From: Sphingobacteriaceae bacterium
GTDB lineage: Bacteria > Bacteroidota > Bacteroidia > B-17B0 > Aurantibacillaceae
Assembly: GCA_023251775.1 (NCBI GenBank)
Contig: JAHEYC010000025.1
Span: 1 to 42,211 of the forward strand
DNA: 42,211 nucleotides
Reading direction: 5' to 3'
Made by a program: the position numbers and the translations under genes. Shown piece after piece: positions 1 to 42,211 of this stretch; positions within the stretch are counted from its first letter, which is position 1, and each line of letters opens with the position of its first letter. The notes under the pieces were generated by a model. It saw nothing but the letters and a program-made list of their open reading frames with translations, ran no database searches and was not told the DNA's origin.

Positions 1-129
1 AAGTGTTTTTGTGGAAAGCAAATTCAGCTTAAGGATGATGGTGGAACGCATAAAAAAGCGATCAGAGATATTAACTCTTCCGTAAAGAAACTGGAAGACA
101 CTTTTAAAAAATTCGGGAAACGCAGATAA
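1..129 (+). CDS. 3' end of an unidentified gene (C-terminal 42 residues)
   Basis: Frame 1 is open from the window edge to a TAA at 127-129 and encodes 42 residues. The tail begins with a CFCGK motif that could be half of a zinc-binding site and ends in a basic, probably helical stretch rich in Lys and Arg (VKKLEDTFKKFGKRR). Composition and codon use look coding, and the flanking repeat begins only after the stop. The family cannot be named from this tail, and the start lies outside the window. Confidence 0.55.
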   Translation, partial: KCFCGKQIQLKDDGGTHKKAIRDINSSVKKLEDTFKKFGKRR

Positions 130-601
130 AAATACCTACCTGCCGGAGGCCGCGCATTATGGCGCGCAGCGCACGCGCAAAAAAGGTGGCTTCGCCACAC
201 CATATTGTGTGCGTCGGCGCGAGGTGGTTTGCGTTTTTGGAGGAACGGAAAAAATGCAAACGACCGCAGCTAGGGATAGCCAAAATGGGCTTCGCCCAGA
301 AAGGAGGTCGTGTGATAGCTGTTACTATGGCGTCAGCCAAAAAGTGCGTCGGCAAAAAATTTTAAAATTTCTTTTTACTTGAATGTCTTTGTCTGAACGA
401 AAGAGCTGCTGCGTGAAAGTCCGTGAAGATGTCATTGGTGTGTCGAAGCGAAATGTTTTTTGTCTACCGAGGACTTGTCTACGGAGACTGTCGCCCCTAT
501 GCGCTATAACTACCTTATAGGACTCATTTTTTCACCCCTATCTGCCACCTGTTGGCAGCTAAGGGTACTTTTATCACCCCTATTGGTATTGTAAATATAC
601 G
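130..601. repeat. Gene-free spacer: GC-rich imperfect palindrome plus small direct-repeat array
   Basis: No convincing gene is present. Bases 140-355 are much richer in G+C than the surroundings and form a long imperfect palindrome: the left half holds GGTGGCTTCGCCAC, the right half GGGCTTCGCCC, and the centre pairs TTTGCGTTTTT (about 229) with AAAAAATGCAAA (about 250). GTGCGTCGGC occurs twice (about 210 and 345). Bases 491-583 hold three copies of TCRCCCCTAT spaced 41-42 bp, listed separately. Short open frames on both strands here follow the palindrome and have no protein-like features. Confidence 0.6.
491..583. repeat. Three direct repeats TCRCCCCTAT with intervening hairpins
   Basis: TCGCCCCTAT lies at 491-500, TCACCCCTAT at 532-541 and again at 574-583, so the spacing is 41 and 42 bp. 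Each of the first two intervals contains a 6-bp hairpin with a 5-base loop: CTATAA/TTATAG with loop CTACC, and CTGCCA/TGGCAG with loop CCTGT. The second hairpin extends to an imperfect 14-bp inverted repeat, 534-547 against 553-566, with 12 of 14 bases matching around a 5-base centre. That layout resembles a tyrosine-recombinase core site and lies just beyond the recombinase-DinD pair. It could also be a weak transcription stop. Function is inferred only. Confidence 0.4.
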
Positions 602-1426
602 TCATTTTAACTTCTTTTTGGCTGCTTGGTTTAGCGCTAAATAATTGTCTTTAGACACTACTTTTTTGCCTGTTTTTTCTTCTAATTCCTTACGAGCATT
701 ACCTGCTACGTTACCACCTTGCTTGGCAACTTTTTTATTTTCTACAAAACCAACAGGGTTCTTTGTTTTAACTATGGCATTGGTTGAGGCTTCGCCCAAC
801 ATCGAAAAAATGAGCTCCAGATCCGACATGTGATCTCGTAAATTTTGACTCTTGAGCCCCTTTATAGTTTTATGATCCTTCGGTGAAATACCAAATGTGG
901 CTTTTGATATTTCTGCGGTTAAAATTGCGTATTCTTTATGCTCCTTAACACCTCTGCTTTTCCATGCGTCCGTTAATTCTTCCCTAATGGCAATACTGCG
1001 CATGCGCTTCTCGATCCAATCTTCAGAATAACCTTTTAGTTTATATAACTCTCTTGTGCGCTGTGCAGCTAACTCCGGGTTTTCAATTTCGTCTAATCTA
1101 TCTGAACCCACTTGCGCCAACCATACTTTAAAAGGCTCGGCTTTTGGAGAAGGAATAGATTGAATAATACGCAATAAGCCCTTTTTATCTGAGCAGCCCA
1201 TTTTTTGTTTACCACCTTCTGTTTCTACCGAAAGGGTAGGTACAATTTGTACCCATCCTTTTGAAAGCTCCTCATCCCTTTGTCGCATGCGTTTAACATA
1301 TTGTTTGGGGTCTTTGCTATCAGTTAAGATGGCTATGACGTCTTCTACAACAAAATACCATTTTTGCTGTGCCTCGCTCCAAACAGAACGAATTTTTTTA
1401 CTTTCAAATAGTTTAATGTTGCTCAT
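602..1426 (-). CDS. BRO-N / DinD-like protein (phage antirepressor family)
   Basis: A 274-residue protein. Residues about 1-110 look like a BRO-N domain (IKLFESKKIRSVW, then a WYFVVEDVIAILTDSKDPKQYVKRMRQR-type segment), the DNA-binding module of phage antirepressors. The C-terminal part follows the layout of E. coli DinD, which is also 274 residues: a GLKSQNLRDHMSDLEL block and then a KKVAKQGGNVAGNARKELE block. DinD is a SOS-induced protein that inhibits RecA filament activity in E. coli; whether that applies here is inference. The gene lies 22 bp downstream of a tyrosine recombinase on the same strand, so the two may travel together. TATATTTA stands four bases before the ATG and may be a separate promoter. 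No other phage genes are nearby. Confidence 0.75.
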   Translation of the reverse strand: MSNIKLFESKKIRSVWSEAQQKWYFVVEDVIAILTDSKDPKQYVKRMRQRDEELSKGWVQIVPTLSVETEGGKQKMGCSDKKGLLRIIQSIPSPKAEPFKVWLAQVGSDRLDEIENPELAAQRTRELYKLKGYSEDWIEKRMRSIAIREELTDAWKSRGVKEHKEYAILTAEISKATFGISPKDHKTIKGLKSQNLRDHMSDLELIFSMLGEASTNAIVKTKNPVGFVENKKVAKQGGNVAGNARKELEEKTGKKVVSKDNYLALNQAAKKKLK

Positions 1427-1448
1427 AGTTTAAATATATTGTTTTTTT

Positions 1449-2576
1449 TTATAATGTATCAAATGGCGAAATCACTTTTCGGATACTATTGTCAGTAACA
1501 TGAGTGTATATTTCGGTAGTTCTGCTTCGGCTATGACCTAAAATTTCTTGGATATACCGTAGATCCGTACCATTCTCCAATAAATGAGTAGCATAACTAT
1601 GTCTTAGCCAATGCAAACTTACGGGTTTGGTGATCTTGCATTTTTCAAGCGCCTGTTTAAGCACATTTGCCAAACTCCGTTCATCATATTGGCCTTTTCC
1701 GCTTTGCCCTTCAAATAACCATTCTTTTGGTTTGCATGCCACAAAATAGTCGCGTAACAACTTTAGTATCTTGTCGGATAAGGGGGCCACGCGATCTTTT
1801 TTTCCTTTTGCTTTTCGGATAATGATCAAACCTCTTTTAGAATCTATATCGCTTAACTTTAAATTCAATAATTCACTTCTTCTTAAACCACAACTGTAGA
1901 TCAAACTCAGCATGGCCTTATGTTTAATATTGCGATGCGCATTTAGGATCAATTTTATTTCTTCTTTACTTAAAACATTCGGAAGCACATACTCCTTTTT
2001 AGGTCTATGAACTTTTTCAATGTCGATCACCTTATTCTCAACCACCCTAAAAAACAATTTTATAGCATTCACCACCTGATTTTGAAACGAACTCGATAGC
2101 CTATTCTTTAAAACATACTCGTTATTAAAAATAACAACATCGTCATTGTTTAATTCCGAAATAGGTTTATCGGCAAAAAATCGCAAAAAAGTTCTCATGG
2201 CGTCGGTATACGTACCAATAGTGCTTTCGCTATAACGCCGCGAACGCATCCAGTTCATCATTACTTTTAGTTTTTCAACATGAACAGCACTTGCGCCGGG
2301 CAAAGCCTCGTTTGCTTTTCGTTTAGGAGAACTTAGTTTGGGCAATTCCATAAATTCATTTATGTAATTTAATGTTGCACCTCGTTCGGCAAATAATAGT
2401 TTTAGTTTGTCAGGTGTTTCCATGTTGTAAGGAATATGCCAAACTTTTTTGCTTTGACTCCATTTACAACCATGGAAGGTTTTTACGAACTCAACAAGTT
2501 TTTGATCGTAAGCAAACTTTAAAAATAAACGGATCCTGTTCTCGTGCAGGCCGTGTTCCATTTCAATCTTTTTCAT
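1449..2576 (-). CDS. Tyrosine recombinase / site-specific integrase
   Basis: A 375-residue phage-integrase-family enzyme that cuts and rejoins DNA at specific sites. The N-terminal ~70 residues form an extra module common in Bacteroidota integrases (HENRIRLFLKF, then KVWHIPYN). Residues ~85-170 are the SAM-like core-binding domain and ~185-370 the catalytic domain. Catalytic residues are visible: Arg232 in GLRRSELL, His322 and Arg325 in LHWLRHSYATHLL, His348 in LGHSRSRTT and the nucleophile Tyr357 in EIYTHV. All are present, so the enzyme looks intact. The arm region differs from housekeeping XerC/XerD, so it is not named xer. The downstream DinD/BRO-like gene and the 491-583 repeats fit a small integrating element. 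A TAATTTTG box lies four bases before the ATG. Confidence 0.9.
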   Translation of the reverse strand: MKKIEMEHGLHENRIRLFLKFAYDQKLVEFVKTFHGCKWSQSKKVWHIPYNMETPDKLKLLFAERGATLNYINEFMELPKLSSPKRKANEALPGASAVHVEKLKVMMNWMRSRRYSESTIGTYTDAMRTFLRFFADKPISELNNDDVVIFNNEYVLKNRLSSSFQNQVVNAIKLFFRVVENKVIDIEKVHRPKKEYVLPNVLSKEEIKLILNAHRNIKHKAMLSLIYSCGLRRSELLNLKLSDIDSKRGLIIIRKAKGKKDRVAPLSDKILKLLRDYFVACKPKEWLFEGQSGKGQYDERSLANVLKQALEKCKITKPVSLHWLRHSYATHLLENGTDLRYIQEILGHSRSRTTEIYTHVTDNSIRKVISPFDTL

Positions 2577-2580
2577 AGAT

Positions 2581-2588
2581 CAAAATTA
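2581..2588 (-). promoter_or_regulatory. -7 box TAATTTTG four bases before the recombinase ATG
   Basis: Read on the minus strand, TAATTTTG matches the Bacteroidota -7 consensus TAnnTTTG and is followed by ATCT and the ATG at 2576. Transcription would begin at or next to the start codon. No TTG is seen at the usual -33 distance. A palindrome, TGCTAT-N5-ATAGCA at 2610-2626, lies where a -33 element or operator would be expected. Confidence 0.4.
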
Positions 2589-2673
2589 GTATAGTTCTTA
2601 AAGAAGTGTTGCTATGAATTATAGCATTCTAATAAATTTCCAAACTGCAACCGTAAATGTCCCTTCAACTCCT

Positions 2674-3411
2674 TTACCGCACCGAAAGGAAAATGATGAT
2701 GCCCGTAATTGCAAAGATCCCTACTAAGATAATAACAGCCAGCAATGCAGGGTTCATCACCTTCATGATCTTGAACGCCTCTGCTTGCGAAAGATGATTC
2801 AATGATTTGGAAGGAAAGCGGCTTTCGAGTTCGGCAACGAAAGCGTTCATTTGTGCATCTCCGCCTTTTGAATTCATTGGCAATTTTTTTGTCTTACCAC
2901 TTTCATCTTCATAGGTAAGGTACAAGGTTTGGTAAGACTTTTTCTTTATCAAGTAAAAATGCTGTAGGCGTGAAAGAGGAAAATTTCGCTTTCTAAATCC
3001 CATTTTTAGATCAATGTTTGCGCCATCCAATACAACAGTACAAACCGCTGCCGAATATTCAAAGGAAAACTCCTTTCTGGCTGTACTTCCCGAACCACTT
3101 GTGCTCAACGAATCAGCTGCTTGAGTAATAGCTTCGCTCTCATTCTTTTTTTGGAGCATTTTTTTAATGATATAGTATTCGGGAAAAAGAACTGCCATTA
3201 CCGACACAAGCGTAAGCACAAACACCGCCTTAACGGGATACATGTTCTTGTCGTCCAATAATAGATCCTGGAAAAAAGTGATAGGCCAAACATCTTTAAA
3301 AGCAATAACGGTGGTGATGGCAATAGCTACCAAAAAATAAACAACAGAAAGCAAGTTCATTCGTTGTTTGCCTTCGTGAGTTGGTTTAACGGGATCGACG
3401 ATCTGTGACAT
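2674..3411 (-). CDS. Membrane protein with a central cytoplasmic-type domain, family unknown
   Basis: A 245-residue protein not assigned to a named family. Three hydrophobic segments are visible: residues ~19-40, ~60-80 (ending VLFPEYYIIKKML) and ~222-243 at the C terminus. Between the second and third is a soluble ~130-residue region with alternating beta-type sequence (FSFEYSAAVCTVVLDGANID, then SRLQHFYLIKKKSYQTLYLTY), reminiscent of bacterial PH-like domains in membrane proteins; that likeness is only an impression. A Ser/Gly-rich linker (SLSTSGSGST) precedes the domain. The gene stands alone, with no clear operon partner, and points away from the carboxylase gene spacer. Confidence 0.65.
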   Translation of the reverse strand: MSQIVDPVKPTHEGKQRMNLLSVVYFLVAIAITTVIAFKDVWPITFFQDLLLDDKNMYPVKAVFVLTLVSVMAVLFPEYYIIKKMLQKKNESEAITQAADSLSTSGSGSTARKEFSFEYSAAVCTVVLDGANIDLKMGFRKRNFPLSRLQHFYLIKKKSYQTLYLTYEDESGKTKKLPMNSKGGDAQMNAFVAELESRFPSKSLNHLSQAEAFKIMKVMNPALLAVIILVGIFAITGIIIFLSVR

Positions 3412-3772
3412 AAAAAATAATTTAAAAGGTTAATAAAAAAAACAGAGCTGGAATTTGCGTTGTACAGAATGAAGATACAAAAAATTAAATGAATGAGATA
3501 ATTTGTCAGTTCTGCCATGTCATATACATTATCCATGCTTTATCCTGCCTTTATCCTGCCTTCATCCATACACTATCTATGGACGAAAAACTGACAAAAG
3601 ATCATGATTAGTTTGCGCTCATTTGCACCCGTTTGCACCGATTTTTGCTTTGAGAAAAGTGTAAATATTTTGAAATGAGAGTTTTGAGTTTTTGGTAAGC
3701 ACGGATTACAAATCCGCGAGCTTGGAATTCTGAAGGACCTGTAGACACAATTTATGATTTGGGACTTTTCTT
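3412..3772. other. Gene-free spacer with short tandem and palindromic motifs
   Basis: No gene is seen in these 361 bases. Around 3539-3562 the 11-mer TTTATCCTGCC is repeated in tandem and followed by the variant TTCATCC. Around 3616-3643 there is a shorter tandem pair (CATTTGCACC, CGTTTGCACC). Near 3701-3717 CGGATTACAAATCCG forms a REP-like hairpin (arms CGGATT and AATCCG) of a kind often seen in Bacteroidota spacers, close to the 3' end of the carboxylase gene. Confidence 0.45.
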
Positions 3773-5335
3773 TTACAACGGAATATTCCCATGCTTCTTT
3801 TTCGGAAGTTTGTCAACCTTGTTCTCCAACATTTTAAAAGCTCTAATTAATTTCATGCGCGTCTCTTCAGGTTTTATCACTTCATCAATAAAGCCACGCT
3901 CGGCCGCGCGGTAAGGATTGGCGAACATGGTTTGGTATTCGGCCTCTTTTTCTTTCCACTTTTCGTCTTTATTTTTTGCCGCATTAATTTCGGCCTTAAA
4001 AATAATTTCAGCTGCACCTTTAGCACCCATTACCGCAATTTCGGCACTTGGCCAAGCATAATTCATATCGGCACCAATGTGTTTGCTGTTCATTACATCA
4101 TACGCTCCACCGTATGCTTTGCGCGTAATAACGGTAATGCGCGGAACAGTTGCTTCGCTAAACGCGTACAATAATTTTGCACCATTGGTAATAATTGCAT
4201 TCCACTCCTGATCGGTGCCCGGTAAAAATCCCGGAACATCTTCAAATACCAAAAGCGGAATATTAAAGCAATCGCAAAAACGCACAAAACGCGCGGCTTT
4301 TGTAGAAGAATTAATATCCAAAACACCCGCTAATACCGCAGGTTGATTTGCCACAATGCCAATACTTTTTCCGGCTAAGCGCGCAAAACCAACTACAATA
4401 TTCTCGGCAAAATGTTTGTGTACTTCGCAAAATGAATTAGCATCAATTACACCTTCTATCACTTCGCGAATATCGTATGGTTGATTAGAATTTTCGGGAA
4501 TAATTTTATTTAATTCAGGACGTGATTCATCTCCGCCATCGTAAGGAATGTTTGGCGCATCTTCCTCACAATTTTCCGGCATATAACTTAATAGATTTTT
4601 AATATTAGTGATAGCTTCTACTTCATTAGCGCAAGCAAAATGTGTTACACCACTTTTTGAAGCGTGTGTCATAGCGCCACCTAATTCTTCGCTGGTTACT
4701 TCTTCGTGTGTTACGGTTTTGACAACGTTAGGACCGGTAACGAACATATAACTTGTATTCTCAACCATTAAAATAAAATCGGTCATGGCCGGACTGTACA
4801 CCGCGCCACCCGCGCAAGGACCCATAATGGCACTCAATTGCGGAATAACACCACTGCTGCGCACATTGCGATAAAAAATATCTGCATAACCTCCCAACGA
4901 AACAACACCTTCTTGAATGCGCGCACCGCCGCTATCATTTAATCCAATAACAGGAGCGCCGTTTTGCATGGCAAGATCCATTATTTTACAAATTTTTTCG
5001 GCGTGAGTTTCGCTTAACGATCCGCCAAATACTGTAAAATCTTGAGAGAAAACGTAAACTAATCTTCCATTAATAGTTCCATAACCCGTTACAACACCAT
5101 CGCCCAAATATTGTTCTTTTTCTAATCCAAAATCGTTGCTGCGATGCGTGACCATCATGCCAATTTCTTCAAATGAATTTTCATCCATCAACAAATGCAC
5201 ACGCTCGCGCGCCGTTAATTTGCCTTTTTTGTGTTGCGCATCAATACGTTTTTGTCCGCCGCCTAATTGTGCTTCGGCTTTTTTATCGTCTAATAATTGC
5301 AGCTTGTTTTGCATAGGTTTTTTTGTGGTTTCCAT
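3773..5335 (-). CDS. pccB: Acyl-CoA carboxylase beta subunit (propionyl-CoA carboxylase type)
   Basis: A 520-residue carboxyltransferase that moves CO2 from biotin to an acyl-CoA, most likely propionyl-CoA to give methylmalonyl-CoA. Both crotonase-fold halves of the PccB/MmdA family are present: the N half with [12 protein letters not shown] and [16 protein letters not shown], and the C half with [31 protein letters not shown] and a [15 protein letters not shown] block. Length and motifs are normal. The biotin-carboxylase and biotin-carrier subunits are not in this window, so the partner is encoded elsewhere. Sequence alone does not exclude the methylmalonyl-CoA decarboxylase subunit MmdA, a close relative. 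The gene is monocistronic here, and TATATTTA lies upstream as a weak promoter match. Confidence 0.9.
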
Positions 5336-7257
<1,922 letters not shown>

Positions 7258-7273
7258 CCATTTTTTAGAGGCA

Positions 7274-7373
7274 TTTAACCACGGAGATCATAGAGGTTTT
7301 TCACGGAGGATCACGGAGCTGATATTTTTTCTCTATGAACTCTATGTGTACTCCATGCCCTCCGTGGTTAAAA
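7274..7373. repeat. Inverted repeat of the CACGGAG type
   Basis: The left arm begins TTTAACCACGGAGATCATAG and the right arm ends CCCTCCGTGGTTAAA; the arms are complementary with several mismatches around a T-rich centre. The motif words match those in the 5412-5593 element, so both probably belong to one repeat family. The pair flanks the ABC-F gene and this copy may act as its transcription stop. Confidence 0.6.
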
Positions 7374-7429
7374 AAGGGCGATTCCAAAATTATCCGTATC
7401 TTTTTATCCTGAAACCGTTATAGGTAGTT

Positions 7430-7831
7430 ATGAAAAAACTCTTACTTATTTTCTCTTTATTTGCGATATCAGTTTCTGCTCAAGAGCCCGTTGGCACCAT
7501 TAAAATAAAACGCGAGCAAAATTTAGTAAAGGCCGTGTTTGATAATGTAGAGTACAAATTAATGGCCATTGATAGGTTTGGAAATCCTCAAGAAAATACA
7601 TTTGCTTCGTATACTTTATGGATCAAGGAAAAAAAATCTACTAAAAAGTTTGTGGGTTATTCAAACACACTCACTCCCGAAATGCTTAAGGAATTAAAAA
7701 GTTTAAAACGCGCCACTAAAATATTCTTCACCAATATAAAAGTAAACGAAGATGATGCGCATTTGGTTGATCTTCCGGACGTGATAGATACTTGGTTCCC
7801 GGATTGTACGAACTGCATCAAGAAAAATTAA
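7430..7831 (+). CDS. Small secreted protein of unknown function
   Basis: A 133-residue protein with a clear signal peptide (MKKLLLIFSLFAISVSAQ, cleavage after Ala17 or near it). The mature part is about 115 residues and alternates short beta-type segments (GTIKIKREQNLVKAVFDNV, SYTLWIKEKKSTKKFVGYS). The end carries a CxxC pair in DCTNCIKKN that could form a disulphide or bind metal. No family was recognised. The gene stands alone between two palindromic repeats and faces the giant T9SS protein convergently. The start is the first ATG after the upstream repeat and directly precedes a typical signal sequence. Confidence 0.7.
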   Translation: MKKLLLIFSLFAISVSAQEPVGTIKIKREQNLVKAVFDNVEYKLMAIDRFGNPQENTFASYTLWIKEKKSTKKFVGYSNTLTPEMLKELKSLKRATKIFFTNIKVNEDDAHLVDLPDVIDTWFPDCTNCIKKN

Positions 7832-7839
7832 GAATTTCT

Positions 7840-7915
7840 GAAGTACGAAGTCAGAAGTACGAGTGACGAATCTGTGCGCTTAGATTCGTACTTCGTCGTT
7901 CGTACTTCGTACTTC
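7840..7915. repeat. Hairpin repeat between convergent genes (GAAGTACGAAG type)
   Basis: Left arm 7840-7873 starts GAAGTACGAAGTCAGAAGTA and right arm 7882-7915 ends CGTACTTCGTACTTC; the arms pair with a few mismatches around an 8-base loop. It sits between two genes that converge and could stop transcription from both sides. Confidence 0.6.
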
Positions 7916-7949
7916 TTCCTTCGTCAGTTTATTATTTAATTCGTAGATC

Positions 7950-10900
7950 TTATTCTTTTATCAGCTTCGTTACCTGCTCTAATTTCCCTTTAGAATTCAG
8001 AACTTTTACAATGTAAACACTATTAGGATGATCGCTCAGGTTTATTTCTGTAGTTAAACTTTCAACGTTCTTCTTTAAGATCAATTGTCCAACCATATTA
8101 TAAATTTCAACTCGCGCGCCTTCTGTAAATCCATGATAGGTCACAAATAATTGTCCGCTACTTGGGTTAGGGAATGTTTTTATGTTTGAATTACTACTAA
8201 GCTCTGCGAGGTCTGTTCCCAAGCATGACGAGACTGATACCGTTACAACAGCAAAACTCGAGCAACCCGTAGCCGTGGTATAAGTTACAGTTATGGTGTA
8301 CTGCGTAGTTGAAATTGGACTCACAACTTCAATTGCATTTATTCCGCCGCTTGACCATGAGTAGGAAACATTGGCACTAGCGAGCGCAATAAGTGTTGCG
8401 CTATTTCCCACGCAAACAATATTTGTGTTTGAACTTGCAGAAACACTAGGTGTAGGATCAGCCACAACAGTTACCGTAATAGGAGTAGAGGTACAACCAC
8501 TGGCATCTGTTGCTTGGAAAGTGTATGTGCCGGGAAGTACATTGTAAGCAACGCTCCATGAACTAACACTTGGTGTCCAACTGTAAGTATATCCCGGTAC
8601 GCCGCCGCTAACTGTCGCTTGAACTGCGCCGGTAGATTGTGAAGCACATGCGCTTGATGCGCTTCCTACGGCTACCAATGGTGTAGGTTCTAAAATACTT
8701 ACAGTTCCGTTGGTTGTACATCCGTTGGCGTCTGTTACCGTATAACTTTTTACACCTTGAGGAAAATTAGTTACTAAAGACGTTGTAGCACTTGATGGTG
8801 ACCAACTATAACTATATGCAGGAGTTCCTCCACTTACATTTACAGCCGCAATACCATTACTAAAACTAAAACATGTAACATTGGTTGCAGAAGCAACAGA
8901 CGTTAGCGAAGCAGGTTGTGTAATATTTACAACTAAACTTCCGGTTAATGCACAATGATTAGTTACATAAACCGTATTATTACTAACAGATTGGTTTACG
9001 ATAGAATTTGTTGTATTGCTCACAGGCGACCACGAGTATGTATGATTCAATCCGCCGGTGGAAGTAATAATTGCTAAACCGTTGTTACCTCCAAAACATG
9101 AAATATTTGTTTGACTGGCAACAATGATGGGTACCGGACAAGCCATCTCGTCGGCACCAACCGCAGGGAATGTTGCGCTGCGACCATTATTATCAATATC
9201 ATTCGTAATGCTAATTGGTGTTCCTAGTCCACCTTGATAAAGATTTGTACCAACATGAAGATCACCTGCTGCAGCATTTGTCCATAAGCCTGTTGTTGTA
9301 ATACTTGTAGTGATATTTTTTTGTGTGTTATTATCACCAAGAGAAAAAGCTTTCCAAACTGTGAGATTTGTTACCGTGCCTGACCAAACTGCCAATCGTG
9401 TAGTATCGCGCGTTAAGAAAGCATTATAATTAGAATAAGTACCACTCCAATTAACATTGGCAGCTGTTCCAATTGCAACGTGAGAAGCAGTTGAACCGGA
9501 TCTTTCGTTATATAATAAATTGTTGCGCATGCTCAAGTTAGAACTTCCGCCTCTGTAGAATCCATACGAGTTCACATTTCCGCTTGGAGAACTTCCTCCA
9601 AGGTAAACGGAATTATAATGAAAGTTCAAATTTGAACTATTTCCCATAAGATCAACAACACCTTTAAGATTTATAGTATTAGTGTTTGCGCCATTAGTGA
9701 TACTGATCATATTATTGCTTACTTCCCAAATGTTACCATCGTTAATAGAAATACCTGTTAATGCTGCACTGTTGCCTGTTTGAGCAGTGCTGAGATTATT
9801 GATAAAGTTTCTGCGCATTAATCCTCCAAATGTACCGCCTTGAGTTTGTATACCAACAGCGCTTCCGCCACCATTACCTGCATTGATGCAACTAAGTGCT
9901 GAAATTGTATTTTGATCCACAGTGTGCGTACCTGCCATTCCCTGGAAAGCAATTCCGTAATTCACAAAAGCAAACGCCGGCGGTAAAGCATTGGAAGAAA
10001 TATTCTTGATAAGGTTTGTGGAAAGGACCATTGCCCCTGTATTTCCAACTGTACCGATCATTAACATACCATAATGTTGTGACGAAGCGTTATTACTATT
10101 ATCAGTTATGTTTTGAATTGTATTTGAAACTGCAGTTAAAGCGGCGCCTGTTGAGATCTGATGACGCAAACCGTAAGCAAATGTTATTGCATTAATATTA
10201 TTGATAATGCTATTAGGTGTTGATGCACTTCCAATTAAATTATTAGAAATGGTACCGGCTTGTGCAGGTGTTCCTTGATTTTGGATCCATTGTGACGTAA
10301 TTGTTCCTGTTGTACTTGAACCATTGAGAGCAATAGAACCAATGGAATTATTACGAATATCGGCATTTCCATTAACGGCTGCATTTAATATACCGATAAC
10401 GGATGAGTTAACAGCACCGCCAGAGTTGATTGTAATTTTAATAGAACCTGTTCCTGTTGGTGCGCCAATAATATTTCCTGTTTGTGTACCAACGCTGTGA
10501 ACTCCGTTACCGATCTGCATCGCATTAAAAACTGTTGTTGCAACGGTAGGAGAGTTTGTTGTAAAGTCTATACCTCTGATCACATTGCCTTCCACAAAAT
10601 TCAGCATTTGTCCTGTAGAAATAAGTAAACCTGTAAAACTTTGATATACGGTTGGACCAACTACGCTTAAGGTCATATCCCCTGCAGCTAAAGGAGCATT
10701 TCCACCAATGTAATTATTGGCAACTGTAAATCCTCCGCTGGTATTTAATGCGCTTGATTGCATAATAGAAATACCATTCATTGATCCTCCTGATGTAGTG
10801 GTATGACTCTTAGCAGTTGTGTGATAAATACTATTAGTATTGATATTGCAAAGTGATGCACCTGTTGTAACAATAATTCCATAAGCAGAATTACCATTGA

Positions 10901-13900
10901 TAAAATAGTCGTGAATGTTATTATTCTTGATCACACAATTATTATTGTACTGATTTAAGAAACCGTTTGTACCGCTCACATTAATTCCCCCTGCAGGATA
11001 ACTTCCGACAATATCACTTCTATCTCTTATTTCGCAATTTGAAATGGTGATATTATCATTTCCATTCGTAGCAGACGTTGTACCAATAAGAACAGCACCA
11101 CCGCCAACGTTTGTAGTTAATTGATTTCCGCTTTCAATGATGGAATATTGTAAAATATTATTTTGCGCATCATTAATATAACCAACCGAAGAATGTTGAC
11201 CGGTGTTCCTAAAAGTTAACCACGTTCCTGCGTTATTAAATCTTCCGTCGATATTTACGCGATCGGCCCCATCAAAACGAACTAAACTTCCAATAGCACA
11301 CGGACCGGTAATGGTGCGTGTTATTGCCGCGCTTGGTTGAATGGTGAGAGAATAATTTCCTGCGCCATCTTCGGCCCATTGATTCAAAGCAATAGCACCG
11401 GTTTCTGTAATTAGATTACCCGTTATGTTCAATGTTGTATTACCAATAAGAACACCTTGATTGATGAGATCGAACATTCCGCCCGGATTTGTAAGTGATG
11501 TTACGGTTTCGGTTGGACCAACATTAAGTGTTCCTGTATAAACATTGGTTACGATGCTGTATTGATTGATGGTATTTCCCAAAGGAAATTGCGCTGCACC
11601 AAGATTAACATTGGCAGGTTGAACAGCAAAGCCGCCGTTATTAAGGCCAACGTTAAGTGGAGAGGCAAGATCTTGCGCGGTTACAAAATATTGAATAACA
11701 TCGCCCGCAACAACGTTTCCTCCTGTGAATAATAAAGAATAGTTGATAGTGAAATTGAATGGCGAACTGGTATTGCTTGCTTCCACATATTTCCAACCAT
11801 TGCTCGCAGATGTATTTCCGAGATAAGTATTGGCTTCCGTAGATTTTTTGTAATACAAACGTGGTCTTGTTCCTAGGGTTGTATTAATACCACTAAAATC
11901 GGTTATAGTTGCCCAACCTGTAGCGATCTTGTTAACTGCAACCGGAGAATTTGTAAATAGAGGATATTGAATATTAGGAGATGCATTATCCAGAAGAACA
12001 GCTATGAACTCATCTGCGCCAATATCGGGTGTGGTGGCGTTCCTTGCTTGAAAATCAATATCCGCTGAAAGAAGTCCTACCGGAGTTCCACCGTTATCAA
12101 TAGAAGTATTATAAAAATTTGATACGTGAATATCATAAGGAGCAGTTACGGTATTATTGAATGGAGGCGATTCGGAAATTGATGCTTGATCGCGCGGACC
12201 AACCAAATTTTTGAAACTTTGAAGTGTTTGTAAAGAATTAGTTCCATCATAATAAATTAAATTGGAAGGACCGGGAGCACCGGCATACAAACAATTGTAA
12301 CCCGAAAGAAGATGATAATTTGCAAGCGAGGTATTACCTCTTACTAAAGCTTTGCTTGAACCTGCTCCACTAGGCGTTGATGAGTTTGCCAAAATATTAT
12401 TTCTTAGATCGATGTTGAACGCAGCTGTGCCGCAGGTTAATGCGGAGGTACCAAAATTAGGACCCGCACTAACAGCGTCCAAATAAACGGTATTGAAATA
12501 TGATGCTAAAGATGAAGCAGCAGAACCTTGCAGCCAAATACCATAGATGGCATTTGTATTATTCGCATTTGGTGTTTTTAATTCGCAAATGAAGTTATTA
12601 TGAACTTCGCATTGAATATTATTATTGGTGCCAATATTAATTGCGTAAACTGCCGGAGTAATTCCGGTTGCTGTTGTATTACTTAAATTATAGATCCTGT
12701 TTCGATAGACATTACAAACAGTTCCGAAATCTACAAAAATAGCGCCCACAGAATTTGCGGCACTATTACCTGTAATATTATAGATCTTGTTTCCATAGAT
12801 CTCTTTGTTAGTAGGACCGGATCCCGCGCGCGCGTAAATGGAAACATGTTCGCCACCGCCCGAACTATTATTGAAAAAATCATTATCGTGCACAAGTTCA
12901 TTATTACAGAACATCGCATTATAATAACCATAGAATGCGCCTGATGATGCTACTGCGCTATTGTTGAACACCTTGTTCTGATATATTTCAAACTGATTTG
13001 CTGAAGCATTACCATAGATGCAATTGAAAACTCCCGAAGCGCCCGTTTTTGTATTAGCACTGATAGTATTACTATATATTTTCAAAGCAAGCACCTGTGT
13101 AGAGTTATTATTATTTTCGTAAATACCCGAAAATTCACCTGTGCCTGCAATGTTATTACTGTTAATTGTATTGCTGTATATACTTCTGAAACTAGAAGTG
13201 GCAGTATTTTCGATAGCTCTAAAAGTTCCTGACGTATTTGTTGGATAAGCACAGCTTGTAATAAGATTTTCGTAGATACGAACGGTGTTACCTGCGCCTG
13301 TGCCTCCCATGTCGCAACTAATTCCGGTTAATTGAGAAGCTGTTATGCTATTAAGCGATAAAGTAATTGTATCACGATACACATCTAAATTGGAATTGGT
13401 ACCTCCGGTTAAAGTGATTCCTGACATAACGCCTGTACTATTTGGAGCACCGCTATTATTAATATAAGTTGAATGGATCTTGAGTCCGTTTTGATTGGTA
13501 GCAAAAACACCATCGGCTTGAACGGCCGCGCCACCAAATTTTACCACTTGACTACGGCGTGTGCTTATACCATCAACACCAATTAGATTATTTTGATCGT
13601 AAAAATCATAAGGTACTGCAGATGCATAACCGGTGAACGAATATCCTTCATAACAATTTTGGAGAGAGTTATTATAGAATTTATTATTGCTGCTTGTACC
13701 ACTGATATTACTCACAACTAATCCGGTGATATTTGTTGCAATGTGATTTCCAATATAGATCCCTTTTGAAGCTGTATTCGCATTTGAAAGTGTAATAGAA
13801 CAATTTTTGATGGTAGTATTCCAACAACCATTAGTTGCCGATACTTTTACAAGGGCATAACCCCATTCCATTAATTGTGTTGGGGTAACATTACCCGGAT

Positions 13901-14291
13901 TTTCAAGAAGGTCGATTCCATCAATGGTAACGAAGTCGCAGCCGTTTAAGATCAATATCCCATCAACCGTTGTTGAAACGCCCGGCGAGAAGGCTCTGAT
14001 AGAAGGATTAACTCCGGCTCCCGACTTACGGAACACTAATGGATTTGATTGCGATGAGGTATTTGCTGTCATGGTAAGCACCACCTGCGCAGTAAATGTT
14101 TCGGAATAACCTGCAGGAACATTAATGGTTGCGCCTCCTGCACCAACACCTTGCAAATTAAGAGCGGCAATAGCAGCTTGTATGGTTGGAAAATCGGCCG
14201 GGATATTTTTTATACCTGTAACTTGTGCTTGCAGTGAATTAAAAGCAAACAAAACAGAAAAAAATAAAAGTGACTGGTAGATCTTTCTCAT
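7950..14291 (-). CDS. Giant T9SS-secreted surface protein: two beta-helix modules, SprB-like repeats, C-terminal sorting domain
   Basis: A 2113-residue protein. Residues 1-23 are a signal peptide ending QAQ. From ~30 (FPTIQAAIAALN) to ~757 there is a right-handed beta-helix region, dense in Asn/Ser/Thr turns (IYSNTINSNN, KIYSNTIS), ending with PDIGADEF. A beta-sandwich-like linker (~765-950) follows, then a second beta-helix module (~960-1714) ending VGADEMAC. Residues ~1730-1960 hold three SprB-like repeats (CFGGNNGLAI, CFSFSNGIAAVNVSGGTPAY, then SGGVPGYTYSWTPS). An Ig-like segment rich in Ser/Thr follows. The last ~80 residues are a type A sorting domain (FPNPSSGQLFVTY, VEIYNMVGQLI). The protein should be exported by T9SS and act outside the cell in adhesion or polysaccharide contact; ligand unknown. 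No catalytic residues were recognised. The frame is intact over 6.3 kb. Confidence 0.9.
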   Translation of the reverse strand: MRKIYQSLLFFSVLFAFNSLQAQVTGIKNIPADFPTIQAAIAALNLQGVGAGGATINVPAGYSETFTAQVVLTMTANTSSQSNPLVFRKSGAGVNPSIRAFSPGVSTTVDGILILNGCDFVTIDGIDLLENPGNVTPTQLMEWGYALVKVSATNGCWNTTIKNCSITLSNANTASKGIYIGNHIATNITGLVVSNISGTSSNNKFYNNSLQNCYEGYSFTGYASAVPYDFYDQNNLIGVDGISTRRSQVVKFGGAAVQADGVFATNQNGLKIHSTYINNSGAPNSTGVMSGITLTGGTNSNLDVYRDTITLSLNSITASQLTGISCDMGGTGAGNTVRIYENLITSCAYPTNTSGTFRAIENTATSSFRSIYSNTINSNNIAGTGEFSGIYENNNNSTQVLALKIYSNTISANTKTGASGVFNCIYGNASANQFEIYQNKVFNNSAVASSGAFYGYYNAMFCNNELVHDNDFFNNSSGGGEHVSIYARAGSGPTNKEIYGNKIYNITGNSAANSVGAIFVDFGTVCNVYRNRIYNLSNTTATGITPAVYAINIGTNNNIQCEVHNNFICELKTPNANNTNAIYGIWLQGSAASSLASYFNTVYLDAVSAGPNFGTSALTCGTAAFNIDLRNNILANSSTPSGAGSSKALVRGNTSLANYHLLSGYNCLYAGAPGPSNLIYYDGTNSLQTLQSFKNLVGPRDQASISESPPFNNTVTAPYDIHVSNFYNTSIDNGGTPVGLLSADIDFQARNATTPDIGADEFIAVLLDNASPNIQYPLFTNSPVAVNKIATGWATITDFSGINTTLGTRPRLYYKKSTEANTYLGNTSASNGWKYVEASNTSSPFNFTINYSLLFTGGNVVAGDVIQYFVTAQDLASPLNVGLNNGGFAVQPANVNLGAAQFPLGNTINQYSIVTNVYTGTLNVGPTETVTSLTNPGGMFDLINQGVLIGNTTLNITGNLITETGAIALNQWAEDGAGNYSLTIQPSAAITRTITGPCAIGSLVRFDGADRVNIDGRFNNAGTWLTFRNTGQHSSVGYINDAQNNILQYSIIESGNQLTTNVGGGAVLIGTTSATNGNDNITISNCEIRDRSDIVGSYPAGGINVSGTNGFLNQYNNNCVIKNNNIHDYFINGNSAYGIIVTTGASLCNINTNSIYHTTAKSHTTTSGGSMNGISIMQSSALNTSGGFTVANNYIGGNAPLAAGDMTLSVVGPTVYQSFTGLLISTGQMLNFVEGNVIRGIDFTTNSPTVATTVFNAMQIGNGVHSVGTQTGNIIGAPTGTGSIKITINSGGAVNSSVIGILNAAVNGNADIRNNSIGSIALNGSSTTGTITSQWIQNQGTPAQAGTISNNLIGSASTPNSIINNINAITFAYGLRHQISTGAALTAVSNTIQNITDNSNNASSQHYGMLMIGTVGNTGAMVLSTNLIKNISSNALPPAFAFVNYGIAFQGMAGTHTVDQNTISALSCINAGNGGGSAVGIQTQGGTFGGLMRRNFINNLSTAQTGNSAALTGISINDGNIWEVSNNMISITNGANTNTINLKGVVDLMGNSSNLNFHYNSVYLGGSSPSGNVNSYGFYRGGSSNLSMRNNLLYNERSGSTASHVAIGTAANVNWSGTYSNYNAFLTRDTTRLAVWSGTVTNLTVWKAFSLGDNNTQKNITTSITTTGLWTNAAAGDLHVGTNLYQGGLGTPISITNDIDNNGRSATFPAVGADEMACPVPIIVASQTNISCFGGNNGLAIITSTGGLNHTYSWSPVSNTTNSIVNQSVSNNTVYVTNHCALTGSLVVNITQPASLTSVASATNVTCFSFSNGIAAVNVSGGTPAYSYSWSPSSATTSLVTNFPQGVKSYTVTDANGCTTNGTVSILEPTPLVAVGSASSACASQSTGAVQATVSGGVPGYTYSWTPSVSSWSVAYNVLPGTYTFQATDASGCTSTPITVTVVADPTPSVSASSNTNIVCVGNSATLIALASANVSYSWSSGGINAIEVVSPISTTQYTITVTYTTATGCSSFAVVTVSVSSCLGTDLAELSSNSNIKTFPNPSSGQLFVTYHGFTEGARVEIYNMVGQLILKKNVESLTTEINLSDHPNSVYIVKVLNSKGKLEQVTKLIKE

Positions 14292-14480
14292 GATATTAAA
14301 TTTAATAAGCTAATATAAAAAAAATAAGCTTTTCTTCTAGGAAAATAATCCACCGCCGATGAAATAAATAGAAGAATAATGAGTTAGAGAGAACTTGACC
14401 ACTCCATTATGAGAATGGATCTAAATTTAACAAGTGATCTGCCTTGGATCTGCTAGGTAACTGCGTGAATTCTAATAGGT

Positions 14481-14804
14481 CTACTTAATGAACTCGTGTG
14501 AGGATTCTACCAGGCAGATCTGCGATAAATAACGTTTATACCAAGCCTTCGCCTGATCTTTGGCCATTTTATGCGTGGTATTAATGCGCCATTTTTCAAT
14601 ACTCTCTTTGTTTTCCCAATACGAAATAAAAATTCCGGTATTGCCGTTGTTCACGCTTTCGTAACCTAAATATCCCGGTTGTTCGGCCGCTAATTTTAAA
14701 GTTAGCTCATCCATTTCGGCATAGCCTTCGCGTTGTTCTTCTTTTGTTGAAGCAAAAATAACTGCATAATAATTAGAGCGGGGGAGTGGTTTGATATATG
14801 GCAT
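14481..14804 (-). CDS. Antibiotic-biosynthesis-monooxygenase (ABM) domain protein
   Basis: A 107-residue protein with the dimeric ferredoxin-like ABM fold: YYAVIFASTKEE (beta 1), a helix, QPGYLGYESVNNGNTGIFIS (beta 2-3) and YWENKESIEKWRINTTHKMA, the usual W-x-x-x-E-x-x-x-x-W pattern. The family includes haem-degrading and quinol monooxygenases and many proteins without known substrate; none can be chosen here. An ATG at 14804 is preferred to an upstream in-frame TTG at 14810. It is the last gene of the six-gene leftward run, 26 bp after the acyl-CoA ligase, so it may protect or modify a lipid product. Confidence 0.75.
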   Translation of the reverse strand: MPYIKPLPRSNYYAVIFASTKEEQREGYAEMDELTLKLAAEQPGYLGYESVNNGNTGIFISYWENKESIEKWRINTTHKMAKDQAKAWYKRYLSQICLVESSHEFIK

Positions 14805-14830
14805 GAGCAAAATTAGTTAAATATTTTTTA

Positions 14831-16630
14831 TCATTCTTCCCCCGACCCGAATATAGCATCAATAACCGCTTTATTTTTTTCCTTGATCACTTTTCGTTTT
14901 AAACTTAACTTTGGCGTTACTTCACCACTTTCTACGCTCCATTGCGCACTAATTAATTTGCAACGTTTCAAATGCTCATAAGGTGCATGAACTTTATTTA
15001 ATTCTTTTACATGCTCATTGATCAATTTGCTGAGCTCGTCGCATTCTAACATTTTTTCATTTCCAAGCCACTCAATATTATTTGCTTTACAATGTTCTTT
15101 AAAATTAAGGATGTTGGGAATAATTATGGCCGACGCAAATTTTTGTCCTTCGCCAATAACCATACATTGCTCCACAAATTTGCATTCCTTTAATTTATTT
15201 TCAATTGCTACGGGTGAAATGTATTTTCCTGCGCTGGTCTTAAATAATTCTTTTTTGCGATCCGTTATCTTTAAAAATTTATTGTCAACAAATATACCAA
15301 CATCACCTGTGTGAAACCAACCTTCAGGATCAATGGCTTCATCAGTTGCTTCTTGATTTTTGTAATAGCCCATCATTAAATTCGGACCTTTCATCAAGAT
15401 CTCGCCGTCTTCTTCTGCAATTTTTACGGTAACTCCACTTAATACCGGACCAACAGTTCCAAACTTGATATTATTTTCTCCAAAGCAATTGGCGGCAATA
15501 ACTACCGACGTTTCTGTCATGCCATACCCTTGTAAAAGTGTTATTTTTGCGCAACTGAATACGCGTTCAATTTTTGGATTTAATGCTGCGCCACCGCTAA
15601 CAATACAAACAAGTTTTCCTCCAAAGGCTTCGCGCCATTTGCTATAAACTAATCGATCGCAAATTTTTCGTTGGAGTTCGTACCATGCACCGTTTGCACC
15701 GTTGAGTTCGTATTTTTCCGCAATTTTTACACTGAGGTCAAATATTTTCTTTTTAAAACCTGTGAGCTTATCACCTGCGGCGTAAAATTTCTCAATTACT
15801 CTTTCAAAAATGCGGGGAACAGAAACAAATATTTGAGGTTGAATATCTCTGGCGTTCTCGGCAATGGTCTCAAAATTTTCGGCATAATAAACACTCACAC
15901 CTTTGAACAAATATAAATTCACTAGAACGCGTTCGTACACATGATTTAAAGGTAAAAAGCTAAGCGCTTTCCAATACGATTCAATTGGCGCCAATGCTTG
16001 AAGTGCTTTTACGTTGCTTAATAATCCCTTGTGCGAGATCATTACGCCCTTTGGGTGACCGGTTGTTCCGGATGTATAAAGAATGGTGAAAAGATCATTC
16101 TCCGAAATTCCTGCTTTGATAGCGTCAATATAAGCTTGATCGTAATTCTTTTTTCCTAATTCGATCAATTCGGAAATATGTTTTACACCTTCAATAACAT
16201 TAAAACTATAAATGTGTTTTAAGTTTGGAAGATCTTTTTGAATTGCTTGTAATTTATTGTAAATACTTTTATCTGAAATGAAAGCTACTTTGGCTTCGGA
16301 GTGAGATAAAATAAATTTCAGATCATCTGCTCCTATTGTTGGGAAAATGGGAACACTTGGCATTGCCACTTGTTGTGCGGCGAAATCCACAAAATTCCAT
16401 TCGGGTCGGTTATTCGACATAATGGCAATTGTATTTTTTTTCTCAAGGCCTAATGCCAAAAGTCCCGCGCTGATGTAATTTACATTGCTTACAAAATCAG
16501 AAACGCTGTGTTTTACCCAGTTCTTTCCTGATCTTCCATTGGGCAATAATTCTTTATTGCTCAAAATATCTGTTTTAGACGAATTTAATTTCAAATTATC
16601 TAAAATATCGAATACTCTAGTTAGTTCCAT
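14831..16630 (-). CDS. Long-chain acyl-CoA synthetase (AMP-forming, FadD15-like)
   Basis: A 599-residue adenylate-forming ligase that activates fatty acids with ATP to an acyl-AMP and then a thioester. Motifs in order: TILYTSGTTGHPKGVMISHK (P-loop, ~residue 180), QGYGMTETSVVIAANC (A5), GWFHTGDVG (A7) and DRKKELFKTSAGKYISP (A8). Length matches the FadD15/FAA group, which act on long chains. There are no membrane helices. The gene follows the PlsC-like gene by 20 bp and precedes the ABM gene by 26 bp. In E. coli Aas, a ligase of this superfamily is fused to a PlsC domain; here they are neighbours, which suggests that the activated acyl chain is passed to the acyltransferase. Confidence 0.92.
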   Translation of the reverse strand: MELTRVFDILDNLKLNSSKTDILSNKELLPNGRSGKNWVKHSVSDFVSNVNYISAGLLALGLEKKNTIAIMSNNRPEWNFVDFAAQQVAMPSVPIFPTIGADDLKFILSHSEAKVAFISDKSIYNKLQAIQKDLPNLKHIYSFNVIEGVKHISELIELGKKNYDQAYIDAIKAGISENDLFTILYTSGTTGHPKGVMISHKGLLSNVKALQALAPIESYWKALSFLPLNHVYERVLVNLYLFKGVSVYYAENFETIAENARDIQPQIFVSVPRIFERVIEKFYAAGDKLTGFKKKIFDLSVKIAEKYELNGANGAWYELQRKICDRLVYSKWREAFGGKLVCIVSGGAALNPKIERVFSCAKITLLQGYGMTETSVVIAANCFGENNIKFGTVGPVLSGVTVKIAEEDGEILMKGPNLMMGYYKNQEATDEAIDPEGWFHTGDVGIFVDNKFLKITDRKKELFKTSAGKYISPVAIENKLKECKFVEQCMVIGEGQKFASAIIIPNILNFKEHCKANNIEWLGNEKMLECDELSKLINEHVKELNKVHAPYEHLKRCKLISAQWSVESGEVTPKLSLKRKVIKEKNKAVIDAIFGSGEE

Positions 16631-16650
16631 AAAATGTTTTGTTTAAGTGA

Positions 16651-18060
16651 TTAAAGATCGACCATGTTGTCGTTTTCTATTGGTTCTTTAGAAACAGCTT
16701 CTTGTTTCGGACCATCGCGATAGATCACAAATTCTTTTCTTGCTTTTTCTAATTCGTTAATAATTATTTCTCGTTCGGTGATGAGTGATGTCATTACAGT
16801 GGTTCGTTTGTAGAAGAGTGAGAAGATCTTCCAACTGCCACGAATTGACTTAAATCGTTTGTAATAATAAAATGCAAGCAAACCTGAAATTGGTAAAGAA
16901 AGTCCGTAGCCCAATACATATCGCCAATCGTGAGTTAGTTTATTGACAAGTAAAATTTGGAGCGTATAAAATATCAGAAAGGTGAATGTACCCATGCTGT
17001 AGGCAATTGACCCATGAAATTCGGGACGTTTTGAAATAAGACGAGCGCACCAAAATGGAATTCTGAAAGGCAAGAAATTATTTATGAAGCCATATAAAAA
17101 TAGGGGAAAGCCAAGGGTCAAATAAATTATTGAGAAGATGGTATCAGAAACAGGTTTTGTTTTTTCCACACCTTTGATCAACTTATCATCTAGCGAAAGG
17201 TTATCAAGTTTATTTAAATACGAACTTATTTTATTCTTCAACACTTCTACGCGTTGCGGATCTCTTTCTAAAAAATAATGCACCGAGTCGCTGATCTGTC
17301 TAGTTGTATTAAAATCATGAGCCATTACTTTTGGCGAATGTCCTAAGTCTTCGAGTAATTGCGCTTTAAAAATAGTTTCAATATTGGCCACAAATTTATC
17401 TACATCCGAATCTTGTATGGCAACAACTTGCGCTTCTAAGCGTTTACGAATCTCATCGGTAAGAGCGTGCGCGGCCTTAAATGTATCTTGTTTGTATTGA
17501 TCGTAATAATCAGAAACATTTATTGGCTTATCAATATTTATGAATAGATCGCTTTGAAATTTGTGTGGATTCGAAAAATTCAATCCAATGGTTACTATTT
17601 TTACATCTAGAGAAAAATTATTTTCAGCTTCAGCACCCAAACAAATTCGCGCTGTTCCCGATTGGATCTTTTTGATCTTACGTTCGGTGAGTGAAATTCC
17701 CTCAGGAAAAGCAAGTATAGCCCCTCCTTTTGCAAAATGTTTATAACATTGCGAGAACACATCTTTATTCTTACTGGTTAGTCCCGGTGTTTCATGACTT
17801 CTAAAAATTGGAATGATATTGAGATGGGGCAGCAACCATTTTAATAATGGATTTTGAAACAGAACACCTTTTCCTAAAATAAATAGTGGACGAGGCGAAA
17901 TAGTTGCAATTACCAAAGGATCCATAAAAGCGCTTGGATGATTGGCTGCTAAGAATACCGGTCCTTTTTTTGGAATATTCTCAAGCCCATTTACCTGAAG
18001 CGTTTTAAAGTAAAACTTATTGGTAATTCGAAAAAGGCTACGTATGATCTGATAAAGCAT
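16651..18060 (-). CDS. PlsC-type lysophospholipid / glycerolipid acyltransferase with C-terminal membrane domain
   Basis: A 469-residue protein. The N-terminal ~230 residues form an LPLAT domain with the HX4D motif (NHPSAFMDP, His ~41), IIPIFRSHET and the FPEGISLTERK substrate block. This resembles the fungal-GPAT-like LPLAT group more than small housekeeping PlsC. Residues ~300-410 hold about three to four membrane segments (IIYLTLGFPLFLYGF, FTFLIFYTLQILL, VLGYGLSLPISGLLAFYYY), and a basic coiled tail follows. It should transfer an acyl chain to a lysophospholipid or glycerol phosphate in the inner membrane. It begins 2 bp after the MFS gene stop and is followed by the ligase gene after 20 bp, so the three are almost certainly co-translated. 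Confidence 0.88.
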   Translation of the reverse strand: MLYQIIRSLFRITNKFYFKTLQVNGLENIPKKGPVFLAANHPSAFMDPLVIATISPRPLFILGKGVLFQNPLLKWLLPHLNIIPIFRSHETPGLTSKNKDVFSQCYKHFAKGGAILAFPEGISLTERKIKKIQSGTARICLGAEAENNFSLDVKIVTIGLNFSNPHKFQSDLFINIDKPINVSDYYDQYKQDTFKAAHALTDEIRKRLEAQVVAIQDSDVDKFVANIETIFKAQLLEDLGHSPKVMAHDFNTTRQISDSVHYFLERDPQRVEVLKNKISSYLNKLDNLSLDDKLIKGVEKTKPVSDTIFSIIYLTLGFPLFLYGFINNFLPFRIPFWCARLISKRPEFHGSIAYSMGTFTFLIFYTLQILLVNKLTHDWRYVLGYGLSLPISGLLAFYYYKRFKSIRGSWKIFSLFYKRTTVMTSLITEREIIINELEKARKEFVIYRDGPKQEAVSKEPIENDNMVDL

Positions 18061-18062
18061 AA

Positions 18063-19433
18063 TTAAACTCTTTGAGTTTTAGGATTAGGAACAAATAATA
18101 AACCAATAAAACCAACAACAAAAAATACGATGAGAGAAAGAACAGAAGGACGCATACCGCCCATGATCTCACTTATCAATCCAAAAGAAACAGTACCAAT
18201 GATCATTCCTAATTTTTCCATAACATCATAAAAACTAAAGAAACTTGTATTATCATCTGTTTCGGGTAAAAATTTACTATAGGTACTTCGCGATAAGGAT
18301 TGAATTCCCCCCATCACAAAACCAACTAACACGGCCACCACATAAAAATGTATGGGCAATCGTACAACGGCATACGTAAATACGCAAATAAATATCCAAA
18401 TAAGAATGGTGACCATTAATGATCTTAAATTTCCGATCTTGCGTGATAGTCGCGAGAAAGTAAAAGCTCCTAAGATCCCAATGAATTGAATAATTAAAAT
18501 ACTTACGATCAATGATGTTGTTTTTGCTTTTTCGGCAGCTTCACCTGTTCCCCATTCAACTTCATTGCGTGCAAATAAAACGGCAACTACCATTACGGTT
18601 TGAACGCCCATATTATAAAAGAAATAACTAATTAAGAATCTTCTTAACGCAACCATTTTGCGGATCTTTCCAAAAACAGATTTTAATTCTTTAAAACCTT
18701 TCCATATCAAACCTTTTGTGTCTTTACCATGCGCATCATGAACTTTCCCGGGTAAATGTTTAAATGTGTATTGAGCAAATCCCATCCACCATAATCCGGT
18801 TAAAAGGAAAGAGTATTTTACTTTAAAAAATCCTTTGGTACTAACAACAACGCCGTCTACAATTGTTTCTTCATATTTAAACACCATAATTCCAACTAAA
18901 CAAATGATAAGCAATAATGAACTTCCTAAATATCCCATTGAAAATCCGCGTGCGCTTACTTTGTCTTGATTTTCGGTACTTGCAATTTCGGGTAAATAGG
19001 AATTATAGTAAACTAAACTGCCCCAAAATCCAACGGTTGCGGTAACGAATGGAATAAAACTTAATTCGAGATGGTTTCGTGTAAAGAAAAATAAGCACAT
19101 ACATGAAATAGAACCTAAGTAACAGAAGAATTGGAGAAAACGTTTTTTATTTCCAAGATAATCGGCAATACCGCTTAATATGGGTGTAACAAAAACTACA
19201 ATGGATAATGCAAAAGCATACACAAAGGTGTAAATATTTTGATTCTCAAATTCAGTTCCAAAACAAGTAACGGTATGGCCGATCATATTTTTGGCTTCAT
19301 CGTGTGTAGTTACGTAATCATAAAAATTCGGGAAGATGGCCGATGTAATTACCAAAGGGAAAACCGAATTCGCCCAATCGTAAATGGTCCACGCTTTGAT
19401 GATCGCTTTGTTGTCTTTTGGAATGGTTTGCAT
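18063..19433 (-). CDS. MFS transporter, UMF1 (Atg22-like) family
   Basis: A 456-residue protein with about 12 membrane segments. The N terminus has the UMF1 hallmark WTIYDWANSVFPLVI, and the family core continues with LSGIADYLGNKKRFL (loop 2-3) and QSLSRSTYSKFLP. Eukaryotic relatives (Atg22) export amino acids from vacuoles; bacterial substrates are not known. The gene is 17 bp after the outer-membrane DUF6268-like gene and 2 bp before the PlsC-like gene. That position matches LplT, the MFS lysophospholipid flippase next to Aas in Enterobacteria, although LplT belongs to a different MFS family. A role in lysolipid uptake is therefore an inference from context. Confidence 0.88.
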   Translation of the reverse strand: MQTIPKDNKAIIKAWTIYDWANSVFPLVITSAIFPNFYDYVTTHDEAKNMIGHTVTCFGTEFENQNIYTFVYAFALSIVVFVTPILSGIADYLGNKKRFLQFFCYLGSISCMCLFFFTRNHLELSFIPFVTATVGFWGSLVYYNSYLPEIASTENQDKVSARGFSMGYLGSSLLLIICLVGIMVFKYEETIVDGVVVSTKGFFKVKYSFLLTGLWWMGFAQYTFKHLPGKVHDAHGKDTKGLIWKGFKELKSVFGKIRKMVALRRFLISYFFYNMGVQTVMVVAVLFARNEVEWGTGEAAEKAKTTSLIVSILIIQFIGILGAFTFSRLSRKIGNLRSLMVTILIWIFICVFTYAVVRLPIHFYVVAVLVGFVMGGIQSLSRSTYSKFLPETDDNTSFFSFYDVMEKLGMIIGTVSFGLISEIMGGMRPSVLSLIVFFVVGFIGLLFVPNPKTQRV

Positions 19434-19450
19434 ACGTTTTATTTTAGGTG

Positions 19451-20365
19451 TTATGATTTCTTTTCTAAATTGAATCGGTAAAGTAAAGTTGCTTGAAATA
19501 TCATGCCATTTGAGAAATTAGTATTTAGCTGTTGACGTTTGCCTCCAATGAATGTAGCGGGCAAACCAAAAGTTACTTTATCGCCTTCATCAAAAACTTT
19601 GTAGCTTCTTCCGAGTGATTGACCAACTTTTGTGGTAATGCTTAAACTTTTGGTGACATTGAATTTTAAGTAAGCATAAAACTCATTGGTTGAACGTGCA
19701 ATGTATGTGCTTTTATGTGTTGGTGTAACATCTGTTAAGTGATACGAACGAATTTGTCCGTTGAAATTGAATCCAACATTCATAAAAGGAATTAATTTGT
19801 AGTTAACATCCGCTTGTAAGGGCAACATGATGTTTGTTTCAAATTTTTTATTTGGACTTAAATAATACATACCTACCATTGGCACAAAAAACGGACCGAA
19901 TAATTCGGAATTATAATACAAGCCAAATTTAAAGTTTTTATTATCACTCTTTTTGTATTTCATTATTCCAACGGCACCAAACTGAAGATCTATTCCTGAG
20001 ATATTTTTATAATCGGAGGCGATCTTAGGAAGTAATACGGCGGTTCCCGACCAGCGATCGTTGAATAGTTTATTAGCGCCAATTTTAAGTGCAGTTGAAC
20101 CAAACGTTTTTACATTACCATCTTCAAATAATTTGGTTTGAAAGCTTTCGAACATAGCGCCTGAGATAATGGACAATTTATCGTTGATCTTTATTGGAAC
20201 CGTAAGATCAACATCTATTTGATCGATCTTTGTTTTAGACGTGCTTGTATCAAATGTATTATAAGGAGTAGTACTCGCGTTCACCTTTAATATATCCACG
20301 TAATTCTGTCCCATGAGTTCGCCGAAGTTCAAAAGGGTAATGAATATGATAAATAAATGTTTCAT
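19451..20365 (-). CDS. Outer-membrane beta-barrel-like protein (DUF6268 type)
   Basis: A 304-residue protein with a signal peptide (MKHLFIIFITLLNFGELMGQ). The mature part has repeated amphipathic strands with alternating hydrophobic residues (KLSIISGAMFESFQ, KFGLYYNSELFGPFFVPMVG, FYAYLKFNVTKSLSITTKVG) and ends in an aromatic strand, FQATLLYRFNLE. The pattern fits an outer-membrane barrel, and the sequence looks like the Bacteroidota family DUF6268; the family name is from memory, so moderately sure. It lies 21 bp after the DUF2147 gene and 17 bp before the MFS gene. A barrel ahead of a transporter, acyltransferase and ligase suggests a lipid-related envelope job. Confidence 0.7.
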   Translation of the reverse strand: MKHLFIIFITLLNFGELMGQNYVDILKVNASTTPYNTFDTSTSKTKIDQIDVDLTVPIKINDKLSIISGAMFESFQTKLFEDGNVKTFGSTALKIGANKLFNDRWSGTAVLLPKIASDYKNISGIDLQFGAVGIMKYKKSDNKNFKFGLYYNSELFGPFFVPMVGMYYLSPNKKFETNIMLPLQADVNYKLIPFMNVGFNFNGQIRSYHLTDVTPTHKSTYIARSTNEFYAYLKFNVTKSLSITTKVGQSLGRSYKVFDEGDKVTFGLPATFIGGKRQQLNTNFSNGMIFQATLLYRFNLEKKS

Positions 20366-20386
20366 AAGTTTGAAATTGAAACGCTA

Positions 20387-20845
20387 TTATTTACTTGGAT
20401 TTAATTTTGTGAAGGTCTCTGTGCGGCCGAGTAGTGATATACCCATGAATCCTCTGATATTAAGATCCCCGTTTGCAAGACGAGTAATTTTACAGCTGTA
20501 AGTTTTTCCGTTCTTTGGATCGTAAATTGTCCCGTTCTCCCAAATATCATCACCATCAAATGTAAAATCATTTAAAATGGTCATTCCTAATACTTTTTGT
20601 GTTTGTTTTGCTTTATCGGGATTATTCACATCTAACTTATTTGGATCTTTATTTAAAATGATCTTGCCGTAATATTTTCCGGCCTTTTCATAAATTTGAA
20701 TAGCACCATCTTTTGATGGTACTAAATAATTACCTACAATATCTCCTGCTTTATTTTGCGCACCTCCAATAAAAGAGAATAGTACGAATAGTAAAAGCAA
20801 TGAGATCTTTTTTATTAAGCTTGTTGTTGTGTGTTGAGTTTTCAT
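20387..20845 (-). CDS. DUF2147 secreted protein
   Basis: A 152-residue exported protein. The signal peptide spans ~1-29 with hydrophobic core SLLLLFVLFSFIGGAQ. The mature domain matches the DUF2147 layout: DIVGNYLVPSKDGAIQIYEK, then KYYGKIILNKDPNKLD, the GMTILNDFTFDGDDIWENG core, IYDPKNGKTYSCKI and LNIRGFMGISLLGRTETF. DUF2147 proteins are periplasmic or secreted small beta-barrels of unknown activity. It is the promoter-proximal gene of the six-gene run; a weak -7 match (TACCTTTA) lies about 60 bases upstream of the ATG. Confidence 0.85.
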   Translation of the reverse strand: MKTQHTTTSLIKKISLLLLFVLFSFIGGAQNKAGDIVGNYLVPSKDGAIQIYEKAGKYYGKIILNKDPNKLDVNNPDKAKQTQKVLGMTILNDFTFDGDDIWENGTIYDPKNGKTYSCKITRLANGDLNIRGFMGISLLGRTETFTKLNPSK

Positions 20846-21234
20846 AATTTTAATTTTTTGGGTTTATAATTAATTTTATGGAGTAAAGGTATTGCGAGTG
20901 CTGCGCCATAAATAATTACTTTTTGCTGAGCGTATTTTTTGTTCCGCAAAAAACGTAAGAACCAGTTCAAGATAACAGAATTTTTAGGATAGTTTTAATT
21001 ATCACAACAAAAGATATGATACTTGCGGTTATTGCAAATAATAGGGAGAAGGATTATTGAAATTAGATGGAGAAAAGTAGAAACATTTTAAAAATCATCA
21101 TAATATACTGTAAATAAGGTAGTTACGAGCATTAATATGCAGCACCTTTCGATGTTAGTGTTTGTTTTAACCGCAAAAGGCGCAAAGACGCAGAGGTTTC
21201 TGAATTATTCGTTTGCGGGATTGGTGTTTCGTTT

Positions 21235-21301
21235 GCGGGACAAAATGTCCCGCACAACCTGAGCAGCCGAAATTCAAGTTGAACGGGACATTTTGTCCCG
21301 C
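21235..21301. repeat. Paired GCGGGACAAAATGTCCCGC hairpins in inverted order
   Basis: Two near-identical 18-19 bp hairpins (arms GCGGGACA and TGTCCCGC) face each other 30 bp apart. Each is palindromic and the pair is also inverted. A partial GTTTGCGGGA copy occurs just upstream at about 21211-21220. Confidence 0.6.
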
Positions 21302-21472
21302 AGGAAAATTACATTCCAACTTTCCAATCTGCCGCGTGAGGGATTGAGCCATTGTTTGAGCTCCTTTTTTATCTTGGTTAATTCCATAAGATAAAAAAGA
21401 GCGAGTGGCGAAAGCCCGACCCGAGCTTCCATAGTGTTTCCTGCGAGGGACACGCCCTAATAATCTGAAATG

Positions 21473-21497
21473 AAAAAACCTCCTGAATGAGAGGTTT
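21473..21497 (-). terminator. Intrinsic terminator of phaC
   Basis: Read leftward, AACCTC, an 8-base loop and GAGGTT followed by a T run form a hairpin 33 bases beyond the phaC stop codon. Confidence 0.6.
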
Positions 21498-21529
21498 AAT
21501 ATTATAGTTTAAAAAATAGAAGAGTAAAA

Positions 21530-22576
21530 TTAATTATCCCTTTTCGCCAACCAACTTACAACGGCCGGTGCTAATTCTTTTTGTGATTTACCTCCAACAA
21601 ACACACCAATGTGCCCGCCTTTAAAGCTGTAAAGTTCTTTGTCTTTACTTCCAACAAGATCATTCAAAGGAATTGTTGCCGCAGGAGGAACCAAATGATC
21701 GTCGGTTGCGTAAATATTTAAAAGGGGCGAGGTAAGATTTTTGAGACTTACTTTTTTACCGCCAACTTCTAATTCGCCCTTCACTAATTTATTTTTTTGG
21801 TAAAGATCTTTCATGAATTCGCGAAAACATTCGCCTGCTTGGGCGGGACTTTCGCTTATCCATTTTTCCATGCGAAGAAAATTGGTAAGTTTTGCCTCGT
21901 CCTCTAAACTTGCGGCGAGTGTTTGCTGCTTTTGAATTTTCATCATTGGTTTTAGCATATCAAAACCCTGATTCAAAAAATCACCCGGTATCAATCCGTC
22001 AAAACCATCAACTATTTTATCAAAATCCATGTCTTTACTCCAACGAAACAACAAAGCATCATTGGTACTAAAATCAACCGGCGTTACATGCGTTACTAAA
22101 TTCTTTATTTTATTTGGATATAAAGCCGAATAGATCACGCTTAAAGTTCCGCCCTGGCAAATACTTAAGATATTTATTTTCTCTACGCGATCTCTTTTTC
22201 TAATAAGGTCAACGCAATTATTTATGTATCCATTCACATAATCATCCATGTTAAGGTAACGATCGCTTTTTGTTGGAAATCCCCAATCAATAAGGTAAAC
22301 ATCAAAACCATTGTCCAATAAATTTTTGATATAACTGCGATCGGGTTGAAGATCGAGCATTTTGTACGTATTCACTAAAGCGTAAATAACAAGAATGGGT
22401 GTTTTAAACTCTGCTTTTGTTTTGCGATCGTAACGGTAAAGTGTGAGTTTATCTTCGGTATAAACCGCAGTTTTAGGCGTTGTAGCAATTTCTACAGCCT
22501 TCATGTTATTTAATGTTTCGTAACTCTTGGTGAGTTTACGGCTAACATCTCCCATTTCTTCAAAAATATTATTCAT
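21530..22576 (-). CDS. phaC: Class III polyhydroxyalkanoate synthase catalytic subunit PhaC
   Basis: A 348-residue alpha/beta-hydrolase enzyme that polymerises (R)-3-hydroxyacyl-CoA into PHA granules. The lipase-like box has Cys in place of Ser: ILSICQGGTLS with Cys140. Asp293 lies in ATDDHLVPP and His322 in GGHIGVFVGG. These three are each nine residues before Cys149, Asp302 and His331 of the Allochromatium vinosum class III enzyme, so the spacing of the catalytic triad is the same. The short length (about 350) and the adjacent phaE also point to class III. Cytoplasmic, on granules. A terminator and a 159-bp palindromic element separate it from phaE, so it probably has its own promoter, although no clear -7 box was found there. 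Confidence 0.93.
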   Translation of the reverse strand: MNNIFEEMGDVSRKLTKSYETLNNMKAVEIATTPKTAVYTEDKLTLYRYDRKTKAEFKTPILVIYALVNTYKMLDLQPDRSYIKNLLDNGFDVYLIDWGFPTKSDRYLNMDDYVNGYINNCVDLIRKRDRVEKINILSICQGGTLSVIYSALYPNKIKNLVTHVTPVDFSTNDALLFRWSKDMDFDKIVDGFDGLIPGDFLNQGFDMLKPMMKIQKQQTLAASLEDEAKLTNFLRMEKWISESPAQAGECFREFMKDLYQKNKLVKGELEVGGKKVSLKNLTSPLLNIYATDDHLVPPAATIPLNDLVGSKDKELYSFKGGHIGVFVGGKSQKELAPAVVSWLAKRDN

Positions 22577-22596
22577 ACACTTATTTTTATACGTTA

Positions 22597-22755
22597 ACCC
22601 AAATTATGCATTAGGAATTCTATTACGGTCCAAAATCCCTTCAAACTATGATCTTTTGTTCGTTCACCATAACGGGGGCTATGCCTCACTCACAAAAGCT
22701 CATATTTTATTGGGATTTTGACCCTCACTACAAATTCCTAATGCATAGTTTGGGT
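22597..22755. repeat. MITE-like palindromic element between phaE and phaC
   Basis: A 159-bp element with 23-bp terminal inverted repeats: ACCCAAATTATGCATTAGGA at the left and TCCTAATGCATAGTTTGGGT at the right, with one mismatch over the full arm. The interior is also self-complementary: GGTCCAAAATCCC near the left pairs with GGGATTTTGACC on the right, and CATAACGGGGGCTATG lies at the centre. There is no coding capacity. It starts 20 bp upstream of the phaC ATG and must supply most of the phaC leader. No target-site duplication was obvious. Confidence 0.7.
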
Positions 22756-22781
22756 CTAATATACCAAAAATAATTTCAAAA

Positions 22782-22812
22782 AAAAGCCGCCTCAAACACA
22801 AAGGCGGCTTTT
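22782..22812 (-). terminator. Strong intrinsic terminator of phaE
   Basis: AAAAGCCGCCT and AGGCGGCTTTT form an 11-bp stem around a 9-base loop, and the leftward transcript ends in a T run. It lies 20 bases after the phaE stop codon and should stop most read-through into phaC. Confidence 0.8.
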
Positions 22813-22831
22813 AACACATCAGCTAAAAGTA

Positions 22832-24190
22832 TTATTTCTTTCCTTTTTTGCTGCTCTTCTCATCATCCAGATCACTAACAACAGCGATATTAAGCTTGCT
22901 TTGTAGTTCTTTCACTTGTTTTTTTAGATCGTAAATTGTTTTTTGTAATTCTTCAACGTCGCTTTTTAAAACAACAGGGAAGTTAACCAAAACGCTTTCG
23001 AATTGTTTTTCAAAATGTTTTTTTACATCCATGGCAAGGGTCATTGTTTCACCTTTGATCTTGCTGAATTCCTCACTTGCAAAAAGATCTGCAAATAATT
23101 TTTCGTTGGTCTTGATCCACTCGTTATACACTTCCTTAGCATCAGGAGCTTTAGTGAAATCAGGATTTTGGAATTTCTCGGCGTATTGTTTTGCAACATC
23201 TTCTACGCTTGTGCGCATGGTATTTTGCAATTGGTATTGTAATTCGCTTTGTTTTACATTATACTCAGTTACTTTATCCATTAAAGCAATAATAGCTTCA
23301 ATGCTTTCTTTTTCTTTACCTGCACCGGTTAATTTCAATAAAGGTTCAAAGGTTTTAGTGAACACATTATCGTGTTGCGAATAAAATTCTTTTACTTTTT
23401 CTAAGTTGCCAGTAAATAATTGAGGGAACTCTTTGCTGATATTTTGAACTTGCGCAAAGTATTCTTTACCCAAACCGTTTTGGTTAGTAAAGAAATTTTG
23501 AACTTGATTCAAACTATTATCATAAAATTCTTTCAAATTCCCACCGGTATAAAAATCACCAAACAATTGTTTAGTTAAGTTGTGGTAATTATCCGCTTTA
23601 AAATACGTTTTAAATTCTTCTAAGTTGAACTGCCCTTTTTGCATAGAAGTGATCATTGGTTGAAAGAACTCAAGCATTTTTGTATACACTTGGTTACTTT
23701 GCATGAAGTTTGAGAAGATATCTTTATTGAAATTACCATTGATATTCTTCGACATGCTATCGTAAGATGTATTCAACGTTTGAACGAACGAATTGTAGAT
23801 ATTTGTCCAAGCATTATTAGATGTTGTAAAATTGCTCACATAATCCTGAGCAGGTTTTCCAAAACTATTAAAGCTATTTAAAATGCTCTGATTAAAATCG
23901 GTCATTTGTTTAGCAAAAGTTGTTTGCGTGTTCAACCAATTTTTGAAGAACTCTTGTGGATTTTGGTTTGTGTCGGTACCAAAAACATTACTAGAATTTT
24001 GTTGCATGCTGTTCAAGATCGCGGTTTGTTTTTCGAACCACTCTTTTAAAATGCCTTGACCCTCGTGAGGGATATTTCCGCTTGTTAAAGAAGATTGCAT
24101 TTTCTTTGCTGAATCCATCCAACTGTTTAACGCATTTGCTTGCGCCTCTAACATCGAATCGATAATTGGATTGTTTGTTTTCATCGTCAT
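22832..24190 (-). CDS. phaE: Class III PHA synthase subunit PhaE
   Basis: A 452-residue, mostly helical protein, longer than the usual ~360. It has no catalytic box. The N-terminal half is rich in Asn, Gln, Phe and Trp-containing amphipathic helices (NALNSWMDSAKKMQSSL, EWFEKQTAILNSMQQNSSN, FFKNWLNTQTTFAKQM), a phasin-like pattern. The PhaE-typical block is in the C-terminal half (KVTEYNVKQSELQYQLQNTM, then KEVYNEWIKTNEKLFADLF). A predicted coiled coil (LQKTIYDLKKQVKELQSKL) and a basic tail (SSKKGKK) end it. PhaE pairs with and activates PhaC. A good promoter lies upstream at 24279-24310. An ATG two codons downstream (24184) is an equally possible start. Confidence 0.85.
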   Translation of the reverse strand: MTMKTNNPIIDSMLEAQANALNSWMDSAKKMQSSLTSGNIPHEGQGILKEWFEKQTAILNSMQQNSSNVFGTDTNQNPQEFFKNWLNTQTTFAKQMTDFNQSILNSFNSFGKPAQDYVSNFTTSNNAWTNIYNSFVQTLNTSYDSMSKNINGNFNKDIFSNFMQSNQVYTKMLEFFQPMITSMQKGQFNLEEFKTYFKADNYHNLTKQLFGDFYTGGNLKEFYDNSLNQVQNFFTNQNGLGKEYFAQVQNISKEFPQLFTGNLEKVKEFYSQHDNVFTKTFEPLLKLTGAGKEKESIEAIIALMDKVTEYNVKQSELQYQLQNTMRTSVEDVAKQYAEKFQNPDFTKAPDAKEVYNEWIKTNEKLFADLFASEEFSKIKGETMTLAMDVKKHFEKQFESVLVNFPVVLKSDVEELQKTIYDLKKQVKELQSKLNIAVVSDLDDEKSSKKGKK

Positions 24191-24278
24191 TGTATTATTT
24201 TTTTATGTGTTTGTTTCCAGCAAAGTTTCGTAATTTTTTGATTATCAGTAAATTACAACCCCTTCGGGAAATGTTTCG

Positions 24279-24310
24279 CAAAGATACATAATTAATCGTA
24301 TAAAATCCAA
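24279..24310 (-). promoter_or_regulatory. phaE: Promoter of phaE (TTG-N21-TATCTTTG)
   Basis: On the minus strand TTG at 24310-24308 and TATCTTTG at 24286-24279 are separated by 21 bases, a full match to the Bacteroidota -33/-7 pattern. Transcription would start near 24272, giving a leader of about 80 bases. Confidence 0.65.
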
Positions 24311-24397
24311 GCTTTGTCGATTAAATTAATGTTAAAAAATTGATTCCTAACGCTTTATCGGTTTAGTAATTCGTATTAAAGCAAAAGCATTTAAAAA

Positions 24398-24429
24398 TTG
24401 TCGCAATTGCCTTGTGGTTCATACTTTTG
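24398..24429 (+). promoter_or_regulatory. queG: Promoter of queG (TTG-N21-TACTTTTG), directly before the coding frame
   Basis: TTG at 24398-24400 and TACTTTTG at 24422-24429 are exactly 21 bases apart. The -7 box ends four bases before the likely first codon at 24434, so the message would carry little or no leader. Confidence 0.6.
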
Positions 24430-24433
24430 AAGC

Positions 24434-25354
24434 ATCAAAACAGTTACTTCAAATAATACCCTCTTTATTAAACGCGAAGCAGCTCGTTTAGGTTTCGATT
24501 TTTGTGGCATAAGTAAGGCCGAATTTTTGGAAGAAGATGCGCCAAGACTTGAGAAATGGCTCAATGAACACAAGCACGGACAAATGAAGTACATGGAAAA
24601 TTACTTCGATAAGCGTTTGGATCCGCGTTTATTGGTAGAAGGCGCTAAGTCCGTGATATCGTTGATGTATAATTATTATCCGAGTGAAAAACAAAAAGTA
24701 TCCGGACCAAAAATCAGCAAGTATGCTTATGGAAAAGATTATCATGAAGTGATAAAAGATAAACTCACTGAATTTTTAAATTCATTAAAAGAAAAAATTG
24801 GAGATGTGAATGGAAGAGTGTTTGTTGATTCTGCACCTGTATTAGAAAAAAGTTGGGCCGCCAAAAGTGGATTGGGTTGGATAGGGAAGAATGCAAATTT
24901 AATTACAAAAGAAAGTGGATCGTTCTATTTTTTGGCAGAGTTGATCATTGATCTGGAATTAGAATACGACGGACCAATAAAAGATTATTGCGGCACGTGC
25001 ACAAAATGTATTGATGCTTGTCCTACCCAAGCAATTATTGAACCGTATATAGTAGATGGAAGTAAATGTATTTCGTATCTGACAATAGAATTAAAAGAAA
25101 ATATTCCAACGGAGTTCAAAGGCAAAATGGATAATTGGGCTTTTGGTTGTGATGTATGTCAGGATGTTTGTCCTTGGAACAGTTTTAGCAAACCCCACAA
25201 CGAACCTTTGTTCAGTAATAGGACGTTATTGAACCTCTCAGAAAAAGAATGGCACGAAATGACCGAAGAAACGTTCAAAGTGGTGTTCAACGGCAGTGCT
25301 GTAAAGCGAACAAAGTATGCGGGATTGAAACGAAATCTCAAATTTTTGGAATAA
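24434..25354 (+). CDS. queG: Epoxyqueuosine reductase QueG, start codon not ATG
   Basis: Reduces epoxyqueuosine to queuosine in tRNA, using cobalamin and two 4Fe-4S clusters. Cluster motifs are clear: [12 protein letters not shown] (Cys186, 189, 192, 196) and CDVCQDVCP (Cys239, 242, 246); the family core [17 protein letters not shown] and [10 protein letters not shown] are also present. Length from 24434 is 306 residues, normal for the family. The family N terminus ([20 protein letters not shown]) is fully encoded but has no in-frame ATG: a TGA at 24428-24430 closes the frame, and the first codon after it that gives the usual length is ATC at 24434. The first standard alternative, TTG at 24527, would remove about 31 conserved residues. 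So the start is ATC, an ATG lost by mutation, or a sequence error. Confidence 0.88.
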
Positions 25355-25396
25355 TTTCTCCTTAGAGCCACGGGGCTTCCAAAGGTATTTTTGAAA

Positions 25397-25438
25397 TTGC
25401 TATAAAACGTAGCAATCAATTGCTATAACTTGTAGTAA
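25397..25438. promoter_or_regulatory. Twin operator-like palindromes before the radical SAM gene
   Basis: Two 19-bp palindromes stand side by side: TTGCTA-N7-TAGCAA at 25397-25415 and TTGCTA-N7-TAGTAA at 25420-25438. Their centres are 23 bp apart, about two helical turns. The second overlaps the -7 box TAATTTTG (25436-25443). The arrangement is that of a pair of repressor or activator dimer sites. The protein that binds is unknown, and no regulator gene is adjacent. Confidence 0.55.
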
Positions 25439-25443
25439 TTTTG
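25436..25443 (+). promoter_or_regulatory. -7 box TAATTTTG four bases before the radical SAM ATG
   Basis: TAATTTTG fits TAnnTTTG and is followed by AAAT and then ATG at 25448. Expected transcription start coincides with the start codon. Confidence 0.45.
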
Positions 25444-25447
25444 AAAT

Positions 25448-26539
25448 ATGATAACAGCGGTTCAACAAAACAGTAACCCAACATACTTTAAAGGGAGAGG
25501 TTCGCAACTGAATACTCATAATCATTTTGCGAAGTACCAGTATGTGCAGGAGTATAAAGAGGTATTGGATGAAGAGTTTCAGTTAAGTGAAAAGACCGAG
25601 ATCATCTATACCTATCCCAAAACCATTATCAATAAAGTAAAGAGCGAGGATGTGGGGGCTGAATATTCTGCAAATCCTTATCAAGGCTGCGAACATGGCT
25701 GCGTGTATTGTTATGCAAGGCCTACGCATGAGTACTGGGGTTATAGTGCGGGTTTGGATTTTGAACAAAAAATTATTGTAAAAAAGAATGCTGTAGAATT
25801 ATTAGAGAAAGAATTACTGTCAAAAAAATGGGAAGCTCGTCCTGTGATGTTATCAGGCAATACAGATTGCTACCAACCCATTGAAAAGAAAATGGAGATC
25901 ACACGCGGGATGTTGCGCGTATTCTTAAAACATAAACATCCGGTGAGCATCATCACTAAAAATGCATTGATCCTTCGCGACCTGGATCTATTAAAAGAAT
26001 TAGCTAAAGATAACTTGGTTCATGTAATGGTTTCTATTACAGGTTTGGATGAATCGGTAAGGCAAAAATTGGAACCAAGAACGTCTACTTATAAAAACAG
26101 GTTAAGAGTTATACAAACCTTAACGGAAAATGGCATTCCTTGTGGAATGATGATGGCGCCTATAATTGCAGGCATCAATAATCATGATATCCCGGAGCTT
26201 TTGAGATTGGCTGGACTTGCCGGAGCTCGCAGCGCCCACTATACGGTTGTGAGGTTGAATGGCGCTGTGGGTCCTGTTTTTAAAGATTGGTTATTTAAAA
26301 ATTTTCCCGATCGTGCTAATAAGGTTTGGAATTTAATTTGCGATACACATGGCGGTGATGTAAAAGACAGCAGATTTGGTGTGCGCATGCGTGGCGAAGG
26401 AAAATTTGTGGAGATCATCAATCAGATCTTCAACATCAGTAAAAAAAGATTCATTACCAATACGCAAGAGTTTGAGTACAACTGTAGTTTGTTTCAACCT
26501 AATAGGGAAGAGCCGAGTTTACAAATGAGTCTATTTTGA
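25448..26539 (+). CDS. PA0069-family radical SAM protein (SplB-like)
   Basis: A 363-residue radical S-adenosylmethionine enzyme. The cluster motif CEHGCVYCYAR has Cys81, Cys85 and Cys88 (CxxxCxxC), and the family segment PTHEYWGYSAGLDFEQKI follows directly. Other family features are VMLSGNTDCYQPIEKKMEIT, VMVSITGLDESVRQKLEPR and the C-terminal NRKEEPS-type tail (here NREEPSLQMSLF). Length and motifs are normal. The family is related to spore photoproduct lyase, but its reaction is not established. The gene follows queG by 93 bp yet seems separately controlled by the twin palindromes and a -7 box. No terminator directly follows; a hairpin stop lies ~370 bp downstream. Confidence 0.9.
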   Translation: MITAVQQNSNPTYFKGRGSQLNTHNHFAKYQYVQEYKEVLDEEFQLSEKTEIIYTYPKTIINKVKSEDVGAEYSANPYQGCEHGCVYCYARPTHEYWGYSAGLDFEQKIIVKKNAVELLEKELLSKKWEARPVMLSGNTDCYQPIEKKMEITRGMLRVFLKHKHPVSIITKNALILRDLDLLKELAKDNLVHVMVSITGLDESVRQKLEPRTSTYKNRLRVIQTLTENGIPCGMMMAPIIAGINNHDIPELLRLAGLAGARSAHYTVVRLNGAVGPVFKDWLFKNFPDRANKVWNLICDTHGGDVKDSRFGVRMRGEGKFVEIINQIFNISKKRFITNTQEFEYNCSLFQPNREEPSLQMSLF

Positions 26540-26634
26540 GTAAGTGATTTTATGAAAGCGTAAACTTGCCTTAATCAAAAGGTAATGTTATGCTCCGATA
26601 TTTGAAGTGTTGAATTTAATTTTCGTTCTTTTCA

Positions 26635-26795
26635 ATACCAAATGCAGATATATTTTAGTCTAAAGATGCGAAGTTATTTTTTGCTTAAACGATGAAAAAA
26701 ATTCTTGCATAGCTTGGCCTACGGAAGAATTTTTTGAAGAAGTTTAAGCAAAAAAGAACGAGTAGATTTGACTAAAATATATTTGCTTTTGGTAT
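26635..26795. repeat. Dispersed palindromic element, copy A (161 bp)
   Basis: Terminal inverted repeats are ATACCAAATGCAGATATATT at the left and AATATATTTGCTTTTGGTAT at the right. Inside, TTTTTTGCTTAAAC (about 26675) pairs perfectly with GTTTAAGCAAAAAA (about 26738), and AAATTCTTGC is matched by GGAAGAATTT around a short centre. Copy B lies at 40790-40952 in the opposite orientation and shares the core words GATGCGAAGT, AATTCTTGC, CTACGGAAGAATTTTTTGAA and GACGAG-like sequence. No coding frame. It has the size and ends of a MITE. Confidence 0.75.
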
Positions 26796-26837
26796 AACAT
26801 ACTGTTTTAAGAGTTAGTAGCTTAAAACGCAATTCTT

Positions 26838-26940
26838 CAATCGCACTTTAAATGCTATCTGGAACAAAAGGATCTTGTTTAGTAGTGTGATTGAAACAAA
26901 TTAAGGTCCGCACGTTGAGAAAGAGTGCGGACTTTTTTTT
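26838..26940 (+). ncRNA. Possible small RNA with intrinsic terminator
   Basis: CAATCGCACT (26838-26847) pairs with AGTGTGATTG (26884-26893) over 10 bp with one G-U pair; the enclosed loop holds a smaller hairpin (AACAA/TTGTT). A terminator follows: GTCCGCAC (26906-26913), an 11-base loop, GTGCGGAC (26925-26932) and eight T. No gene ends close by on this strand, the nearest being 300 bp upstream. No known RNA family was recognised and no clear promoter was found, so this could also be just a long 3' end of the radical SAM transcript. Confidence 0.35.
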
Positions 26941-26948
26941 GGCTGGAC

Positions 26949-27152
26949 CAACATGTCGCCCCTAAAGGGGCTTTTTTTATCGTTCGGGTATTTTTTACCG
27001 ACATTCCGTCCCTACGGGACTAGAGATCTGAATCTCGATCGTATCAAATATTGAAAAATGTAAATAAACATCTACAGAGTCCCGCTAGGGACGACATATA
27101 GGTAATAAAAGTAACTCTTTAGAAATAAAGCCCCGTAGGGGCGACATATACC
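26949..27152. repeat. Nested palindrome of the GTCGCCCCTA/TAGGGGCGAC type
   Basis: Outer units are ATGTCGCCCCTAAAGGGGCT (from about 26953) and AGCCCCGTAGGGGCGACATA (to about 27148). Inner units are GTCCCTACGGGACT and AGTCCCGCTAGGGACGAC. Each unit is itself a hairpin, and outer and inner pairs are arranged symmetrically. Elements like this are common in Bacteroidota spacers. The right end lies 5 bp from the stop of the frameshifted gene. Confidence 0.65.
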
Positions 27153-27157
27153 TGCAT

Positions 27158-27654
27158 CTACTTCCTAAAAGCCAAATTAGGTTTAGAAACAAACACCCAT
27201 TTATTATTGATGTTCATCCAATAGATATAGGAAAAGCCTTGTTCAAAGGCATTATCAGATTCTAATTTAACAGTGAAGAACCTAACGCTTGGTTTAAACT
27301 TATCAATGATCTCGAGCAAGCCTTATTAAAATTGGTTTTCCCCTCTTTGATATCTTTAATTGTAAACGTATTGATACCGACGGTGGCGTAAGCAGCATCT
27401 TCACCGGCAACTTGTTCTTTCATTTTCTTTTCGGTGGCTTCGATCAGCTTCATGAATTGAGCTGCATCTTCGGTTTTAATGAATATTTTTTTCGCATCTT
27501 CCAATGTAGCAAAAGACCTTAAAATAAGTTCATTCATTTTATTTTTCGAAGTATACTTTTCAAAATAGGTCTTGGCCTTTTCTTTGGGATCGGTTTGAAC
27601 GGCTAATGAAACCATAAACAAACCAAGAATAGTAATGGATATATATCTTTTCAT
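27158..27654 (-). pseudogene. Secreted protein gene with a one-base frameshift near its 3' third
   Basis: The ATG frame encodes a signal peptide (MKRYISITILGLFMVSLAVQ) and ~90 residues of charged helical protein (KAKTYFEKYTSKNKMNELIL), then runs into ACSRSLISLNQALG and stops at 27262. From about 27322 the neighbouring frame instead continues with GLLEIIDKFKPSVRFFTVKL and then SYIYWMNINNKWVFVSKPNL, ending at a TAG at 27158-27160. The second tail is far more protein-like. One base is missing near AATAAGGC (27319-27326); restoring it would give about 165 residues. The cause could be a recent mutation, a sequence error or frameshifting in the cell. Family not recognised. Confidence 0.75.
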
Positions 27655-27719
27655 TTTAGTTAATTACAGCTAATATAACCCAAATGGTCTAAAAAGGAAC
27701 ATTTTAATATAAAATTTTG

Positions 27720-27727
27720 TAAATTTG
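27720..27727 (+). promoter_or_regulatory. -7 box TAAATTTG six bases before a lipoprotein ATG
   Basis: TAAATTTG fits TAnnTTTG and is followed by GTTTAC and ATG at 27734, again predicting a message with almost no leader. No TTG is present at -33. Confidence 0.4.
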
Positions 27728-27733
27728 GTTTAC

Positions 27734-28051
27734 ATGCATCAACCGGTCATATTAAGTTTTTTAATAGTTCTTCTGTTTGCCACCTGCAAAAAGAAGGACA
27801 ATACTAAAGAAGAAACGTATACACCAACTTGCAGTGGAACAAAATCCTTTGTGAACGATGTTTTTCCATTGATCCAAAGTAAATGTTGGAAATGTCATAC
27901 CAATATGGCCGACTACTCACAGATAAAAACACTTTCAGCAGCCATAAAAGATAATGTTACAAGCGGTATTATGCCGAAAGACAGTAAACTCACCAAGGAT
28001 CAAAAAGATATTATTGTGTGTTGGGTAACAGCGGGCGCGCCTAATAATTGA
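27734..28051 (+). CDS. Small lipoprotein with a c-type haem motif
   Basis: A 105-residue protein. The signal sequence ends in a lipobox (LFATC, Cys18), followed by KKKDN, so it should be anchored in the envelope. A CxxCH motif, CWKCH (Cys51, Cys54, His55), in SKCWKCHTNMADYSQ is the usual covalent haem attachment site, and Met residues after it (GIMPKDS) could supply the sixth ligand. The arrangement matches the small cytochrome-c-like domains of Bacteroidota (VFPLIQSKCxxCH). It probably carries electrons; partner unknown. The ATG at 27734 is preferred over an in-frame TTG at 27725. It converges tightly on the plug-protein gene, which ends one base away. Confidence 0.8.
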   Translation: MHQPVILSFLIVLLFATCKKKDNTKEETYTPTCSGTKSFVNDVFPLIQSKCWKCHTNMADYSQIKTLSAAIKDNVTSGIMPKDSKLTKDQKDIIVCWVTAGAPNN

Positions 28052-29365
28052 TCACTTCTTAAGCGAATTCATTTTTTTAATGGCGATCAATTGATCATAG
28101 TACTGTCCAACCTGTCGGTAGTAAACTAAAATGGTATAATCATTTTCGGTGTCCCAATGATTTCCTTCAGTGAGCGTTTCATCAGCTGCTTTTTGTCCGT
28201 CTTTTGTGAGAACATACATATAATTATAATAGCCCTGCTTTAAATATAATTTGCACTCATAACCTGAGCGCCCATAATTATAGATCATTTTATTACTCTT
28301 GTTCAAACGCCAATCGGTTAACTTTCCTAATACATAAAAATTTCCTTGCGTTTCAGGATTCGGATAAGGTAAAAAGAAATCAACATAGGCATAATCCGCT
28401 TCTATATCCTGATTGCCTTTTATATCTCTATTCTTAATTAAAAAACTTCCATTAATATCATTTTGAAATGTATAAGCTTTAGTTGTTCGCAATTCATCGG
28501 GTGTTAATACCACATGGTTCTTGCTCTTGTCGTCTTTGTATAATTCTTTCACGCGTTCCGAAAGCACGCGCAAACTCCGCATATCAAAATATCTAAATTC
28601 ATTTCCGCCATTAAATACTGCAGCTTCGTTCATACTATAACTTAATTCGTTTGGCGCGTAAAAACTTGGTTCAATGGGACCTTTTAAATTATCCCAACGG
28701 TAATTTTGTCCCACATACACTTTAAGATCTTTGGCAGGATTAACTACTTTGAGTCCTGGATATTTTACCGAGAATTCTAATTGTTGTTTTTTTTGTTGAT
28801 CATCTCCACCAATAGTTTGCCTAATTGTTGAGGCGATATTTAGTTTATTTTCAAATAACATAAAGCGTCTGCTTAATACAAGATCTTTTTTATCACCATT
28901 CAAATACACATACAACACATAATTTCCGCTCTTGATGAATTTTACACTTTGAGTTGGGAACACAATAGAGTAGTGCGTATATTTTTGCAGTGTGTTCATA
29001 GAGAAACTAAAATTGATGATATTCATTTCGCTAAATGCATCCATGTATTCCATCGTCATCAAGTCGCTCGGTGTCCAATCGGCATTACAATGAACAAAAC
29101 TCAAGCTGTATTGTTTTTGATCGCCATCCAGATCATCAAAACTTAATTGCAATTGTTCGCCTGTATTCATTTCAATAAGTGCAGGAGAGAATTCCCATTG
29201 AGTTCCGTACAACTGAACGGTTTTTATGGTTGGTTTATACGCATAGTCGTCATAACGTAAGGCATTATCATTCACGTAATCATCGTCTCCTGTTTGCGAA
29301 AAAGCAGACGTAGAAAAAAATAAAGTGATCAAAAGGATCCACCGTTTTATTAGAGAGGACAACAT
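28052..29365 (-). CDS. DUF5103 type IX secretion system plug protein
   Basis: A 437-residue periplasmic protein with a signal peptide (LITLFFSTSAFSQ). The DUF5103 layout is visible: TVQLYGTQWEFSPALIEMN, then QYSLSFVHCNADWTPSDLM, MEYMDAFSEMNIINFSFS, and the C-terminal GQNYRWDNLKGPIEPSF, NGGNEFRYFDMRSLR and GRSGYECKLYLKQGYYNYMY blocks. In Flavobacterium johnsoniae a protein of this family closes the SprA translocon pore on the periplasmic side. Two T9SS cargo proteins in this window make that role plausible. The gene is alone; PlsY lies 51 bp upstream on the same strand and could share a transcript. Confidence 0.87.
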   Translation of the reverse strand: MLSSLIKRWILLITLFFSTSAFSQTGDDDYVNDNALRYDDYAYKPTIKTVQLYGTQWEFSPALIEMNTGEQLQLSFDDLDGDQKQYSLSFVHCNADWTPSDLMTMEYMDAFSEMNIINFSFSMNTLQKYTHYSIVFPTQSVKFIKSGNYVLYVYLNGDKKDLVLSRRFMLFENKLNIASTIRQTIGGDDQQKKQQLEFSVKYPGLKVVNPAKDLKVYVGQNYRWDNLKGPIEPSFYAPNELSYSMNEAAVFNGGNEFRYFDMRSLRVLSERVKELYKDDKSKNHVVLTPDELRTTKAYTFQNDINGSFLIKNRDIKGNQDIEADYAYVDFFLPYPNPETQGNFYVLGKLTDWRLNKSNKMIYNYGRSGYECKLYLKQGYYNYMYVLTKDGQKAADETLTEGNHWDTENDYTILVYYRQVGQYYDQLIAIKKMNSLKK

Positions 29366-29416
29366 ACTACTAAAGGTAAAGTAAACAACAGGATAAACCT
29401 TGTTTTATTGCGAGAA

Positions 29417-30055
29417 TTAGGATTTATTTTGAATTTGAAAAAGATTGATCTTCGATTCCTGATTCTTATATAAACGAATAATGTTTTTGCGATGAGTTAA
29501 GATCAAAAGAACCGCAACTGTAATTGAAAAAATAGTTAAAACCACATCTTCATTGTGCATGATATAGTGCAGAATGAAAGGAAAAGTAATTCCTGCAATC
29601 ATCGAACTTAACGAAACATAACGTGAAGCTAATAGAACTGTAAAGAAAACCAACATGCCAATGCAACACGTTAACGGTAAAATGAAAAGTACTACTCCTA
29701 AAATGGTAGCAACACCTTTGCCACCTCTAAATCCTGCAAACACCGGAAAGATGTGGCCTATTAAAACAGCAACGCCAAGGGCTAATTGAAGATCAACAAA
29801 ATCAGGCCTTTCAAAAGGAATAGAACTTAGAAATGCTAAAGCCACCGCAACGGAGCCTTTTAAAATATCTATTAATAGAACGGGGAAACCAGCTTTTTTT
29901 CCTAAAACGCGGAATGTATTTGTGGCACCGGCGTTACCGCTTCCGAATTCACGAACGTCGATTCCGTAAAATCCTTTTCCGATCCATACGGCTGTTGGAA
30001 TAGAACCCAATAAATAGGCCCCAAGGATAAGCAATACTATAATTAATGTTGCCAA
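29417..30055 (-). CDS. plsY: Glycerol-3-phosphate acyltransferase PlsY
   Basis: A 212-residue integral membrane enzyme that uses acyl-phosphate to acylate glycerol-3-phosphate, the first step of phospholipid synthesis. Family motifs are complete: LGSIPTAVWIGKGF, GSGNAGATNTFRVLGKKAG and the GHIFPVFAGFRGGKGVATIL block, with five to six membrane segments. No ATG is in frame after the upstream stop; the likely start is TTG at 30055, which gives the usual N terminus and follows a TAATTTTG box (30080-30073) by 17 bases. The neighbouring lipid genes are functionally related but separately transcribed. Confidence 0.93.
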   Translation of the reverse strand: MATLIIVLLILGAYLLGSIPTAVWIGKGFYGIDVREFGSGNAGATNTFRVLGKKAGFPVLLIDILKGSVAVALAFLSSIPFERPDFVDLQLALGVAVLIGHIFPVFAGFRGGKGVATILGVVLFILPLTCCIGMLVFFTVLLASRYVSLSSMIAGITFPFILHYIMHNEDVVLTIFSITVAVLLILTHRKNIIRLYKNQESKINLFQIQNKS

Positions 30056-30160
30056 ACTGTTAGTTAGTTAAACAAAATTAGGAAATAATACGAAATTTGA
30101 AAGGCTTAGATTCTAAGTTTTTAACAAATGAGGTCTTAATTAACAACAAATTTGAGTTGT

Positions 30161-31435
30161 TTAATAAGCTCCTTTAAGCATAACACCTTGCTCAATACGT
30201 TGTAAAGCAGTGATATAAGCTCCTATCCGCATACTTGTCTTAAATTGAGTAGTAGCATTCCAAACCGACTCAAACGCGATCTGCATTTTATGATCATGCT
30301 TAGAGTTAACTTCTTCCTCTGTCCAATAATAACCCGCTTTATTTTGAACCCATTCAAAATAACTTACAGTAACTCCGCCGCTGTTAGCCAAGATATCGGG
30401 AACAACAATTATCTTTTTATCGTTAAGAATCGGATCAGCTTCAGGAGTTGTAGGTCCGTTTGCACCTTCCACAATTAATTTCGCCTGGATCTTTCCTGCG
30501 TTATCTTCGGTAATTACATTTTGTAAAGCGGCCGGAACTAAAAGATCGCACTTGCTGATCAATAGTTGATCAGATGGGATTTCAGTAGCACCTTTAAAGC
30601 CTTTTAATATTCTGTTGTTTTTTGAAGCAAAATCTATAGCTGCAGCAATGTCAATTCCTTTTTCATTGTAAAAAGATGCAGTATGATCTCCGATGCCAAC
30701 AATTTTTACACCTTCAGCGGATAATAATCTTGCTGCATGAGACCCAACATTACCAAAACCCTGAACAATTGCAGTTACCTCATTTTTTTGTAAGCCCATT
30801 TTTTTCAAAGCACACATGGCATTAACCATCACGCCACGTCCTGTTGCTGCATCTCGCCCAAGCGATCCACCAATAGAAACAGGTTTTCCGGTAATTACCC
30901 CCGGACTGTCTTCTCCTGTGATCTTATTGAACTCATCCACAATCCATGCCATCTCTCTTCCGCTTGTTCCCATATCGGGAGCAGGAATATCTTTATTAAC
31001 GCCAAATACATCTTTCATTGATTTTGCATAAGCGCGACTTAATCTTTCTAGTTCGCCAACGCTCATAGAACGAGGATCACATTTGATACCGCCTTTTGCA
31101 CCACCAAAAGGCAGATTTGCTACAGCACATTTAAAACTCATCCAGGCTGCAAGTGCCATTACTTCATCGGCGTTTACATCCATTGCATAACGTATTCCGC
31201 CTTTGCTAGGACCAAGATGTGTAGAATGAACAGTGCGATATCCTTCAAAAACCTGGATCTTACCACTGTCCATCATTATAGGTAAACTTACTTTAACTTC
31301 TTTACTTGGATGTTTTAGAACCCGTAAAACGTCATCACTTAAGTTCATTAATTTGGCTGCTTTATCTAGGCGTGCCAAAACTGCCTCAAACATACTCTCG
31401 GGGTGCGATTCTGCCATAACTGTTAGTGTTGACAT
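30161..31435 (-). CDS. gdhA: NAD(P)-dependent glutamate dehydrogenase (Glu/Leu/Phe/Val family)
   Basis: A 424-residue enzyme that interconverts glutamate and 2-oxoglutarate plus ammonia. The dimerisation/catalytic half has GPSKGGIRYAMDVNADEVMA and LPFGGAKGGIKCDPR (substrate lysines), PAPDMGTSGREMAW and GKPVSIGGSLGRDAATGRG. The nucleotide half has VQGFGNVGSHAARLL, and the end has the family blocks LIVEGANGPTTPEAD and PDILANSGGVTVSYFEWVQN. Length matches hexameric GDH of about 420 residues; coenzyme choice cannot be read with confidence. Single gene with a good upstream promoter. Confidence 0.93.
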   Translation of the reverse strand: MSTLTVMAESHPESMFEAVLARLDKAAKLMNLSDDVLRVLKHPSKEVKVSLPIMMDSGKIQVFEGYRTVHSTHLGPSKGGIRYAMDVNADEVMALAAWMSFKCAVANLPFGGAKGGIKCDPRSMSVGELERLSRAYAKSMKDVFGVNKDIPAPDMGTSGREMAWIVDEFNKITGEDSPGVITGKPVSIGGSLGRDAATGRGVMVNAMCALKKMGLQKNEVTAIVQGFGNVGSHAARLLSAEGVKIVGIGDHTASFYNEKGIDIAAAIDFASKNNRILKGFKGATEIPSDQLLISKCDLLVPAALQNVITEDNAGKIQAKLIVEGANGPTTPEADPILNDKKIIVVPDILANSGGVTVSYFEWVQNKAGYYWTEEEVNSKHDHKMQIAFESVWNATTQFKTSMRIGAYITALQRIEQGVMLKGAY

Positions 31436-31467
31436 ATTTTGTGTTTTATGTGTTGTTAGCTGGGGCG

Positions 31468-31499
31468 TAAATTTAGTGATTTTATTTCATCTAAACCAA
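31468..31499 (-). promoter_or_regulatory. gdhA: Promoter of the glutamate dehydrogenase gene (TTG-N21-TAAATTTA)
   Basis: TTG at 31499-31497 and TAAATTTA at 31475-31468 are 21 bases apart; only the last base of the -7 box differs from TAnnTTTG. The predicted start is near 31461, 25 bases before the ATG. Confidence 0.5.
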
Positions 31500-31573
31500 T
31501 TTATTAGCCTTGTTTGTTGAAGCATAAAGTATTGATAAATAAGGAAATAAAAGACTACTTTTAAGTTAATTGG

Positions 31574-32032
31574 ATGAGTGATTTTTTTAAGATATTTACG
31601 GTCTTCATATCGTGTGTTTTTTTCTTCGGAAAACTAGGTATGCCAAGCGCTATTTTACTCTTTAAATTTAATTTTTTAAAGGTGTTTTTAGTGACAACAA
31701 TTTCGGGTTGTTTTTCAAATGTGATCTTTACTTACTTTAGTTCGGCGCTTTTAAAATGGTGGGATGCGTATAAGCAGCGTAAAAATTTATTTGCTAAGAA
31801 AAAAATATTTACAAAAGGTAATCGCAGGATCATAAAAGTTAAGAACAGATTTGGATTAAAAGGGTTGGCATTTATTACGCCTATTTTTCCGGGAATTCCC
31901 ATTGGCGCATTTATAGCCGAACGTTTTTATAAGGATAAATTCAAGGTGATCATGTATTTAAATGTGTCGGTTGTGTTTTGGAGTTTGACACTCTATTTTT
32001 TGTTTTATTTTCTCGGACATAGCATTATCTAA
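31574..32032 (+). CDS. Small integral membrane protein, unknown function
   Basis: A 152-residue protein with about four hydrophobic segments: ~7-25, ~33-58, ~97-118 (GLAFITPIFPGIPIGAFIA) and ~127-149. A strongly basic loop (YKQRKNLFAKKKIFTKGNRR) lies in the middle. The FPGIPIGAF segment, a Pro/Gly re-entrant-like stretch, recalls small multidrug-export and DedA-like proteins, but the likeness is too weak to name it. The TAA overlaps the ATG of the next gene (TAATG), so the two are translationally coupled. TACTTTTA lies 10 bases before the ATG as a weak -7 box. Confidence 0.7.
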   Translation: MSDFFKIFTVFISCVFFFGKLGMPSAILLFKFNFLKVFLVTTISGCFSNVIFTYFSSALLKWWDAYKQRKNLFAKKKIFTKGNRRIIKVKNRFGLKGLAFITPIFPGIPIGAFIAERFYKDKFKVIMYLNVSVVFWSLTLYFLFYFLGHSII

Positions 32033-32736
32033 TGGTACAAAAACAAAATTTACAACATATCTTCTTCGACTTGGATGATACCATTTGGGATTTTGAAAAA
32101 AATTCGGAAGGCATACTTTCTAAACTTTTTGAAGAACATGGCTTGCAACATAAATTGCAAAACGATTTTTACACGTATTTTACTGCGTACAAAAAGAAGA
32201 ATGGCGAGCTTTGGCAATTGTACAATACAAAAAAAATAACAAAGGATGAATTGCGTAAGCGACGATTTCATGAAACGTTCTTGCAATTTGGATACAACGA
32301 TTTTGATCTGAGTTGGGCAATCTCCGAATCATATTTACAAAGATCGCCTTACGGAACTGAATTAAAAAAAGGAGCGATAGAATTATTGGAAACTTTGAGC
32401 GAGAATTATAAATTGCATGTGATCACTAACGGATTCAAAGAGATCCAATACATTAAATTAAAACAATGTGATCTTGGTAAATATTTTGATGCTGTAATAA
32501 TTAGTGAGGAAGTTGGACATAATAAACCAAACATTGAAATATTCAGAGAGGCTGAAAGACTTGTGAACACTAGTAAAGAAGCGTGCTTAATGATAGGCGA
32601 TAATTTTGAAACGGATATTCAGGGCGCTAAAAAAGCAGGTTGGCAAAGCATTTGGTATAATCCGCAAAAAAGTAAACGCTATCAAACAACACAAGTACAT
32701 TGTTTAACCGAGATCGTAACGCATTTTAAAACATAA
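32032..32736 (+). CDS. HAD-family phosphatase, YjjG-like pyrimidine nucleotidase
   Basis: A 234-residue hydrolase of the HAD superfamily. Motif I is FFDLDDTIW with nucleophile Asp13 and acid Asp15, motif II is VITNGF, the lysine of motif III lies in EEVGHNKP, and motif IV is MIGDNFETDI. The cap is the helical C1 type. The combination of DDTIWDF and NGFKEIQYIKL matches the YjjG group, which dephosphorylates non-canonical pyrimidine nucleotides; substrate is inferred from family. It overlaps the upstream membrane-protein gene by one base and is followed after one base by the thioesterase gene, so the three form an operon. Confidence 0.87.
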   Translation: MVQKQNLQHIFFDLDDTIWDFEKNSEGILSKLFEEHGLQHKLQNDFYTYFTAYKKKNGELWQLYNTKKITKDELRKRRFHETFLQFGYNDFDLSWAISESYLQRSPYGTELKKGAIELLETLSENYKLHVITNGFKEIQYIKLKQCDLGKYFDAVIISEEVGHNKPNIEIFREAERLVNTSKEACLMIGDNFETDIQGAKKAGWQSIWYNPQKSKRYQTTQVHCLTEIVTHFKT

Positions 32737-32737
32737 C

Positions 32738-33127
32738 ATGGAACTTAATTTAAGAATTGACTGGAGTGAACTTGATCTTTTTGGTCATGTGAACAACGTG
32801 ATGTACGCAAAATACATGCAAGCAGCGCGTGTAAATTTTATGGAAAAAGTTGGCATCATGAAAACGTATGAAGAACAAAAGATCGGATTCATGGTGGCGG
32901 CAACAAGTATTTTGTATTATAAACCTATATTTTACCCGGGTAATATCAGTATTAAAACATTGGTAAAAGAAACAAAGAATACAAGTTTTGTATTAGAGCA
33001 TGATATTTACAATGCTCAAGGAGAATTATGTGCAAGGGGAGAAGATGTGATAGTATATTTCGATTTTAAGAAGAACGAAAAACTTTTGTTGAACCCCGGA
33101 TTGTTGAAATTGCTTAAGGCAGATTAG
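32738..33127 (+). CDS. Hotdog-fold acyl-CoA thioesterase (YbgC/4HBT type)
   Basis: A 129-residue single-domain thioesterase. The active-site pattern D-x-x-GHVNN (Asp13, Gly16, His17, Asn19, Asn20) is followed by VMYAKYMQAARVNFMEKVGI, the long central helix of the hotdog fold, and by strands YKPIFYPGNISIKTLVKE and TSFVLEHDIYNAQGELC. It should cleave an acyl-CoA thioester in the cytoplasm; chain length is not predictable. Last gene of the three-gene run, one base after yjjG-like; its stop overlaps the converging M1 peptidase stop by four bases. Confidence 0.88.
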   Translation: MELNLRIDWSELDLFGHVNNVMYAKYMQAARVNFMEKVGIMKTYEEQKIGFMVAATSILYYKPIFYPGNISIKTLVKETKNTSFVLEHDIYNAQGELCARGEDVIVYFDFKKNEKLLLNPGLLKLLKAD

Positions 33128-34746
33128 CTTCTTCTAAGATAGAAATTGCGATCTACTTCCACCGAAGTGATCTTTGAATTTTGTTTAAGCGTTTTTTCTC
33201 CTGTTGTTGCTTCCAGCCAGATCTCAGCTCCGTTATTGATCTTCACTTTCACGGGCATAATAAAGTCAGCATTACAATTCACCCATTTATATGTCAACTG
33301 TTTTTTCTTGAAGGTATATTCCAGCTTAGGAATTTTTGTACTGCGTAAATACTGATCAAAAATGGGTTTTAAATTGAGCTTGCTTTTTTCGGAGATATAA
33401 TCCTCCACGTCTTTGGTTGTTACGGTTCTTTTTGCAAAGTCCTTATTTAAACCTAACAATATCTGGTGAAACAAGTCATCGTTATTAATTACTTGACGAA
33501 TAGTATGGATCATATTGGCGCCTTTATCATACATGTCTCCGCTTCCTTCTTTGTTCACATCATAATTTCCAATAATGGGAAAGTCGTTCGAAATACTTTT
33601 TCTTAAACCCCTTACATATTTGCTTGCCGAATCTTTTCCCCACATCGATTCAATGAATAAAACTTCCGAATAGGTTGTAAATCCTTCGTGCACCCACATA
33701 TCGGCAATATCTTTTGTGGTGATATTATTTCCGAACCATTCATGTCCACACTCGTGAATAATGATAAAATCCCAAAGCATTCCAATTCCTGTGCCCGAAC
33801 GATCCATGCCCATGTAGCCTTTTCTGAATTTATTTCCATAAGCAACAGCGCTTTGATGTTCCATTCCTAAAAAATTACTTTCTACTAATCTAAAACCGTC
33901 GGCGTAAAAAGGGTAGGGACCAAACCAATACTCAAAACTCTTGAGCATTTTTTGTGTATCGGGTTTTAATAAGCTGTCGGCTTTGTTTTTGTTGTAATCC
34001 AACACAACGTATTCCATTTTTAATTTCCCATTCTTTCCTTCAAAACTGTCTTTTACCACGACATAATTTCCAAGGTACATTGTTACATCGTAACTATTTA
34101 TTGGATTGGTGACATTATAGGTCCAGGTTTTGGTTTTATTTGAATTTGAAACAAGCTTAATTAAATTTCCATTAGAGATCGCTTTTAAACTATCATTTAC
34201 GGTGAGAGAAATATTCATTCCATTATCCGGCTCATCGCTTTGATGATCTTTAAGCGGCCACCAAACCGAAGCACCTAATCCCTGACAAGCCACATTGATC
34301 CATTTTCTGTTTTGTTTATCTTTTCCCCAAACAAAACCACCATCCCAAGGAGCCATTTTTGCTTTACGCGGAATACCGGAGTAATAAATTGTCACCGAAT
34401 CTTTTTGCGCATTAATTAAATTTGGATCCAAATTAACTGTCCACGCATCAAATTCATGTTTCACTTCTAATTTCTTTTTATGAAATATAAAACTGTCGAC
34501 TAACAATGGTTTTTGAAGATCAATTTGAAATTGAGTTCCGTTTGAAATGGTTTTGAAGTAAATAGTGTTCTTGCCTGTGATAGAACGTTTGTTATCATCA
34601 ATGTTGATGTGCAAGTTGTAAAACACAACATCCCACCAATTACGGGCGTTATTTAATTTACCACGTAAACTATCGCCTCTTGAATACGTTTGAGAGTACG
34701 AAGAAAAACAAATGAAGAATAAAAAACAGGTTTTAAAAAACCTCAT
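33124..34746 (-). CDS. Secreted M1-family metallopeptidase
   Basis: A 540-residue exported aminopeptidase-type enzyme. A signal peptide (FKTCFLFFICFSSYSQ) starts it. The zinc site is HECGHEWFGN (His331, Glu332, His335) with the third ligand Glu354 in WVHEGFTTYSE, 19 residues after His335 as the family needs. The substrate-binding block is GMEHQSAVAYGN (GAMEN equivalent). The catalytic Tyr region is near YDKGANMIHTIRQV. It is shorter than classical aminopeptidase N because it lacks the C-terminal helical domain, which is usual for Bacteroidota members. Probably periplasmic or outside. No T9SS sorting domain is present. Confidence 0.9.
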   Translation of the reverse strand: MRFFKTCFLFFICFSSYSQTYSRGDSLRGKLNNARNWWDVVFYNLHINIDDNKRSITGKNTIYFKTISNGTQFQIDLQKPLLVDSFIFHKKKLEVKHEFDAWTVNLDPNLINAQKDSVTIYYSGIPRKAKMAPWDGGFVWGKDKQNRKWINVACQGLGASVWWPLKDHQSDEPDNGMNISLTVNDSLKAISNGNLIKLVSNSNKTKTWTYNVTNPINSYDVTMYLGNYVVVKDSFEGKNGKLKMEYVVLDYNKNKADSLLKPDTQKMLKSFEYWFGPYPFYADGFRLVESNFLGMEHQSAVAYGNKFRKGYMGMDRSGTGIGMLWDFIIIHECGHEWFGNNITTKDIADMWVHEGFTTYSEVLFIESMWGKDSASKYVRGLRKSISNDFPIIGNYDVNKEGSGDMYDKGANMIHTIRQVINNDDLFHQILLGLNKDFAKRTVTTKDVEDYISEKSKLNLKPIFDQYLRSTKIPKLEYTFKKKQLTYKWVNCNADFIMPVKVKINNGAEIWLEATTGEKTLKQNSKITSVEVDRNFYLRRS

Positions 34747-34767
34747 GAAGAAAATTTTTCTGCAAAA

Positions 34768-37029
34768 TTAGTTTTGAACTACAAGTCGTTTTACGATCGG
34801 GTTACCATCAATAGAAATAGTTACAAAATAAACACCGCTTTTAAATTGAGTTGTTCCGATCTCAAATTCATGGTTGCCCGCGTCAACTTTTCCTTTGTTA
34901 ATGCTTGTGATCTTTTTACCTAATACATCACACACATCAATGTTCACCGCGTGAGTTTCTTTGGTGTTGTATTCAATGGTAACTTTATCTTTGGCAGGAT
35001 TTGGATACATATTCAATCCAACGTTGAGTTCATTTTCTTTTACGCTCACCGCAGGATCTATCATATTGATATCATCAAGAAATACATTGTTTCCCGGATC
35101 TGTATCATCTGATGTAAATACAAATCTAAAAATAGCACTGAAATAATAAGGAACGGTGATAGTGTATAGTTTAAATTCACCGGAAGTAGGTAAATATGGC
35201 GTAGTTGAAATAGCAGAGGTACTTGCAAGTGCAGCGCCTTGTTTTGTCCAACGTGTTTTCCACGACTTACCGCAATCATCCGACACTTGTAATTTCAACA
35301 TATCATTGCTTGTCGAAGTTTTTTGTTGATAGGCTACTTTGAACGATAATTGAACAACTGCTCCTGCATTCGAAAGATCAAAATCACCAAGACCTTCCAA
35401 AATACTTGTGTTGCTTGGAGTATTATTAAGATTATCTATCATCATCGATTTAATTCCTCCCGAAGAAGATTGCGTGGTAATTACCCAGTTCGATCCACCT
35501 GATGGAATTGAGGTCCACTCATCATAGCCCGATTGAGTTTCAAAACCTTCTACTAAAGGAAGTTGATCTAGACTTATCAAATTCATATAAGAAAGACTCA
35601 TGTCGTTTGTAAGATCACCATCAGGATTATTATTTGGTGAGCTGGTATAACACGTAATAGAATGTGAACCGCTTGAGAAATTATTTCCCTGTAAATTAAG
35701 TGTTGCTGTTTGTCCTGTAACCAACGAACCATTCCAATTCATTGCTTGGTAATTTTGATTATCAACTTTGTAATTGATCACGCAAGAGTAAAGCGTACTG
35801 CTTCCATAGTTTCTGAATTTTACAACCGGACTTATTGTTCCCGCATTACATAAAATATCATTTGGTGTTACAGCCAACACACCTGCATCAATGGGATGAG
35901 AAGTTAAAGGTAATAATCCTGCAAGTGCTTCTTGATCTTGAGAGAAATCCATGCCGCTTGGATTCAATACATCAATATCAAAATAACCATTTGCACTTCC
36001 GCCCCAACCCCAATTCATATGGTAAAAATCATTTACGTCATAACCATCGCATACCCATGTATGTCCGCCCGAACCAAAACCAACATATTGTATGGGGCGA
36101 CCAATATCAAGATCACCTTTTAGTAAAGCGTGCCAGTTTGGTGTTGTATAATCATTGCGATACACACCTCTAATGGTTGTTGGATCGTAACCAAAATAAT
36201 TAATAAAAGAATTTTCGGCAGAGATGGGTGAATCGGCATTAATAACCCAAGCGCCACTTCCGCTTGGTGAATAATCCATATTAACACTCACACCGCAGTG
36301 GTACATTAATTTTGCAACTTCTGCATTTGGTGCTGCGCAAGTATTTGGCATTAACGAATAAATATAAACGGCGTTAGCGTAATTAGCGCTTAAGTTCCCG
36401 TAATCATTTTCGTTATACGAACTGCTTCCACTGCCTTGTTTAGGATAGCTCCAATATTTCATGATCTGTGCCATTGTTGTAGCAACACAACCTGTAACCG
36501 AACCGCCCGGACAAAGATCATTATAATAAGGCGATTGATTCCAAAGTGTAGTAAGTAAAGGTGCAACAGATGTATTTGCCGAAGAACGATTTTGATCCCT
36601 TACCATAATATTATTCTTATAATCGCTCCATGTTTTTGCAATAACTGTATTTGCTTCAATATTATTTTTGCGAAGATAAGTGATCTCCTCACCGCGTTTA
36701 CTTAACCAAAGCCCAATATTTGAGTTTGGAGCAGGAATATCAAAACGTTCTTTTGTTGAATAGCCAAGGATGGGTTTACTTGCATCTTCGGCCGTTACAA
36801 TAATAAAACCGTTACCGTTGTTAAGATCGAACACATAATATAATGGCGAACCATCAGATGCTTTAGCGGTGTGAAATAATTTTAAAGTTATATCCTGAGC
36901 ATTTGTGGTTTGTTTGATGAAATTGCGCGCAACCAATTCGGCATTATTTACCGGAACAGTTTTGGCAAAAGTGAACGAACATAAACATACAAAGGCAACA
37001 AAAATGGATCTTGATAGATGTTTGAGCAT
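34768..37029 (-). CDS. T9SS-secreted C10-family cysteine peptidase (streptopain-like)
   Basis: A 753-residue protein. Signal peptide ~1-22 (SIFVAFVCLCSFTFA). The inhibitory prodomain (NAELVARNFIKQTT to about 140, with SPLYYVFDLNNGNGFIIVTA) precedes the catalytic domain, which holds Cys181 in SVTGCVATTMAQIMKYW and His323 in GSGGHTWVCDGYD, 142 residues apart; a Trp-rich NWGWGG follows. The middle is an Ig-like/CARDB-type segment (DAGVLAVTPNDILC) and a jelly-roll-like domain (LPLVEGFETQ to DDINMIDP). The C terminus is a type A sorting domain (NMYPNPAKDKVTIEY, VYFVTISIDGNPIVK). Family members include SpeB and Prevotella interpain. It should act outside the cell on proteins; the pro-form is activated by removal of the prodomain. 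Confidence 0.92.
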   Translation of the reverse strand: MLKHLSRSIFVAFVCLCSFTFAKTVPVNNAELVARNFIKQTTNAQDITLKLFHTAKASDGSPLYYVFDLNNGNGFIIVTAEDASKPILGYSTKERFDIPAPNSNIGLWLSKRGEEITYLRKNNIEANTVIAKTWSDYKNNIMVRDQNRSSANTSVAPLLTTLWNQSPYYNDLCPGGSVTGCVATTMAQIMKYWSYPKQGSGSSSYNENDYGNLSANYANAVYIYSLMPNTCAAPNAEVAKLMYHCGVSVNMDYSPSGSGAWVINADSPISAENSFINYFGYDPTTIRGVYRNDYTTPNWHALLKGDLDIGRPIQYVGFGSGGHTWVCDGYDVNDFYHMNWGWGGSANGYFDIDVLNPSGMDFSQDQEALAGLLPLTSHPIDAGVLAVTPNDILCNAGTISPVVKFRNYGSSTLYSCVINYKVDNQNYQAMNWNGSLVTGQTATLNLQGNNFSSGSHSITCYTSSPNNNPDGDLTNDMSLSYMNLISLDQLPLVEGFETQSGYDEWTSIPSGGSNWVITTQSSSGGIKSMMIDNLNNTPSNTSILEGLGDFDLSNAGAVVQLSFKVAYQQKTSTSNDMLKLQVSDDCGKSWKTRWTKQGAALASTSAISTTPYLPTSGEFKLYTITVPYYFSAIFRFVFTSDDTDPGNNVFLDDINMIDPAVSVKENELNVGLNMYPNPAKDKVTIEYNTKETHAVNIDVCDVLGKKITSINKGKVDAGNHEFEIGTTQFKSGVYFVTISIDGNPIVKRLVVQN

Positions 37030-37215
37030 AAATGAGGTTTAATGCTATAAATTTAACGAATTAATGTTTCAAAAATATCGCCACTTATCAAGCTAAGCAT
37101 GCCAGTTATTAAACGGAGGATATAAGATTTTTTCATTCATAATGAAGCTGGATCCGGTAACGAAGACAAGATGCCTTGATAATAGGATTTTATATGTTAT
37201 TTATAGGATAATTTA

Positions 37216-37223
37216 TATATTTG
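37216..37223 (+). promoter_or_regulatory. -7 box TATATTTG of the tRNA gene
   Basis: TATATTTG ends 12 bases before the first base of the tRNA. No TTG is present at the usual -33 distance. Confidence 0.45.
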
Positions 37224-37235
37224 CAGCCCTTAAAT

Positions 37236-37309
37236 GGCGGGGTAGCTCAGCCGGTTAGAGCACAGGATTCATAACCCTGAGGTCGGGGGTTCGAGTCCCC
37301 CCTCCGCTA
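37236..37309 (+). tRNA. tRNA-Met (CAU)
   Basis: A 74-base cloverleaf. The acceptor stem GGCGGGG pairs with CTCCGCT (two G-U pairs) and the discriminator is A; T8 and A9 are normal; the D stem is GCTC/GAGC. The anticodon arm CAGGA-TTCATAA-CCCTG reads CAT at 34-36, with an A-C mismatch at 31-39. The T arm GGGGG-TTCGAGT-CCCCC is perfect. CCA is not encoded. A CAU anticodon could also be the lysidine-modified Ile2 tRNA; the sequence does not decide this, but Met is more likely. A terminator follows. Confidence 0.93.
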
Positions 37310-37316
37310 CGATCAT

Positions 37317-37339
37317 AAAACCCTCATTTTGAGGGTTTT
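37317..37339 (+). terminator. Intrinsic terminator after tRNA-Met
   Basis: AAAACCCTCA and TGAGGGTTTT pair around a short T loop, followed by ATTGTTG; it begins eight bases after the tRNA end. Confidence 0.75.
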
Positions 37340-37457
37340 ATTGTTGTAGGACGATTTATTTAACCTTTAAAATCACTATTTTGCCTCTTGAATTATAATG
37401 CCCCCTTTATTTTGTTAAGAGGGAAATTTTTGATACATTTCCAGAAATTTCTAAGCT

Positions 37458-38357
37458 ATGTCGAAGAAAAAGAAAGGTTCGTCTGGAAAAGCTAAGGGGT
37501 CTGCGAAAAAAATCAAGAAGGCCGCAAAGCCTGCTGCAAAAAAATCTGTGAAAAAAGTGATCAAGAAAGCGCCAGTAAAAAAGAAAGTTGCGATTAAACC
37601 AGTAGCTAAGAAGAAACTTGCCCCAAAAAAGGCGGTAAAGACTTTAAAACCATCTAAAAATAAAGTTGTTACAAAAAAAATAGCCAAACCTGTTATAAAA
37701 AAGGAGCTTAAACCGATAAAGGTTATTGTAAAAAAAGAACTTCCAAAAGTTATTGAAAAGAAAGTCATTATAACTAAACCGATAGAGGAGAAAATTGCGG
37801 TAAGCAAAAAAGAAATAGCCGAAGAAAAAAAGAATGAGGTTTTGGCCATCATGAACACGATACCAAAAGCTGAAATTCAACAATTATCTGCTTCTAAGAT
37901 CGCATCGATCACAAGTTCGATAACGAATCCTGTAAAAAAACAAGGTGCATACGCGGTGAAGGTTGAAAAAGAGCCTAACGGTAAATTTGAATTGGAATTT
38001 GGATTCAGAGCTTCGTCGGAAATGTTGTATGAATTTTTCTCTACAGCAAGCGGTTTGTCGGAATGGTTCTGCGATGATGTGAATATCCGTAATGGTATTT
38101 ATACATTTATTTGGGATGGACAAATGCAACAAGCACGTTTATTAAAAACTATAGATAATCAATTGGCCCGTTACCAATGGGTAGATAAAACCGACGGAAG
38201 TTATTTTGAATTCAGAATTCAACGTGATGACCTTACCAATGATATTTCGTTAATGGTTACCGATTTTGCCGAAACAAAAGCTGATCAGGAATCTGCAAAA
38301 TTATTGTGGCATAGTCAGATTGAAAAATTGATGCATGTAATAGGCTCTATTTTTTAA
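37458..38357 (+). CDS. START-like (SRPBCC) domain protein with a long histone-H1-like N-terminal tail
   Basis: A 299-residue fusion. Residues 1 to ~115 are a Lys/Ala/Pro/Val-rich low-complexity tail with repeated KK-A-VKK-PA words (KAAKPAAKKSVKKVIKKAP, VAIKPVAKKKLAPKKAVKTL), like histone H1 and bacterial H1-like proteins. Residues ~115-165 are a mixed linker. Residues ~168-299 match the Bacteroidota START-like domain, about 130 residues: FELEFGFRASSEMLYEFFST, GLSEWFCDDVNI, YTFIWDGQMQQARLL, then TDGSYFEFRIQRDDLTNDIS and KLLWHSQIEKLMHVIGS. That domain usually occurs alone. The tail should bind DNA or RNA, or other polyanions; the START-like part may bind a small hydrophobic ligand. Single gene. 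Confidence 0.85.
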   Translation: MSKKKKGSSGKAKGSAKKIKKAAKPAAKKSVKKVIKKAPVKKKVAIKPVAKKKLAPKKAVKTLKPSKNKVVTKKIAKPVIKKELKPIKVIVKKELPKVIEKKVIITKPIEEKIAVSKKEIAEEKKNEVLAIMNTIPKAEIQQLSASKIASITSSITNPVKKQGAYAVKVEKEPNGKFELEFGFRASSEMLYEFFSTASGLSEWFCDDVNIRNGIYTFIWDGQMQQARLLKTIDNQLARYQWVDKTDGSYFEFRIQRDDLTNDISLMVTDFAETKADQESAKLLWHSQIEKLMHVIGSIF

Positions 38358-38393
38358 AGAGTATGATCGCAGCTCCGCTGCAAATCGATCTTT

Positions 38394-38530
38394 TTTAAGC
38401 CACTAATTTCACGAATTACACTAATCTGTGTGAATTGATTTCACTGATCTGTGTTTAATAATAAACACAGATCAGTGAAATTTAATCGTATAACAAACAT
38501 AGATTAGTGGAAATTCGTGTAATTCGTGGC
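38394..38530. repeat. Nested inverted repeat of the AATTCGTGTAATTCGTGG type
   Basis: The inner perfect palindrome has 20-bp arms: ATTTCACTGATCTGTGTTTA (38438-38457) and its complement at 38462-38481. Outer arms pair GCCACTAATTTCACGAATTA with AATTCGTGTAATTCGTGGC, with mismatches. It lies between the convergent START-like and methyltransferase genes and may stop transcription on both strands. Confidence 0.7.
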
Positions 38531-38567
38531 AAGAAACTTCTCATCTCGGAGTAGCCGAGACTGCAGG

Positions 38568-39359
38568 CTAAATGAAAATTTTAAAATGCTCTTTTTGTTT
38601 TTGTTCGTCCCTAAAGAATACCATACCGAAATAAAAACAATCAATTGTAAGTTTTACTTTTTCATGTTGTTTTATTTCTTCCCAGGCTTTTGTCATGCCT
38701 TTGCTCCAATAAATATCATCAAAGATGATCACTGAATCGCTTGTTGCTTTTTCTAATGCTAAATTAAAATAACGAAGTGTAGCTTCGTATGTATGATTAC
38801 CATCAATGTATAAAAGATCAAAGGATGAAAGTTGAGAAAGTAATTGTGGAAGGGTTTGATCAAAATTGCCTTGAATAGATGTGATATTTGTTCTTTCCTT
38901 TTTTGCGAACAGTTTTTTCGAAAACTCTATCAAACTTTCACTTCCTTCTAAAGCATAGATCTTTGAATTTGTATCCGAATAACTTAAATAGAGTGTAGTA
39001 AGTCCAAGCGATGTTCCCAATTCGATAATGACCTTACTTTTTAAATAATTAGCTAACTTGAAAAGTAATTCCGATTGTTTTTGTGAACTAATGCCATGCA
39101 GCGCTATATCTTTTACTTTGCGTTTTGCGCCTTGCATTTTTTGCGAACCTGCGCCCATGTCATTTATTACAAGTTCAGTTTCGTTTTCTCTAAGGTCTTT
39201 CCGCAATTCACTCAATTCTTCAAAGGCATAAAAATGTTGTTGGGTATTGAATACATTTTCGGTGAGTTTATAGACAAAAGGGGAATGGACACCATGACCA
39301 CTTCGCTTGGCTGTGATCAAATGAGAAATATAATTTTTTATAAGCCAGCTATTACTCAT
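38568..39359 (-). CDS. Class I SAM-dependent methyltransferase (O-methyltransferase-like)
   Basis: A 263-residue protein. The N-terminal helix region (NSWLIKNYISHLITAKRSGHG) precedes a Rossmann fold with motif I KVIIELGTSLGLTTLYLS, motif II KIYALEGSESLIEF and a motif IV-type FDLLYIDGNHTYEATLRYF, then SVIIFDDIYWSKGMTKAWEE. The DGNH and FDDIYW segments match the Methyltransf_24/macrocin-type group. Substrate unknown. The ATG at 39359 is chosen because it overlaps the stop of the upstream HTTM gene by eight bases (ATGAGTAA), an arrangement that implies coupling; an earlier in-frame start would overlap by 71 bases. Ends at the convergent palindrome. Confidence 0.8.
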   Translation of the reverse strand: MSNSWLIKNYISHLITAKRSGHGVHSPFVYKLTENVFNTQQHFYAFEELSELRKDLRENETELVINDMGAGSQKMQGAKRKVKDIALHGISSQKQSELLFKLANYLKSKVIIELGTSLGLTTLYLSYSDTNSKIYALEGSESLIEFSKKLFAKKERTNITSIQGNFDQTLPQLLSQLSSFDLLYIDGNHTYEATLRYFNLALEKATSDSVIIFDDIYWSKGMTKAWEEIKQHEKVKLTIDCFYFGMVFFRDEQKQKEHFKIFI

Positions 39360-40785
39360 CGTGTATGGTGCAAAAACTATATTTCTGCCTTTCGATCGGT
39401 TTTGTTTTGTATGAAGCATCACTGGCTTCCATAAAGAAAATAAGATCCAAGCTTTCCATTTGGTTCTTTGGATGCTCTTTGTTCCATTTCTTTAAAATGT
39501 ATTTGCAATATAGTGGTCGTAAAAATGTATAATCGCTTCGTTGCATATTTTCTGCAAGCTTTCGCCATCTATCGCTTTTAAAATTCTTCACCAAATGTTC
39601 CGGTTTTTCGGAATAGATATACGGAAGATCATAATAAAGGTCCCACAATTTTCCTTCGGCGGTATAACCCTCATGCAAGTACCAGCCATCTTCTTTCATA
39701 ATGTGTGGAGAGAACATTCCCCAAAATTGATTCAAGCGCAAGCCATTCACGATGAGATTCACGGGCTTATCCAATTCATAATCGTACCACGGCATATAAC
39801 TTAAATTCAATATCAAACAAAGCATCAGGATAAGCACAGAAAATGCATTAGAGAAATATTTCAAAACAGAAATGCTTTTGCGTTTTATCTTTTCCGCATT
39901 AGAAGTTGCTATGAATTTAAAGCGATCGAGAAATTCTGACGGAAGAATGGCTAGGGCCGTTGTGATATTTATGATATAGAATAACCCAACGTATAAACTT
40001 GATCCGATCCCAATATGCATTAAGGTAATTAAAATAAACGCACTTAATTTTACCCATTTGTTTTTTGTAGGAAGTAAGATCAAAATAGGAATTAGGATCT
40101 CTGTATAGTAAACTGCCTTAGTGAGAAATTGCATTAGTCCGGGATAGTTGTAAAGCCAATCGCCCAAAGGCAAACGTAATTGATCTAAGCTTAAGGCATA
40201 ATATACCGCGCTTGCATCGCTGTGCCATTCGCTGCTGTTTTTTAATAAGGCTGTAAAAATATAAACAGAAGCGATCAAAACTAAATAGCCTAAGGAAGCA
40301 AAACTAAAATGTTTTGGTTTGCTGGCGTATTTTTTTGCATCTAACGATAAGGCATTTCCCCAAGGTAAAAATAAGGCCCAAAATAAAGTTAAGCGCAAAA
40401 GATCATCGCCCGATTGTAAAATAAATAAATTGCGATTGTGTAAAGAGATGGTGAAGATCCAAACAAAAAATGTGGCTATTCGCGTTTTATAGCCAACCAA
40501 TAATGAAAGAGCGAGAACGGTGTGCAAACAAAAAAGTAAAGTTGCAAAACCATAACTTCCACTGAAGGTATGAAAACTCCAGTAGCCCGGTTGCCATCCA
40601 AAATTATGAATGAGTTTTATGGGCCATAAACCGGCATTGGTAAAAAAAGCGCTAAGATCTTGCCAGCGAATAATAATATCGCTTAACACCACTAGTGCAA
40701 CGCCAATGCGCATCAAGGCAAGGGCTCTTATATCCAATTGATAAAAGGAGCGGAGTTTTACAAGTAAACGTTTTAGTTTTAGCAC
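39352..40785 (-). CDS. HTTM-domain membrane protein (gamma-carboxylase-like family)
   Basis: A 477-residue protein with about six to eight membrane segments in the first 310 residues. The HTTM family, which includes vitamin-K-dependent gamma-glutamyl carboxylase, is recognised from LDIRALALMRIGVALVVLSD, the NRNLFILQSGDDLLRLTLFW block and SLDAKK. The C-terminal ~170 residues are soluble and contain LRLNQFWGMFSPHIMKEDGW and CKYILKKWNKEHP, as in bacterial HTTM proteins of unknown substrate. It overlaps the downstream methyltransferase by eight bases. No ATG is available at the expected start; GTG at 40785 is used, five bases from the end of palindromic element copy B, so the element has probably replaced the original leader. 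Confidence 0.85.
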   Translation of the reverse strand: MLKLKRLLVKLRSFYQLDIRALALMRIGVALVVLSDIIIRWQDLSAFFTNAGLWPIKLIHNFGWQPGYWSFHTFSGSYGFATLLFCLHTVLALSLLVGYKTRIATFFVWIFTISLHNRNLFILQSGDDLLRLTLFWALFLPWGNALSLDAKKYASKPKHFSFASLGYLVLIASVYIFTALLKNSSEWHSDASAVYYALSLDQLRLPLGDWLYNYPGLMQFLTKAVYYTEILIPILILLPTKNKWVKLSAFILITLMHIGIGSSLYVGLFYIINITTALAILPSEFLDRFKFIATSNAEKIKRKSISVLKYFSNAFSVLILMLCLILNLSYMPWYDYELDKPVNLIVNGLRLNQFWGMFSPHIMKEDGWYLHEGYTAEGKLWDLYYDLPYIYSEKPEHLVKNFKSDRWRKLAENMQRSDYTFLRPLYCKYILKKWNKEHPKNQMESLDLIFFMEASDASYKTKPIERQKYSFCTIHDE

Positions 40786-40789
40786 GATT

Positions 40790-40952
40790 ATACCAAATAT
40801 ACATATATTTTACTTTTATATGCTCGTCCTTTTTCCTCAATACTTCTTCAAAAAATTCTTCCGTAGATTATTACTACGCAAGAATTTTTGTTCATCGTCT
40901 TGATGAAAAATCACTTCGCATCTATAAACTAAAATATATGCATATCTGGTAT
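40790..40952. repeat. Dispersed palindromic element, copy B (163 bp)
   Basis: Opposite orientation to copy A at 26635-26795. The ends are ATACCAAATATACATATATT and AATATATGCATATCTGGTAT. Read on the minus strand, the core words GATGCGAAGT, GACGATGAA, AATTCTTGCGTAG, then CTACGGAAGAATTTTTTGAA and GGACGAGC appear in the same order as in copy A, while the stem words between them differ in a paired fashion. It abuts the GTG start of the HTTM gene. Confidence 0.75.
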
Positions 40953-40962
40953 AAAAATAAAA

Positions 40963-40991
40963 AAAGTCCCGACATTTATCGTCGGGACTTT
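40963..40991 (-). terminator. Intrinsic terminator of the 41013-41558 lipoprotein gene
   Basis: AAAGTCCCGAC and GTCGGGACTTT form an 11-bp stem around a 7-base loop; the leftward transcript then runs into a T-rich stretch. It may work in both directions. Confidence 0.8.
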
Positions 40992-41012
40992 CTTTTTAAT
41001 ATGATTAAAATA

Positions 41013-41558
41013 TTAGTTACAACCTACGTTTCCGCTAACACTCACAACCGGGAAGTTGAAGTTTGACTGAACACATTGTATACCTGTAAAGGTTGCGTTG
41101 ATAGATGTTGAATTTGTATTGATGCTAACCACACCTGTTTTTCCATACCAAGTAATTCCTGATGGTTGACTAGGCGCGTTTAAAACAGTTAACTGAACAT
41201 TTGATGGTCCTGAAACGCTGCTTACATTATAAGATCCTGTTTGAGGAATTGTATTAAATGCTAAAGTAACTTCCACCGAACCGCTGATACCTTTTAAAGT
41301 TAAGCTGCCCGAAGAAGCACATGAAGGATTTAACCAACCGCTACCACCGCAATTCAAATTTGAATTTTCTGAAGCAGGGTTTGTAATAGGAACACTACCT
41401 GTTTGTGTTGCATTACCTGCATTAGGATTTCCACCTGTACCGGTTGCCGCATCTTTATAAGTTGGCTTAATGGTATTATCTGATTTTTTACTACAAGCAA
41501 AAAACACTAAGGCTGCGATAGTTACACAGGTTAAAGCGATGATGTTGAATTTTTTCAT
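41013..41558 (-). CDS. Lipoprotein of unknown function
   Basis: A 181-residue protein with a lipoprotein signal (FNIIALTCVTIAALVFFACS, lipid Cys22) followed by SKKSDN. The segment ~35-75 is a Gly/Asn/Thr/Pro-rich linker (AATGTGGNPNAGNATQTG). The rest is beta-rich with a Cys pair in LNCGGSGWLNPSCASSG and strands GSLTLKGISGSVEVTLAFN and VQLTVLNAPSQPSG. Four Cys after the lipid Cys (two in that segment, one near IQC and one at the C terminus) could form disulphides. No family recognised. A good promoter lies upstream, TTG-N20-TAAATTTG. Confidence 0.75.
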   Translation of the reverse strand: MKKFNIIALTCVTIAALVFFACSKKSDNTIKPTYKDAATGTGGNPNAGNATQTGSVPITNPASENSNLNCGGSGWLNPSCASSGSLTLKGISGSVEVTLAFNTIPQTGSYNVSSVSGPSNVQLTVLNAPSQPSGITWYGKTGVVSINTNSTSINATFTGIQCVQSNFNFPVVSVSGNVGCN

Positions 41559-41574
41559 GATGTTTAGAATTACT

Positions 41575-41605
41575 CAAATTTAGTGAAAAACCTTCTAAAT
41601 TCCAA
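41575..41605 (-). promoter_or_regulatory. Promoter of the lipoprotein gene (TTG-N20-TAAATTTG)
   Basis: TTG at 41605-41603 and TAAATTTG at 41582-41575, 20 bases apart, precede the ATG at 41558 by 16 bases. Confidence 0.6.
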
Positions 41606-41642
41606 ATTTAGCCCTACCCAATGAGTGAAGGGGCCTTATGGC

Positions 41643-42211
41643 TTAATAAAAGGACTTATTGGCGACCACTAATTGCTTCAAAAGGATGGAAGTTCGGTAC
41701 CTGTCTTCCTCATACATTAGGTACAGATCCATAAGCTGCTTGGCCACATTTCTGATGCCAATTTGATCTGCCAGTTTTAATAATCCAATGGGATAATTAA
41801 CGCCCTTGGTCATGGCCAGATCAATATCTTCGCGACTGGCGATGCCCAAAAATAAAGTATCGGCTGCTTCATTTATGAGCATACAAATAATGCGGCTATA
41901 AATTTGCCTTCCTAATTCGATATCTTTTTTTGGTTGAGGCATTGTTGCCCCTTCACTATAATCATAAAAACCTTTTCCTGTTTTGCGCCCTAAGAATTTT
42001 GCTTCCAATAAACGCTTTTGTGTAAGTGAAGGTTTAAAACGCTGATCAAAATAAAATTGTTGCCACACAGTTTCTGTCACTACATAATTTACATCATGAC
42101 CAATAAGATCCATTAATTCAAAAGGACCCATTTTAAAACCGCCAATTTCTTTCATGGCCCAATCAATAGTAGCGTAGTCGGCAATTTGTTCGTCGGCAAT
42201 GCGCAATGCTT
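41643..42211 (-). CDS. 3-hydroxyacyl-CoA dehydrogenase, C-terminal part (5' end outside the window)
   Basis: The visible part is 189 residues of a 3-hydroxyacyl-CoA dehydrogenase; the frame stays open to the window edge, and a TTG-type start at 42206 is not credible because the sequence upstream (a preceding Ala-Leu-Arg) continues the family. Two copies of the C-terminal domain are visible: first ATIDWAMKEIGGFKMGPFEL, MDLIGHDVNY and the FLGRKTGKGFYDYSEG motif, then IINEAADTL-type IICMLINEAADTLFLGIASR, DIDLAMTKGVNYPIGLLKLA. Duplicated C-terminal domains suggest the PaaH/PaaC-like or fused class. It would oxidise 3-hydroxyacyl-CoA with NAD in fatty-acid or aromatic breakdown. The Rossmann domain lies outside the window. 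Confidence 0.87.
   Translation of the reverse strand, partial: ALRIADEQIADYATIDWAMKEIGGFKMGPFELMDLIGHDVNYVVTETVWQQFYFDQRFKPSLTQKRLLEAKFLGRKTGKGFYDYSEGATMPQPKKDIELGRQIYSRIICMLINEAADTLFLGIASREDIDLAMTKGVNYPIGLLKLADQIGIRNVAKQLMDLYLMYEEDRYRTSILLKQLVVANKSFY

Follow-up and report, generated by a model that had tools for sequence, protein, structure and literature searches.

Because whole or partial versions of it lie at other sites in relatives, a set of five adjacent genes from a Sphingobacteriaceae bacterium behaves, to judge from gene neighbourhoods, as a movable cassette, narrowly spread and placed whole or in part at several chromosome sites. A role for this cassette in acyl or lysolipid salvage is plausible because its DUF2147 protein appears related to lipocalins and its DUF6268 protein is modelled as an outer-membrane barrel. 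The window (the whole 42,211-nucleotide stretch analysed, contig JAHEYC010000025.1) carries the cassette and the gene that follows it as listed here.

20387..20845, minus strand: exported lipocalin-like DUF2147 protein, at the head of the cassette (PF09917, 114 bits)
19451..20365, minus strand: DUF6268 outer-membrane beta-barrel, the barrel as predicted by a structural model (PF19783, 47 bits)
18063..19433, minus strand: UMF1/Atg22-family MFS transporter (PF11700, 247 bits)
16651..18060, minus strand: PlsC-type acyltransferase (PF01553, 68 bits; motif NHPSAFMD)
14831..16630, minus strand: AMP-forming long-chain acyl-CoA ligase, final gene of the cassette (PF00501, 232 bits; AMP-binding_C_3, PF23562, 38 bits)
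14481..14810, minus strand: ABM-domain protein, outside the cassette (PF03992, 33 bits)

A preliminary description of this DNA had reported six same-strand genes of these families, closely spaced, and had read them as one operon for lipid uptake and repair. The list of open reading frames and Pfam bear out the families and the spacing: all six proteins score over the curated cut-off of their family, and successive gaps measure 21, 17, 2 and 20 bases, followed between the ligase and ABM genes by the 26 bases originally given if ABM starts at its ATG, or by 20 if it starts at a TTG. A conserved six-gene operon, on the other hand, was dropped: among the matches listed, the six-gene order was absent from the other genomes examined, and the five-gene order was seen in one of them only (G069, of another genus).

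The immediate upstream neighbours of DUF2147, on the same strand and unmentioned in the earlier account, are the genes of a class III PHA synthase.

22832..24190, minus strand: PhaE, class III PHA synthase subunit (PF09712, 92 bits)
21530..22576, minus strand: PhaC, class III PHA synthase (TIGR01836, 459 bits against a cut-off of 365; 84% in G025)
20846..21529, no strand: non-coding stretch separating phaC from the cassette (the junction), with a terminator-like hairpin and a palindromic pair

In a relative (G025) the ABM gene follows phaC after 85 bp; in the window DUF2147, DUF6268, MFS, PlsC and ligase genes stand in between, and the interval from phaC to ABM measures about 6.75 kb, compared with some 100 bp in that relative. 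By blastn, window positions 21530-22492 and 22779-24996 correspond to 9060-10023 and 10157-12387 of the G025 locus (L099), and the ABM stretch (14505-14774) to 8691-8960, just after phaC. The absence of the block from G025 could reflect past loss instead of never having carried it. Within the junction, the palindromic pair consists of GCGGGACATTTTGTCCCGC at 21235-21253 and a repeat of it at 21283-21301 that differs by one mismatch (expected number 0.01), and no alignment was found between 20846..21529 and G025 DNA. A cassette role in PHA metabolism was set aside because phaC stands beside none of the other copies or parts fetched, and because a terminator-like hairpin (21497-21476) and 685 bp separate phaC from the cassette. 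We judge ABM, from its placement across genomes, to be a phaC-side gene and a chance neighbour of the ligase, not a cassette member: besides directly following phaC in G025, it lies on a different contig from the ligase in all 29 other ABM-bearing genomes, among the ligase matches listed. On both observations, a part for it in lipid repair was rejected.

The closest counterpart of the window set is in G069, where the same five families occur in the same order at a different site, without ABM, over two contig ends. One contig (C3) ends in DUF2147, DUF6268 and the first 304 residues of the MFS protein; another (C43) starts with the C-terminus of PlsC, whose stop lies 36 bp before a ligase 81% identical to that of the window. 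What supports the five-gene order is the window together with a joined reading of these two ends, from a 76%-complete genome. The families that border both G069 ends also flank a lone, broken DUF6268 gene in G080 and, with other genes intervening, stand either side of DUF6268 in G074. Smaller combinations also occur: DUF6268-MFS-PlsC (L107), DUF6268 and PlsC around a 26-residue MFS remnant (L105/G038), DUF6268-PlsC (G004) and, in genomes of other families, PlsC-DUF6268 (G117 and G104). DUF6268 with PlsC, adjacent or with MFS in between, is the commonest recurring pair, and DUF2147 relatives adjoin DUF6268 in G069 (73%) and G081 (69%). Conversely, eight of the 12 other genomes with DUF6268 at 45% identity or more are without any other window family in the DNA fetched, and PlsC-ligase adjacency is confined to the window and G069, none appearing among the other matches listed for 198 genomes of the class. 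By the refuting condition that the preliminary description had set, gene order counts largely against its reading: among the matches listed, the order is mostly not kept beyond close relatives, the exception being DUF6268-PlsC pairs, which extend to other families. For the order and the class, adjacency was judged by eye from coordinates, duplicate records were counted once (L105/L063, L106/L065, L107/L129, L108/L066, L109/L133, L110/L132, L119/L131 and L125/L134), and at short loci (L112, L114, L123 and others) neighbours may fall beyond the stretch examined. Many of the compared genomes are MAGs.

The transporter had been assigned to an MFS family other than LplT, and this stands. It matches PF11700 (UMF1/Atg22) over residues 8-453, its full length, with 246.6 bits (cut-off 24.1), and LplT membership finds no support in Pfam or NCBIfam: no NCBIfam model, NF006386 included, matched at E 0.01, and a sequence search for a solved MFS relative returned none at E 0.1. 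At least one match occurs in 84 of the 87 genomes of the order, which makes it a core gene; a single copy was found in the window genome (G000). In 24 of 30 loci the gene directly follows an OmpA-family gene, and in most genomes it lies away from PlsC and ligase, among the matches listed. In a tree of 36 rows, from which rows identical to another over a 100-residue stretch had been dropped, the partial cassette MFS of G069 groups with that of L107 (86/90), and both fall outside the clade (98/98) of the G069 core MFS. The genome of L107 (G153, another family) has a 77% cassette MFS beside PlsC and a 50% MFS elsewhere, among the matches listed, the 7.4-kb contig of the former being a possible bin contaminant. 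Tree and second MFS are counted here for horizontal movement of the cassette, as far as sequence comparison can indicate it.

In the acyltransferase model (pLDDT 83) the C-terminal half is long and consists mostly of helix; a membrane tail had been suggested earlier for this protein, but a crude hydropathy scan gave only one membrane segment in that half. Its fold is matched by GPAT1 (8e4y; Z 12.5, rmsd 3.9, 239 aligned) and Thermotoga maritima PlsC (5kym; Z 12.4, rmsd 3.8, 188 aligned). NHPSAFMD, the predicted catalytic His-Asp motif, places five residues between H and D and shows one variable position in 21 sequences; a 26-28% paralogue in the window genome has H-X5-D too. Close relatives (62-87%) occur in four of the 86 other genomes of the order, besides the C-terminal fragment in G069. 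The ligase, from its AMP-binding and C-terminal domains, is a predicted long-chain acyl-CoA ligase; its best NCBIfam match is FadD11 (292 bits, under the cut-off of 950), and another copy in the window genome is 62% identical to it.

That two envelope proteins accompany the lipid genes was also upheld. DUF2147 has an N-terminal hydrophobic segment (10-28), and its nearest solved chain is HP1028 (4inn; phmmer E 2e-6, 31 bits), named a lipocalin in the title of a 2013 paper cited by PMC9570263; by this homology we regard DUF2147 as lipocalin-like. DUF6268, of about 300 residues, starts with a hydrophobic helix, a probable signal peptide. Its model is weak (pLDDT 64; Foldseek TM-scores 0.19-0.49), and OmpG, CymA, CymD, FadL and TodX tie as fold matches (Z 13-14.7, rmsd 3.6-4.8 Å, about 205-250 residues aligned); the FadL chains, at Z 13.1-14.0 against this low-confidence model, are level with OmpG and CymA, which are not known as fatty-acid channels. 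It is modelled as an outer-membrane barrel, with no finer fold class reached. To our knowledge, no substrate has been assigned to bacterial UMF1/Atg22 members, DUF6268 or DUF2147.

Overall, we suggest, at about even confidence, that the products of this five-gene movable cassette work together as a trans-envelope route. At the outer membrane, DUF2147 and the barrel formed by DUF6268 would deal with a hydrophobic substrate, either free fatty acid or lysolipid; the ligase would convert fatty acids to acyl-CoA, which the membrane acyltransferase would re-esterify onto a lysolipid or glycerol acceptor; and the UMF1 transporter, derived from the core gene, may carry this acceptor, or some polar compound related to it, over the inner membrane. 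ABM, merely the next gene along, would take no part. Against this stand the weak DUF6268 model with its tied barrel matches, the DUF6268 relatives lacking other window families in the DNA fetched (8/12), an MFS that is a core gene and in most genomes lies apart from PlsC and ligase, and a ligase adjacency limited to the window and G069, the last two among the matches listed. Those lone DUF6268 relatives would also suit genes merely joined by rearrangement, envelope and lipid functions sharing just a promoter, as would the unrepeated six-gene order among the matches listed, the differing gene content between sites and the status of MFS and ligase as common core genes; yet DUF6268-PlsC recurs in several families, five families keep their order in two genera and the gaps are 2-21 bp, and we hold such loose co-location to be somewhat unlikely.

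A capture system resembling FadL-FadD, in which fatty acids would enter through DUF6268, be trapped as acyl-CoA by the ligase and go into phospholipid through PlsC, with MFS unrelated, draws on FadL and TodX among the top DUF6268 fold matches, on FadD-type models as best match of the ligase, on the GPAT1/PlsC folds and on the DUF6268-PlsC pairing; given that OmpG and CymA tie with FadL at low TM-scores and that ligase is beside no other PlsC copy except in G069, among the matches listed, it seems rather doubtful. The original reading, an unfused LplT-Aas equivalent whose MFS flips lysophospholipid inward, whose ligase activates the acyl chain and whose PlsC re-acylates, is in our opinion unlikely. 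NF006386, the fused model, aligns with window PlsC at profile positions 415-542 and with the ligase at 899-1065; the part before PlsC we take to be an LplT-type MFS. Hence the claim of three LplT-Aas-like genes in the same order fits this model and recurs in G069, and a lipocalin-like partner suits it, but the MFS is UMF1/Atg22, without an NF006386 match, usually beside OmpA and mostly away from PlsC and ligase, and no other PlsC-ligase adjacency turned up among the matches listed for the class. A passage of PMC8177097 reports that the E. coli lipocalin Blc binds lyso-PE, yet the paper itself argues there for heme binding. Quite improbable, finally, is the fullest version of the salvage idea: a cassette of T9SS-bearing bacteria that moves horizontally, spans the envelope and salvages lysolipids and fatty acids, its core-gene-derived UMF1/Atg22 protein acting as the lysolipid importer for separate PlsC and ligase, fed by lipocalin and barrel; if this were true, LplT-Aas would have been reinvented independently, and bacterial UMF1 proteins would gain a substrate. 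Should the envelope route proposed above be right, it would show salvage of damaged or foreign lipids in Gram-negatives outside enterobacteria and offer a testable role for DUF2147, DUF6268 and bacterial UMF1 transporters. Even if it is wrong, the case shows that operon-like tight spacing in one genome can conceal an insertion, and that a neighbour like ABM should be placed in a pathway only once relatives have been compared.

A literature search of titles and abstract openings found no description of such a gene set, which nonetheless invites comparison with several known systems. Like GPAT/PlsC-type acyltransferases, the window protein has a PlsC domain and the folds of GPAT1 and T. maritima PlsC, but H-X5-D replaces the usual H-X4-D spacing and a helical C-terminal half is present. 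The transporter shares the full-length PF11700 match of the UMF1/Atg22 family, yet sits beside PlsC, whereas the usual neighbour in the order is an OmpA-family gene. FadL-FadD serves fatty-acid uptake, and the window likewise has a predicted outer-membrane barrel and a long-chain acyl-CoA ligase; DUF6268, however, is not demonstrably homologous to FadL, and a lipocalin-like protein, MFS and acyltransferase are added. According to a passage in PMC11416262, many Gram-negatives carry LplT and Aas in one bicistronic operon, and some have the two fused. With the E. coli system the window shares an MFS protein, a PlsC-type transferase and an AMP-forming ligase, their order consistent with the fused model and their genes together in the window and at the G069 contig ends. 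It differs in that its MFS is UMF1/Atg22, not LplT; PlsC and ligase are two unfused open reading frames 20 bp apart; the C-terminal half of the transferase is long and helical; there are two additional envelope proteins; and the set is narrowly distributed within the genomes searched. LplT-Aas therefore holds as an analogy for the window set, by likeness of parts and order, and not as a family to which the set would belong.

Six open reading frames on the minus strand of the window (14481-20845) encode, in order, a DUF2147 protein, a DUF6268 protein, an MFS transporter, a PlsC-type acyltransferase, a ligase and an ABM-domain protein; their coordinates, gaps and families all agree with the preliminary description, in which they were taken as one operon. 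The first five form a real, narrow and movable envelope-lipid cassette of putative function, with the ABM gene as a bystander. Immediately upstream, also on the minus strand, stand the following genes:

21530-24190, minus strand: phaE-phaC, class III PHA synthase genes

DUF2147 is separated from the phaC/phaE side by 685 bp containing a terminator-like hairpin and a palindrome pair. The pair (21235-21301; GCGGGACATTTTGTCCCGC plus a one-mismatch copy, 0.01 expected by chance) is possibly a repeat element or an insertion scar. With PhaC matched in 78 of the order's 87 genomes, storing PHA appears to be a core trait there. Elsewhere in the window, a BRO-N protein beside a phage-type integrase (602-2576) is likely a mobile element, and a C10 peptidase (34768-37029) carries a Spi inhibitor domain and a type 9 secretion tail.

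Membership of the ABM gene in the operon was not borne out. In the congeneric relative G025 the genes run phaE, phaC, ABM, with ABM 85 bp behind phaC, and on each side of the trio the flanking genes share clusters with the window's flanks. Blastn pairs the two DNAs on both sides of the DUF2147-to-ligase block, unmatched over about 6.75 kb in the window versus about 100 bp in G025, through gain by the window's genome or loss by G025. No DUF6268 match was found in G025, and its sole PlsC match is a distant paralogue (28%). Among the 29 other ABM-bearing genomes, ABM adjoins phaC in one (G025) and shares a contig with the ligase in none, among the ligase matches listed. G069, from another genus (genome 76% complete), has no ABM match.

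G069 carries DUF2147 (73%), DUF6268 (66%) and MFS, in that order, at a contig end; a second contig starts with the PlsC C-terminus, and an 81% ligase lies 36 bp past the PlsC stop. In G080 the families that flank these two ends bracket a solitary, broken DUF6268, and in G074 they bracket DUF6268 with other genes intervening; this supports joining the ends into a single locus, whose position has no relation to pha. In G081, DUF2147-DUF6268 reaches a contig end, and a ligase fragment (80%) sits on a different contig. Conservation is weaker than initially hoped for. A close PlsC (62-87% to the window's) was found, among the matches listed, in four of the order's 86 other genomes (G004, G038, G031 and G057), the remaining matches being short hits or at 21-33% over long stretches. 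G004 has DUF6268-PlsC, with MFS 3.3 Mb off on the same contig. In G038 a 26-residue MFS remnant (3892-3969 of locus L063), apparently a decayed cassette copy, lies between DUF6268 and PlsC, and a full MFS is on another contig. G031 and G057 have PlsC without other cassette members (the G031 MFS is 289 kb distant). Twelve other genomes carry a DUF6268 at 45% or more; in eight of them the stretch fetched around it contains no member of the window's remaining families.

Scanning genome contigs with a PlsC alignment yielded 24 loci; besides G038, L107 (record of G153, another family) shows DUF6268-MFS-PlsC and L125 PlsC-DUF6268. Ligase, ABM or DUF2147 adjoins PlsC in none of the 24; at L127 a ligase lies 3.8 kb from PlsC on the opposite strand. 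Across 198 genomes of the class, among the matches listed, MFS-PlsC adjacency occurs in the window's genome, G153 and G087, and PlsC-ligase adjacency in the window only. The G087 pair (L130, 2984-5519) is distant and from another family, its MFS match being split over two frames and lacking a stretch. The association of UMF1-type transporters with PlsC is occasional, not general. The DUF6268-PlsC pairing, seen again in G104 as PlsC-DUF6268, is found in more than one family, and the cassette is of some interest because of this recurrence.

The cassette MFS belongs to the UMF1/Atg22 family; NCBIfam gave it no match at E 0.01, and a sequence search for solved relatives found none at E 0.1. Of the order's 87 genomes, 84 contain a match to it, usually a single one, and in 24 of 30 loci its neighbour is an OmpA-family gene. 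In the window's genome the OmpA orthologue (63%) is followed not by this MFS but by an epimerase gene, and no MFS copy besides that of the cassette was found there. The MFS tree places the partial cassette copy of G069 with the L107 copy (86/90) and outside the 98/98 clade of G069's core copy; several forks near the pair are weakly supported. Together with the differing chromosome sites, this placement points to horizontal movement.

The nearest solved relative of DUF2147 is HP1028, which PMC9570263 calls a lipocalin in a table and in the title of a paper it cites. DUF6268 is predicted, with modest confidence, to be an outer-membrane barrel: OmpG, CymA, FadL and TodX tie as fold matches of its model, at low Foldseek TM-scores. 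The PlsC model (pLDDT 83) matches GPAT1 and Thermotoga (T.) maritima PlsC in fold, and its motif, NHPSAFMD, spaces His and Asp by five residues. The same H-X5-D spacing occurs in this genome's distant PlsC paralogue (L072, 8550-9875; NHPNAFMD) and in the L079 paralogue; matches of this type (that length, 22-33% identity) are listed in most genomes of the order. The best curated model for the ligase is FadD11, below the FadD11 cut-off, and the genome holds a second copy, 62% to that of the cassette. Most likely, DUF2147 and DUF6268 would handle a hydrophobic substrate, the ligase would activate an acyl chain, PlsC would carry out the esterification, and the MFS would move the acceptor or a partner compound.

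The six genes had been likened to an unfused version of LplT-Aas lysophospholipid recycling, for which passages of PMC11416262 describe both operon and fused forms. Membership of that system fails because the transporter is of a different family, UMF1/Atg22, and the PlsC-ligase fusion is missing; yet the analogy is a fair one, the fused model NF006386 placing PlsC ahead of the ligase, just as the cassette does.
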